A stretch of 64,000 nucleotides of DNA from Oegoconia quadripuncta (lineage: Eukaryota > Arthropoda > Insecta > Lepidoptera > Autostichidae): assembly GCA_949316235.1 (NCBI GenBank), contig OX438747.1, positions 30,880,618 through 30,944,617 on the forward strand, given 5' to 3'. Made by a program: the position numbers and the translations under genes. The notes beneath the pieces are model-generated. The model was not told where the DNA came from, did no database searches, and saw only the letters and a program-made list of their open reading frames with translations. Below, piece by piece: positions 1 to 64,000 of this stretch (position 1 is the stretch's first letter; every line of letters begins with the position of its first letter).

Positions 1-47
1 TGTACCTATGTGTTTTTATAATCTAAATATATAGGTATAACTCAAAG

Positions 48-262
48 GTGATTGACATAGTGATCTATCAACGCCCAGCCCAAACCACTGGACGGATCGG
101 GCTGAAATTTGGCATGCAGGTAGATGTTATGACGTAGGCATCCGCTAAGAAAGGATTTTGATAAATTCTACCCCCAAGGGGATAAAATAGGGGATGAAAG
201 TTTGTTGTTTGTATTTTGATAAAATCTTCCACGCGGACGAAGTCGCGGGAGGAAAGCTAGTA
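48..262 (+). repeat. RTE-type retroelement tail (diverged)
   Basis: The stretch carries the wording of a common lepidopteran retroelement 3' tail: a 'gggctgaaatttggcatgcaggtagatg' type block, then 'acgcggacgaagtcgcggg' and 'aaagctagt'. Related tails recur at 1198-1320, 18790-19030, 45783-46180 and, reversed, 57880-58030. No coding capacity is visible. Confidence 0.55.
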
Positions 263-644
263 TGCATATAAACGCTTTATCTATTTATCATCTTTCTATC
301 TAAGTAAAACATAATTTTATTGAAGCGCTCGTATAAAATATCGTTCGAAGTCGGCACTATTATTGAAAGTTCGACATTATAATCAATGTTACACATTGCC
401 GCCGACATCGAAAAAATTTTTTCCATATAGTAGAAATTATAATAATTACGGAGATCTTTGGGGGGAGGCCTTTGTCCAGCAGTGGACCTCTTTCGGCTGA
501 TATGATGATGACGACAGTGAACACAGAAAGTATCTCATTGACAGATACGTGCGTTTCAATAAAATTATTTATTACTTTGTAGTGGATGATTCAGTGAAGT
601 CTGTTTTCTTTTGTTAGAAAAGCTTCATTATTTTTCATTTTTTT
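263..644. other. Unassigned AT-rich sequence with one short repeat
   Basis: No gene is visible. Positions 455-512 ('ggaggcctttgtccagcagt' then 'tttcggctgatatgatgatga') match 44150-44215 and, reversed, 26790-26835. This is a short dispersed lepidopteran repeat. Confidence 0.5.
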
Positions 645-715
645 AGTAGAGAGACGTGGTCATTACTCCACAGTCAAGAGCATAGCTCTTAAATTGAAGA
701 AGAAGAAGCGTGCTT
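645..715 (+). repeat. Short dispersed repeat 'F'
   Basis: About 70 bp reading 'agagacgtggtcattactcc' and then 'caagagcatagctcttaaattgaagaagaagaa'-like sequence. It recurs at 52700-52757 (+), 6118-6175 (-) and, weaker, 13595-13640 (-). Confidence 0.55.
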
Positions 716-734
716 GCAATATCCCTGAACATTT

Positions 735-960
735 TTGAGCGATGGGGACCCTTTTCGCTCCTACAGAATAGGTGGGCAGTTGGGGTACATACCAGCTCGA
801 CCTGATTATCTTCGATTTGTCATATTTGTGTTCACACCCTTCGCTTCCCTTTATCCATACAAGCTCTGCATTTACTCGTATTTTCCCTGTACAAACACTA
901 CACAATCGTCTAAATATGTAATGGTGCTCTGTTTACTATGATCGTTAGTACTATTATCTA
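735..960 (-). repeat. Dispersed repeat 'I' copy
   Basis: Reverse complement of sequence also found at 48200-48490 and 30100-30360. All share the 'gaccctt..cgctcctac' and 'gatgatcttcgatttgtcat' blocks. The open frames across it are short and not conserved between copies, so I do not call a gene. Confidence 0.55.
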
Positions 961-1600
961 TTCTGTGCTATGATTACAAAAAAAAAACTACTGAACCGAT
1001 TGCGCTGAAATTGCAATAAGATCATTTTCACATCTCGGACATATCGATGTAACACGAAAAAAACATACTCCTTTTTGAAATTAGAAATAGTACATTGAAT
1101 TAAAAAGCTGTCGTGCCTTGTCGTTTGCCGCGAGACAATTTGAAAATAATGAATTTAAATAAAAAAGAAATTTAATAGAGAAACATAGATAATGTAACTA
1201 ATATTATTAATGTGAAAGTTTGAATGTTTGTTTAGCTGTTTGTTGCTCAATCACGGCAAAACGGATGAACGGATTTGTATGAAATTTTGAAGGTAAAACA
1301 TAAGAACATTTGCGAAACGAAGTGGCCTTAAGTCATAAAATAACATTTTTTTTATTTATTCCAGACCAACAGTAGTTTGAAATATATACAGGATATACCT
1401 AAGAAAATTATGTTATCAAATGACGTGATGCTTTTTTTTATGCACAGCTTTAAACACACCTGGGGGGTCTATTGTCTATCGAAAATAGTTTCGGAAGGCC
1501 GTAACTTCGGACTTTTTCTTCTGCTAAAAATCCTTTATTTGCATAACTTCAGACGTTCCTTGCGTCCCGTACTAATGTGATGTCCAACTAAATATATACA
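961..1600. other. Retroelement tail fragments and unassigned sequence
   Basis: Positions 975-1050 resemble a retroelement tail ('actactgaaccgattgcgct'). Positions 1198-1320 contain the 'gaatgtttgtttag..tgctcaatcacggcaaaacggatgaacggatt' tail of the RTE-like family. The 67-codon frame at 1377-1580 matches nothing I know. Confidence 0.45.
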
Positions 1601-1619
1601 ACAAAAGTAAATAATGACG

Positions 1620-2700
1620 ATTGGTTTACGTCTGATATTTGTCGAACTGCATTTTTTTACTACATACGCTGCAGAGCCTTTTCACTAATTTATGGATATG
1701 GGGACTCCATTGCATTTTGGTGTCTAAAGTAATGCTCAAGATACAGTAAAATCTACGAGGTCTAAAGTGGCATTTTTTATTATTATATTTGTGGGCACCA
1801 CCCTGACATTGGGTAGTGCAAATTTCACACATTCAGTTTTTCTCGTTAAGTAACATATTATTTGCCGTAGATTTCATGTTCATTATCCTTTACAAGGTTA
1901 CGCAAGTCATTTATAAAAATAAAAATGGACCGAGTATGGAGCCTTGTGGTCATGCAGACAGTGGACCCTGACGATGTGTTGCCACTGATATTAACCCTCA
2001 GAACTCTGTCACTCATACAAGAATTCAGAAGGTCAATAGCACGGCCTGTTACACCATAAATACGTAATTTCCTGATTAAGATGTCTTGAAGATGTCAAGT
2101 CACAGAACACTCCTATTGCATCCTGAGAATCTTCCCAAGCTCCAAAAATATGTTGTATGAGCTCGGTTGTTGAGCGGCCCCTAGTAAAACCGAATTGTTT
2201 ATGTGACATAAAATCGTTATTACAAAAATAAGCCGATAACTGAATTAATATAATTTTTTCCAAGATTTTACTGAGAGTCGGTAGTATTGATATTAAGTCT
2301 AAAATTAGAGGGGTCTGTTGTTGGACTTTAAATAAAGGTATGAATTTATTGTGTTTCATCAAATCAGGAAATATGCCATCATCAACACATTTTTTAAAGA
2401 TACAAGCTAAGTGTGATGAAACAAACTCAATTATGGCACTAATAAATTTTACTGATAAACCGTCGACAGTCTTTTTCTTGTTTATAGATCTAAATGCTTT
2501 TATAATGTCCACAGGACTTATATGACGAAATTTGAAATTAGAGTTACAAATCCGCACCTTTTGTTTAAGTGCTGATTCAGCGAGTGAGGGACATGAATTT
2601 AGAGAATTTGTAGTCGAAATTGGAATGTTGGTAAAGAATTTTTCAAAAGCCTCTGCAACTTCTAAAAATGTATTATTAAAATTTGATCATTAATTTTTAG
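1620..2700 (-). pseudogene. LINE ORF2 (reverse transcriptase) remnant
   Basis: A decayed non-LTR retrotransposon. The best open piece (2557-2033, 174 codons) has the order typical of a Jockey/CR1-type reverse transcriptase: a 'KTVDGLS' block, 'FIPLFK', 'LPTLSKILEKII', then 'HKQFGFTRGRSTTELI'. The catalytic 'D-x-SKAFD' block that should follow is garbled (DLTSSRHL), with a frame change near 2090. A further piece at 1832-1626 encodes 'SITLDTKMQWSPHIHKLVKR', typical of the region downstream of the polymerase domain. Both ends are eroded; no 5' ORF or poly(A) tail is visible. It cannot be functional. Confidence 0.85.
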
Positions 2701-2744
2701 TCTAATATCGTTGTCGCGAGGCTTGAGTTTCCCAATTTCGTTCT

Positions 2745-3000
2745 TAGACCCCCTGATGTGAAATGAAGATGAGGCTGAAGGTGGATCCCATCCTATTTGG
2801 AGGACTGGCTATCTTATCTCTGACACTCGGAACACAACAATGCTATTAACGTTGCTGTTTGACGGCAAACTTAGATAAGATATGGTAGCTAGCCAGGCGG
2901 ACATTTTAAAATGTCCTACCTGTAACCTAACCGAGTACTAAACATGTAATCAGCTAGGGATCAAACCTAGCCTTTATATTAAGCCACAGAGGCGGTTACA
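2745..3000 (-). repeat. SINE family A copy
   Basis: Minus-strand copy of the most frequent SINE here. Family consensus on its own strand: a tRNA-like head ('cctccgtggctcaatgtaaa', A box; 'gaggtcgcgggttcgatccc', B box), body blocks 'ggttggtggtagggcatttt', 'agctaccaccatcttatcta', 'gttccggttgtcagagataa', 'acttaacatcaggtgtgatt', and an A-rich tail. The B box is damaged in this copy. Confidence 0.85.
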
Positions 3001-3490
3001 GAGGTCGTCTAGATAATAAGCAAAAGCAAAACGCAGAGCAGATAGACCCACTCATATGTATATTCGCCAATCGGCTTTGAGAAGCGTAGCCTATGTCGCA
3101 CGCGTCTCTATGTCACGCGTCTCTATGTCACTTTTGCACACGCATAAAAATGTGAAAGAGACAGGTATACTAATGTCTATCGACATTACAATAAACCCTA
3201 TGTTGTTTACATTAAGCCACAGAGGCGGTTACAGAGGTCCTCTAGATAATAAGCAAAAGCAAAACGCAGAGCAGATAGACCCACTCATATATTTGCCAAT
3301 CGGCTTTGAGAAGTGTAGCCTATGTCGCACGCGTCTTTAAGTCACGCGTCTCTATTTCACTTTTGCACACGCATAAAAATGTGAAAGAGACAGGTATACT
3401 AATGCCTATCGACATTACAATAAACCCTATGTTGTTTACATTAATCCACAGAGGCGGTTACAGAGGTCCTCTAGATAATAAGCAAAAGCA
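2983..3490. repeat. ~230-bp tandem duplication containing a SINE A head
   Basis: The motif 'ccacagaggcggttacagag' recurs at about 2984, 3217 and 3446, so the period is 233 then 229 bp. Each unit contains a reversed SINE A head, a 'gcaaaagcaaaacgcagagc' block, 'gccaatcggctttgagaag' and 'gtcacgcgtctctat'. The third copy is truncated near 3490. A related reversed block lies at about 6300-6510. The 94- and 122-codon frames across it follow from the repeat. Confidence 0.8.
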
Positions 3491-3499
3491 GGCGTTCAC

Positions 3500-4140
3500 T
3501 CCGCAGTTTAGGTATGAAGCTACTAGTACAACGGGCGGCCCGCTTGCCTGGGTAATTCAGTGGGGCTGCCGCGCGCCGGCTGAGTTGCGCTTGCGTGTTT
3601 ATTTCGTTCACTCACGCACGCGCCGCCGCCCGCGTAGTCGTCCGTTTGTCGCTGAGTTAATATTTACATTTTAATTAAAATGAAAGCACACCAATAACAA
3701 TTTACAATACCTAAATGATTTTCTTAATATTATGATTCTAATTTATTTTACTTTGCTTGTACCACGGGCTTGTACAACTATTATATTACTTATTCTGTGC
3801 TGTTACGTAGTAACTGGTATCTAATCTGTGGTAGTAGGTTATTAGTTTAGGCACTAGGGAGGAACATCAAAACTACATACCTACATACGTAGACTGCTAA
3901 AATCATAACCCTTCCTTTTGGTAGTACCGAAAAAGAGACAACCCTACTGTTACACGTGCCGCGTCATAAGAGATAGATTTACCCGATAGAAAGGGACGGA
4001 CAATGTAGGTGTTTAAAGATTTTAGTTGGTAGCGCTGTGCGAACTGAATTGCAGATAGACCCACTCATTTTTGTGATGTTGCAAAAACGTACTTTATTTT
4101 ATTTACTATCAAATTTTGTATGGTTGTTCAGACCATCGAA
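3500..4140. other. GC-rich block then unassigned sequence
   Basis: Positions 3520-3660 are far more GC-rich than their surroundings ('gctgccgcgcgccggctgag', 'acgcgccgccgcccgcgtag'). The open frame ends at 3674 and lacks a recognisable domain. It could be the 5' end of an unrecognised mobile element or a small CpG-rich regulatory block. The rest is AT-rich with nothing identified. Confidence 0.35.
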
Positions 4141-4147
4141 CTAAACA

Positions 4148-4402
4148 AACCGCCTCCGTGGCTCAATGTAAACAACATTGGGTTTACAATTCGGAGGTCG
4201 CGGATTCGATCCCCAGCGAGGTACATGTTTAAGTACTCGGTTTGGTTCTACCACCATCTTATGTAAATCTGCCGCCAAGCAGCAATGTTAATAACATTGC
4301 TGTGTACCGGTTGTCAGAGATAAGATAGCCAGTCCCCCAAATGTGTTGGGGTTTCCGGGTCAGTACGCTTCCACCTTCGACCTCATCTTCACTTAACATC
4401 TA
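4148..4402 (+). repeat. SINE family A copy
   Basis: Full head and body; the B box reads 'ggattcgatccc'. The copy stops at 'cttaacatctag' just before the usual A-rich tail, so its 3' end is lost. Confidence 0.9.
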
Positions 4403-4461
4403 GTTTTCTATATTCTGATTTGGTTTATTTATGTGGTTTAATTTGTTTTATTAGTAAATAA

Positions 4462-4590
4462 TCATCATCAACAGCCTTACACGTTCCCACTGTTGGAGCT
4501 CAGCCTCCTCTCACTGGGAGAGGATATGGGCCATAATCAACCACGCGGGCCCAGTGCGGATTGGTGAATATCAGGCCCGTATTTTAGAAC
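4462..4590 (-). repeat. SINE family G fragment
   Basis: Contains 'catcatcaacagccttacac' and 'gagaggatatgggccataatc' followed by 'ccacgcgggcccagtgcgga'. This matches part of the longer copy at 53215-53527 and a fragment at 58060-58140. Confidence 0.6.
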
Positions 4591-4801
4591 GTTACTCAAG
4601 TATAATTTGATCACTCATCACCTAAACATTGAAAAAATGAAAATGATTTATTGCGTAATGCAATAATTCACGACAGTAATTAGTTGTTGAGGACCCCTAT
4701 TAAGTAAATAAATACCTGTACCAGGAGTCCCCGCTCTTCGTTACAAGTTCAAGTTACAGCAACATAGGAAAGTAAAACACAATTTTTACAATTAAAATAT
4801 A

Positions 4802-4940
<139 letters not shown>

Positions 4941-5454
4941 GTACATTGCTTGAGTATTGAGTCTAAACTCAATTATTCCAGAAGAATTCATTTATTCCAG
5001 AAGCGATATCAAGCTTCACTCACTTCACTCAGTTGAAACTGCTCTCGAGCAGGGATTGTTCCATGTCTATTGATAAGTTTGTTTTCAGTTAGCAAAATAA
5101 TTTTCTCGACACTATTATTCGTTGCACGCAATTTTAAAGGATTTTAGTAATTTGAAATATACACAAATTCAAAAAATATAAAAAATAAATGAAATATTAG
5201 GTACCAAGCCAGGCGAGTGCAAATTCTTTATCCAAGATAGAAAAATGTAAGTCGAATGGTAATGGTTCTTTTCTAAAAATCTGTTAATAAAAATATACTC
5301 ACTGAACCCTCACAGACAATCGGCCCTCGCGCAAACACTCGCTCGTTCGATAATTAACAACGCATGTGTGTACCCTACTCTGTAACACGGTCTCTTTGGG
5401 GATGATCACGTGCCACGCCGATTTAAAAATGTTGCCAGGACTATAATTCTAAAG
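4941..5454. other. Unassigned AT-rich sequence
   Basis: No open frame, splice-flanked block or repeat was recognised, apart from a GC-richer patch near 5320-5360. Confidence 0.4.
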
Positions 5455-5590
5455 ACAAATACCACATTATATAAACCAGAGCGACCGGTTGGAAGCGGTC
5501 TGCATCCAGGGACTTCTCCCGACCTTCATCAGGTCGTCAGTCCACCTTGCGATGGGCTGCAATGTGCCCTGCCCATTTCCACTTAAACTT
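5455..5590 (-). pseudogene. RTE-type LINE ORF2 C-terminal fragment
   Basis: The minus strand reads 'KWKWAGHIA' and, after frame changes, 'RWTDDL.KV' and 'MQTASNRS', the conserved C-terminal wording of RTE-type endonuclease/reverse transcriptase proteins. It is short and frameshifted. Confidence 0.65.
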
Positions 5591-5762
5591 ACTAATCTAC
5601 TACTACTATATTACATTATGTTTATTATAATTAAAAGATACTCCAATGTTTTTTAGTCAATTTTCTGTGGTGAGAGATGCATTTTTTTACAACGTAAATT
5701 AGCATTTGATACGACAGTTCGCGAACTGGGGGGTAATTCTCCTGCGTTCGAGATTGCAATTT

Positions 5763-6085
5763 TTTTTATGCACAACGAGTTGGTACTTGACCTCAATCAC
5801 ACCTGATGTTTAAGTGAAGATGAGGTTGAAGGTGGAAGCGTACTGACCCGGAAACCCCAACTCATTTGGGGGACATGGCTATCTTCTCTCTTATCTGTGA
5901 CAACCGGAACACAACAATGGTATTAACATTGCTGATTGGCGGCAGATTTACATAAGATGGTGGTAGCTAGCCAGGCGGACATTTAAAATGCCCTACGACC
6001 AACCAAACCGAGTACTTAAACATGTATCCCGCTGGGAATCGAACCCGCGACCTCCAATTCGGAAACCCTATGTTGTTTACAATTT
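5763..6085 (-). repeat. SINE family A copy
   Basis: Near full-length on the minus strand: an A-rich tail (reads as 'tttttttatgcac'), the complete body and the B box at about 6035-6055 ('gaatcgaacccgcgacctcc' on the plus strand). Confidence 0.92.
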
Positions 6086-6844
6086 ATATTACAAAAAGGC
6101 ATAATAATATGTCATTTTCTCTCTTCAATTTAAGAGCTATGCTCTTGTCGGTGGAGTCCTTTCCACACTTATCTATATTCCGCCTTTAACAGCACGGCAT
6201 TTACTTTTTCCTTTACTTTATATCTATCGACAGTGAAATGTCGAATGCACGAGAATCCGGGTCCTGCAGGAGCCTGATTCTCACATACTCGAGATTTCAA
6301 TGTCGAACGACAACAATAGGTTTGTCACTTTTACACACGTATATAAGTGTGAAAGAGATAGACATGCCAATGTCTATCGATAGACAAATGTCGAGTGTGC
6401 GAGAATAGGGGTCCAGGTTTACTACAATTTAGCGCGACTCGAGTGACATAGAGTCGCGTGCGACATACGCTACACTTCTCAAAGCCGATTGGCGGTCAAG
6501 CGACAGCCAATCAGCTGCAAGAGACTGAGACTAGGTCGTGCGCGACTCTTTCTCACTCGAATCGCTCTAAGTTCTAGTAGCCTTGCTGGCCGGTGTGTGA
6601 CTGAGTTCCCATTGGTTCTAATCTCCCGTTTTAACACCAATAACCCGGTCCATACGCAGTAATATATAAGTCTGTGATTAGAACTATCTTATAAATCGCT
6701 CAAAAATTAATTCCCTGGCAACACTGATTACCCACTTGATTTATGAAGTTTCAATTTCACGTTTCACCATACACCAACGTACCAACTACTATTTTTTCTT
6801 AGTGATAATTTATTTTCGTTTTTTAGCGCAGTAATTATCTTTTT
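6086..6844. other. Repeat F copy and relatives of the 3.0-3.5 kb tandem unit
   Basis: Repeat F is at 6118-6175 (minus). Positions 6300-6510 share 'gtgaaagaga' and 'tctatcgata' blocks and 'cttctcaaagccgattggcg' with the tandem unit at 2983-3490, in reverse orientation. The remainder (6520-6844) is unassigned. Confidence 0.5.
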
Positions 6845-7068
6845 CAGGGGTCGTTTACACCACCAACCAATCATTTAGTCCCAAACTAAGCAAAGCTTGT
6901 ACTATGAGTGCTAGATAATGGATAAACAACGTAAATATTTATATAAACATCCATGACTCGGGAATAAATGTTCGTATTCATCATAAAAACATTTACGATT
7001 CGAACCCGCAACCGTTGGTTTCGCTGACAGGGTCACTATCCACTACACCAATCGGTTATAATCGTGAT
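6845..7068 (-). repeat. SINE family C copy
   Basis: Family C, on its own strand, has the head 'gaccgattggtgtagtggat', the B box 'gcgggttcgaatcccgc', then 'tccgttatctagtatccata', 'gcttagtttgggactagatg' and 'attggtgtaagtgtccgaaa'. This minus-strand copy keeps both ends. Confidence 0.88.
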
Positions 7069-7845
7069 ATGTCCTTATGTGGAAACAATATTATACCTAA
7101 TGATGTTAAGACGATTTGGGACTAACATTTGAAGCTTAATAATGGCAGAATATTGTGCAGCAAACGTTAGTATTGGTGTACAGGTGAAAGGAAGTGTAAA
7201 TTAAAGTGCGTAACGGAGCTTTCGGGTTCCCACAAGAAGCCGCCAAAATCTTTTGTAAAGCATTCTGCCACTTTACTGAAGAATGACTTGACCGTGACTA
7301 GACTCTGTATATACGCCAAGTATACGACGAATTACTTGTTTTGACTGAGACTGACTTATAAACTGAAGAAATAAGAGAAATAAAATTTTTCACTCGAAAC
7401 TGGCAGTAATGTCCCTCGACAGTGAGGTTGACTGGTTGCCATCCTCAAAAATAAGAAGAAGAAATAAATACTGGAAGAAGAGGATGGGATTGTGTGCAAG
7501 TAGAAATGTAACTTTAACGTTCTTGAAATCACAATTCCTAATATTTTGCAGATAGACAGATCAATAGAGATAGAACAAAAATGTTTCTTAATAAACCAGT
7601 AGCTTGCTTTAGGTATAGTGTAGGTATTATTAGCTTTAAATTATAAAACCTCGTCATCACATCAGCCACATGACGTCGACTGCTGAACATAGGCCTCACC
7701 CAAACCATAAAGGAATAACACTACACCGAACCCAAACCAACGGCTTTTTTTATACCATTATCAACTAAGATAGATTGGTACATCTGAATATCAATCATAT
7801 TGTGTGTGTGTCGTAGGATATGGTGAAATGAATAATAAGGATAAA
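7069..7845. other. Unassigned sequence
   Basis: No gene recognised. A short purine-rich block with 'ctggttgccatcctcaaaaa' and 'aagaagaagaaa' occurs near 7430-7470. Confidence 0.35.
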
Positions 7846-7849
7846 TACT

Positions 7850-8215
7850 TTGTTACTGGTTGTTTGGTGCCTTGGTATGGGACGCAACTTGTACCGACAC
7901 TTTGGCACCGTCCCATATACAAGGAACTGCGCAAAGAGCTGGAACCGCGGCTGAACAAGCTCAAAGTAACAATCGCCGTAAATATGCGTCAATCTCGATA
8001 AACGCTTACAGTGGAGACTTTGGGCCCGTGGTCTTCTGACATGAAACATTTTGTAAAGGATTTATCCGTTAGGCTGGTCCACGCCTCTGGAGATGTGAGA
8101 GCTGGTACCTACTTTGCTTAGCAGCTGAGCTTATGCATTCAGCGGGGCAATAGCGCTAGCGTACTAGGTACTATGCCTCACGGAAGCGAGTTGGACGGCG
8201 TATTTTTTCTATAAG
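7850..8215 (+). pseudogene. LINE ORF C-terminal remnant (VETLGPW family)
   Basis: Across frames the plus strand encodes 'VETLGPWSSDMKHFVKDLS', 'ASGDVRAGTYFA', an in-frame stop, 'CIQRGNSASVLGTMPHGSE' and 'FFL'. This is the C-terminal block of a widespread non-LTR retroelement ORF. The same family occurs on the minus strand at 32303-32073. Confidence 0.75.
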
Positions 8216-8284
8216 ATATAGGTATTTTTAATTGTGTTTTATAAATTTGTTGTTTCATGTACATACTTACTTTGTTACTTAGTT

Positions 8285-8616
8285 TTTTTATCGTACGTAT
8301 AAAATAGGGCATATTTGATAAGTAAAATATAAGTTATTGCCATAGGTAGTTTATTTTCTTCAAAACCATCATTGAAGCACGGCCCGGTCGAATATTGAAT
8401 GCGATTGGCAGGATTCATAGGGTTCCTATCATGCGCAATTCATTTGAAAGTCATATTTTCTCCAAGTTTTTTTTAATTACTCTCATTTAATGATGATATG
8501 TGAAATAGGCTACAAATGCGACCTTCAAATGACACAACGCTTTATTCGGTGATGGATTTGAAAGTGTTCTGTTTCACTTCTTCTATTTCTTGCGGTAAAA
8601 AACCCATCCGGTATAT
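8285..8616. mobile_element. MITE family H copy
   Basis: The left part carries 'aaaatagggcatat' and 'taagttattgccataggtag'. The right end is 'ggtaaaaaacccatccggta', the inverted terminus of this family. Other copies or fragments are at 17565-17720, 24600-24910, 38848-39658 and 46385-46415. No coding capacity. Confidence 0.65.
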
Positions 8617-8734
8617 AAAAAAATATAGAATAAAAATTATGTATTGTGTACATGTTGCAGATTCCATAAATAAATAAGCTTATCATTATGTTTTTAATTG
8701 TAACAAATAAAACCTGTATAACAATGATAAAACA

Positions 8735-8740
8735 TTTATT
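8735..8740 (-). promoter_or_regulatory. Poly(A) signal of the silk-like gene
   Basis: AATAAA on the minus strand, about 98 nt past the stop codon at 8840-8838, in an AT-rich 3' UTR. It is the first canonical hexamer downstream of the stop. Confidence 0.6.
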
Positions 8741-8837
8741 ATTAGAAGCATAAAGGATACAGACATTGCATTACGAAGTTTTCCAAAGGTGAATTTTCAT
8801 ATTCGTATAACGGATAACATGATCCGGATATCAACAA

Positions 8838-11800
8838 TTAACATTCGTCAGTAGATGTGCTCGAATGTGACGAATGCGAACTGGACGATGATTGTGATGC
8901 CGCAGATTGTGAAGATGACGATGATGAAGACGATTTGCTAACGCTACCGTCGGCATTCTTTGTTACGTGTTCACTAGATTCGTGACTGGAGTCGTGGCTC
9001 GCTCCACTCTGTTGTTCGCAGGAGTCACTACTTTCAGTTTTAGTCGTAGATTTCTTCCCATTTTTTATACTGGTCTGGGAACTGCTGGAGTCGTTTGAGT
9101 TTTTGCTACTTGCTTGTTGTCTATCGCTACTGGCACTGGAACTGTCATGGGAGCTGGAAGATGATCCGTCGCTGTTCTTTCTGGAGCTGTTACTTTCCCG
9201 TTGTTTGTTGCTATTAGATTGGCTGTTACTACTACTAGAGCCAGAATTTTGACTGCTACTTGAAGAATTTCCATTGCTGTCGTGTGAACTCTTCGAGTTC
9301 TTCGATTGGTTACTGGATTGATTTTTACTGGCTGATTGGTTACTGGAGCTTGATTGGCTGCTAGAACTGGATTGTGAATCATCATCATCACAACCATCAT
9401 GTTTACCGCCTCGTGATCCATGGCCGTGTCCATTGTTGGATTGATTACTATGGGATGATTGGTTGCTGGAGGTCGATTGGTTGCCACTACCTGATTGGTT
9501 GTGTGAGCTGGATTGACTACTAGAGCTTGACTGGTTAGATTCATCGTCATCATCACATCCATCATGTTTACCGCCTCTTGATCCATGTCCATGACCGCGT
9601 CCATTTTGAGATTGGTTACTATGGGATGATTGGTTACTGGAGCTCGATTGGTTGCCGCTACCTGTTTGGTTGCTTGAGCTGGATTGACTACTAGAGCTTG
9701 ACTGGTTAGAGTGTGAATCGTCATCATCACATCCACCGTGATTACCGCCCTTTCCATGCCCACGTCCATGATGAGAATCTGAATCATCATCACATTCATC
9801 ATCTTTTCCGCCCCTAGATCCACCCCTGTGTCCATGTCCTGATTGGTTACTACTAGAAGATTGGTTACTTGAACTAGATTGGTTGCCGCTACCTGATTGG
9901 CTGCTTGAGCTCGATTGGGTGCTAGAGCTTGACTGGTTAGATGAATCGTCATCATCACATCTATCGTGTTTACCGCCCCTTCCATGACCGCGTCCATGAC
10001 CACGTCCATGATGAGAATCTGAATCATCATCACAGTCATCATCTTTTCCGTCCCTAGATCCACCCTTGTGTCCATGTCCTGATTGGTTACTACTAGAAGA
10101 TTGGTTACTTGAACTAGATTGGTTGCCGCTACCTGATTGACTGCTTGAGCTCGATTGGGTGCTAGAGCTTGACTGGTTAGATGAATCGTCATCATCACAT
10201 CTATCGTGTTTACCGCCCTTTCCATGACCGCGTCCATGTCCACGTCCATGACCACGTCCATGATGAGAATCATCATCATCATCACAGTCATCATCTTTTC
10301 CGCCCCTAGATCCACCCCTGTGGCCATGTCCTGATTGGTTACTACTAGAAGATTGGTTACTTGAACTAGATTGGTTACCGCTACCTGATTGACTGCTTGA
10401 GCTCGATTGGGTGCTAGAGCTTGACTGGTTAGATGAATCGTCATCATCACATTTATCGTGTTTACCGCCCCTTCCATGACCTTGTCCATGACCACGTCCA
10501 TGGTGAGAATCTGAATCATCATCACAGTCATCATCTTTTCCGCCCCTAGATCCACCCCTGTGTCCATGTCCTGATTGGTTACTACTAGAAGATTGGTTAC
10601 TTGAACTAGATTGGTTACCGCTACCTGATTGACTGCTTGAGCTCGATTGGGTGCTAGAGCTTGACTGGTTAGATGAATCGTCATCATCACATCTATCGTG
10701 TTTACCGCCCCTTCCATGACCGCGTCCATGTCCACGTCCATGACCACGTCCATGATGAGAATCATCATCATCATCACAGTCATCATCTTTACCACCTCTA
10801 GATCCACCTTTGTGTCCATGTCCTGATTGGTTACTATTAGACGATTGGTTGTTGGAGCTTGATTGATTGCTAGAGCTTGATTGGTTGCTGGAGCTCGATT
10901 GGTTGCTAGAGCTTGATTGACTGCTGGAGCTCGATTGGTTGCTAGTACCAACATCATCATTGCAATCGTTATCATCGTCTGATTCATCATTGCAATCATC
11001 ATCATTATTTGACTCATCATTGCAGTTATCACTATTGCTTGATTGATTGCTACTGCTTGATTGGCTGTTGGAGCTCGACTGGTTCCCACTGCCTGATTGG
11101 TTGCTAGAACTTGATTGATTATTGGTGGTGGACTGGTTGCCGCTACCAGATTGATTGCTAGAACTCGATTGGTTGCTGGAGCTTGATTGGTTGCTTGTGC
11201 CTACTTCATTATCGCAATCATTATCATCGTCTGATTCATCATTGCAGTCATCATCATTATAGGTGTCATCGTTGCAGTTATCAGATCCGTCTGATTGATT
11301 GCTAGAACTTGATTGGTTGCTAGAACTAGACTGGTTGCCGCTACCAGATTGGTTGATAGAGCTAGATTGGTTGCTAGAGCTCGACTGGTTGCCACTACCA
11401 GATTGGTTGCTGGAGGTTGCTTGGTTGCTGGAGCTCGATTGATTGCCGCTGCCAGATTGATTGCTAGAGCTCGATTGGTTGCTGGAAGTCGACTGATTGC
11501 CGCTACCAGATTGATTACTAGAGGTTGCTTGGTTGCTGGAGCTCGATTGATTGCCGCTGCCAGATTGATTGCTAGAGCTCGATTGGTTGCTGGAAGTCGA
11601 CTGATTGCCGCTACCAGATTGATTACTAGAGGTTGATTGGTTACTGGAGCTCGATTGGTTACTTGTCCCTGCGTCATCATTGCAATCATTGTCATCTGAT
11701 TCATCATCATTATTTGAGTCATCATTGCAGTCATCATTATTGTCTGATTGGTTGCTAGAACTTACTTGGTTGCTGGAGCTTGACTGATTGCCGCTGCCAG

Positions 11801-13297
11801 ATTGGTTGCTAGAGCTTACTTGGTTGCTGGAGCTAGACTGGTTGCCGCTACCAGATTGGTTGCTAGTGCTTGCTTGGTTGCTTGAGCTTGACTGATTACC
11901 GCTACCAGATTGGTTGCTAGAGGTTGCTTGGTTGCTGGAGCTAGACTGGTTGCCGCTACCAGATTGGTTGCTCGAGCTTGATTGGCTGCTGGAGCTCGAT
12001 TGGGTACTTGTGCCTACGTCATCATTGCAATCATTGTCCTCTGATTCGTCATCATTGCAGTCATCATTATTGTCTGATTGGTTACTAGAGCTTGATTGGT
12101 TGCTGGAACTCGACTGGTTGCCGCTACCAGATTGGTTGCTAGAGCTTGCTTGGTTGCTGGAGCTAGACTGGTTGCCGCTACCAGATTGGTTGCTAGTGCT
12201 TGCTTGGTTGCTTGAGCTTGACTGATTGCCGCTACCAGATTGGTTGCTAGAGCTTGCTTGGTTACTGGAGCTTGATTGATTGCCGCTACCAGATTGGTTG
12301 CTAGAGCTTGCTTGGTTGCTGGAGCTAGACTGGTTGCCGCTACCAGATTGGTTGCTACTGCTTGCTTGGTTGCTTGAGCTTGACTGATTGTCGCTACCAG
12401 ATTGGTTGCTAGAGGTTGCTTGGTTGTTGGAGCTAGACTGGTTGCCGCTGCCAGATTGGTTGCTCGAGCTTGATTGGTTGCTGGAAGTCGACTGATTGCC
12501 GCTACCAGATTGATTACTAGAGGTTGATTGGTTACTGGAGCTCGATTGGTTACTTGTCCCTGCGTCATCATTGCAATCATTGTCATCTGATTCATCATCA
12601 TTATTTGAGTCATCATTGCAGTCATCATTATTGTCTGATTGGTTGCTAGAGCTTGATTGGTTGCTGGAACTTGATTGGTTGCTAGAACTCGACTGGTTGC
12701 CGCTACCAGATTGGTTGCTAGAGGTTGCTTGGTTGCTGGAGCTTGACTGATTGCCGGTACCAGATTGGTTGCTAGAGCTTGCTTGGTTGCTGGAGCTTGA
12801 CTGATTGCCGCTACCAGATTGGTTGCTAGAGCTTGCTTGGTTGCTGGAGCTTGACTGATTGCCACTACCAGATTGGTTGCTAGAGGTTGCTTGGTTGCTG
12901 GAGCTAGACTGGTTGCCGCTACCAGATTGGTTTTTAGAGCTTGCTTGGTTGCTGGAGCTTGACTGATTTCCGCTACCAGATTGGTTGCTAGAGCTTGCTT
13001 GGTTGCTAGAGCTAGACTGATTGCCGCTACCAGATTGGTTGCTAGAGGTTGCTTGGTTGCTGGAGCTAGACTGGTTGCCGCTACCAGATTGGTTGTTAGA
13101 GCTTGCTTGGTTGCTGGAGCTTGACTGATTGCCGCTACCAGACTGGTTGCTAGAGCTTGCTTGGTTGCTGGAGCTAGACTGGTTGCCGCTGCCGGATTGA
13201 TTGTTAGAGGTTGATTGGTTGCTGGAGCTAGACTGGTTGCCGCATCCATCATCGTCGTCATCAGACGAGCAATCATCATTATCGTCATCATCACAAT
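8838..13297 (-). CDS. Giant repetitive exon of the silk-like gene (1,485 codons plus stop)
   Basis: Read codon by codon, this frame has no stop until TAA at 8840-8838 and no methionine. By my reading it also lacks Leu, Phe, Trp and Pro. It opens with an acidic Cys block (DCDDDDNDDC). From 13250 to about 11040 come hexapeptides in threes, typically NQSGSG-NQSSSS-NQASSS (54 nt), interrupted by Asp/Asn/Cys spacers near 12650-12555, 12075-12010, 11745-11665, 11290-11210 and 11035-10950. From about 10850 to 9370 there are roughly six units of 240-258 nt. Each combines GHGH, GGSRGGK, DDDCDDD, SHHGRGHG, KHDRCDDDD and the NQ-Ser hexapeptides. The C-terminus is Ser-rich with QSAASQSSS and ends S-T-D-E-C. 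I count 29 Cys, nearly all within acidic blocks, which suggests regularly spaced cross-links. The His/Asp density suggests metal or calcium binding (inference). Confidence 0.85.
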
Positions 13298-16200
13298 CTG
13301 TAAATAATAATTTTAGTATAAGAATTTAGTTTGTTACAGTTAAATGATTTATTTAATTTAACACTTTATTGCATATAAACATACATTGAACAATGGGATA
13401 GAAATTACATATACATATACAATTGGATGTCTATTGAAACTTTTTTGTTTCACATTATAATTTTAAATTCACCAATAAAAATATATTAGAAAAATCGATT
13501 CGAATCTCAAACAATAACATAGCTGACAATTTGTTTATCAAAGTAGGTAACAGTTTTTCGAAATACGATTTACGGAATTTACGTTAGGTAAACACGTCCA
13601 CCGACAAGTGCACAACTCTTAAATTAAAGAGCGATGTCCTTTTTACCATGAACTATATTTCAAATCGATGCCATTCGAGCGAAAGATGCTTTTTTTGTTA
13701 TTACAACAGCGTGTAGGGAAAATTAAGCGTTACAGAATTTACTCAAGCTTTGCAAAAGCTTGAGGACAGTTAAAAAGGGGCAGGTTTATGCCACTTGTAT
13801 TTCGGCATCGATTTCTAACTATGCTCAAGCGCAAATCTACGCTTGAGTGACATTCTGAAATACTGGCCTTAGAGTTAGACAAATATGGATTTTATATAGA
13901 CGTACAGCAAGCATGCATACAAGGAAGCAACCATCTACTTCTAGCCCTTCAGCTACCCTATACTCATAATCATAATTCTTTATTTCCATAAACTTCAATT
14001 AGAGCACTTGGACACGTCAACATACATAAATAGTATAATTCATGACAATTATATAAGGTAGCTATTTAAAAATAAACGAAGTTAAGTTGCTGCAAAGGGG
14101 CATTGTCAATTATCTCATAAGCCTTACTACTGTCGAGAGGCATTGTCAAGTAAATACAATAAAATAATCAAATAACACAATAAATAGCTGCTGTATAGAG
14201 GCATTGTCAAGTATAGAGGCTATCGCGAAACCTCGCCAATCGCGGTTCAGGATACTGGTCCTTACTAATCGTGGGCTAGCGTAGCCCCCGATTTACAGAA
14301 AACACTCTATAGGGGTTTGAGATAGGACAGATAAGACCGAGAAGAAAAGATGCCCCGAGTCGGTTCCGTGCACGGAGCAACAAGTGACCGTTAATCTTCC
14401 TATTATCTTTTTTTTTATGTACGTAGGTGGGTTCGTACTTTACCTCAATCACACCTGATGTTACACACACCACAACATTGTCAGATTGGCAGATTTAGAT
14501 AAGATGGTGGTAGCTAACCAGGCGGACATTTAAAATGCCCTACCACCAACCAAACCATTCCCTTTCATCTTACACAGCAACAGTAACCTTAAACATTTCT
14601 CGCTGCAGGGGCAGGTCACTTTTCACTAGGTAAAATCTTACCTGATATGACAGTGATAGATGAAGACCCCGACTGCTCCGCTGCTGCTGCTTGAGAAGCA
14701 CTAGAAGTAGACCACTGCTTTTCGTTCCCGCAGTCATCTACTTCGCTGTACGACTGCGCAGCTTGCGCAGACTCCGCTGCCGCTGCAGAGGACGACTCCT
14801 CGCTCTGGATGACGGTGACGCCATCACTCGTTGTCGAAGAGGATGATGACGATTTGGATGACGATGAGGCTGACTGTTGCGAGGATGACGACGAACTCTT
14901 AGTCACTGTTTTGGGATCTGAAATTGTTCAATTAGTCATTATGAAACTAAGGCATTTAAATGTACAAATTATGTCGGGCCGCACCTGAATGGGACGGGCC
15001 GCATCGTAGTACATTAGGGCTTGCCGGATCGCAACGCTGTGCATTATCGTATTTTTATGTTTTTTATGCGCAATGCACAAAACAAAAATATCCTAGGTTT
15101 GAATCCAGGGTATGCTCTAAATGTATACCAAATTTCATCCATGAATAAATAAACATCCGAAGTTTCGCATTTATAATATTAGTTGGATGAAATCTTTAAT
15201 TTTTGTTGCTAAAATACAGAGTAGCACATGATTTTTTTATGGTGGAGTACAATTTGTATAAAAACATGTGTTTTACAATTTATTTATTTGTTATGCACCA
15301 CGGGTTAGCACTTGACCTCTAAAAAATCTGATGTTAAAATAAAGAAGAGGCGGAAGATGGAAGCGAACTGACTCGGAAAATCCATATTTATTTGGAGGAC
15401 TGGCTATCTTATATCTGACAACCGGACCACAACAAGCTATTAACATTTCTGTTGGTGGCAGACTTAAATAAGATGGTGGTAGCTAGCGTCAGGCGGACGA
15501 ATTGAACCCCCGCTCTCCGATTCGTAAACCTGTGTTGTTTACATTGAACCAGGGTGCGAACCAATCCATTTGGTGACCCTTATTGTCTAAATTCTATAGA
15601 CACAAACTCCATCGCCAATTGTCAAATTCAACCAATAGGCCTTAGCCTTAATAATAAATATAAATAAATAAATATCTATGAACATACACACAGCGCCATC
15701 TAGTTCCACACTAAGCAACTAGGCTTGTATTATAGATACCAGATGGTTGATAAACTACACAAATACATTTTTTTTGTAAATAAATATATGTAAATGAATA
15801 ACATCCATAACTCGGGAACACATTCATCATACAAACATGTGCTAGCGGGATTCGAACCCGCGACCTTTTGTTATAGCAACAGAGGTTCTAACCACTACAC
15901 CAAACAGGTCGTCATTAATATAGGTAGGTAACAATGATGGTCAAATTCGATCAATAAAGCTTCAAATATCAATTCATTTCAAGAAAATGGCATTGAAATC
16001 AGATAATTGCATGCCCAGAAATCTTCCATGCAATAACTCGACTATGCGATCCTCTTCGGCCCGGCACATTCTGCGATAGCTCATATATATAAAATATGGA
16101 AGCGGATTTGAACGGACTTTTGGGTTGGTGACGTAAATAGAATAATTTATATCGACAAAATTAAAAAATCCATTTGTCCTGCGACCTGTTTGGACGAAAT

Positions 16201-16701
16201 ATACAATTAACCCATTCTCACTCCCATATCGCGCGCGATGTCAAGGTACAGGGGCTGATCTCATAAATGTGAAGTTGTAGTGATAAATGATAAAACTTCT
16301 AATCAATTCAAATCAAAAAATGTTTTATTTCGTAAGTTATAAGAATAACATTTGAAATCGTCATGACCTCCAGTTATCGCTCATTCACTAGACAGTCTCT
16401 CCAGAGAAGAACGAGCCAGAAACTCCGGGGTTGCTCTTTTTATATAACATTATTCAAAATTGAATCGTATTTATAAACAAAAAACAATACCTACTTAAAT
16501 ATTTACCATTAATTACCATTAATACCATTTATTTCCCTCACACACATAAATATAAATATAAGCTGTATATAAGTGTAACAAGACATTAAAGAAGGCTCGT
16601 ACTAATAAAACTATCCCAAGACTGAGAAAAACTTATAGAATGATACTTGAGATTATTTAGAATAGATACTTACACGGCAGGCCCTGGACGGCAACAAAGG
16701 C
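8838..16701 (-). CDS. Sericin-like Ser/Asn/Gln/Asp-rich secreted protein gene (5' exon missing)
   Basis: Proposed join, minus strand: 16701-16674, 14917-14642, 13297-8838. Phases agree at every junction: exon one ends with one base (T), exon two starts with two (AT), exon two ends with one (G), exon three starts with two (AT). Donors are GTAAGT and GTAAGA; acceptors are TTTATAG, ATTTCAG and TTTACAG. The product would exceed 1,585 residues: a signal-peptide end (AFVAVQG), a Ser/Ala-rich N-terminal domain, then a long hexapeptide-repeat domain with Asp/Cys blocks. The composition, the lepidopteran context and the short signal exon followed by one giant repetitive exon fit a silk-gland sericin or related glue protein; that function is inferred. 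A cuticular or mucin-like secreted protein is the main alternative. The exon with the start codon and the promoter were not found upstream of 16701. Confidence 0.68.
13298..14641 (-). other. Intron of the silk-like gene
   Basis: Flanked by GTAAGATTTT at the 14641 end and TTTACAG at the 13298 end. It contains a repeat F relative (13595-13640), three spaced copies of 'gaggcattgtcaa'-like sequence at about 14098, 14140 and 14198, and a truncated SINE A (14408-14556). The block 13735-13870 carries 'tactcaag' / 'cttgag' inverted motifs. Confidence 0.65.
14408..14556 (-). repeat. SINE family A, internally deleted
   Basis: Tail and 'acctcaatcacacctgatgt' are present; the middle is missing, and the copy resumes at 'cagatttagataagatggtg' and ends before the tRNA-like head. 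Confidence 0.8.
14642..14917 (-). CDS. Ser/Ala-rich exon of the silk-like gene
   Basis: 276 nt (92 codons) between ATTTCAG and GTAAGA, phase 1 at both ends, so it can be skipped without a frameshift. It begins P-K-T-V-T-K and runs through SSSSSSQQSASSSSKSS, SSTTSDGVTVIQSEESSS, AAAAESAQAAQSYSEV, DDCGNEKQW and AAAAEQSGSSSITVIS. The DDC block echoes the acidic Cys blocks of the next exon. A GTG within it could be misread as a start; I see no reason to place the start here. Confidence 0.78.
15292..15552 (-). repeat. SINE family A copy
   Basis: The tail side starts 'tgcaccacgggttagcactt'. The body is diverged and the head ends in 'tgttgtttacattgaaccag'. The B box is partly lost. Confidence 0.85.
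15655..15912 (-). repeat. SINE family B copy
   Basis: Family B, on its own strand, has the head 'gacctgtttggtgtagtggt', the B box 'gcgggttcgaatcccgctag', 'acccgagttatggatgtttt', 'atcaaccatctggtatccat' and 'gtggaactagatggcgctgt'. This is a near full-length minus-strand copy. Confidence 0.88.
16674..16701 (-). CDS. Signal-peptide-like mini-exon of the silk-like gene
   Basis: 28 nt between TTTTATAG and a strong donor GTAAGTATC. It reads A-F-V-A-V-Q-G-L-P plus one base, which joins to the next exon as Tyr. AVQG before LP would suit signal-peptidase cleavage. Many lepidopteran silk genes split the signal peptide over two short exons. The match is short, so it rests on the splice sites, the phase and the hydrophobic content. 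Confidence 0.55.
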
Positions 16702-16704
16702 CTA

Positions 16705-17564
16705 TAAAATATAAAAGGTTAGGTTAGTTAACACATCTATGGCATTTCCAAACTATTTGGGACATTCTACCTTAAAAGTTTCCTCATTATACATACATAC
16801 ATAATGTCACGCCTGTTTCCCGTAGGGGTAGGCAGAGACCACAGACTTCCACTTGCTACGATCCTGACACACCTCTTCTGCTTCCTTCACTCTCATAAGG
16901 TTGTTCATACATGCTCGTCGGTTTAGGGTACTCTTGACTTGACCTTTATTTAAGACGTCCTCGATTTGATCATGGTATGTTCGTTCAGTTTTTTTCCTCA
17001 TTATAAGGTCATTTAATTAAAGTAGTTCAGTTTTAAATTAGTGATGAGGTCTTTACGTTGTAGTATTATAGTTGCTTTGCGTAAAAAACACTCAAAAACT
17101 TTAGCTCCGCCTGCCTCAGCGGCCATTTTGTTTTTTTTTTAATCCAAAAAACCTAATAAAATAAATATAATAAAATATTAATATTAAATATTTTATTTGG
17201 CTTTTTACACAGTGGGATTTTTTTATATTTTTGATTGGGTGGTCTTTTATGATTAGTTTAATTTTTAAGGTGATTATGTGATATGTTATTGAGTAGTCGA
17301 TTTAAGTTAATGATGATAACGTGTGTTTAAACAACTGGTTTCACGATTTCAGGGTTGCTCTATCCATAGTGTAAGTTAGACATATTTATGGGTGTATGCG
17401 CAAAATACGACATAGGCGACGCCGAAGCTTCGGCAAACAATCTCCACGTTCCGTCTGAGTTAGCTTATGCCACAAGGTGATAAACGAAAATGAATGAGTG
17501 GTCTATCTGCTCAGCGTTATGTCTTCAGTAATTTCCTGTCATTGGCAAATTTTATTCACGTATC
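16705..17564. other. Unassigned sequence with a common lepidopteran repeat
   Basis: Positions 16800-16925 contain 'gcctgtttcccgtaggggta' and 'ggcagagaccacagacttcc', a frequent lepidopteran dispersed repeat. The silk gene's first exon should lie upstream of 16701, but no convincing ATG plus hydrophobic run plus donor was seen. Confidence 0.4.
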
Positions 17565-17720
17565 ACTATACCGGATGAGTTTTTTTACCGTAAGAAAAAA
17601 AATAGGGCATATTAGGTAAGTGAAATAGAAGGTAGGTATGTATTGCATAGGTACTTTAAATTGTCTTTTCAAAATGATCATAGAATAAAGCGTTAATTGT
17701 GTCATTTGACGGTCGCGTTT
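17565..17720 (+). mobile_element. MITE family H fragment
   Basis: Starts 'ataccggatgagtttttt', continues 'agggcatattaggtaagtga', and ends near 'gtgtcatttgacggtcgcg', where a SINE A tail begins. Only the left half is present. Confidence 0.65.
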
Positions 17721-17834
17721 TTTTTTTATCCACAACGGGTTAGCACTTGACCTCAATCACACCTGATGTTAAGTGAAGATGAGCCCGAAGGTGGTAGCGT
17801 ACTGACCCGGAAACCCCATCTTATTTGGGGGACG
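17719..17834 (-). repeat. SINE family A 3' fragment
   Basis: The A-rich tail and the 3' third of the body, ending at 'cttatttgggggac'. Confidence 0.85.
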
Positions 17835-17869
17835 AGCAAGAAACTCTAGGGTTGCTCTTTTAAACAGAT

Positions 17870-18230
17870 TATGGGTTGCGATTTGATAATTATATGAATA
17901 ATAAGACAGCTATGTCTATGCTTGCTTATCATTCAAATAGTCAGTGATTTTATAATAGCCTTTTGCTAATAATTTCTGTTTTATGATTGCTTTAAATTTA
18001 TTTTAAGGCAATTTTTGAATGTCTACTGGAACCTTATTATAAAAGCGTATACATTGCCCTTTGAAGGATTTACTAACTTTGTGAAGTCGGCTAACATAAA
18101 CAGATAAGCTTCCCTTTCGCTACTACTGCGACATTTATCTGTTATTTTATTAATTGTTATATATGCGTCGAAGTGGCGAATAAACAGTTTTTTTTTCTTA
18201 TGTAAAATTCCCACGGGAATGTCCATAGTA
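17870..18230 (-). pseudogene. LINE 3' end (C-terminal fragment)
   Basis: The minus strand encodes broken C-terminal LINE wording, including 'FTKLVNPSKGNVYAFI' and a degenerate 'YYKI..Y' block near 17950. It is the same family as 24375-24600. Frameshifts and stops interrupt it. Confidence 0.5.
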
Positions 18231-18287
18231 AAACAATTTGAGGACTAAATCGATCTCTCTTATTTGTTAAGTGAAACTTTATAATCT

Positions 18288-18785
18288 TTTTTTTTTTTTT
18301 ATTTTTTTATATGAGAGAGCGGCAAACGAGCATGCGGGTCACCTGATGGAAAGTAATCACCGCCGCCCATGGACACCCGCAACACCAAAAGGGTCACAGA
18401 TGCGTTGCCGGCCTTTGAGGAAGGTGTAGGCTCGTTTCTTGAAGGTTCCAATGTCGTACTCGTTCGGGAATACCGCTGCCGGAAGTCCGTTCCACAGGGT
18501 GGTCGTACGTGGTAAGAAGTTTCTTGAGAAACGTACAGTGGTAGACTTCCACTCATCCAGGTGATGTGGATGGAAATTTAATTTTCTCCGAGAAGTGTAT
18601 CGGTTAAATTGAGCAGCGGGTATTAGCTCGAACAGTTCTTCAGAACACTCCCCATGAAATATGCGATAGAGAATGCAGAGGGACGCGACGTCTCTTCGCA
18701 ACGCCAGGGGATCCAGTCGGTCAGTGAGACTCTCTTGGCCGATAATTCGGATTGCGCGACGTTGAACGCGGTCAAAAGGAAGAAG
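18288..18785 (-). pseudogene. 5'-truncated LINE ORF2 C-terminus with poly(A)
   Basis: Open for about 143 codons on the minus strand: '[18 protein letters not shown]', '[15 protein letters not shown]', '[20 protein letters not shown]', '[16 protein letters not shown]', '[15 protein letters not shown]', '[15 protein letters not shown]', ending near GVHGRR. A short 3' UTR and an A run (T run on the plus strand, 18288-18303) follow. This is the C-terminus of a Jockey-like LINE. A separate copy of its 3' tail is at 60680-60782. Confidence 0.85.
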
Positions 18786-18789
18786 CTAA

Positions 18790-19035
18790 CTTCTACAATA
18801 ACTAATATGAATATAAAGACGAAAGTTTCTAAGTTTGTTTGTTTGTTACTCAATCACGGCGAAAAGAAATAAACGGATTTGGATGAAATATTGAGAATAG
18901 CTAGAATATACCCTGGATTAAGAAATAGGATATTTTTAATGCCGATAAAGTGAGTAGTTCCCGCGGGATAAACAAATTTCCGCGATAAAGTTATACTACG
19001 CGGGCGAAGCCGCAAGCGGTAAGCTAGTCTTTTAT
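18790..19035 (+). repeat. RTE-type retroelement tail
   Basis: Reads 'actaatatgaatataaagac', 'gtttgttactcaatcacggc', 'aacggatttggatgaaat', 'gttcccgcgggataaacaaa' and 'tacgcgggcgaagccgcaag', ending 'aagctagtc'. It lies directly against the LINE piece before it. Confidence 0.8.
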
Positions 19036-20094
19036 AAAAGTTAACCAGTCATGTAAAGCAATAGACAATTCATTCATAATTCGAAATTCTTTTTTTTTCT
19101 CCGTTTATTTCAAGGAGGGTTTCTTCAATAAAGAAGATGTCACCCTCAACATAACTTAACCTCTATGCTTAATACCTACATTAACTAAATTATAGAGTGT
19201 CCTAGCTGCTCCCGATGTGGGGACAGCTAAGACCTGTTACACATTTCCATTTCGCCATTAAAGTTAATTTTGATGAAAAATTGTTGCCTCTCGGCTTCGT
19301 TCCGGACATACTCCATCGTGATGTAGTAAAAAATTCTTATCTCGGTGATAGGAAACATGTCGCAGTGTTAGATAGGATGCACAATTTCTTACCGCTAAAG
19401 CCAGAACAGCAACTGTAAACCTCATGGTGAGCTATCGGAGTCGTTGTATACATTACCTCTAGACTCTCAATATTTTATATAAAACGGAAACAAAAGAATA
19501 CAATGTAAACAGCCTACAACCTGAGCAAACAATGAGTTAATTTTTTTTATAATTAATACGTAATTTGTGTTTTCTTGACGCATACGCCATCGCATTGACA
19601 TACAGATGTCTTTGTATGCTCCAGTGGTCGCAAACCACCCACTTCACCATTAGTTTGCAGAGAATAATTGCATAGAAAACTTATAATGCTGCAACCTCTT
19701 TGCGACAATCTTATACAATATTGAACTTCGAAAGATCAAAATGTCGTCCAAGTAAACTTGCCACTACGGGCTACCCAAGCAAATGAGTTTATTTCACTTT
19801 ATCCCATGAATTATACTTTATATATACTTTACGCTTTCCAACGATTGGGTAACTGTATTATGTATGATTAACAAATAACTAAATACACAAACTTACTTAC
19901 ATAATCAAATGAGCCCGAAGCTGCTAGTAACCGTTACCTAAGTCCATTATTCCATAATCATGAGATTACAGCTGCACCTTTGACGACCTCCTTAACGCCA
20001 CAGACAGTGCTGTTAGAGTGGCTAAGTTTTGGTCCAATCAAATTTGAAACTTGCCTCGACACGAAAAGAAGAAGATCATGAGATTAGAATATTT
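19036..20094. other. Unassigned sequence
   Basis: No gene recognised. The 67-codon frame at 19215-19418 has no known domain. A short repeat with 'tggtccaatc' and 'cgaaaagaagaag' lies near 20030-20075. Confidence 0.35.
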
Positions 20095-20560
20095 CTAGAT
20101 TGGATTCGCGTTTGACCACAATCTCACCTGATGGAAAGTGACGATGTGGTCGACGATGAAGCACGCGACCCCAGTAAATGCCTATTCACTTTGCTCTTGA
20201 AGATCCCAAGGTTGTAGGATTCAGGAAAGACTGACCCCGGAAGGGAGTTCCATGCCTTGGCTGTTCGGATGATGAATGAAGAATCGAACTTCTTAGTGCG
20301 AATGTTCGGTATTATTAACTATATACGGGTGGAATCCCTCCCCACGCCTTAGTGGTCCGAAGATGGAAGGGCGACGGTGGAATAAGATTATGTAATTCCA
20401 ACGCACACTCCCCGAAATGCAGCCTGTAAAAAACTGAGAAACAGGCGACTTTTCGACGGTGTTCAAGGCTCTGCAATTTAGCCGTCAATCGAATTATCAC
20501 CTATTAGTCTCATGGCACGTCGTTCCATAGAATCAAGTGCAGCTAGTTGGTATTTGGCTG
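20095..20560 (-). pseudogene. LINE 3' region, decayed
   Basis: The minus strand carries 'LQSLEHRRKVACFSVFYRLH' and 'FGECALELHNLIPPSPF', then, after a deletion, 'FDSSFIIRTA.AW' (near 20285-20230) and the 3' block with 'acatcgtcactttccatcag'. This is a lepidopteran LINE C-terminus. The 3' block is shared with 38555-38665 (-) and 51630-51770 (+). Confidence 0.75.
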
Positions 20561-22338
20561 AACCTGGTAAAGCACCAAAAGTGGTTTGGTGTGAAATATC
20601 GCCTATTGATTGATTTTGATTGGATTGTTAGAGAAAGTCATTGGGGAATGAGGAAGTAGAATGAAGAAGGACAGTACCACACAAACAATTAATAAAAAAT
20701 ATTTGATTTACTATGCGACCCATAATAAAATGACAAAAAAGAAATTGCTTTTCATACGTAATGGGTCGGCGAATTCAGAGTTGATCCGAACAAAAAACGC
20801 AAATTCCGTAGCAAAAGTTGCACCTTCTGACAGTCTAGACCCCGTCCTTAATAAAAAAATCATAGCGTATAACGCCTATATCAATGTTTCTCAGATCAAT
20901 GAATTATAGATGCTTTCGTTCAAGGGTATCCTATAACAGGCTTTTAGAAAAATTTTCCTTACCTACCAAACTTCAAACTTCAAGCATTTACTTCAACGTA
21001 AGATACATGATATCATTTGTTGAATGTCAATTTAAATCTATTGGAAATAAAAATAGGGCTGAAGTATTTTTCGGTCAGTCAGTATGTCCAAGCTACCTTA
21101 CGCAGATTACTCCTGGATTGAATGTTTTATATAGTTTGCTGCTTAACAATATTGATTTAATGTGGATGTATTCTTTTTGTCTAAAAACCAATATAAGAAA
21201 CAGTGTTTGGAAGTCCTGTCGGACATTAGTTATACTTAAGTTTTAAGTTAACTGGTTCGGATTGCTTTTCTGTCTCTGCAGTTATATATAAAATTGTCGT
21301 GGATAACGGAGTTGGTTACACAATGACCTCCATTGTCTACATATAAGATTATGAAACATAACTGTATTGTGTAGCTGTTAGTTGTCCTGAATAAAATAAA
21401 ATAAAATTTACTTATGAATTGTTACCAATTCTCCTTTATAAGAGCTAGTGAAATAACAACCCTATGAGACATTCCTTCTTAGGGGGGGAAAACAACACAT
21501 TTGTTAAACTTCAAAGTTAAAGCATATTTCATGAATGTAAATTCAAATCATCATGTGGATCCCACAGGATCTTTGTTCTGTTCTGTGATGCGGCACGCGG
21601 AACGAGCGATGAGTACCTCCCTGTGGATACTTCTGTGGATTTCTAAACTCCACAGAAATCAGTGAAATCGAAATAAATTAGATATAGTTCAAACCTGCAC
21701 CTTCGTGCTTTCGAGTAGAGGCAACTTTGGAGAACTATCGTGATTTATTCTAATAAATATTTACATAGTTAACCATGGATGTGTCAAACATTTGAGTTAA
21801 ATAATTATTGTAAATTGTAAACAGTCAAACACGCAATTGACGTCTCCAGAGAAATGTAAACACTCAAAAAAATTAAATTACGTATTACGGTTATTGTTTA
21901 TTTGATCAATTGGTGTGTAGGCCATACTCATCATGTTCTTAAGCTAATTAATAATGTATTATCCTTTTATGTGAATATTATATCTTTTTGACGGATATTT
22001 AAATGTTTCAATTCGACTTGTGTCTTTGTTCCATCAGAGTCAAACAACGTTTAAGGCCTTTTCAGATTGAGCGGTATCCGCTGCCGGCGCCGGTAGCGAT
22101 ATCAGAATGGATCTGATTTATTAAATACAGTATCTGTATGAGGTATTTACTGCTTTAACGAGAGCTTACCAACGTCGTCGTATCTCTCACCTCTCGGTAG
22201 GTATACTTTCGAGACGGTGTAAGATGAAATCTTGTAGATACGGTCGTGTCTTCGCAACAGTATGTCTTTTCAGAAGGCGACACTAAAGCGTGCTGCATTT
22301 ATTTGCGTTTGAGAAAAAGAAAGACGTACTGGCGACAT
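20561..22338. other. Mostly unassigned; contains a repeat J copy
   Basis: Positions 20960-21100 ('acttcaaacttcaagcattt', 'acttcaacgtaagataca', 'gttgaatgtcaatttaaatc') match the reverse complement of 48285-48425 (repeat J). The 120-codon frame at 20884-21246 crosses it and is not evidence of a gene. The rest is AT-rich and unassigned. Confidence 0.45.
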
Positions 22339-22511
22339 TCTACATAGCCAATAATATCCAATGTCGTCTATTTGTTGCGACTGAACATCTAGTCATCCTG
22401 TTATTAAGGTAAGGATAAGTTACCTTACATCGCTTGGAATTTTGAGTCATCCTGTTATAGATGTTCAGTCTCAACAAATAGACGACATTGGATATTGTTG
22501 GCTATGTAGAG
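22339..22511. repeat. Fold-back inverted repeat (~57-bp arms)
   Basis: The left arm about 22339-22396 ('ctacatagccaataatatcc', 'aatgtcgtctatttgttgcg') is matched in reverse by about 22450-22511 ('gacgacattggatattgttg', 'gctatgtag'), with only a few mismatches. The spacer is about 55 nt and includes 'agtcatcctgttat' next to both arms. Confidence 0.85.
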
Positions 22512-22626
22512 TAGTGTCAAGGAGGAGTCTGGTGCCGCTTATGCGTTCCCTGGTCCTACCAACTATCGAAGAAGTTCGCCGCGGGGCTTTAGTGGTCCCT
22601 CCCGACAGGGAAGGGAGTCCCACATA

Positions 22627-22772
22627 ATTGTTGTGTTCCGGTTGTCAGAGATAAGATAGGCAGTCCCCCAAATGTGTTGGGGTTTCCGAGTCAGTACGCT
22701 TTCACATTCGACCTCATCTTCACTTAACATCAGGTGTGATTGAGGTCAAGTACGAACCCGTCATGTATAAAA
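22627..22772 (+). repeat. SINE family A 3' fragment
   Basis: Starts inside the body ('ttgttgtgttccggttgtca') and runs to the A-rich tail. Confidence 0.85.
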
Positions 22773-22849
22773 AAATACATGTACCTTACATGTATTTTAC
22801 CTAGTTTGGACACTGGAAGTGTCACCATGTTCTTTCTTGATACCTTTTA

Positions 22850-22975
22850 ATATAGGCTATCTTATCTCTGACAACCGGAACACAACAATGCTATTAAAAT
22901 TGCTGCTTGGCGGTAGATTTAGATAAGATGGTGGTAACTAGCCAGGCGGACGTTTAAAATGCCCTATATCAACCT
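22850..22975 (-). repeat. SINE family A middle fragment
   Basis: Covers 'tatcttatctctgacaaccg' to 'ggacgtttaaaatgccctat'. Neither tail nor head is present. Confidence 0.85.
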
Positions 22976-23142
22976 ATAATTGCACGTTATAATTGTAAAA
23001 ATTTGTAGATAAGTGCAAAATAGACTATTTTTCATTTTCGTATGTGGTATCTGGTTTTGCGACAGGTCCGCAACGCCGATGGGATATCACTTGGGAATGT
23101 ACCGCTACTAACGACTGAAGCGGATACCGCTCTTTTTTTTTT
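22976..23142. other. Unassigned; ends in a palindromic 'agcggataccgct'
   Basis: The motif at about 23120-23132 is the reverse complement of 'agcggtatccgct' at about 22069-22081. The pair may be the ends of a roughly 1-kb element that took several SINE insertions, but the similarity does not extend far. Confidence 0.3.
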
Positions 23143-23232
23143 TTCTTTTTTTTTTATGCACAACGGGTTGGTACTTGACCTCAATCACACCTGATGTTAA
23201 GTGAAGATGAGGTCGAAGGTGGAAGCGTAGTA
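23143..23232 (-). repeat. SINE family A 3' fragment
   Basis: A-rich tail plus about 75 nt of the 3' body, cut at 'aagcgtagtac'. Confidence 0.85.
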
Positions 23233-23764
23233 CTAACCCGATTAACGAACGGAAGCGAAAGCTTAACCGATTTTCATCAAACATGGCTACAGACCTATTT
23301 TTTTTTTATTTATGTTGCACTTGTACCTATAATCCTCCTCGGGTAATAGCTGAAAATCAGTGTTTTGTTCTTTGGACAATCTCACACACTGAGCTGTGAC
23401 CCATTTGTTCTGCTGCAGCACACACATGCTTTGGTTGTTCTGTACCTAGTATTTACGTTTTAAGTTCTTTTAAGAAATACTCTTTAAACTTTATGTATGT
23501 GTGTGATTGGAGTAACAAATAAACGATTTATCTATCTATCTATCTATCTATCTATTTCCGTGTTTAATACTTCAAAATTTAGAAAACCCTAGAAAAGACC
23601 ATGATAATATCATCGATATATACATCAAAAACTGTATTAAAAGTGAAATATCCTCGCAACGGCTTAACCGATTTTCAATGAACATGGCCAAGAACCTGTC
23701 CTCTCGTTTAGTCTTTAATATAAGAAAAACCGCATTTAAATCGGACCTCGGATTACTGAGCTTT
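23233..23764. other. Unassigned; contains a (CTAT)n microsatellite
   Basis: A tetranucleotide run of about seven CTAT units lies at 23528-23556. Nearby wording ('ttaaccgattttcatcaaac', repeated at 23664) is typical of a retroelement tail. Confidence 0.5.
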
Positions 23765-23827
23765 CACATCAGGTGTGATTGAGGTCAAGTACGAACCCGT
23801 CGTGCATTAAAAAAAAAAAAAAAAAAA
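23765..23827 (+). repeat. SINE family A 3' end
   Basis: Only 'catcaggtgtgattgaggtc' to the A run of about 21 bases. Confidence 0.85.
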
Positions 23828-24374
23828 GCTGTTTCGAAAATATTTAGCTTTTAACATAGCTGGTTTCGTCCATCTGGATGATATATTTCTCGGGTGTAAA
23901 AACTATTGGGGAACCTTTTTTTTTTAAAACTAAAAATATACCTATATGTTTATTATTCACAATAAATCCAATTTGACATAAAACAATCATCCAGAGTATG
24001 TTCTTACATATTTACCAAATTTCATCCAAATCCGTTCAAATACAAATGATTTATTTGCTATTGAATAGGGTACATTATAATATGTTCAGTACTGGTTCTA
24101 TCGCCTATTCAGCCACTTTTAGCAGCATGCAAATATCTATAAATCTTAAAAATATTACAGTAATAATTATGTATTTTAAATTTATAAATATATAATTCAA
24201 GTCGACAACATTAATTACTGTTAAATTCATAATATCAAATACATTACACAATTCAAGTCATTTTTGGGCCGTGGGGACCGGGTGCTCACACTCTTTTTAG
24301 GGAGTTATCTGAGCGTCTGGTTATATTATAATATTTTATTATTAATTGTGAAATAGCCTGGTTATGCGAACGGG
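23828..24374. other. Unassigned AT-rich sequence
   Basis: A short antisense retroelement-tail trace lies near 23990-24040 ('ccaaatttcatccaaatccg'). Nothing else recognised. Confidence 0.35.
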
Positions 24375-24600
24375 CTGGTTATGTCCACGAATGTTTATCA
24401 TCTAAATAATCTGATATTTTATAATATGCTTTCTTAATAAGTTTCTGTTTTATACCTAGTATCTTTAAATTTATTGAAAGGAAGATTTTGTATATCAACA
24501 GAACCTTATTGAAAAAGTGTATATCGCGGATACGACTTATGTGACCTGCAAATTTACCTTTATTTCTTGTATTGACATCATGTTTATCACTATTACATAG
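24375..24600 (-). pseudogene. LINE C-terminal fragment
   Basis: The minus strand reads 'DKHDVNTRNKGKFAGHIS', 'FFNKVLLIYKIF', 'NLKILGIKQKLIKKAYYKIS' and 'DYLDDKHSW', the C-terminus of a common lepidopteran LINE ('..HxxNTRNK..YYKI.DYL.D...W'). It is truncated upstream by MITE H sequence. Confidence 0.75.
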
Positions 24601-24910
24601 GTAGTTTAATATATTTTTTTTCAAAACCATCAACCATGTAAATAGGTTTGTCATTTGACGGTCGCGTTTGTAGCGTATTATTCGACATAATTACGCCATT
24701 AAAATTAATAAGAAAAAAAAATGGAGAAAATATGGGTCCCAAATAAATTACGCATGATAGGAACTCTACGAATCCCGCCAGTCGTATATCAATCACCCCC
24801 TTCGCGTGTTACGATGATGGATTTGAAAAAAAAAAAAAGTACTTATGCAAATTTCACTTAACTAATCTGCTCTAATGTTTTTCTTACGGTAAAAACACTC
24901 ATACGGTACT
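24600..24910. mobile_element. MITE family H copy
   Basis: Contains 'aaaaccatcaaccatg', 'gtcatttgacggtcgcg', 'atgataggaactctacgaat' and the inverted terminus 'ttacggtaaaaacactcata'. Confidence 0.6.
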
Positions 24911-25249
24911 TATAAATTATTTTATATTTCTTCAATAAACAAATTTAAGTTAAATCGAACACAATTAGTACCCTGGGTGGCGCATGGCGGCTTGATTTCG
25001 CCCTTTATGCGACTTCAACGCCCCCTAATCTAATAAAAACAATTATTCGCACCCCTCGGCAGTTTTATCGCAAATAATTACATTATTATCTCTCTGTGGT
25101 GAGTAACACGACCCCGCGATCATTAGATAATGACTTCGCGCCATTTCGATATTGTTTTCATAATGTTTTGACACTGGCCCGGCGTTTTGGAAAATGAGAC
25201 GGGGCCGGTGGCACTGATGTTGATTGATTGTAAACTCGAGTTTAAAAAA
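24911..25249. other. Unassigned sequence
   Basis: No domain or repeat recognised, although 24970-25030 and 25170-25220 are relatively GC-rich. Confidence 0.35.
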
Positions 25250-25578
25250 TTCAACCGCCTCCTTGGCTCTATGTAAATAATATTGGTTTTACGATTCGGA
25301 GGTCGCAGGTTCAATCCCCAGCGGGGTACATGTTTAAGTACTCGGTTTGGTCGGTGGAAGGGCACTTTAAATGTCCGCCTGGCTAGCTACCACCATCTTA
25401 TCTAAATCTGCTGCCAAGCAGCAATGTTAGCGTTGTTGTGTTCCGGTTGTCAGAGATAAGATAGCCAGTCCCCCAAATGTGTTGGGGTTTCCGGGTCAGT
25501 ACGCTTCCACTTTCGATCTCATCTTCACTTAACATCAGGTGTGATTGAAGTATCATCCCGTTGTGCATAATAAAAAAA
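25250..25578 (+). repeat. SINE family A, full length
   Basis: Head 'accgcctccttggctctatg', B box 'gcaggttcaatccccagcgg', complete body and A-rich end. Confidence 0.93.
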
Positions 25579-26079
25579 TAAGATCGACATTAAACATATA
25601 CTTTTAAAAACAAGTTTTTATTACTCCGTCGAGATTATAACATATTATTCTAGAACAAAGGCCAGTAACATAAGATGGATATCGAGTAGATCTAATGGCC
25701 AATCTTCTGTCGCCATCATCAGATCCTCATCATCATGCGTAATGGAAAGTGGTCATGGCAATAAAACAAACTAGCCCAAATTCGACTATCTTGCCAGTTT
25801 CCATCAGGGAATTCCAGAACCTATATCCCAGCTCCATCATCAGATCAGCTCAATAATATTGCATTGTCACCAAACTTATATAAATATACCAAATTTCAGC
25901 TCAATCAAATACCAGGAAGTGTTTGAAAATTGTTTGCAAATTTTGAAACGGACAACGTACACGAGCATTACAAGCATAAAATATATAGTCCAGTAAAAAT
26001 ACATAATTTTTGTGGTGTAAGTTCCTATAAATTTAAAGTACCTGATTTTTTGGGGAAGGATACCAGTATAAATAAAATA
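25579..26079. other. Common lepidopteran repeat plus unassigned sequence
   Basis: Positions 25660-25925 ('agtagatctaatggccaatc', 'atgcgtaatggaaagtggtc', 'accaaatttcagctcaatca') have the style of a dispersed lepidopteran repeat. The remainder is unassigned. Confidence 0.4.
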
Positions 26080-26490
26080 TTCTTAAACATACATACAGCG
26101 CCATCTAGTTCCACACTAAGTAACTGTAGACTTGTGTTGCAGATATCAGATGGTTGAAATACTACATAAATACATTTTTTTTGTAAATAAATACTAATTA
26201 ATAATAAATAATAAATAAATAATAATAAATAAATATTTCGGACACTTACACCAATCATCTAGTCCCAAACTAAGCAAAGCTTGTGCTATGGATACTAGAT
26301 AACGGATAAACATACATAAATATTTATATAAACATCCATCACACAAACATTTACCCATTTTTAAATTATAAATGAAAACATCCATAACTCGGGTACACAT
26401 GTCCGTATTCATCACACAAACGGGATTCGAACCGGCAACCTTTTGGTATAGTGGCCAGAGTTGCTAACCACTACACCAAACAGTAGGAGT
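26080..26490 (-). repeat. SINE family B split by SINE family C (nested)
   Basis: Family B 3' half is at 26080-26215 and its 5' half at about 26365-26490. Between them (26230-26350) is a 5'-truncated family C copy ('gtcccaaactaagcaaagct', 'gatactagataacggataaa'). Family C therefore inserted into an existing family B copy. Confidence 0.8.
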
Positions 26491-27159
26491 AGGATATCAG
26501 TAATAACCTAACCTTCTAACCTTTCTGTTGCTTGCTTTAGTTAGTAGTTATTTAGTTATAAAACCCAAAATATTAAAGTTACCATTGTGAACTTCATTGT
26601 TAAACAATTATTTTTAAATTAGTCAATGGCTAATTTATATTTTCTAAAAATAGTTTATTAAGTCGGTTAAATTTTTCATAAAATAAATACAGAAGTTATT
26701 GATCGATTTTTTTGACGGTCTGCAGGTGGCGACAGAAGATTGCCACTAGATCTCCTTTGATGGACTTTATGTTACTCATCTTTGTACTAGAATCATCATC
26801 ATCAGCCGGAAGACGTCCACTGCTGGACAAAGGCCTCCCTCAACTCTGTACTAGAATTATATGTGGTAATCATGATGGAGTATCAAATGCTTGTTTGAAC
26901 ATTCACTTGGCCCGACACGCACTTCGCCGGTTTTTTGCCTTTGGTTGGAATTCTAGAAATCTGTGTGACGTCCATGCAACACTGTGGGCCGCTCTCCAAC
27001 GACAAGTCTTTGATTAAAACTCGGATTAACGTAAAGTGATCGAAAGATAGTGCTAATGGGCTCTTTGTGATAAAATAAGTATAATTACCAATAGTGTCAC
27101 TCAACTGCATATACGCCTACCGCACGTGAACATTCCATAATCATAATATTAACAATGGC
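26491..27159. other. Unassigned; one short dispersed repeat
   Basis: Positions 26790-26840 ('catcatcatcagccggaaga', 'tccactgctggacaaaggcc') are the reverse of the repeat at 455-512 and 44150-44215. The 101-codon frame at 26712-27017 crosses it. Confidence 0.45.
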
Positions 27160-27592
27160 ATACCAAATTGTATGAAATTGAAGTTTTTTTATCTTCATTA
27201 ATCATATGTACCAATTCCTGCGATTTTCAAAGCTATATCCAAATTTGTTTTTTATTTGGAAAGTGGAATATTATTTCAAGGTTTCACATGTAATATTTTT
27301 TTAATTTGTGGGCTAAATCACTTATTAAAACAAAATTTTACAGAGCTCTTTTCATGTGCTTCCCATAATCATTTCTTAGATTCACTGAAACTTTTATAAA
27401 GCGGTTACTTTTAAAAATTAAAGCTGCCTATACTTAACTTAATGTTATCCGATAATACACACAAAGTTTAGCTAAATTTGGATTTGCCGTTCCCAAAATA
27501 AAATCAAAAATGTTTGTATGTAGAAAACAGTCTTAATGAAATTCTTCGTACAAAACGCCAATTTCATAGGTAAGGACCTAATACTAATCTAT
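27160..27592 (+). mobile_element. MITE-like repeat D, copy 1
   Basis: About 430 bp with inverted ends: 'tatgaaattgaagttttt' on the left and 'aaacgccaatttcataggta' on the right. The interior is about 85% identical by eye to 60358-60862. This copy lacks the LINE tail found in copy 2, so it shows the empty site. A right-end fragment occurs at 51055-51090. Confidence 0.8.
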
Positions 27593-28362
27593 CTACTTAA
27601 TTTGATTTGAAATTTAATAATGACATTTGGTTAGTGGTAGGGCATTTTAAAAGGTAATTTTAAAATGTAAAATGTACTTTTTGCAGGCCAGACAAAAAAT
27701 CAAGGATGGAATGGAATATACATATTTCAATGCAATAATGTACGAACATTATGTGATTAACGAAGAAAAACATCTCCAATTTCATAGACCTAATATTTTA
27801 TTTTATCTCATTAGATAGCTGTTAAGTTCCATTTATATTCTTCAGTTTTGTAAACAACTATATTTTGTCTAATAAAATAAAAATTCTAATTTTAATAACA
27901 TTCATTAAATTAGTAGGTATAAATCAAGGTAAACTTTTAAATGGTTTCTGTCATTCAAAAAGTCATCAATTCTGTAGTAACATTTTAGAAGAAGCCTTTT
28001 CTTTAAATTCATTTTGAAATTATGTCTCCAGTTTTAAAGCCGGGAGTTGAAAAAAGGTAAAAACCGTGGAATTTCTCTATAGGTTCATCAATATAACACA
28101 AAACATCAAAGGTGAGTGAATCTCCTCTCGTGTTTGAGATATAAAACAAATTAGTCAGGTATTTCGGTGCAGGTTGGGGTGACCATTATTGTCGAAGACA
28201 AAAATGTTTCTTGCTTCTAATCAAGGTGTGTTAACGCCATTCATATTATACATATTACACGCAATACAAACATACACAAGTTTATGTATATATCTATTAT
28301 AATTCCCTATCCTTACCTGAATACAAGGTGAACATTCAATCGTGCGCGTATCGTAGAAAAGC
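27593..28362. other. Unassigned AT-rich sequence
   Basis: No gene or known repeat. The 'ctccaatttcatagacctaa' block near 27775 is a further trace of the repeat D terminus. Confidence 0.35.
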
Positions 28363-29030
28363 TTGCTCACTCATTCAAGCAATTCATTCAGACGGCTCAA
28401 TCAATCATTCTCTCTTCTAAAACCGCTCTCGCTACTATCGAAACGCGCCGCGTCGGTTGTCCTTTTGAAAATAATTAAAATCTATATAAACTATCCAAAT
28501 TTGTGTGTGGAGTGCTGCTCTGTGTCTACGAGTGTCACAAACTTGGTGTCGTCTTTGGAAACCAGCCGCAGGTCTAGGGAAACGCAGCTATCGAAGATTC
28601 GGATCCCGTTATCCACGCGTGAGTTAATAAGTCCTTGTTTTCCCTTGATCCCATTTTCTATCGCATCGACATTTTTCACCATAATCTTGTGTGGTCCTTC
28701 CGACCGCGGATATATTTATTCCGATACCCACATACCTACCGCCAACAGATGGCCGCAATTTATTCTTTCTAAATCTTTACCGAATAATCGGTCGCTCGCT
28801 TACGCTAAACCTTACAATATATCACGCTCATACAATATATTCAAACTCAAGTTGTAATAAAAAAACAGTAGTTGGAATTCTATGCCTATACTCCCACCCA
28901 AAGAGAATAAAATATTTTCACAAATACAGACTAAATATAATAGCTAACATAACACGGCGCACATTATTGGATGCGGAATTTAATAGAGAACAAGTTCAAA
29001 CACAGTTCAAAGGAATTGGAACTCTATAAT
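28363..29030. other. Possible LINE ORF1 or other mobile-element remnant
   Basis: The plus frame 28363-28857 (164 codons) has no recognisable domain. On the minus strand, 28682-28491 reads 'MVKNVDAIENGIKGKQGLI' and 'SRVDNGIRIFDSCVSL', which resembles the coiled-coil start of an L1-like ORF1 or a gag remnant. This is a guess from composition. Confidence 0.3.
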
Positions 29031-29350
29031 CATTACAGTTGAGAGTTGAAAGTCGGGTGTCCGTGGGCACCGATCGGTGTCCGCGAGTGTAGTCTGTAAA
29101 AAAATTTTTTGGCACCGATCGGTGCCCGCGTCCGTCTAAAGGCTAATACTGGGCATACATTGACCTCTTTGGGCATAAACAGTTTGGTAACTTGAATTTT
29201 GCAGTCGCTGTCGCCTTTGCTGAACTGCCGCCGCGCGCCGCCGTCGCGTCCGAAATTTCGTGGCGCCATGGCCACAATAGCGGGCACACGCCAGACCACA
29301 TGGCCCTGCGTCTGGCGATCGACGGAAGTGCGCCGTAAACCCAACAAAAT
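29031..29350. repeat. GC-rich element with a 16-bp palindrome
   Basis: Positions 29068-29085 and 29111-29128 both carry 'gcaccgatcggtg'; the second is the perfect palindrome GGCACCGATCGGTGCC. Positions 29215-29345 are GC-rich ('gaactgccgccgcgcgccgc'). It is probably a mobile-element terminus; unassigned. Confidence 0.4.
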
Positions 29351-29589
29351 TAGATATACAACCTGCTTACGGGAACCTCCTCGAAATAGAATGCTTTTTT
29401 TGCGGTGCGAGGAAATTTTATAAATATTAGAAAAAAAATATTCGTAAAAATACTCACCAGTGTCATTGAGCTATCAGGTGTGTACTTCTGCGGACCTACT
29501 GAGGTTACACAAGGTGGTAGGTTAATGTGCCATATGGAATTCCGAAAGTTATTTACAGAGGTATAGGACATATTTTAATAACAAAACAA

Positions 29590-29792
29590 GATTTTGGTTG
29601 ATGGCAGGGCATTATAAATGTCCGTCTGGCTAGCTTAATGTTAATAGCATTGTTGTGTGCCAGTTGTAAGAGATAGGATAGCCAGTGCCCCAAAGAAGAT
29701 GGGGTTTCCAGGTCAGTACGCTTCCACCTTCGGCCCATCTTGACATGGTGTGATTGAAGGTCAAGTGCTAACCGTTGTGTTTAAAAAAAAAA
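29590..29792 (+). repeat. SINE family A copy
   Basis: Starts at 'gttgatggcagggcattata', with an internal deletion after 'ctggctagct' and an A tail at about 29782. Confidence 0.85.
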
Positions 29793-29904
29793 ACAGCTAC
29801 GACCCATATTTTTGACAGAGTTATAAGAATATTGTAATAAATATTTAAAACCAAAAAAAAACCGACAGCACATTTTGTTTTTGGCGGGCGCCATATTGTA
29901 TTTT

Positions 29905-30095
29905 TAACCTACTTCAACAAAGGAGGAGGTTCTCAATTCGGTTGTTTGTATTTTTTTATAAAGGTATGTACACCGATATCTCTGGGATATGGGCGTTGAT
30001 TCACGTGATTTTTATTTTAAATGAAAGGAAATACCGTCGGCTTAGTCCCATTGAAATTTCAATACAGTCGGTTCAGTAGTTTTTCTGTAATTAAG
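29905..30095 (+). repeat. Dispersed repeat K
   Basis: 'aaggaggaggttctcaattc', 'acaccgatatctctgggata', 'ataccgtcggcttagtccca' and 'cggttcagtagtttttctgt'. A second copy is at 47505-47675 and a reversed end at 40905-40955. Confidence 0.65.
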
Positions 30096-30099
30096 GTAA

Positions 30100-30360
30100 A
30101 TAGCAGAATCGCAATACGTATTTAGACGATTCTGTAGTATTTGCGTGGAAGATACAGTTTGGCTTTGTATGAAAAAAGTGTGTAAAATGTGGAGAGGGCT
30201 GGTGTGATTCTCAATAAATGTGACAAATCGAAGATCATCAGATCGTATTGGTATACCCCAACTGTCCCTTTTAAACTGTAGAAGCCCGAAGGGTCGCCGG
30301 CGCACAGAAATGGTCAGGGATATTGGCAAGTTCGCTAAAATACTATATCTAAACAACAGA
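30100..30360 (+). repeat. Dispersed repeat I copy
   Basis: Shares 'gtgacaaatcgaagatcatc' and 'gaagggtcgccggcgcacag' with 48200-48490 and, reversed, with 735-960. Confidence 0.6.
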
Positions 30361-30519
30361 TTCGCATGTTTAGTTAAAATTGTGTTATTCCAACAGAGGT
30401 TTTCGTCAGAACACTGCTGCTTAATGTTTCAATTAAATACGCTTTATTGTTTATACAACGAGGTTTTCGTTATTCTATTGGCGCGGAAACAATACTTCAC
30501 AAACATGCTCAGAGAGAGA

Positions 30520-30622
30520 GGTTTCCGGGTCAGTACGCTTCCACCTTCGACCTCATCTTCACTTAACATCAGGTGTGATTGAGTTCAAGTACAAAAACCC
30601 GTTGTGCATAAAATAAAATAAA
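30520..30622 (+). repeat. SINE family A 3' fragment
   Basis: From 'gtttccgggtcagtacgctt' to the A-rich tail. Confidence 0.85.
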
Positions 30623-32049
30623 ATAAGAGATTGCCAATCTTACTGGCTATTGGTACAGAGTGCAGCCGTCGAGAAGAGTAGGTACCAAGTATTACGTTAG
30701 GTTGGCTTGAAATATACAGGTATCTTACTTGCGAATAACCACGACTTCGTTGCGAGGTAAATAAATATGCGTACTCCCGTGCATTTAATCGAAAGGTTGC
30801 GTGGGAGTAGGGTTGTTGAGAATGTGTGAGAGAATGTATATATAAATGTGTATTGGGGGTAGTGAAGAGAACTGAGACCCTGGGCTTCGAGAGCCTCGAC
30901 AGCCTTGTGCGGCGCCATACCAAAAACCTTCACTCGCGCACGTACGCGGTCAGGCCCGCATCTGCGGCAACTAATCGGATCGAGTCCCATTGTCGTGAGA
31001 CCTAATCTCACTAGCAGTGGCCCCTGGCCTCACTCCACCTCCTGTTACCGCCGATTGTGGCTCGAACACAGGGCCTTGTTTTGGTTGGTATAGGCTGGAG
31101 CGCATCCCCGGCTGAAGGAAAAAGATAGATGTGGCCGACTCGACGCTCGCCATTTAAAGGAAAAGCTTGAGCTTGTCGGCCATACGGATTTGATACCTAG
31201 ACTACGACTCATCCAACCTCGACTCCGCTCGTTAGCCAACTCTAAGTTATCGATAATGCACTTCTCCATCAGCCAGAGATTAAAGATGCTGTGACAGTTT
31301 GTGTGAGAGTGTGTGTATCATACCTCGGACACAGTCAGAGCAACTAGACGTGAAAGTGAGTAGTTGCCAAAATGACCACTTGCTAGTGGATGGATGACGA
31401 GCTTGCGAGTATGACGAGTTGACATCTGTTTACAGTTGTCTTAGTCTGCATTTCAGCCAACGCTTTAATGTTTTGTGGCTTCTTTAATAATTTGCTCAGT
31501 TCTGAGTCACTTAAAGAGATGCATTCCAATGCTTTAACGTGGCTTAAAGCCACGTAGACCTGTTAGCAAATCGATAACAGCTCTAAGGTAGTTCCCCAAA
31601 GTTTGCGAATCGTAAGAGCCCTGCCAGGGCTCGATGGTAGCATTCGTATAGTGACGAATGGTCACGTTGGTGCTATTGATACAAAACCCTCGGAATGTTT
31701 TTCTGTTGTTGCGACTGTCTGGTCATCAAATACAACTAGAACAGGTCGGAAGAAATTTCGTTTATAAGTGATTAATTACAACAGCGAACATAGAAAATGA
31801 CGAATTGAGAAATAGCTGCAAACGTTTCAGTAAAATTATCACTTGAATGTGGACCGTTCGTCCGTTTCGCCGTGATTGAGCAATAAACAACCATCCAAAC
31901 TTTCGCATTTATCTCACTAATTACTTACTAACTAGATAGATATTGGCCAATTAAATGAATCTTAGAATATACTTCAATTCTTAAATTAATTTAAGGAGCT
32001 AACTACCTACAGAAAAAAAGGGAAAAAGAAAAACACGGGAGCAGACAAG
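30623..32049. other. Unassigned; probably decayed mobile-element sequence
   Basis: Overlapping minus-strand frames of 74-112 codons (30585-31269) carry no domain I recognise. Positions 31440-31680 are moderately GC-rich. 'acgtggcttaaagccacgt' at about 31538-31556 is a near-perfect palindrome. Positions 31860-31925 contain an antisense RTE-like tail ('cgccgtgattgagcaataaa'). Confidence 0.35.
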
Positions 32050-32310
32050 AACACGTTCTCTATCTTTCAAAATTAAGAAAGGTAGAAAACGTGCTCGAGG
32101 TCCGTACCGTAAGGAAGGGTACCCAAAAGACTGGCAGCATTACCTCGTTGAATAGCTATACTGATACGCTCTCCGAGATAGCTGCCAGCCTTTTTGTCCC
32201 CAGAGGTCTCAATCAAGCGCGAACACAGATCCTGGAAGAATCTTCGCGCTTCCGGACCCCACGGGCCTAAGGTTTCCACATCAAAGGGCACAATATGAAA
32301 CATGTACTCA
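32050..32310 (-). pseudogene. LINE ORF C-terminal remnant (VETLGPW family)
   Basis: The minus strand reads 'FHIVPFDVETLGPWGPEARR', 'FFQDLCSRLIETSGDKKAGS', 'YLGERISIAIQRGNAASLLG' and 'TLPYGTDLEHVFYL', then a stop. It is open for 76 codons and belongs to the same family as 7850-8215. Upstream is truncated. Confidence 0.82.
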
Positions 32311-34610
32311 GAGTTGCATATTTACGACGTTTGGTGTTCTCAGCTGTAGCCGCAGCCGCTCCAGCGCAACCGGAAGTTACTTGCAAGTGGGACGGGGCTA
32401 CGGTATCTTAGAATTGTATACTGTTTGTATGGTTTTACTGCAAATAAATGAATTCAATTCTGTTGTAAATGTTACCCATTAATATGTGAAACTCGGCGCA
32501 CCTCTCAAGTGAGTACTGCTTGAGTATTCACGTACGTTTCAGGTCTCAAGTTAGGTTTATTAATCAAGACATTTACTTGAGACCGATCACAAGACTGTTC
32601 TCAATCTTGAGAATGGTTTATTAATGGTAAATATTTTAACTATAAAACCGTTTTCAAATCTATTTCGTTGGTTCGGCGCTACAATACTTCAGACAGATAA
32701 TAATATACAGAGGCTTTAAATTTAACACCCCTCATCGTAGCTCGATTCGGTTCTTTCGACGCTTCGGCGCCCCCTACGGTGCAGAAGGACTTTTGGAAAA
32801 TTGATCTTGATTGTTGTGTCAATTGAAGTCTATTCGCTTAAAACTGACCTTAGGCTAGTATAGTCTATATCTTTTTTGACTATGAGCGCACACAAAGGGG
32901 GACATGATATTTTAGTCCTGTCACTTTGTTCCGAAATCGTAAGCTCAAATAGTTTGATTTTAATTATTTATAGTTGTGACAACTATCTACTCCTTAAAAA
33001 TCTTTGAGGATGCTTTTATGTAAAAACTTAAATTAATATGACAAGACTAAATGTTATTTTTGGGTGATCTTAGTCAATTATAACGAATTAACGACCTGTT
33101 TTATCCGTCCAGTAGTTTGATCGCTATGATGGATCATCTATACCTACCCATATACACATAGAGTGTTAAAATCATAACTCTTCCTCCGTAGTTGGGTAGA
33201 AATAGACTCGACACCATTGACGGTGGAGGCTTTAGGACTTCTGTTTCTTGCAGTTACATGGGCAGTATTATCATTTTCATGAGGTGACCTGCCTCTTTTT
33301 TGTATGACATAAAAAGTCAATCTTAGTTACCGAAAGGACAAGGTAGTAATGGAACAAATGAAACTAATTTTGAAAGTCGATAAAAATTACTATTTATTAT
33401 TGGTGTTTCTTTGGTCTAACATTGAGTATTTTATTAATATATTTACAAAACTCTTTGGCACTGGTCTACCTTTTAAACTAACAACTAATTAGACTTAACG
33501 ATTATATAATATAAACATTTATAATAAGTAATAACAGGAGTAACATTGATGCCAAATTGTCTCACGTTAAAATTAAATTTAAATCTAGTCCTATCTTTTT
33601 TCTAATTACGAATTTACAAAATTACTTTAGTCCTGTCACTTTTGTTTTTTTTTTAATTATTTAAGGCTTTGGTAGATGCCGTCAGCCTAACCTGTCACTT
33701 TACATTTTTTGCGTTCAGAAATCATAACCTCAAAGGCATTTAATCCGTTTGACAACAAAGTAATAACGGGTACAGAGATTTTTAGTCTGGAGTTATTTGT
33801 TTTTTAGCCTTTAGAATATTTGAATTCATAATTTGAATTTCGATGCTCATAATCTCTAAGAAGTCATATATAAGTCTCGTGTTATATTTTTATGAAAGAA
33901 AAGCAAATGCATACACTGGATTCAGCTTAGTGTTTGTTTTGAAACAATTGGGTGTTGTACCTATTATTTAAAATGACACAAACTATTGTTGCGGTCCTAT
34001 GACGAGTTTGATGGAAGATGTCTCTTGTAAGGATAAGCTCGCATTTGTATTTTTCATTATTTAATGTAAGTATATCTAATTTTTTGTTATGTATAACAAA
34101 GTAGTTTAATAATACTAAATTTTAAGGAGACTGTGTTCCCATAATTAGAAAAGGACTTAAATTTAATTTTATCATTACGCGCCAAACTAATCACCAGTTA
34201 TTACTATAAACTAACGAACTATGGAATTTATAATTCTTAGCAATATGAAACATCTATTTATGTATGTATCTATTTATATTTACAGAATAATAGAAAAATT
34301 TTAAATACACTTACTTTTGTAGAGTAGACAAAGAAAGTGCTTTATCATGGTTTGACAAAAAGTAAATAAATAAAAGCACATCATTCCGTGGCACTGAGTA
34401 AAGGACCTTCTTTGTCGATTTTACACACTTAGAAAATTTTATACGTTTATGTGATAGGTATACTTTATACAAAAATAGCATTTAAGACCTAAAGTATGTA
34501 CATATCTGTTAATTATACAGTTTTTTTTATGAAATGACAGCTGGTAAGTGTTGCCGTAAATAAAACTTTTACCGCTATAATCTGCTGCAAAGTTAGTTTT
34601 AGAGGACTCT
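32311..34610. other. Long unassigned AT-rich stretch
   Basis: No gene recognised. Positions 32587-32626 ('tcacaagactgttctcaatc', 'ttgagaatggtttattaat') are identical to a block inside the SINE at 46630-46669. Positions 32500-32600 hold several 'ctcaag' / 'cttgag' pairs, like 13735-13870. Confidence 0.4.
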
Positions 34611-34614
34611 TATA

Positions 34615-34882
34615 CAGGGCGTCCCAAAGTTATGGGACATGAAGGGGAAGTACCTTAAATATTGTAGATAGTGAATTTTGCTCAAAGAAGACTTTATGTT
34701 ATTTTTAAAAGTTAGTAATTCTGCATTCATAGATTTTCTAAAAATTACTTGCTTCGGCTGGGAATCGAACCGACTTAAATGTGAAAAAAAAAACACCCTA
34801 CTTTTATGATGCCAATCGAAAGAATAGCTAAAAAATAATAACTCTGCCTAAGTAACATAGTATTTTAAAAGAAAGGAACAAC
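34615..34882 (+). repeat. Left terminal inverted repeat of the mariner-like element
   Basis: 268 bp, matched by 36467-36734. Positions 34761-34771 on the minus strand read GGTTCGATTCC, an exact pol III B-box sequence pointing outward. Confidence 0.93.
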
Positions 34883-35326
34883 ATAAAATGATTGAGTCAA
34901 ATTTCAAGAAAGTTATTTATTGCCGACGACGTTCGAAAAGTAGCGATATTATCATTCCAAAGATAGCATTGATTATTCGTAAATAAGTACCCACTTCATA
35001 AAATAGGTACTAACATAGTTTTCCTTATTATAAGTGCACGTGTAGATGAAATGATAAAACTTGTATTTCAATACGTCCTCTGTAAGCTAGACAGAAGGCA
35101 AATTAAAAACAAAAATAAATAATTTATAATTTGAAAATGGAACAGTTTATGACAGCGTTTGTTTGAATGCATACTTTTTAAGATATTTTAAAAAGAAGTG
35201 ATATTTTTAAATGTTGTTCTTAAATTTGAAAATGGAACAGTATGTGCGAGCGTTTGTTTTTCGGATATTGATCTGTTTAGTCTCAATTCACTTACACAAG
35301 TGTTATTGTGTTAATTTATTGCGAAC

Positions 35327-36388
35327 ATGGTATATCAAGTAAGTTTTGATCTAATGGAAGCATATTTTTTGAACGATAAAGATATCTCTAGAAGTTTGCG
35401 GTGGTATGGCGTAAAATATCCTGATAGACAAATACCGTCTCGTAAAGTTTTGAAAAGGCTTGTGAACAATTTGAAAACTCTGGGACGTTTCGATAAACGC
35501 CCAAGAGAACCACAGCAAGAAAACCATACGATCAACGACGAAGAACTTGGTATTTTAATTTACTTTTCGGCTTTTCCGAAAGCATCGGTGAGAGAAGGAG
35601 AACATGAAATTGGAGTTTCAAAAAGTAAAATACACCGTGTATTAAAAAAACACGGTTTTAAGAGTTATGTTGAAGGACGATTGGTTCAAAAATTACTTCC
35701 GGGCGATACAGAAAGGAGAAAAAATTTCTGTCTTGATATCCAGGCACGATTGCTCGAAGATCCAAATTTTTTGGATAATATTATTTGGACAGACGAATCT
35801 AACTTTAGCAATAACGGTATGTATAACCGCAACAATAATCGTATTTGGTCTAAAGAAAATCCCCTACGAGTGACTGAAACTAATAACCAAGTGCGTTTTT
35901 CACTCAACTGTTGGTGCGGACTTTTAAAAAACCGGGTTTTCTTAATCCATTTTTACCAAGGAACCTTGAACACAGAAAAGTATTTAGGAATACTTCAAAT
36001 TTTAAGGGATAAGATAAGAAACCATTCCGCGGCGGAGCAAGAAAACTTAATTTTCCAACAAGATGGAGCTCCGGCTCATAATAGTCGGAGAGCAGCAGAT
36101 TTTCTAAATGAATGTTTTCCTACATGGATTGGTACAAATGGACCGATTAGATGGCCGGCCAGATCCCCGGACCTCACACCATTAGATTTCTTCTTTTGGG
36201 GATACGTGAAAGATATGCTATACAAAAAGCGATACGAGAACGTAGGCGAGTTGCAAACAGAATTGTGCCATATCACATCGAGTGTTCACCATAAAATGAT
36301 TAGAAAATCAACAGGCAGCGGGCTCATTAAAAGATTGGCGATTTGCGTAAGACAAGAGGGATCACATTTTGAGCATTTAATTAATTAA
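35327..36388 (+). CDS. Mariner/Tc1-like transposase, 353 aa, intact
   Basis: Catalyses cut-and-paste movement of the surrounding element. The N-terminus has the usual paired helix-turn-helix layout: 'YFLNDKDISRSLRWYGVKYP' and 'DRQIPSRKVLKRLVNNLK', then 'VSKSKIHRVLKKHGFK' near residues 96-111. The catalytic triad is visible: Asp in 'IIWTDESNFS', Asp in 'IFQQDGAPAH', and the final Asp in 'SPDLTPLDFFFWG'. The last two are 41 residues apart if the PLD aspartate is used, unlike classical mariner DD34D and close to the DD41D group. The length is normal (about 340-360). The start at 35327 fits the family; two earlier ATGs (near 35136 and 35233) open short frames. No stop or frameshift is present, so a recent, possibly active copy is plausible. 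Confidence 0.95.
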   Translation: MVYQVSFDLMEAYFLNDKDISRSLRWYGVKYPDRQIPSRKVLKRLVNNLKTLGRFDKRPREPQQENHTINDEELGILIYFSAFPKASVREGEHEIGVSKSKIHRVLKKHGFKSYVEGRLVQKLLPGDTERRKNFCLDIQARLLEDPNFLDNIIWTDESNFSNNGMYNRNNNRIWSKENPLRVTETNNQVRFSLNCWCGLLKNRVFLIHFYQGTLNTEKYLGILQILRDKIRNHSAAEQENLIFQQDGAPAHNSRRAADFLNECFPTWIGTNGPIRWPARSPDLTPLDFFFWGYVKDMLYKKRYENVGELQTELCHITSSVHHKMIRKSTGSGLIKRLAICVRQEGSHFEHLIN

Positions 36389-36466
36389 TTTACAAAAAAA
36401 TACCTACTTAATTGACTACGGCAGTTTCATGTATGTTTTTTATTTGATTAAAATGATTAATTTCAC

Positions 36467-36734
36467 GTTGTTCCTTTCTTTTAAAATACTATGTTACTTA
36501 GGCAGAGTTATTATTTTTTAGCTATTCTTTCGATTGGCATCATAAAAGTAGGGTGTTTTTTTTTTCACATTTGAGTCGGTTCGATTCCCAGCCGAAGCAA
36601 ATAATTTTTAGAAAATCTATGAATGCAGAATTACTAACTTTTAAAAATAACATAAAGTCTTCTTTGAGCAAAATTCACTATCTACGATATTTAAGGTACT
36701 TCCCCTTCATGTCCCATAACTTTGGGACGCCCTG
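36467..36734 (-). repeat. Right terminal inverted repeat of the mariner-like element
   Basis: 268 bp, reverse complement of 34615-34882. The B-box sequence GGTTCGATTCC is at 36578-36588 (+), again outward. Confidence 0.93.
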
Positions 36735-36738
36735 TATA

Positions 36739-37490
36739 TAACAAGACATCATCACCAGCTTGCATTTCTTAATTTGTTTGTTTAAACACAACAGTATCTC
36801 TAGTGTCCACTTAAGTCAATCTCAATCGAGATCGTTTCATTAGAGTCTAATATCACTCGCACTCAATCATGAATTTTGAACGGATCCAGATTTCGAGTTA
36901 GGTGTCATATGTTTTTGTGAGGTCCCAGTCAATCTTATTCTTAAATGTAGGTATGTAATTTGTTTTTGGAAATGAAAATTTAATCTAGGATAATTAAACA
37001 ATGGAATTAAGATACATTTTTCTATGACATCAAACAGAAAACTTAGAAATCTTATCAGTAATTGACCTAGGCCCCCATGTCCCCTGGATCCGCTCATGCC
37101 ACAACTAACCGAGAGCTAAACCATGGTTAAATCTGTTTTTGTCTATGGGTTCATATAAATCCCTCAAAAAATGGTGCAAAATACGCATGTGATATTGAAC
37201 CACACATAAATGCGTGAGCACATACTCACATCTGTCAATTTTTCACACAATCTGACGTTTGTAAGTTAGACAAACTTAGAAATCAGAATAAAAATAAAAT
37301 AAACCTTATCTAAGTATTACCAAAATTGACTACTTTGAGAGTCTACCACAATGATGTGTCGGCTTAGCTCAGAGCAATGATAAATTATTAAATTTCTACA
37401 TTCTATTCTTACCATTTTCTGAAACTGTATTTTCTTATCTGTTGTGCAATAAAGGGTATTTGTATTTGTATTAAAAAAAATGTGTTTCTA
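36739..37490. other. Unassigned sequence downstream of Hand
   Basis: No gene recognised. It may include the Hand 3' UTR only if the transcript is longer than usual. Confidence 0.35.
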
Positions 37491-37499
37491 TAGAGTTTG

Positions 37500-37615
37500 A
37501 GTATGTTAGACTACAGCGACACCCATTATAACGTCACCATACGCTATCGCAGAGTAGTCTGCAGTTGTGTATAGCTTGACGCGTGGTCGATTGTAGATGG
37601 TAGCTATAATTTATT
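37500..37615 (+). repeat. Repeat E, copy 1
   Basis: About 110 bp: 'catacgctatcgcagagtag', 'tctgcag', 'gcttgacgcgtgg', 'gattgtagatggtagct'. The reverse complement is at 51240-51355 inside a Hand intron. Confidence 0.75.
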
Positions 37616-37844
37616 GATAAAATATCAACGACACTCATCGTATATTCATCTATTAATGATAAAGCCACCTTTGGTCCGTTCACTACCATCATCCTTCTTA
37701 ATTTGCAAGAATTTCTTTCAAAGTAAAATGTTTCACATAGGCTAGTAGGGTTAGATGGTTTGTGCCTCTAACAGACAGATGGACAGACGAGATGGACGGA
37801 TAGCCCTCCGGGTACTTGGGACACTGTTGCAGTGTGCCCATCAC

Positions 37845-37943
37845 TTAACTCTGTAGACTCTGTTCGCTCTTCAGCTCCAAAGCCCAAACGTGCTGAGGCC
37901 ACCCAGTACGGCCTTTGCCGCGTTTCTCCACGGACGAGTTGGC
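37845..37943 (-). CDS. Hand: Hand coding exon 6 (C-terminus, stop)
   Basis: Acceptor TTGTTCCCAG. It encodes A-N-S-S-V-E-K-R then [17 protein letters not shown] and SEQSLQS, stop TAA at 37847-37845. The [14 protein letters not shown] block is diagnostic for HAND proteins. It lies 8.85 kb from exon 5. Confidence 0.97.
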   Translation of the reverse strand, partial: ANSSVEKRGKGRTGWPQHVWALELKSEQSLQS

Positions 37944-40900
37944 CTGGGAACAAGGAATTACATACATAACTCATTCAAACTGTGGTGGTCAGACATATCC
38001 CAAACATAAGCGTTTGGGTGTACTAAACATTAAAAGTTTAAATATATAGAAATACACACGTGACAAGGGGCGAGTTATTTGCTAGTTATGTTAGATTATT
38101 GCTCTCTGCTCATAGTTGGGCACCGTTAATTAAATAGGTAACTTCGTTAATCGCTAATCCGTTATTAAACAAGTTAACTTCGTTAAATGTTTAAGCGTTA
38201 CATTTCGGAAGATTTAGCGCTAGTTAACGCTAATCGTTAACCCGTTAATTTAAAATCGTTGCGTTAGTGATCTACTTATAAAAAACTGTCTGTTTAGGGT
38301 CTGGAAGTTAACAGGTTGTGGAATAAAAAAGACGTCTTCACTTAACATCAGGTGTGATTGTGGTCAAGTGCTAACCCGATGTGGATAAAAAGAAAAAAAA
38401 CGTGTGCAATTTGAAATGTGTACATAATTTAGTGCGTGCGGTATCTTTTTGGTAAATAGTAGGTACTGGATTAACGATTAACGGACTTGGGGAAATTTAA
38501 CGGAAGGTAATGAATCCGTTACCGCTATTTAAAGTTAACATAAAAGTTTTTTTTTATGGTGAACTGGATACGCGTTTGACCACAATCTCACCTGATGGGA
38601 AGTGACGATGTGGCGGAAGATAAAGCACGCGATCTCAGTAGATGCCTATTCACTCTAAGGTTGTAGGATGTCAATCGTTATCCGTTAATCGATGTGTTAA
38701 CTTCGTTAATTAACGATTAACCGATTAACGAGTTAATGCCCACTTATGATACTGAATGGCTCTATCAAGGACACATAATAAGACCCGTTCCCATATGCTT
38801 AACCTTGCAGAACCTTGTAAAAAGTATGGAGTGAAAGAATTACTCTTATACCGGATGAGTTTTTTACCAAGAGGAAAAAAATAGGGCATATTAGGTAAGT
38901 GATATAGAAGTTATTGGCATAGGTAGTTTTTTTTTTTTTCAAAAACGCACGCCGGCCCTTGATTGATATGCGACTGACAAGATTTGTAATTTGGCGAAAT
39001 TTATTTGGAACTCATAATTTCTCCAAATTGTCTTTATTTATTTAAAATTTAATGATGTAATTGGTTAGGTACCTATAACGAATGCGATTTTTATTTTTTC
39101 GAATTTTATTTGTTCGAAAACGTTTCCTATATTTTTGTTTTCTATATGTTTCATTTCACCGAAAAACAATTTTTCAGACGTTCGAATGTACGATATTCAA
39201 ATGTTATTTTTTTTTATTTACATATGTTTTAAAGTTCAACCGAATGTTTAGCCGAAGCATCTATTGCCAGACGTTTTGGTTTTCAGAATATTATTAACAA
39301 TATTATAAATACACAATAGAAAGAAAACGAAAAAAAGAAATATATATATATATATATAAAATAAGTTTATGAGAAAAAAAGTTATCTAAAATATTATCTA
39401 AAGTCTGGCATTTGAAATTTCTTATTACCGTTTTCAAACAATTGAAATTCGAGAAAGAAAGTTTCGAAAGTATGATAGGTTACCGATGTCCTTATGTGGA
39501 ATTGGTTACAAATGCGATCGTCAAATGACACAATTAGCGCTTTATTCTATGATAGTTTGAAAAAGAAAATTATACTACCTATGCCAATAACTTCTATTTT
39601 ACTTACCTAATATGCCCTTTTTTCTTCCTTAAGGTAAAAAAACTCATCCGATATATCGTCGTTGAGATTTCGGACCAATCATGTGCTAATTTAGTCAATA
39701 TGTCAAGTTGTACTACGAAAAGACAAGATTTGAGACACGCGAAACGAGTCACCTCATATAATTTGTGCTAGCCCCACAGGCCTCTAATACCTCAACAGTT
39801 GACAAAATTAATACGACACTTACAGCAAAACAAACACCGATGCCTACTGTGAACTACCGCAGCCTAAAGACCTTCAACTGCCTACGTTGCTTGGTGTATT
39901 GTGCATTTCTATAACATGTAGGTAGATATATGTAACTGAGCAGACTCAAACAAACATCGATGCCTACTGTGAACTACCGCAGCCTAAAGACCTTCAACTG
40001 CCTACGTTGCTTGGTGTATTGTGCATTTCTATAACATGTAGGTAGATATATGTAACTGAGCAGACTCAAACAAACATCGATGCCTACTGTGAACTACCGC
40101 AGCCTAAAGACCTTCAACTGCCTACGTTGCTTGGTGTATTGCGCATTTCTACAACATGTAGGTCTGACGGTCATGGTTTGGACTAATTAAAAAAAAAAAC
40201 ATTTATACAGATAAGATTCTGTACACACAAGTGTTACATTAAGCAAACATTATTGTGAATGATAATCAATATTAGATATATATTTCAATATTTTCAATTG
40301 GATGAAAGAAAAAGGACGTCGAAAAACGCAGGGACGGCTGAGTCAGTTAGACCATGGATAGATAGATAAACGTATATTTGTTTCTCCAGCCACACACATA
40401 CATTAAATGTTTAGATTCATGCCGGATCTGATTTAAATCACCTAAAGGGTTACGTTAAGTATGTTTATGTATTTTCCCTTTAAAATAATAAATAAATAAT
40501 AAATATCCATAGGCATACGCACAGCGCCATCTAGTTCCACAGTAAGCAACCAAGCTTGTGTTGTGGATACCAGATGGTTGATATACTACATAAATACATA
40601 TTTTTTTTGTAAATAAATACTTATTTTAAATGAAAACATCCATAACTAGGGTACACATGTCCGTATTCATCACACAAAAATATGCCCCTGGCGGGATTCG
40701 AACCCGCAACCTTTTGGTATAATGGTCAGAGTTGCTAACCACTACACCAAACAGGTATAATATGTAAGGAGTTCCCTCAATTCCTCATAGATTCCATCAT
40801 AAGAACAGGATTATGGTGAGGTGGTCCTATGAGCACCTTGGAAGATGGTATTAAATATAAAAAGAATGTCCCGAATCGGTTTATAAATGACCGAGTTTAG

Positions 40901-43900
40901 CGTTACCAAACATACAACCGATTTAATAACCTCCTCCTTTTTTGAAGTCGGTAAAAAACACCCTCTAATACCTTTCTAAAAGCTAGAATTACACGCACAA
41001 TCGCTTGAACAGAAAAAAAACCCGTAAATTTACACGGTCGGAAAAAACGCCGCAAAAACTCGCTTTTTGTGGGCACCTATCTGTAAACAAGAATGGGCTT
41101 GTATCTAACCATACCCACGTGTCTGTCGAAATCTCTCCCTTGGGAGTGAAAAAAATTGCTACCGGCTTCTTAGATTCGGGGTTCCCTTTCAAGTAAGATA
41201 CTTTGGGGTTATTTTGTCAAACATTAATATTATTATTGTACTATGTAATCGATTTTAAGATAATGGCAGTGGAAGGGTTAGTCTAAGGACCTCTCATTTC
41301 AAAATCGGTCTAGCCGTTAAGGCTACAGCAGGTAACATATAAATCTACAGCATACACTCCAAAAACATTTAAAATGCTATGAAATGTTACCATACACCCG
41401 CAATCAGAAGACAGATTTGTATACGTCCAATCTATTATATTCTAACTAACCCTATGGATGACTGGAAGAAATCTCTCTATGGAATACCTAAGTCCGCCGT
41501 TGTACTCACACTTTGTACTATTGTTTACTATGTAAAATTAATATATCGCCTTTTTGTATAATAAAGCGTTTACAACCAAACAGATTAAAAATCGGAGTGC
41601 GAATTTGATATATCCGGGAAATGGTTGGTGGTAGGTAATTTTAAATGTCCGCCTGGCTACCACCATCTTAACTAATTCTGCCGCCAAACAGCAAGATAGA
41701 AGGGCGTAAGTGACAAATCACAAAATAAATTATTTTAATTAAAACAGACACTTTATTGAAAATTGAAATCGGGCAATTGTTTTAGTAACTTAAGTCACAT
41801 AATTGTACTTAATTTCAACAACATTACTTCAAGCATAACTGAGAAAAACAGGAATTTAAGTATTTTTAGAGATTACTTTGCAATTATTTTCAATCAGGTG
41901 AAGTTTATGTATTCATTTTTTGGAAACAGCCATTAGGTCAGAAATACGATCAATAATGGTTACTAATTTTTCAGTAATGATACGAGCTATAGGTTTTACA
42001 CAAAACGAACCTCATTAGGTTCAATTTAGATCTTTCAGCCTCTTAATAGCATTGTTGTGTTCCGGTTGTCAGAGATAAGATAGCCAGTCCCCCAAATAAG
42101 ATGGGGTTCCGAGTACGAGTGTAATAATAATACGAGTACGCCTCCACCTTCGGTCTCATCTTCACTTAACATCAGGTGTAATTGAGGTAATGTAGTACCC
42201 GCTGTGCACTAAAAAAATGCAGAGATTTTGATCCTAGTTATGCTGAAAGAACCCTACATTCAACTTGTCTATAACAGAGGAAGTAGTTAATAATTGACAC
42301 ATAAACAGAGTTGGCAGAGGCGCGTGTCTGTAACAAATTCGTAAACAAGGGGGAAGTGAATATGGGACACATTTAAAGTAAAAGATTTTTTGGAAACCTT
42401 GTAAAGGACACTTTTTACGGTGTTGTGCATGTGTTTTAAGCTATGTTTAAAAGGTAAATATTTTAGGAACGCCGTAATCGATTTTGATCAAACATGGCTA
42501 AGAACCTGTCCCTTGGTTGAGTTTTTAATTTAAAAAACCGAAGTCAAATTGCAATACTGAGATGCGTCCGGACAAAGACTGGACACATATACACACATAC
42601 ACAACACTATCAAACACAGAACACTTGTCTTTTTGTCGGCATTAAAAGGCCAAGTCTGTGTCAGGATTATAAGTGTAATTCGGTGGTCTCAACACACACT
42701 GGTTCTATGCACTACGGGCTAGCACTTAACCTTATTCACACCTGATGTTAAGTTTGGGTGTACTACGCAATAGCGAAAGACGATAGCTCGAATGACAACA
42801 GTGCGAAGACGATATTGCGAAAGTACCATTGCTCGAAAGTTTAATTGCGCGATGGTTCATTTGCGCGAAAATTTAATTTCGCGATAGACAAATACAATGG
42901 GTACATATTATGTTTTATTACAAATATGTCAATCTAACATCATTAACATTCTGAACCTAACCAACATAGGAGAAGATTCATAATCGCGCAAATGAACGTT
43001 CGCGCAATCAAACTTTCGAGCAAAGGTACTTTCGCAATGTCGTCTTCGCGCTGTTGTCATTCGAGCTATCGTCTTTCGCTATTGCGTAGTACACCTGTTA
43101 AGTTTAGTACTATATTAATCCTGTTGTTAAGTGAAGATGAGATCAAAGGTGGTAAGATACTGACCCGGAAATTCCATCTTATTTGATGGACTGGCTAACT
43201 TATCTCTGACAAGCACACAACAATGCTATTTAACATTGCTATTTGGCGGCAGATTTAGATGACATGGTGGTAGCTAGCCAGGCAGACATTTAAAATACAG
43301 TACCACCAACCAAACCGAACAACATGTATGCCACTGGGGAGCGAACTCGCGACCATTGATTAAATATCTGGATCAATTCCCACATAGCTACTGTCGTACA
43401 TTGGAATTTCGAACAGTGATAAATGTATACCTCGCGCACTATCATGTCGCAGAATGTCACTGTCGTTCAATAGAAATACCCCTACCACCAACCAAACCGA
43501 GTAGTAACGTACCCCGCTAGGAATCGAACCCGCGACCTCCGATTTGTTAACCCTATGTTGAAGCAGTTAAATAATATTCAGATACCTTACAAAAGGGCGT
43601 GGATCTGCATTCCAAGTGGAGCAAAAACATACTTAGCGCCTTTTGACATTATTAATAATTTGATTGTAAGTAGATCAATGTACAGTAAAGTTCTCCATTC
43701 TTCGCATCGAAATGCATTAATACTCCAAAATTATCTAACAGATTCAAAATACTGCTGCAATAAAAAGCGAATTACCAGAATTCTTCGGGCTAAATTATCT
43801 ACATTGGCGTCTGGTCGCGTGGTGACGTTTGGTCCAAGTGAGAGACTGCAGCGTTGTTTCAGCCACATATATATAAATACCAAATATTGATAGACATACG

Positions 43901-46900
43901 CAAAAGTTGACGCATCCATACAGCTTAGTAAGCTATATGGAAAACGGTAATATGTGTTTGTGTGTGTGTGTCCAGTCTTTGTCTGATGGATGTATCTCAG
44001 GAATGCGTGATCTGATTTGAGTCCGTTTTTTTTATATTAGAGACTAAACGAGAGGTCATCTTAGCCATGTTTGAGATAAATTAGGGCGTAAGATATTTAG
44101 ATTTGGTAGATTTCGCAATGTATAGATGGATGCGAGCAGCGCACGACGTTGTGAAGATCTTTAGGGAGACCTTTGTCCAGCGGTGGACGTCTTTCGGCTG
44201 ATATGATGATGATAGATATAATTTGGAGCAAATTAATCGTTAGCGTTTCTCTAGGGATAGTCTGTGTACATAAAACGCTTTTCTCTTGTCTTTTAACCTT
44301 ACAATAGGTATTTGCTAATCTAATAAATCTAGAACCACATGGCCCCTATAATACGTTGTCTGGCCACGATGTCGTGGCGGATGAGTTGCACTGGGTATAG
44401 TTATCTACGGTACCTAATTATAGATTTCTAAATGAAATTGGTTGATATTTAAAGACTATTACAATTAGACATGAAGACGTCAATGGCTTACAGATGCCCC
44501 AAAATTTAGAAAATGTTAAAGCATGTTTTTGATCCAAACAAAGGCGCAATTAAGGTAGATTGATAAAACTTGTTCTTAAAAATCACGAAAGCGGAAACAT
44601 AGTATATAATTTTATCAATCTGTTTACTTTGTGTATTTAGTAAACGACACATTGTTTGACAGGATTAAATTGCAGGTTAGATAAACGGTAAAAACACTCA
44701 TATAACTTATGCCTTAGCCTTATGGTACAGTTGACGTCAAGATGACCATGAAACTATCAGCGTAAGTTGGCCGCGTGACGCTAATGTGAACACAGCTAAT
44801 ACTGGAAGTGTTACATGTCTTACATCAAAGTATCTAATAGGCATAATGTACTTGGAACAATAAATACCATCGTGGAAAACGAATATTGAAGAAAGGAGAA
44901 AAACTGGCGGCAAGATACGCTTCAACAATTTTCCACTTTCGAAAAGCGCCAAGTCACAGTAGCCAGATTATAATTGAATATGTACTTGTAATTGTTTTGA
45001 TACCGTTGAGAATATCAAGGTGTACATTTACTAATTTTGTTATTAACTAGTCTCTTCCTTCGAGTTTGTTTGTGTGGGCTTGAAATAAATCGGGCTCCAA
45101 CTCTGGATTCTTGTGAACGATTGACGCTACTCCTACGAGAAGTCGGTTTGGATTTCTTTTTCAGAAAGGGAAAATACGTTTAGACCTCGAAAAAACGCAT
45201 AATCGCGATTAACTTGAAGTTTTAAAGTGTTGTAAATGTAGTAACAATTGCTAAAAATTAAGCATTTGTAAGAAGCGCAAGTATGTTTTCTATCGTTCTA
45301 TCTCATCTACTCGTATCTCTATCGATTTCTATCAGTGAAAACCTCTAATTGGCTTTCAGTTTTTTAGTATAAGTGATAATTTGTATAAACAGCTGTTGGT
45401 TTTCCCGAGAAAATAAATAAAATATCTAAATATTTTTCCAAATAAGTTAAAGTTGAAAGATGTGTTTCTAAAAAAAAAAATATTAATTTGGAAACCAGGA
45501 AAATATGAAATTAAAAACCTTTCTCAACCAGACTGAGTAAGTCGAGTTTGTACTTAGTAGCTTTAGCAACTACAGCGCCGGCGCCAGAATGCACTTAGAG
45601 TTAGAGACAGTTTATCAAGCACATGTGCGCGGGCGCAGATAAGCGTTGTTCCCTCGTGAATCAGTGCTCGAGTGGGCCGATGCGTTGTAGTTGATGGCTC
45701 AATTATGAGAAATGCCAAGCTAAATTTTAGTCTGCGCGTAATTTCAATATGATCTCTTTGGATGAGCTTTGTAGGTATCTAACTAATATTATAAATTCGA
45801 AATTTTGGATGTTTTCTTGTCTATTTCTTTGGTGCTAAATCACTGCGAAACTGATGAACGGATTTGGATGAAATTTGGTATATAGGTAGAACATACCCTG
45901 AGTTAAAACATAGAATATATTTTATCCCGAAAAAGTGAGTATTTCCCGTGGGATAAACAAATTAAACATATCCGTGATGTAGTTATTCCAAATTTATATT
46001 TATATACCTATTTCCATTTGACTAACACCTTCCATCCCTTACATGTCAAAATTCAATAATGAGATGTACATTGTCAAAGTACTCGTTCAAACCATAAACA
46101 GGATTTTCATTTAGAAACCATTTGAACTTATTAGAACTAGGTCTGTCTAAGTACCTTGATGATACGAGGTAAGGGCGGAAAGCTAGTCTTCTATAAATAG
46201 AATAAAATCAAGAAAACATGAAAAATTTGCACATTCAAGATATCCGAAATAACTATAGGTACCTACATAGATAGATAAATAAATTGGCACACATACAAGA
46301 AACCAACAAACGTACAACACAATAGTAACAAACGGAAAGAAACATATACATGAAAACTATAACAATTAAATTATTTAAATATTCATTATACCGGATGAGT
46401 TTGTTTACCCTAAGGGTTGTAGTGAAGGGCTACAACTCAGCATGGGTTGTAGCCCTTCACTACAACGCTGGTTTTCAGTGGAGCCTCCAAATGACGCACG
46501 GACACTGGTCAACAAATGTACACACAAATAATAATTATATGATGAGTTATGACGACTGGTTGGCATAGTGGATAGTGACCCTGTCTGCGAGCCCAAAGGT
46601 TTTGGGTTCAAATCCTGCTAGGGGCAAATAGTCACAAGACTGTTCTCAATCTTGAGAATGGTTTATTAATACGGCCCTGAATGTGCGGGTAAGCTTTGCT
46701 TAGTTTGGGACTAGATAATAAGTTGGTGTGAGTGTCCGAAATATATTTGTTTGTTTATAAATTTAAAAAATATATACATGGACCTGTATCTACCTGAGAG
46801 TTATCATTCGTCCGTCTCCGAGGAGGCGTGTGGTGCAGCTCTGCCCTGAACCCCCCCGCCGGCTCCCCGTCAGTCTCCAGCACCTTCAGGAGGTAGGATA

Positions 46901-49900
46901 TGTAGGAGGTGGCCAGCCGGAGTGTTTTGATCTGGTGGTGGAAACGAAGTTAGTAAGAGATTAACTGGCGATGAAAGTAATATGGCTCTTGTCAGGAAAG
47001 TGTGGTTATACAGTCAGCTGTAGGTAGCTTATTACCCGACGCCCCAAAAAGGAGAGTAATGTTTTTCGGGTGTAGGTATATATGCAAAGTTGCAAAGTGA
47101 CGTTCGATGCGTCTTGATCCCTAGAGTGTCATAGATACATTTTTATCCGACTTCAAAAAGGAGGAGTTTCTCAATGACGACCGATTGGTGTAGTGGATAG
47201 TGGGTCACTATCCTATGAGTATCAGTGGGTCCTATCAACGGTTGCGGGTTCGAATCCCGCGAGGGGTAACTGTTTGTGTGATGAATACGAACATTTATTC
47301 CCGAGTCTTGGACGTTTATATAAATATTTATGTATGTTTATCCGTTATCTAGTATCCATAGCACAAGCTTTGCTTAGTTTGGGACTGGATGATTGGTGTA
47401 AGTGTCCGAAGTATTTTTTAATATTTATTATTACTATTATTATTATAATTCGTCCCAAATTAAAAGGTGCAACGTCTAGTGGCCTCATTAGATAAATTAA
47501 TAGATAAAAAAAAATTCGGCCGTTTGTATGTTTTTTTTAAGTATGTAAACTCGATATCGCCGAGATTTGGCGATTGATTCACATGGTTCTTTTTGTACAT
47601 GAAAGGGGATACCGTCAAGTTGGTCCCATTGTAATTTCAGCGCAATCGGTTCAGTAGTTTTTTTGTAATCCTTGGACATATACAGACATCGCCAACTAGT
47701 TCCACACTAAGCAACTAGGCTTGTGTTGTGGACACCAGATGGTTGATACACTATACAAATACATTTTTTTTTTGTAAATAAATACATATATAAATGAAAA
47801 ACATCCATAACTCGGGTACACATGTCCCTATTCATCATACAAACATATGCCCACACACACTCACACACACACACACACACACATACACAAACGCATATTC
47901 ATGGTAAACAGCAGAATAGCATTACATATTTAGACGATTGTGTAGTTTTTAGGGAAAATAAGAGTAGATTTCGTTTAATGTATTAATTTGGTTTTATTCT
48001 ATTATATGATAATTTTAACATTTTTTGTTTCTTCTGTTTCGTGTACACTTTATGTCTACCTTTTGTACCAAATTTCGCTCTCACGGGTTTGCTGGAAGAG
48101 ATCTCTTATAGAGATAAGTTCGCCCTTTGTATATTTTTCTTAAATCTTTGTTAATGTCCATTTCTTTGTGTTTGTGTACAATAAAGTGTTAAAATAAAAA
48201 AAAAAGATACAATTTGGGTTTGTATGTAAAAAGTGTAGAGAAGGTCGGTGTGATTATCAATAGATATGATAAATCGAAGATCATCAGGTAGTAGTAGCTC
48301 GGACATACCGACTGACAGATAAATACAATAAACTTTTTTATTTCCAGTAGATTTAAATTGGCATTCAACAAATGATATTTTGTATCTTACGTTGAAATAA
48401 ATGCTTGAAGTTTGAAGTTCGAGCTGGTAACTGCCCACCTAACCAGTAGGAGCGAGAAGGGTCGCCATCGCACAAAAATTATCAGAGAGATTGGGAAGCA
48501 CGCTAAAATACTAAAATTTGAAAAATAATATCTTTCTAACAAAAAAATAAAACCGACTTCACCGAAAAAAGCCACTATAAAGTAAAAAGTAATTTATATT
48601 GACTTGTTTGGTGTAGTGGTTAGAAATCTGACCACTATACCAAACGGTCGCGGGTTCGAATCCCACTAGGGGCATGAGTTTGTATGAATACGGACATGTG
48701 TACCCGAGTTATGGATGTTTTCATTTATAATATGTATTTATTTACAAAAAAAATGTATTTATGTAGTATATCAACCATCTGGTATCCATAACACAAGCCT
48801 ATAGTTGCTTAAAGTGGAACTAGATGGCATTGTGTGTACGTCCAAGGATATTTATTTATTTATTTATATTGAAATGCTCGTATCTGTCAATCAATTTTAT
48901 TATTTCCTATGTCCACTGTCGTAATTATTGTTACTTCTCCTATATGAAAAAATATCTTTCGAAGTCGGCGCCAATGTAACAGTGACGATAATGTACCTAG
49001 ATTGATTTACATTCAATTTTCTTATTTTAAATTCCCTCATTTTTGTATTACATTTTTTTTTCTTTTTTTTTTGCAGAACGGGTTAGCACTTGTCCTCAAT
49101 CACACCTGATGTTAAGTGAAGATGAGGCCGAAGGTAGTAGCCTACTGACACGGAAACCCCAACTTATTTGGGGGACTGGCTATCTTATCTCTGATTTGCT
49201 GTTAAACGCGTAGCTTGCACAGACTGCTTATATTCTACATTTGGTCTGGAACCCTAAATGTGCGGAGTCCGACACGCACTTGCCCGATTTTTTTCTGGTC
49301 AGTGACATGACTGTAATTAATGGGAAGACATCCGACTCGCCAATTGTACGAATGTTGTGATTAATTATACATATAGTATTGTCTTGGCCGATGGTCGTCT
49401 AACGTTTGGCCGAGACGTCATTAACAATGGGACAAAAACCCTTCGGCCGCGTACGAAACCGGAGGTTCGTAACCAATTTCGGTAGAAGAAAAATATCGAT
49501 TACATTTTCATATGTAATTTTGGGAATATTAAAATAGATCCTGCATGTTCAATATAACCACACTTTCCGGACAAGAACCTTGGACCAACCTTCGAGAGCT
49601 TGGTATCGGGCAGGACATTCGGTATACGGTCCCTGAGTTGTGAGAACGCAATGTTGATGCTCTGCGATCTCTTTCGCACCATCTGGTGATTGTATAAGGG
49701 TAAGTGAGACGGGAGTAATCACAATTTTTCGTTTTTGGTCACATGTTTTAATATAACTTCTAAGTAGGGTGACAACGCATATCTTTGTAATTGAGATTAA
49801 AAGTTATAGCATACAAGTGCGGATGCAGTTTTCAAGTCAGATGATCACATGTGTGCCAGCCGTCATACTAAGCAGATTTATACAAACATGAATTGTTGCT

Positions 49901-52900
49901 ATAAATGCCCCTTTAATCTAGCAAAATTAAAATGACTCCCATGACATCCTGGATCCGCACTTGATAGCATAGCGCTTAATTGGAAACTGAGCAGCAAAAA
50001 AATGTAACTTGTTGGCCGCCAATAGTAAGATGGTGACATAATACTATCCGTATTGTAATGAGGCGGTTTATTCCAAAGTATCCAATACGTTTTTGCTGGT
50101 CACCATCTTATCTAAGCTTACCGTCAAGAAGCATTGTTACTAATAACATTGTTGTATTCCAGCTATTTGCAATAAGATATAGTCAGGCCTACAAATAAGT
50201 TGGGGTAGGTTTGGCTACACCAGGGGGCGATTTTCTCAATGTATCTCACAATATCGATTCATAGACAAAGAAAGCTACTACGGTTTCAAAATACAAAACA
50301 GTACTTTTGAATCGAAATGTCAGAGTTCCTATGAAATATTTAGCGTGTGACGATATATCTATCCGAAAATCGCCCAAAGATGCGATTAGGGTAAAGCCGT
50401 TAAACATAAAAGATATCTTTATAAAACACAGCATGTATTACTTACCTTTGATAGCTTCGTGTCTGGTGGTACATTGGGTATACAGTCTCGCAAGTCGGAG
50501 AACGCAGTGTTGATGCTTTGCGTGCGCCGGCGTTCCTTCTTGTTGGCCGTACTGCGTCGCTTAACCACTCGGACGAGAGAGGGGGCGGGCCGCTCGTAGC
50601 GCAGGGGGAGGGACTGCATGTCGCATTCGAGAACTAGGCACAAATATACACAGGCTCGTTCCTAAGTAATTGTAAACCGAAATACCACAAAAACTAATAT
50701 TAAGTAATATGCTACAAACACAACAGTCCTGGGGATTAACATTGCTGTTTGCCGGCAGATTTAGATAAGATGGTGGTAGCTAGCCAGACGGACATTTAAA
50801 ATGCCCTACCACCAACCAAACCGAGTACTTAAACATGTACCCCGCTGGGGATCGAACCCGCGACCTCCGAATCGTAAACCCAATGTTGTTTTCCATGATG
50901 TCCATTTTGTAAACTGAGTGACGCAAAGAAAAAAACCAAAGATGGAAAAAACATATGGAACGTTTTCGAAAAACAAATGCATGAGTAAGCTGTATAAATT
51001 TGAAATTGGAATTCCTAACCAAAGACGAGATATTTGAGATCAAAGTGGCCAGTACGACAAAACGCCAATTTCATATGTTAGGACCTACTATTAAATCTTT
51101 TTGTTCTTCTAAAAGCTACCTTTTATATCGTACCAGTGATCCTATATAAATTTGGTTAACATCTGATGATGCACTCGGGAGATAATGGATCTTTACCGCA
51201 ATCGGTTATATTGTCAATTGTGATCGTTCAATTAAATCCATAAACTTTAGCTATCATCTACAATCAATCACGCATCAAGTCATACATACCTGCAGACTAC
51301 TCTGCGATAGCGTATGGCGCCGTTGTAATGGGTTCGCTGTATATATCTTAGTCTATTCATACCACGTACAGAAATATTAACATTCTTTGATCGATTTCAA
51401 TGTGTCCATCCACGCGACTAATAAGACGCGAAGGTTAACTTCAAAAATTTCTCGATTATTTGGCGAACAGCTCTACCTACATCTTCACCTTCAGGACGAA
51501 GTTGGGTTGTGGTTACAAAACGTTCGAGGTGAAGGTATATAGATAGATAGATAGATCGTTTATTTGTATCTCCAGTCACACACATACCATAAGTTCCAAA
51601 GCAATTGGATATATGAAGTTTTTCGTTCCCACGTCCGAACTTACCCTTACCAATCAAGAGCAGAGTGAATAGGCATTTACTGGGATCGCGTGCTTCATCT
51701 TCGACCACATCGTCACTTTCCATCAGGTGAGATTGTGGTCAAAAGCGAATCCAGTCAATCAAAAAAAAAACCACAGAATACATAATAGTTACCCTACGAG
51801 TATATCGAAATATCATACCTGTGTTTTGTGGGTAGGTGTGATGCATACTGTGGTGGTAGGTGTCGTAAGGCTCGTTGCCTGCAATCTGCATGTCCTCGTA
51901 CCCTGTAGGACATACATAAGCCAATATTAAGACCGTACTGTCTACAAACAGATTAGTCGAATAGGGGGCCAAAAGCGAGCCGTTTTGTAAAAACCTCCCG
52001 GCATGTTTAGTGTAAGTATATGGTGACAAGAGAATTAATTGAACTATTACCTGTTATATATTGTTAACATTGTGAATATAATTTTTTTGAAGAACATAAT
52101 TGAGGGAAAGATTGAAGGAAAGAGAGGAAGGGGAAGACTAGGCGTAATTACTTTGACCAAGTGAAAGAAAGGGCGTGTTCCCACTATGTCGTAACGATTA
52201 ATTTATCGTTGGTCGACTGTCGTCTCTAGCTGTACCCATTGGATCGCGACGACATTTTATCGTTTCACGGCAGTCGCTTTGTACACATCATAGCAAACTA
52301 CAAATCTACAGTCGCCTCTACTTTCAATTCTGAGTTCAATGGACGAAGACGAAATGGAAGGCGGGTGCGAGGGGGATGGGAAAACACGTGTAAACGACGA
52401 GACGATATTTTTATCTTGGCTACGATAGATTTGCCGTCACGATTTAGTCGTAACGATTTTTTATCGTTTTACTACTGTCGTGCTAGCCGTTCCCACTGTC
52501 ATGACAATTTGTCGTCACAGCAAAAAATGTCGTAGACGACAGTATATCGTGTCGTTCTATATGTGAACACCTCCATTTAAATATAATAAGCCACGACACT
52601 TAAAACTACATGATTAACTGTCGACACGACAAAGTGGGAACGCGCCTAAAAGGTGAATGTCGTGTCGTACCAAGAGGTTAACACGAGGGCGGAAAGTAGA
52701 GAGACGTGGTCATTACTGCACCGACAAGAGCATACCTCTTAAATTGAAGAAGAAGAACATTTTAAAAAGTAAATTTAAAAAAAATTTAAGACTCGACTGC
52801 ATTGAATAGAAAAAACAAGGCCAGAAATCTTGTAAATTTTGTTAGGAAATATTAAATATCTAACACAATGTTATATAGTTTCATGAACACACATACATAC

Positions 52901-55081
52901 AAATAATATGGCAGTCTGGCGGTACCCATGAACTCTTTCAAGCTTGAAGCTTAAGTCTTCCAAATAATTTCAAAATCATGTACAATCCTCACCATAACTC
53001 CTGCCGATGTAGTGGGTGGTGTCGTGGTAGACGTCCTGGGCGTCGAACTCGTGACCCTCAGTGGTGGCAGGCGACCAGTATATACCGCTGTCCAAAGGGC
53101 TACCTGTACAAAAGAAATATTCGTGTCATCGTCTTGGATCATGACAAAAAACAGGCAGGCTGGGGTCTCTAGCATGGACAGGCTCCAAAATAACAATAAT
53201 AAATTGATTGAGTGTCATCATCATCAGCTCGTAAACATCCCATTGCAGGGATATAGGCCTTCCTTCGTATTTGAGGGTAATGGATCATAGTCCACCACGC
53301 TGGCCCAATGCGGGTTGGGGACTTCACATGCCTTTGAATTTTTATTTCTCAGGCATGCAGGTTTCCGCACGATGTTTTCCTTCACCGTTTAAGAGAAGTC
53401 GAATAAATGCACACAAGTAATTAAATTAAATTTAAAAACTCATGGATGCCTGCCTGCCTGGGAATTGAACCCGGGCCTCCCAAAATTGGGAGACCGCGTC
53501 TTAACCGCTCAGCTACCGACGCTCGGTAGATTGGGTATCAACATGGACAAAACGAAAATTAAGGCGAATGTCCATGTCGTGCCTCCAGCAATATCAGTTG
53601 GGAAACGCATTCTCGAAGTTGTAACGAGTATGTCTATCCAGGACAAATGCAAATTATTTATTTTGCCATAATATAGGTACACAAGGGTGTTTTAATATTA
53701 AAAATAAGGCCCATTACATTCTGCCTTTTGAGCATGCAAAATTTAACGAATATTTAATTATATCTAATTATAATTACCTATTATTCATTAATTATACAAT
53801 TTTAAATAACCCAACTTGCAAGGAATGTTCAAAAATTGTCAACATTACAAAATTGACATTAATTTTGGGTTATTCTCTTCTTATGATTCTTATCTTCCGT
53901 ATAACCGCCTCCGTGGCTCAATGTAAATAACATTGGGTTTACGATTCGGAGGTCGCGGGTTCGATCCCCAGCGGGGTACATGTTTATGTACTCGGTTTGG
54001 TTGGTGGTAGGGCATTTGCCGCCAAGCAGCAATGTTAATAGCATTGTTGTGTTCCGGTTGTCAGAGATAAGATAGCCAGTCCCCCAAAATGTGTTGGGGT
54101 TTCCGGGTCAGTACGCTTCCACCTTCGACCTTATCTTCATTTAACATCAGGTGTGATTGAGGTCAAGTACCAACCCGTTATGCATAAAAAAAATAAAAAA
54201 AAATCTTCAAATGATTTTGTCAAAATTATAGAGAATTAGAAAGAATGTCAAAATCAATAAAAAGAAAGAACTCCGTGTAATCGGTCTAACTTCGAGAGAG
54301 AGGTCAATCGACGAATCAAACTCACATGGGTGAACACATTCGCGAAGCGCGCAACGTCTTCTTGTCCAAAATATCTCAGTGCTTGAAGACAAGTCTTTAA
54401 TCAATGTGTGTTACCAGTAATGGCTTATGACACTGAAGCGTGGTCTCACACTATGGGCCTCATAAGAAAACTCAATATCAATGAGCTACTGCGACTACGA
54501 GCGTTTTCTCAGGAATGAAGAAATCCATAATCTGACGAAGGTCACTGTATAGCCCAGGGGATGCGTTTTTTTTTTATGCGCAACGGGTTGGTTCCTGACC
54601 TCAATCACACCTGATGTTAAGTGAAGATGAGGTCGAAGGTGGAAGCGTACTGCCCCGGAAACCCAAATATTTGGGGAACTGGCTATATTATCTCTGACAA
54701 CCGGAACAAAACAATGCTATTAACAATGGTGTTTGGCGGCAGATTTAGATAAGATGGTAGATAGCCAGGCGGATATTTAAAATGCCCTACCACCAACCAA
54801 ACCGATTACTAAATATGTACCCCGCTGGGGATTAAACCCGGTGGTGGTAATTAAAGCTAATTAGGTATTATTTATAATTAGCTTTAAGGCTTCTCCAAAA
54901 GTGGTCCAAAGTTCCTTTACGTAATTTGCAGTGAGCATAATGAAAGATATTCTCCAGGCCTTGGATTCTGTCATGCCATCTCTTACCAATCTGCTGCGGC
55001 TGACAGTAGAACGGAGGCTCGTAGCGGTCGAACCCCTCGTCTGAGGGGGACATGCTGCCGTAACTAGACATCGGACTGCAC
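37845..55081 (-). CDS. Hand: Hand, basic helix-loop-helix transcription factor
   Basis: Coding join, minus strand: 55081-54987, 53103-52993, 51902-51819, 50633-50446, 46931-46794, 37943-37845. All junction phases agree (1, 1, 1, 0, 0) and all introns are GT-AG. From the Met at 55071 the protein is 234 aa, normal for HAND. It binds E-boxes as a dimer with a class I bHLH partner and, in insects, acts in heart, lymph gland and visceral mesoderm development (family knowledge). The N-terminal 120 residues are Tyr/His/Asp-rich ('[20 protein letters not shown]', '[13 protein letters not shown]', '[14 protein letters not shown]'). The bHLH follows, then the C-terminal HAND motif [16 protein letters not shown]. 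Exon one can also be read 3 codons upstream of that Met to its acceptor, so an earlier coding exon or a 5' UTR exon beyond 55081 is possible. Confidence 0.96.
38339..38395 (+). repeat. SINE family A 3' end
   Basis: 'cacttaacatcaggtgtgat' to an A-rich end. Confidence 0.8.
38555..38668 (-). repeat. LINE 3' tail
   Basis: Same 3' tail as at 20095-20230 and 51630-51770: 'gtttgaccacaatctcacct', 'aaagcacgcgatctcagtag', preceded on the plus strand by a T run. Confidence 0.7.
38848..39658. mobile_element. MITE family H, longest copy (~810 bp)
   Basis: Left end 'ataccggatgagttttttac', right end 'gtaaaaaaactcatccgata'; the inverted similarity extends about 95 bp ('agggcatattaggtaagtg', 'aagttattggcataggtag'). 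No transposase frame. The interior is AT-rich with an (AT)n run near 39342-39358. Confidence 0.75.
39659..39828. other. Unassigned sequence
   Basis: Lies between the MITE and the tandem array; nothing recognised. Confidence 0.35.
39829..40163. repeat. 120-bp tandem repeat, about 2.8 copies
   Basis: The motif 'tgcctactgtgaactaccgc' starts at 39841, 39961 and 40081, exactly 120 bp apart. Copies one and two are almost identical; the third ends at 'acaacatgtaggt'. No long open frame is shared. Confidence 0.97.
40164..40483. other. Unassigned sequence
   Basis: No gene. 'gatagatagataaacg' near 40357 resembles the start of a retroelement tail also seen at 51538-51560 and 63085-63110. Confidence 0.35.
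40484..40757 (-). repeat. SINE family B, full length
   Basis: From 'atccataggcatacgcacag' to the head 'accactacaccaaacaggta', with an intact B box ('gggattcgaacccgcaacct' on the plus strand). Confidence 0.92.
40758..41619. other. Unassigned, likely mobile-element debris
   Basis: Repeat K end at 40905-40955 (minus). The complementary frames at 41005-41196 carry no recognisable domain. Nothing else identified. Confidence 0.35.
41620..41690 (+). repeat. SINE family A fragment
   Basis: 'atggttggtggtaggtaatt' to 'ttctgccgccaaacagca'. The 3' part of a SINE A reappears at 42045-42215. Confidence 0.75.
42045..42215 (+). repeat. SINE family A 3' fragment
   Basis: 'tagcattgttgtgttccggt' to 'gctgtgcactaaaaaaa', with a short expansion near 42115-42138. 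With 41620-41690 it may be one SINE split by about 355 bp. Confidence 0.8.
42216..42700. other. Unassigned sequence with a retroelement-tail trace
   Basis: Positions 42475-42600 ('atcaaacatggctaagaacc', 'gatgcgtccggacaaagact') resemble 43960-44100 in reverse orientation, a diverged tail pair. Confidence 0.4.
42756..43095. mobile_element. 340-bp hairpin MITE with 10-bp target duplication
   Basis: Ends GGGTGTACTACGCAATAGCG and (reversed) GGTGTACTACGCAATAGCG; the arms stay matched for more than 100 bp. The direct repeat TGTTAAGTTT flanks both ends (42746-42755 and 43096-43105). No coding capacity. A 9-10 bp duplication is typical of Mutator-like elements; superfamily not proven. Confidence 0.9.
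43385..43490 (-). repeat. Repeat L, related to the 59-kb tandem array
   Basis: The minus strand reads 'atttctattgaacgacagtg', 'acattctgcgacatgatagt', the same words as the 62-bp units at 59093-59465. Confidence 0.8.
43561..45780. other. Unassigned sequence inside Hand intron 5
   Basis: The 111-codon plus frame at 43555-43890 has no known domain and starts inside repeat sequence. 43950-44100 is a diverged tail and 44150-44215 a short dispersed repeat. Positions 45560-45720 are GC-richer and repeat-free by eye, a possible conserved noncoding block. Confidence 0.35.
45783..46185 (+). repeat. RTE-type retroelement tail
   Basis: 'taatattataaattcgaaat', 'actgatgaacggatttggat', 'agtgagtatttcccgtggga', 'gcggaaagctagtc', with unrelated sequence inserted at about 45990-46150. 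Confidence 0.7.
46416..46466. repeat. Perfect hairpin, 21-bp arms, 9-nt loop
   Basis: Arms 46416-46436 and 46446-46466 are exact inverted copies beginning GTTGTAGTGAAGGGC; loop TCAGCATGG. It sits just after a truncated MITE H start ('ataccggatgagtttgttta'). Confidence 0.95.
46553..46752 (+). repeat. SINE family C copy with a foreign 45-bp block
   Basis: Head 'actggttggcatagtggata' and B box 'gggttcaaatcctgc'. Then 46630-46669 matches 32587-32626 exactly, before the family C 3' half ('agctttgcttagtttgggac'). Confidence 0.8.
46794..46931 (-). CDS. Hand: Hand coding exon 5 (helix 2 of the bHLH)
   Basis: 138 nt, phase 0 at both ends, acceptor CCACCACCAG, donor GTAGAT. Encodes [19 protein letters not shown] then a Pro/Arg-rich linker ending in NDNSQ. 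'[12 protein letters not shown]' is the HAND helix 2. Confidence 0.97.
47178..47450 (+). repeat. SINE family C, full length
   Basis: Head 'gaccgattggtgtagtggat', B box 'gcgggttcgaatcccgcgag', 3' end 'ttggtgtaagtgtccgaagt'. The tRNA-like part has an extra ~25-bp duplication ('gtgggtcactatcct' / 'agtgggtcctatcaa'). Confidence 0.93.
47505..47690 (+). repeat. Repeat K copy
   Basis: 'ctcgatatcgccgagatttg', 'ataccgtcaagttggtccca', 'cggttcagtagtttttttgt'. It runs directly into a SINE B 3' half. Confidence 0.7.
47685..47850 (-). repeat. SINE family B 3' half
   Basis: 'ccaactagttccacactaag' to 'tccataactcgggtacacat'. The head is missing; a (CA)n run (47853-47890) follows. Confidence 0.85.
48170..48540 (+). 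repeat. Repeat I copy interrupted by repeat J
   Basis: Repeat I flanks (48200-48285 and 48430-48520) surround repeat J (48285-48425, reverse of 20960-21100). J therefore inserted into I, or both belong to one larger element. Confidence 0.65.
48598..48880 (+). repeat. SINE family B, full length
   Basis: Head 'gacttgtttggtgtagtggt', B box 'cgcgggttcgaatcccacta', 3' end 'aactagatggcattgtgtgt'. Confidence 0.93.
49065..49195 (-). repeat. SINE family A 3' fragment
   Basis: T run (A tail reversed), 'gaacgggttagcacttgtcc' to 'ggctatcttatctctgattt'. Confidence 0.85.
49196..49589. other. Hand intron 4, unassigned part
   Basis: Repeat-free by eye. It lies just 3' (in gene direction) of the second bHLH-half exon and could hold its donor-side regulatory sequence. 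Nothing specific recognised. Confidence 0.35.
49590..49682 (-). CDS. Second copy of the Hand bHLH first-half exon (alternative exon or decaying duplicate)
   Basis: 31 codons on the minus strand: [19 protein letters not shown], then [12 protein letters not shown], ending at AAG before GTTGGT. Over 29 aligned residues 23 are identical to exon 4. By hand count 13 of the codons for unchanged residues differ synonymously and only 6 codons change the amino acid, which points to past or present selection on the protein. It ends in phase 0, so it could splice to exon 5 like exon 4 does. The 5' side is different: AG|ATG with no good pyrimidine tract, and if joined to exon 3 the frame would be wrong. 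It could be an alternative first exon starting at this ATG, giving a protein without the Hand N-terminus. The DNA-contacting Glu of the basic region (ERRR in exon 4) is Val here (VRKR). The donor GTTGGT is weak. Expression is unproven. Confidence 0.6.
50446..50633 (-). CDS. Hand: Hand coding exon 4 (basic region, helix 1, loop)
   Basis: 188 nt, acceptor TTTGTGCCTAG, donor GTAAGT; phase 1 in, phase 0 out. Encodes [18 protein letters not shown], a linker, then the basic region [10 protein letters not shown] and helix 1/loop '[15 protein letters not shown]', 'PPDTKLSK'. ERRR carries the E-box-contacting Glu. The split exactly before helix 2 (SK|IK) is seen from the junction with exon 5. Confidence 0.97.
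50722..50895 (-). repeat. SINE family A 5' half
   Basis: 'attaacattgctgtttgccg' to 'aatcgtaaacccaatgttgt', with intact B box. The 3' half is missing. Confidence 0.88.
51240..51355 (-). repeat. Repeat E, copy 2
   Basis: Reverse complement of 37500-37615; 'ctgcagactactctgcgata' and 'gcgtatggcg' are shared. It lies in Hand intron 3. Confidence 0.75.
51600..51770 (+). repeat. LINE 3' tail with A run
   Basis: 'gggatcgcgtgcttcatctt', 'ccacatcgtcactttccatc', 'attgtggtcaaaagcgaatc', then about 10 A. Same tail as 20095-20230 (-) and 38555-38668 (-). Confidence 0.75.
51819..51902 (-). CDS. Hand: Hand coding exon 3
   Basis: 84 nt, acceptor ATGTCCTACAG, donor GTATGA, phase 1 at both ends. Encodes [15 protein letters not shown] and [12 protein letters not shown], part of the Tyr/His-rich N-terminal region. 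It could be skipped without a frameshift. Confidence 0.92.
52166..52650. mobile_element. MITE with GGCG(T/C)GTTCCCACT ends
   Basis: Left end 'ggcgtgttcccactatgtcg', right end 'cgacaaagtgggaacgcgcc', inverted with two mismatches over 20 bp. The interior is rich in 'gtcgt' and 'acgac' motifs on both sides. No clear target duplication. A 98-codon frame inside (52239-52535) is not a gene. Confidence 0.75.
52700..52757 (+). repeat. Short dispersed repeat F
   Basis: Nearly identical to 645-715: 'agagacgtggtcattactgc', 'gacaagagcatacctcttaa'. Confidence 0.6.
52993..53103 (-). CDS. Hand: Hand coding exon 2
   Basis: 111 nt, acceptor TTTTGTACAG, donor GTGAGG, phase 1 at both ends. Encodes [19 protein letters not shown] and [18 protein letters not shown] different frame is also open across it, but only this one joins exons 1 and 3 in phase. 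Confidence 0.93.
53215..53527 (-). repeat. SINE family G (tRNA-derived), full length
   Basis: The tRNA-like head lies at the right end on the minus strand: 'gggaattgaacccgggcctc' (B box) and 'taaccgctcagctaccgacg' (A box region), both as plus-strand text. The left end 'catcatcatcagctcgtaaa' is shared with 4462-4590. A classic lepidopteran SINE type. Confidence 0.85.
53528..53899. other. Unassigned, Hand intron 1
   Basis: AT-rich; no repeat or exon recognised. Confidence 0.35.
53900..54195 (+). repeat. SINE family A, full length
   Basis: Head 'accgcctccgtggctcaatg', B box 'gcgggttcgatccccagcgg', a short deletion in the middle, A-rich tail. Confidence 0.95.
54200..54562 (+). pseudogene. RTE-type LINE ORF2 fragment
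   Basis: The plus strand reads, with frame changes, '[17 protein letters not shown]', '[17 protein letters not shown]', '[14 protein letters not shown]' and '[13 protein letters not shown]', the C-terminal domain of RTE-type reverse transcriptases. A SINE tail cuts it at about 54567. Confidence 0.82.
54566..54845 (-). repeat. SINE family A, near full length
   Basis: Tail to 'accccgctggggattaaacc'; the last part of the tRNA-like head is missing. It sits only about 140 bp from Hand exon 1. Confidence 0.92.
54987..55081 (-). CDS. Hand: Hand coding exon 1 (first recognised)
   Basis: 95 nt between ATCTTTTCCAG and GTAAGAG. Reads [16 protein letters not shown] then [15 protein letters not shown], one base over. 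The Met at 55071 (context CCGATGT, weak) or the next Met (about 55053) may be the start. Because an acceptor precedes it, at least one upstream exon exists; whether it codes is unknown. Confidence 0.85.
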
Positions 55082-55164
55082 CTGGAAAAGATTCTCAATT
55101 ACCCAGGTATACCGACAGCATGTAATCCACAGCTGGATATAAATATTTCGTTAGGGCATTTATA

Positions 55165-55905
55165 TATACATTTTTAACGTATTATGGGTTAGCACTAGTG
55201 ATGCAACGGATTTCTGTTTCTGTTTCCGCAAGTGCGGAAGTTCCGCGCGCTTTTCAACATTCGTTTCTGCTTCTGTCTCCGCTACTTTTATAACGGAGAT
55301 ACAATCGGAAGTTTATGACGACTTTGGAGGTACAGTCACATTTTCAGGAGTACAAAAAAGAAAAGATTGTTAGGTGCAAAAGCGGCCAAATTACTTCTCA
55401 TAAAATATAACTTACCACTATTTAATTTTGAAAATTAATAAAATGTTCAGTTGCAAAGTTGCAATATTGTTTTCTATAGTATATTTCTAATATATCTATT
55501 TCTAATCTAGATTTGGTGTATTTGATACATAAAGAAATATATTTGTAAATTTGTTTTTTTTTTCATATTATTTACACTTCCGTTTCTGCATCCGTTTCCG
55601 TTTCTGCTAAAATTTACTTTTGACATCTGTTTCCGTTTCTGGTTCCGCTAAGACACTTCCGTTGCATCATTAGTTAGCATTTGACGTGACGACAAGTGCT
55701 AACCACTTGACCTCATCACACCTGATGTTAAGTGAAGATGAGACCGAAGGTGGAAGCGTACCGACCCGGAAACCCTATCTTATTTGGGGGACTGGTTATC
55801 TTATCTCTGACAATCGGAATACAACAATGCTATTAAGATTGCTGTTTGGCGGCAGACTTAGATAAAATGGTGATGGCTAGCCAGGCGGGCATTTAAAATA
55901 AGTTT
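55165..55905 (-). repeat. SINE family A split by a hAT-like MITE
   Basis: The tail part is at 55165-55195 ('cgtattatgggttagcac'), the body resumes at 55673-55905. Part of the 3' region is duplicated ('aagtgctaaccacttgacct'). Confidence 0.82.
55196..55672. mobile_element. hAT-like MITE, 477 bp, 8-bp target duplication
   Basis: Ends TAGTGATGCAACGGA and (reversed) TAATGATGCAACGGA. Flanks GTTAGCAC (55188-55195) and GTTAGCAT (55673-55680), 7 of 8 matching. The 'TAGTGATGCAAC' terminus and the 8-bp duplication are hAT hallmarks. The interior holds repeated 'gtttctg' / 'cagaaac' motifs and no transposase. Confidence 0.88.
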
Positions 55906-56424
55906 TTTTTGTACACACAGCGCCATCTAGTTCCACAGTAATCCTTATGTTCAGTCTGCTAATATTTATACATCTGTGAAATATACAAATTACCCAAAAC
56001 CATAGCACCGCAGTGAATCTCAGCCCCATGAATATGAGTCAAGTGGACCACTTGAGCGCGCTCAACTAACTGAGATAAATGCACTACTGTGTCTTGTTGC
56101 TATCTTTGGATGAACATAAATAGAAGCGGAATATTAAATTATAATATTTTTTGTTACTTCAACTTATACTGTGACTTTTAATGTACATGTTACCAAACAT
56201 TTTAAATAATATTCCCAAGGAAATACATACAGATATATTTATAAATATAAAAAAATGTAAACAATCACTTAAAAAGTACTACATGGGTGGTGCTGGTGAT
56301 ACTGTAACTTGTAATAGACAGTAAGTGGTAAGCGATGAGGCTCAGTGTGTTGCGTATAAACCTTGAATAGGTTTCTGTGGTGCACTTTTGTATTGTGTTA
56401 AATTGTTTCATATATAATGAATTT
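55906..56424. other. SINE B trace and unassigned sequence
   Basis: Positions 55912-55943 carry a 3' fragment of SINE B ('cagcgccatctagttccaca'). The rest is unassigned. Confidence 0.45.
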
Positions 56425-56772
56425 AACCGCCTCCGTGGCTCAATGTAAACAACATAGGGTTTACGAATCGGAGGTCGCGGGTTCGATCCCCAGCGGGGTA
56501 CATGTTTAGTACTCGGTTTGGTTGGTGGTAGGGCATTTTAAATGTCCGCCTGGCTAGCTACCACCATCTTATCTAAATCGGCCGCCAAACAGCAATGTTA
56601 ATAGCGTTGTTGTGTTCCGGTTGTCAGAGATAAGATAGCCAGTTCCCCAAATTATTTGGGTTTCCGGGTCAGGAGGCTTCCACCTTCGGCCTCATCTTCA
56701 CTTAACATCAGGTGTGATTGAGGTCAAGTGCTAACCCGTAGTGCTTAAAAAAAAAAAAAAAAAAAAAAATAG
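56425..56772 (+). repeat. SINE family A, full length with long A tail
   Basis: Complete head, B box and body. The tail is a 22-base A run, a T, then more A, suggesting a recent insertion. Confidence 0.96.
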
Positions 56773-56954
56773 AAAAAAAAAAAAATTCGTCAAAGTCAAA
56801 AATGCTTAATTTTGTAGGTACACAGCTTACAAATAGATTTAACATTTTTTAAGCTATGTACTGTTTGTTCAAAAGGCAATTTTCGCTTGAGTAGAACATG
56901 CAAGGAACTCGATGGGCTGCTCTTTAAAAAACAGGTTTTATTACAAAAAGGTTT

Positions 56955-57560
56955 TTATTACCTGTTTGATGTAGTGGTTAGCAACTCTGACGACTATACC
57001 AAAAGGTTGCGGGTTCCAATCCCGCTAGGGGCATATGTTTGTGTGATGAATACGGACATTTGTACCCGAGTTATTTTTTTTATTTTTTATGCATAACGGG
57101 TTGGTACTTGACCTCAATCACACCTGATGTTAAGTGAAGATGAGGTCGAAGATGGAAGCGTACTGACCCGGAAACCCCAACACATTTGGGGGACTGGCTA
57201 TCTTATCTCTGACAACCGGAACACGACAATGCTATTAACATTGCTGCTTGGCGACAGATTTAGATAAGATGGTGGTAGCTAGCCAGGCGGACATTTAAAA
57301 TGCCCTACCACCAACCAAACCGAGTACTTAAACATGTACCGAACCCGATCGAACCCGCGACCTCCGAATCGTAAACTCAATGTTGTTTACATTGAGCCAC
57401 GGAGGAGGAGTTATGGATGTTTTCATTTATAATAAGTATTTATTTACAAAAAAAAAATGTTTTTATGTAGTATATCAACCATCTGGTAACCACAACACAA
57501 GCCTATAGTTGCTTACTGTGGAACTAGATGGCGCTGTGTGTATGTCTAAGGATATTATTA
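56955..57560 (+). repeat. SINE family B interrupted by a reversed SINE family A
   Basis: Family B 5' half is at 56955-57074 and its 3' half at 57411-57560. Between them lies a full minus-strand family A (57075-57405). 'gagttat' occurs at both edges of the insert, consistent with a target duplication. Confidence 0.93.
57075..57405 (-). repeat. SINE family A nested in SINE B
   Basis: Full-length. The B-box region is altered ('accgaacccgatcgaacccg'), a small internal duplication. Confidence 0.94.
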
Positions 57561-59029
57561 TTATTAGTTCCTGATACCAAAAGATATGCTATAATGTGAA
57601 CTAATGATTTCAAATAAACTTTCCCAAAAAAATAACATGTTACCCGACTGAAGAGAGAGTTTGACTTTCGCGAGTTTATTGTATATATTATTATATATTT
57701 ATATTACACAGCTACTACATTTTAAACTAGCCGATAAAACATTACAAACTTTGAACAATTCTTTATAATTCCCGTTACAATTCTTTGTGCATTTCTTTAT
57801 TCTTTATTCCCTCCCTTGTTATATTGTGAGATACTTTATTCCCTGGTAGCACCCAAACTGGAACGATTATAATTAACTAATTTTAATAACTAACTTTATG
57901 GCGGAAATTTGTTTATCCCGCTGGAACAACTGACTTTATCGGGATAAAAAATCCTATGTTTAAATCCAGGGTTTGTTCTACCTATATACGAAAGTTCATT
58001 CAAATCCGTTCATATCATAGAAATCCGTACATCTTTCTCTATAGACGATTCGATTGCAATCATCATCCATTAGCTTTACACGTACTCACTTTGGAGCTTA
58101 GCTTCCTCTCTTTGGAAGAGGGTATGCGCCATATTCCACCATGCAAGCCAGGTAGATTTGTCAGACTAAAGTCTAGATGGTCAATGTTTTTAAGGCGCCG
58201 ACTTGACTTAACGCCTACTGACTTCACGATAGACCCTCCGAACCATACAGGAGTATGAGTACTTATTCATATACCCTGGGGTAAATACGGTTTGACCTCG
58301 GAAAAACGGATAACCGAGTAACAATTGCTAAAAATTTTAAACATTTGTAAGAAATGCAAGTACTAAGCTAAATAAGCCAAAGTTGAAAAAGTGTTTCTTT
58401 TAAAAAGAAATAGTCAATCGATGGGTATTTAATTAAATTCATAACATTTAGGGAAATTACGTTACAAAATATTAGTTCTCATTTTTATTTCTTAAGCAAT
58501 TCAGTTCGACGACATTTTCAGCTAAAACACATGCATACTGAACTATAACACGCTTAGTTTTTAATCCATCAATCTGTTGAAAGAAAGTCTAAGTAACTAA
58601 ATATCACTTAGTATTTATTGTTAAGAAACAAATTAAAAATAGGGTTGTCTAAAAAAATCCAGAGTTTTTTTTTGACTTAATTATTCAAAATTCTCTAATA
58701 TATTATATCTCTATAAGATAGCAATCATATAAGTCGGTTCTGAATTATGTCTAGCTAAGCTAATTTTTTACCGTATTTTCCCTGGTCTAATAGGGATAGG
58801 TAACATTTTGATAAAGCTAAAATTATATCAGTTATAAGTAATAATAAACTCTGGAGGTCACAGTAACAAACTACACGAGCTCCGTCAAAACATCACTAAT
58901 GGTCATGTGTGGGTTCGGCACAGAGTACAGGGTTCTGCTCGCTAAGGCGAATACGTAAATACGTGATATAATCCTAGTGTACTTATCACGGATTTCTAGA
59001 TTTTTGAAATCCGGAGTAACACTTTGTGT
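57561..59029. other. Retroelement tail, SINE G fragment, otherwise unassigned
   Basis: RTE-like tail (minus) at about 57880-58030; SINE G fragment at 58060-58140. 58150-58260 has an open frame without a known domain. 58270-58860 is AT-rich and unassigned; 58290-58400 resembles 45180-45280 ('aacaattgctaaaaatt'). Confidence 0.4.
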
Positions 59030-59078
59030 TAGCCAAATACCTCCGTGGGTCAATGTAAACAACATAGGGTTTACTGAA
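59030..59078 (+). repeat. SINE family A head fragment
   Basis: 'aaatacctccgtgggtcaat' to 'acatagggtttact', cut off where the tandem array starts. Confidence 0.7.
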
Positions 59079-59084
59079 GTGCGA

Positions 59085-59465
59085 CCCCGAGTGAGCGATG
59101 TACAATTATGCGACATTCCAATTTAAACGACAGTGTAATTCTGCGACATGATAGTGTGCGACGTTCAGTTGTGCTACATTTCTATTGAACGACAGTGACA
59201 TTCTGCGACGTGATAGTGATTGACGTTCAGTTGTGCTACATTCCTATTAAACGACAATGCAATTCTGCGACATGACAGTGAGCGACGTTCAATTGTGCTA
59301 CATTTCTATTGAACGACAGTGACATTCTGCGACATGATAGTATGCGTCGTTCAGTTGTGCTACATTCCTATTAAACGACAGTGCTATTCTGCGACATGAT
59401 AGTGTGCGACGTCCAGTTGAGCTACATTTCTATTGAACGACAGTAACATTCAGCGACATGATAAA
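59085..59465. repeat. 62-bp tandem array with alternating unit types
   Basis: About six units, each with 'gcgacatgatagtgtgcgac', 'gttcagttgtgctacattt' and 'cgacagtgacattct'. Units alternate between 'tttctattgaac' and 'ttcctattaaac' versions, i.e. a 124-bp higher-order repeat. A single related unit is at 43385-43490 (minus). Confidence 0.93.
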
Positions 59466-59754
59466 CTAACTAAAAACTAGATTAATTTCCATGTAAGTGA
59501 TTAGTGCGACACGAAATGTGTTTAACGTAACGTTTTTGGTTATGGTTTATTAGCTTTATCGTTCAAACTTAGCGCGATCGGCCCCCTGATAAATATTGAA
59601 CGTTTAGTACGCCTTACGATTATTAACCGCTGACGGAAAGAGCAGTGTTATGAGTATGTACCATGTATTTGTGGGGGAAAATCTAAAGGGAAATTGTTAT
59701 TCAAGTTTAACTGACATCTATCTATCACATGATAGGTGTAAAGGAAGATTTTTA
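59466..59754. other. Unassigned
   Basis: Nothing recognised. Confidence 0.3.
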
Positions 59755-60070
59755 ACCGCCTCCGTGGCTCAATGTAAATAACGTTGGATTTACGATTCGG
59801 AGGTCGCGGGTTCGATCCCCAGCGGGGTACATGTTTGGTTGGTGGTAGGGCATTTTAAATGTCCGCATGGCTTGCTACCACCATCTTATCTAAATCTGCC
59901 GCCAAGCAACAATGTTAATAACATTGTGTGTTCCGGTTGTCAAAGATAAGATAGCCAGTCCCCCAAACGTGTTGGGATTTCCGGGTCAGTACGCTTCCAC
60001 CTTCGACTTCATCTTCACTTAACATCAGGTGTGATTAAGGTCAAGTGCCAACCCGTTGTGCTTAAAAAAA
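59755..60070 (+). repeat. SINE family A, full length
   Basis: Head, B box 'gcgggttcgatccccagcgg' and complete body; a short deletion follows 'gtacatgttt'. Confidence 0.95.
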
Positions 60071-60357
60071 TATATATAACACAATCTAACCAGTACCCTC
60101 TATTGCCGATTGTACGAGCGTATAGATGTTAGTATACAGTAGTTCACAGGTTTCGAGCAGGTTACGGATCCCTAAAAAACCTATGCCCATGGCATGACAA
60201 CACATGGGGCGCACGTTCAGATACTAAAGGCGCTATAATTCGTTTATATGGAGCGTAGTTAACAAAATTGTTTACTTTATCGCAAGACGACGTGTTGCAG
60301 CGAGACTTTATTGTACATAGTTTCTTGACTGAAACCGCAGAATTGATATATTGGGTC
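60071..60357. other. Unassigned
   Basis: Repeat-free by eye; no open frame of note. Confidence 0.3.
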
Positions 60358-60862
60358 TTTACCTATGAAATTGGAGTTTTTTTTCTTCGTTAATCATATG
60401 TACCAATTCCTGCGATTTTCAAAGTTACCTAGGTATATCCAAATTTGTTTTTTTTTTGAAAAATTAAATATTCTTTCAAGGTTTCACATGAAATATTTTT
60501 TAATGTCTGGGTTAAATTACATAATAAAAAAATTGAACAGAGCCCTTTTCATGTGCTTCCCATAATGGTTTCTTAGATTCGCTGAATCTTTTATAAAAAC
60601 TTTTAAAAATTAACGCTGCCTATACTTAATGTTCCGATAATCCACACAAAGTTTAGCTAAATTTGGATTTGCAGTTCCCAAAAATGGGCCAAAAAAAAGT
60701 TCCATGGGCGGCGGTGATTACTTTCCATCAGGTGACCCGCATGCTCGTTTGCCGCTCTCTCATATAAAAAAAAAAAAAAAAATCAAAAATGTTTGTATGG
60801 AGAGAACAGTCTTAATGGAATTCTTCATACAAAACGCCAATTTCATAGGTAAGGAGCTAAAT
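60358..60862 (+). mobile_element. MITE-like repeat D, copy 2, with LINE tail insertion
   Basis: Left end 'ttacctatgaaattggagtt' and right end 'cgccaatttcataggtaagg' are inverted. Homologous to 27160-27592, but a LINE 3' tail (60680-60782) interrupts it after 'gttcccaaaa'. Confidence 0.85.
60680..60782 (+). repeat. LINE 3' tail inserted in repeat D
   Basis: 'ttccatgggcggcggtgatt', 'gacccgcatgctcgtttgcc', 'tctcatat' then about 16 A. This equals the 3' UTR of the LINE at 18288-18785. Severe 5' truncation, typical of target-primed reverse transcription. Confidence 0.88.
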
Positions 60863-60974
60863 AGTACTAACGTACTTTGACGCGAAATTTGGACGTAGTA
60901 ATGTGCTTTCTCCGATTATCTAGTTGAAGGGCAGGTATTATTAGAGTTCTATGGCAAAATTTCGCGACGGATGG

Positions 60975-61272
60975 GAAACCGCCTCCGTGGCTCAATGTTC
61001 GATCCCCAGCGGGGTACATATTTAGTACTCGGTTTGGTTGGTGGTAGGGAATATTAAATGTCCGCCTCGCTAGCTACCACCATCTTATCTAAAATCTGCC
61101 GCCAAACAGCAATGTTAATAGCATTGTTGTGTTCCGGTTGTCAGAGATAAGATAACCAGTCTCCTAAATAAGATGGGGGTTCCGGCTTAGTATGCTACCA
61201 CCTTCGCCCTCATCTGCACTTAGCATCAGGTGTGATTGAGGTCAAGTGCTAAGCCGTTGTGGATAAAAAAAA
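60975..61272 (+). repeat. SINE family A, head partly deleted
   Basis: 'accgcctccgtggctcaatg' runs straight into 'ttcgatccccagcggggtac', so about 35 bp between A and B boxes are lost. The body is complete. Confidence 0.93.
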
Positions 61273-61569
61273 ATATTAAAAAGTGAGAATCTGTAATTGG
61301 CATAACTTTGGCTTATAGATTTTGGGTAATAGTTTTATATTGATGCCGTTGATTCAGTATAATTCAAAAATAAAATAAAATTGTACACTAACAGTAGTTA
61401 CATTCGAACATGTAATAGTACCAATTTTATTGTAATTATATTGTAATTTAATTAAAACATTACCCATGCAATTTTAAAGGTAACCATTGTCAGTAACATA
61501 ATAAGAATCTTTAATTGGCATAAGTTTGGTATTAGTTTTCTGAATAAGATTTTGTAATAATGCTGTTCA
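61273..61569. other. Two diverged direct copies of an AT-rich block
   Basis: 'agaatctgtaattggcataa' (61286) and 'agaatctttaattggcataa' (61503) begin similar 60-70 bp blocks. Unassigned. Confidence 0.5.
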
Positions 61570-61822
61570 TTCTATGTAAATAAATAAATAAATAAATATT
61601 TGGTGCACTTACACCAATCATCTAGTTCCAAACTAAGCAAAGCTTGTACTATGGATACTAGATAACGGACAATCATACATAAATATTTATAAAAACATCC
61701 ATGACACGGGAATAAAATGTTCGTATTCATCATACAAACATTTACCCTCCGCGGGATTCGAACCCGCAACTGTTGGTTTCGCTGACAAGGTCACTATCCA
61801 CTACACCAATCGGTCGTCAAAT
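61570..61822 (-). repeat. SINE family C, full length
   Basis: From the (AAAT)n tail to the head 'ccactacaccaatcggtcgt'; B box intact. An 'aaataaataaataaat' run marks the tail. Confidence 0.92.
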
Positions 61823-62286
61823 AATTAAAATAAATAAATAAAACATGGAATTTAAACATATGGTAGGTGCAATGGCGGCATTATGACTGGAACTGATTTC
61901 TTCCAGACAACCACTGGGTAAAAGAAGTAGATATCTACTTATTGCATTGATAACTGTCAAGGGTACCAAAATTACCTACACAAGTTTTTCAGACCCGACA
62001 AAGCATAAGCAGCGACGGGTTCAAATTCATTTGTAAAATCTATTTGAAATATTAAAAAAAAACCGTTATTTAAAATCGCTACGGAAAGGAACTTATCGTT
62101 TTTTTTTAATCTTTTTATTTTTTCGTGGTCGTCATGTTGATTATGTCGATTTACAATTAAGATTCGGAAATCAATCCTAATATTTATACCTATTGAATTG
62201 GATAAAAAATATATATATTTCATTCTAAAATCTTCGCCAAGGGTTCTACAGGTAAGGTAGGTATTATACCTACTTACGTCATTCTA
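61823..62286. other. Unassigned AT-rich sequence
   Basis: No gene recognised. Confidence 0.3.
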
Positions 62287-62467
62287 AAGGATGAATTTGA
62301 ATTAGTGTAATTCCCATTACCTGCTGACGCCACTCTTGGTTACGAACAACTTTCTTCAAGGAACCATAGTCGAATTCGAAGATTATGGTTCCTTGAACAA
62401 AGTTGTTCGTAATCAGTAGGTAAGTGGAGTCAGTAAACGGGAATTACACGAATTTAATTTCACCCTG
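62287..62467. mobile_element. 181-bp hairpin MITE flanked by TA
   Basis: Arms of about 85 bp fold back ('gtgtaattccc', 'ttacgaacaacttt', 'caaggaaccata' and their reverse complements). TA at 62285-62286 and 62468-62469 flanks the ends. The TA duplication and inverted ends fit a Tc1/mariner-type MITE. Confidence 0.88.
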
Positions 62468-62517
62468 TAGAGGTTAACTGTATTCTGTTATTATCTATGT
62501 TACAGTCGATAAACACA

Positions 62518-62561
62518 CTATCACACTTAGATTAAAACTTGTTTTAATCTAAGCTATCACA
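62518..62561. repeat. 28-bp palindrome flanked by 8-bp direct repeats
   Basis: CTATCACA (62518-62525), then 13-bp arm, 2-nt spacer and exact reverse arm (62526-62553), then CTATCACA again (62554-62561). Confidence 0.95.
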
Positions 62562-64000
62562 GTTTTAAACTCACCTAATTAAAATTACACACTCGATCGA
62601 TTTTTCATATACCCTCGTCACCGCACTATTTCCAAAAACATTGTTTTGTAATCACAAAAAAAAGTATTATTTACACATTTTTATAAATAGACAATATTTC
62701 ACAATAATATTTTATTAACACAATCACATTAGCAATGAATTTGTTTGGAAAAATATCTATTTGACTGTCAAAATACTTTGACAGCAAAATGCGCGCGAAT
62801 CGCGTCCCGCCTTTTTGACACTGGATTTTAGTGAGACATTCAGGATAGAGTTCTCGGTGGGATATGGGAATTGTGGGAGTGAACGGGAAACGGGAATGGA
62901 TAATGTGCTCCGCCTTGTAATACAGTCCGTACAGAGATGAAAATACCACCATTTTGCTCTCTCATACAGATTGGGTACAGTCACTAACACAACAGCGTTC
63001 ACTTTTATTAAAGCTATGCCGCTGAAATTATGACAGCTTTTTTAGAGTATAAACGTTTTAAAACCCGCAATAAAAAATGTGTGTTAGATAGATAGATAAA
63101 CAGTTTATTGCATAAACTGGCACAAATACAAGAAACACAACATTAAGTGTTAATAAACATGAGAGGCATACATGAAAACTATAACAATTAAATTACTAAT
63201 TCATGTGGGCATGTGTGCAACAGTCATACAACGAGGTCATAGCTCAGTGCATTGATGCTCATAGGACGTGTTGGTAGAAACGCGTTTACAATCGGTTTAA
63301 AATATAGGTAAGTAAACCATAAAGCGTCTGACAATTCAATTGACATAATAGCGGTTATCCCGCACGGTATACAATGCAAACTTTCAAGTCCAAATTTATC
63401 GAATTAAATAAACCGATTCTAATTTCTAGCTTTTTTAAGTTTTCCGTAGTAACGGAAAAAATGCAATATATTCTTTTAAATTCGATATTTTGAAAATGTT
63501 TTCTACTATCCTTTTAGATCTATTTATCCCGCATGTAAGTATAAAGTTTCATTAGAATCGGTCTATTGATTTCGGAAAATTTGAACGTGAAAGTTGGTAT
63601 GGAATGAAAAAAAATGCAAACCCTTGTATTATCTACGATTTTTGATTTTTTATCACTGTCATCTCGTTCTGTGGTGTGATTGAAGTAATGCTTTCCATGG
63701 TGTTTATGTAAGTTGAACATAATACACGATTCATTCGTTCAAACGCGATTATTATTTTTGGCACATAATTTAAGGCAAAGTTTGGTAACGCAAGACCATT
63801 TTTTTCGAGGCTCAGGCGAGGAGAAAATTATCGAGTTACCATACAAAAGTGTCCGATCAGTTGTACTAACAGGTATGGATTTTTTTTTTTGAAAAAAAAA
63901 AAAACATCTATCTTTATCATGGGAGCCTCTTTCATTTGCGAATCCTAATAATAAAGGTAGAATAAAAGTAAATAACGTCGTACCTATAGGTATCTATTTA
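62562..64000. other. Unassigned sequence upstream of Hand exon 1
   Basis: No gene recognised. 63085-63200 resembles the tail seen near 46270-46370 ('gatagataaacagtttattg', 'catgaaaactataacaatta'). The stretch 62800-63000 is GC-richer and repeat-free, so a Hand promoter or upstream exon could lie here, but I cannot show it. Confidence 0.35.

Follow-up and report, generated by a model that had tools for sequence, protein, structure and literature searches.

Heart development is regulated by the conserved factor Hand; in the bHLH basic region, Glu is the residue that contacts the E-box. Exons 18A and 18B of E2A/TCF3 encode the bHLH and are duplicates, and Id and extramacrochaetae (emc) are separate genes without a basic region. 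With regard to vertebrate Hand2, PMC11634778 states that early heart formation needs the dimerisation domain and not DNA binding and that a DNA-binding-deficient form (RRR to EDE) retains early cardiac function; binding of Tcf3a/b by this EDE form is reported to be stronger than that of the wild-type protein.

The DNA analysed here, referred to as the window, is a stretch of 64,000 nucleotides of the moth Oegoconia quadripuncta (Lepidoptera, Autostichidae; contig OX438747.1), and it holds a Hand gene in which intron 4 includes a block that repeats the 3' half of exon 4. The long protein that we propose for this gene would be, like Id and emc, an HLH protein that dimerises and contacts DNA poorly; unlike them, it would be a splice form of Hand's own gene with an intact upstream basic-helix 1 and some basic residues kept, and the presence of the exon 4 basic region in the long forms places them outside the Id/emc family, which is one of separate genes encoding an HLH without a basic region. 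The likeness to E2A/TCF3, as described for E12/E47 (exons 18A/18B) in PMC12585103, is that of a bHLH gene in which two alternatively spliced exons give rise to isoforms, but in E12/E47 one exon replaces the other, whereas in Hand a complete exon 4 is followed by its copy, and one protein has two basic-helix 1-loop halves and one helix 2. As in the tandem exon duplications with alternative splicing described in PMC9013439 and PMC9741552, a coding exon has been copied for alternative use; unlike the mutually exclusive choice treated there, about half an exon has been copied and both copies are used together. Finally, the proposed long form would dimerise without DNA binding like Hand2 EDE, which keeps part of Hand function according to PMC11634778, but EDE is not a natural isoform and carries engineered point changes in the sole basic region of the protein, whereas the block keeps other basic residues (RKR).

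The best explanation as a whole is a cassette exon, 4b, together with a switch to a dimerising, DNA-binding-impaired Hand, and we would put the probability of this reading at roughly 70%. Regarding its parts, the block is very probably a conserved, optional cassette exon of Hand in Lepidoptera, a view that is based on observation of the frame, the past constraint, the conservation and the annotated isoform pairs of other species; the chances that inclusion of 4b is a switch to DNA-binding-impaired Hand appear to be evenly balanced.

Six coding exons were found from which Hand could be rebuilt as a protein of 234 aa (Table 1). Its best protein matches are lepidopteran entries for Hand (heart- and neural crest derivatives-expressed), and the terminal exon with the C-terminal Hand feature is present, which identifies the locus as a Hand bHLH gene.

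Table 1. Coding exons of Hand and elements of the intron 4 block (positions in the window)
Feature	Position	Strand	Remarks
Hand exon 1, coding part from ATG	54987..55071	minus	ends in phase 1
Hand exon 2	52993..53103	minus	ends in phase 1
Hand exon 3	51819..51902	minus	ends in phase 1; no in-frame join to the block
Hand exon 4	50446..50633	minus	enters in phase 1, ends in phase 0; encodes the basic region, helix 1 and the loop; 3' half duplicated
Acceptor region of the block, ending ...ttatacaatcaccag	49683..49722	minus	11/17 pyrimidines at -20..-4
Cassette exon '4b' (candidate)	49590..49682	minus	93 nt, phase 0-0; second basic-helix 1-loop half; homologous inserts in 22 lepidopteran Hand entries
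Donor of the block, AAG/gttggt	49584..49589	minus	7/9 consensus letters
Hand exon 5	46794..46931	minus	phase 0 in and out; helix 2
Hand terminal exon	37845..37943	minus	last coding exon

Several other features lie in the window. An intact transposase-like ORF of 353 aa on the plus strand (35327-36388) is located ca. 1.5 kb beyond the last Hand exon, and it reaches 26.3 bits for Pfam DDE_3 (below the cut-off of 28.6) and 23.8 bits for DUF4817 (above the cut-off of 22.6). On the minus strand, an open frame of 1495 codons (8838-13325) with Ser/Asn/Gln repeats (SSSNQSGSGNQ) and stretches rich in Asp/Cys and Gly/His is sericin- or silk-like by its look, and a Ser-rich ORF at 14616-14906 may belong to the same gene; a reverse-transcriptase fragment (2033-2557, minus strand) scores 25.1 bits for Pfam RVT_1, below the cut-off of 29.6. 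No tRNA genes were found in the window.

An earlier note on this DNA had described an open 93-nt block in Hand intron 4 that repeats part of exon 4 and has Val in place of the E-box-contacting Glu; a hand count over 29 codons had given 13 synonymous and 6 non-synonymous differences. Each of these points agrees with our results. The block reads on the minus strand from its ATG codon through all of its 93 nt with no stop and no frameshift, and the Glu of exon 4 is indeed Val in it. A tblastn comparison of the Hand protein with the window matched the block at E 5e-11, exon 4 and the block being the only low-E-value matches inside the window, and the 31 residues of the block alone match Pfam HLH (PF00010) with 29.7 bits (cut-off 20.7), so that a chance match is ruled out. 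In a search of the 623-Mb genome with the Hand protein, 23 candidates were scored and 14 matches were obtained; exon 4, exon 5 and the block account for three of them, and the other 11 lie elsewhere. The recount over the last 29 codons of exon 4 was identical to the hand count, and over all 31 codons the figures are 13 synonymous and 8 non-synonymous differences.

The NG86 estimates over 29 codons are dN 0.16 and dS 2.81, with dS near saturation. Simulations were run in which exon 4 accepted synonymous changes only and the block either drifted freely or was constrained part of the time (1500 runs each). Under free drift the block averaged ca. 13 changed residues, and six or fewer were reached in 0 of the 1500 runs, which rules out free drift of the block throughout, while constraint during 25, 50, 75 and 90% of the time rendered 0, 0.7, 9.4 and 86% of runs with at most six changes. 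The block has therefore been constrained at the protein level for most of its life, and the past protein-level constraint put forward in the earlier note is thus backed by the dN and dS values as well as by the simulations.

The block has the make-up of a symmetric exon, with a length divisible by 3, phase 0 on both sides and splice sites of its own. A phase-0 acceptor (cag/ATG) that had previously been missed directly abuts the start of the block, and exon 4, the block and exon 5 are therefore compatible in frame, rendering a protein of 265 aa when the block is included versus 234 aa when it is skipped. The pyrimidine content of this acceptor at -20..-4 can be compared with counts of 11, 10, 11 and 12 for the acceptors of exons 2 to 5; branch-like YTNAY sites are found at -26, -22 and -16, and an in-frame TGA is present at the upstream end of the acceptor region. 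The donor is of middling strength; the donors of exons 1 to 5 have 6, 7, 7, 9 and 7 consensus letters, and 292 of the 7512 GT sites in the window (3.9%) reach 7. Both splice sites of the block thus score no worse than those of other Hand exons. On the other hand, no acceptor giving an open frame from exons 1-3 into the block was found in a 180-nt scan about the start of the block, where stop-free acceptors offer phases 0 and 2 only, and splicing of exon 3 to the block is ruled out for lack of a phase-compatible acceptor in those 180 nt. The exon phases that had been read from the letters (phase 1 at the end of exon 3, phase 0 at the end of exon 4 and of the block), the fitness of the 3' side of the block to join exon 5, resulting from the phase that it shares with exon 4, and the want of a frame-compatible 5' link to exon 3 were all reproduced.

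Three protein searches, in which the best 120 entries of 90%-identity clusters were retained with a length floor, returned 181 proteins in all. The Hand search rendered lepidopteran isoforms of two lengths, with an insert located exactly at the exon 4/exon 5 junction. A junction-spanning pattern was matched by 176 of the 181 proteins, 151 without and 25 with an insert; 22 of these inserts are lepidopteran bHLH halves, one is a bHLH half of the beetle Leptinotarsa decemlineata, and two (P0075 from Eumeta, and P0160) consist of unrelated letters that look like mis-annotated intron. The 22 lepidopteran long forms are cluster representatives from 21 species (Danaus twice) among the matches listed, which we take to belong to Noctuidae, Erebidae, Gelechiidae, Papilionidae, Pyralidae, Crambidae, Sphingidae, Hesperiidae, Nymphalidae, Pieridae, Bombycidae, Plutellidae, Lycaenidae and Tortricidae, and in all 22 a complete exon 4 (AN-KERRR) precedes the insert. 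In 11 of the 12 lepidopteran long/short pairs of annotated proteins that were compared, the long protein without its insert is identical to the short one at every position, the exception being Plutella, whose pair differs also outside the insert. The label X1 alone is no guide to the long form, as the Zerene 'isoform X1' (P0058) has no insert.

Long Hand isoforms are already present in automated annotation, and most of them are computed; among the papers listed in an open-access library, none on a long Hand isoform was found, as judged by titles and abstract openings. The entry for the Bombyx long form (P0027) lists the source 'lgn' and 6 contigs, a hint of a transcript. Five lepidopteran-like entries from the 'lgn' source alone (P0014, P0024, P0069, P0071, P0072) are all short forms; the last is partial, and the other four are complete Hand proteins from contigs of ca. 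0.9-1.5 kb, into which an unspliced gene as large as that of the window would not fit and which are therefore probably cDNA. As for the beetle, Leptinotarsa Hand isoform X1 (P0076) has a bHLH-half insert of 34 aa at the same junction as in Lepidoptera, and isoform X2 (P0108) is identical to X1 except that the insert is missing.

Conservation was analysed in a set of 23 inserts, the 22 lepidopteran ones and that of the window. In pairwise comparison the inserts are on average 72% identical to one another; the exon 4 halves of these entries reach 95%, and an insert compared with its own exon 4 reaches 69%. The invariant residues are a single basic-region Arg and, in helix 1 and the loop, N, A, F, L, I, P, V, D, T, K and K, and the Cys of exon 4 is Arg or His in 22 of the 23 inserts. 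At the position of the E-box Glu, where the counts depend on gap placement, Glu is found in 4 inserts (Tuta, Colias, Plutella and Chilo, three of which keep the whole KERRR); 13 inserts have Val, 2 have Ala, and the remaining 4 have a different residue or a gap. Judged from these sequences, the helix core is therefore retained in the inserts and DNA contact appears to be mostly lost. Among the proteins submitted to Pfam HLH, the seven long forms (six from Lepidoptera and one from the beetle) have two recognised stretches each, and the three short forms have a single one. An AlphaFold2 model of the Pectinophora long form has three helices, at residues 122-144 (exon 4; pLDDT 74-85), 153-175 (the insert's own and the least confident, 55-76) and 184-206 (helix 2; 82-87), but it is weak overall (pTM 0.24, mean pLDDT 53.5) and does not decide which helix 1 is the partner of helix 2. 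A fold search of the PDB with this model gave no significant match, the best being the ID3 HLH at E 2.9.

From these data we infer how 4b would be spliced in O. quadripuncta, the geometry of the resulting dimer, the loss of DNA binding and the physiological use. Skipping of 4b would render the standard Hand protein, and its inclusion a protein with the order basic-helix 1-loop-basic'-helix 1'-loop'-helix 2. In this long form, helix 1 and the loop of the block would precede helix 2 in the normal register and most likely form the dimerisation domain with it. Since the basic region of the block has no E-box-reading Glu, and since 31 additional residues would separate the intact basic-helix 1 of exon 4 from helix 2, Hand would change on inclusion of 4b from a DNA-binding form to one that dimerises and is impaired in DNA binding. 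Such a form could sequester Daughterless-type partners in the manner of Id/emc, or, by analogy with vertebrate Hand2, it might carry a DNA-binding-independent part of Hand function. The dimerising, poorly DNA-binding product imagined in the earlier note is thus maintained as the likeliest function, but as a longer, full-length Hand and not as the N-terminus-less isoform to which it had been ascribed.

The main rival of this switch, which we consider unlikely, is a long isoform that still binds DNA, either with the basic-helix 1 of exon 4 pairing with helix 2 across a loop that is 31 residues longer or with both basic regions used together or alternately, so that site choice would be altered. 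It would explain the complete exon 4 of all the lepidopteran long forms and the inserts that keep the Glu, and it is also in line with Colias, in which the tail of exon 4 and the insert read KLSKKERRRT, a near-normal basic region, and with the best Pfam HLH stretch, which is the exon 4 half in three of the seven long forms (insert plus exon 5 in the other four). However, helix 1 and the loop of the insert stand in native register with helix 2 and have an invariant core, neither of which a mere long loop needs, the Glu is lost in 19 of 23 inserts, and the AlphaFold2 model, weak as it is, predicts a helix and not a loop for the insert.

The remaining readings are much less probable. The N-terminus-less Hand isoform, started by the block from an internal promoter or start codon, would suit the ATG of the block and the initial Met of 15 of the 22 lepidopteran inserts, and its product of ca. 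109 aa would fall just under the length floor of the protein searches, whose silence about it is no evidence. Nevertheless it is very unlikely: the insert follows a complete exon 4 in 22 of 22 lepidopteran forms, an acceptor adjoins the ATG, and 7 of the 22 inserts have no initial Met, hence a start codon there is not a general mechanism. Tandem homologous exons are typical of mutually exclusive pairs, but replacement of exon 4 by the block, as in E12/E47, is practically negligible, given that exons 1-3 end in phase 1, which the stop-free acceptors of the 180 nt scanned do not offer, that none of the 181 returned proteins has a VLPDTK-type block without the KERRR of exon 4, and that both copies occur together in 22 entries. 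It is also highly improbable that the insert, though conserved, is splicing noise without function, that it stems from faulty annotation, or that it is a relic whose function was recently lost in O. quadripuncta. The computed origin of many models and the intron-like inserts of P0075 (Eumeta) and P0160 would favour this, and the 9.4% of simulated runs that fit a neutral last quarter of the block's life leave some room for the recent release from constraint that had been offered as an alternative; selection has nonetheless acted on the protein sequence in the past, the splice sites are intact, and the frame and core residues are kept in 21 lepidopteran species.

Regarding its origin, the putative cassette exon 4b most probably arose when the 3' half of exon 4 was duplicated in tandem. 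Its position and orientation are as expected, the homologous copy (29 codons) lying in the adjacent intron, 763 nt downstream of exon 4 and in the same orientation, as in a tandem-duplicated coding exon. A tree of half domains (31 columns) was made from 21 inserts of this set of 23, without the second entries of Papilio and Danaus. In the best tree, one group (96/75) unites 16 inserts, that of the window among them, whereas the other five (Tuta, Colias, Plutella, Loxostege, Chilo) are placed among exon 4 halves. Neither a single clade of all lepidopteran inserts (p-AU 0.169) nor such a clade with the beetle insert added (p-AU 0.175) is rejected. The beetle insert groups with beetle exon 4 halves (support 49/85), and the INNAY that it has in common with them suggests, without firm support, an independent duplication in Leptinotarsa. 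Two types of lepidopteran insert can be distinguished, MVRKRS...VLPDTK and KERRR-like...DTKLSK, and two gelechiids differ in type. Five inserts (P0004, P0008, P0023, P0026, P0031) are nearer to exon 4 than they are to the common MVRKRS type, though their relatives have MVRKRS. The two types could result from gene conversion by exon 4, or from two coexisting copies of which one is annotated. A tblastn search of intron 4 in the window with 11 insert variants (10 of the 22 lepidopteran ones and that of the beetle; E up to 0.5) rendered no second copy, the matches being the block and one of 14 residues on the other strand at E 0.21.

It is conceivable, although we offer it as a rather doubtful proposal, that lepidopteran Hand has its own built-in antagonist, a splice switch placing a second, DNA-blind basic-helix 1-loop before the only helix 2, so that the activator would become a dimer trap or else a co-regulator working independently of DNA, and that the same happened independently in the leaf beetle, which would make this a recurrent route to an own Id. 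Tandem exon duplication would have been used here in a different way, half a domain being added instead of exons being swapped. Moreover, vertebrate Hand works with and without DNA binding, and if an insect order has split both modes into splice forms, DNA-independent Hand function would become testable by deletion of a single 93-nt exon.
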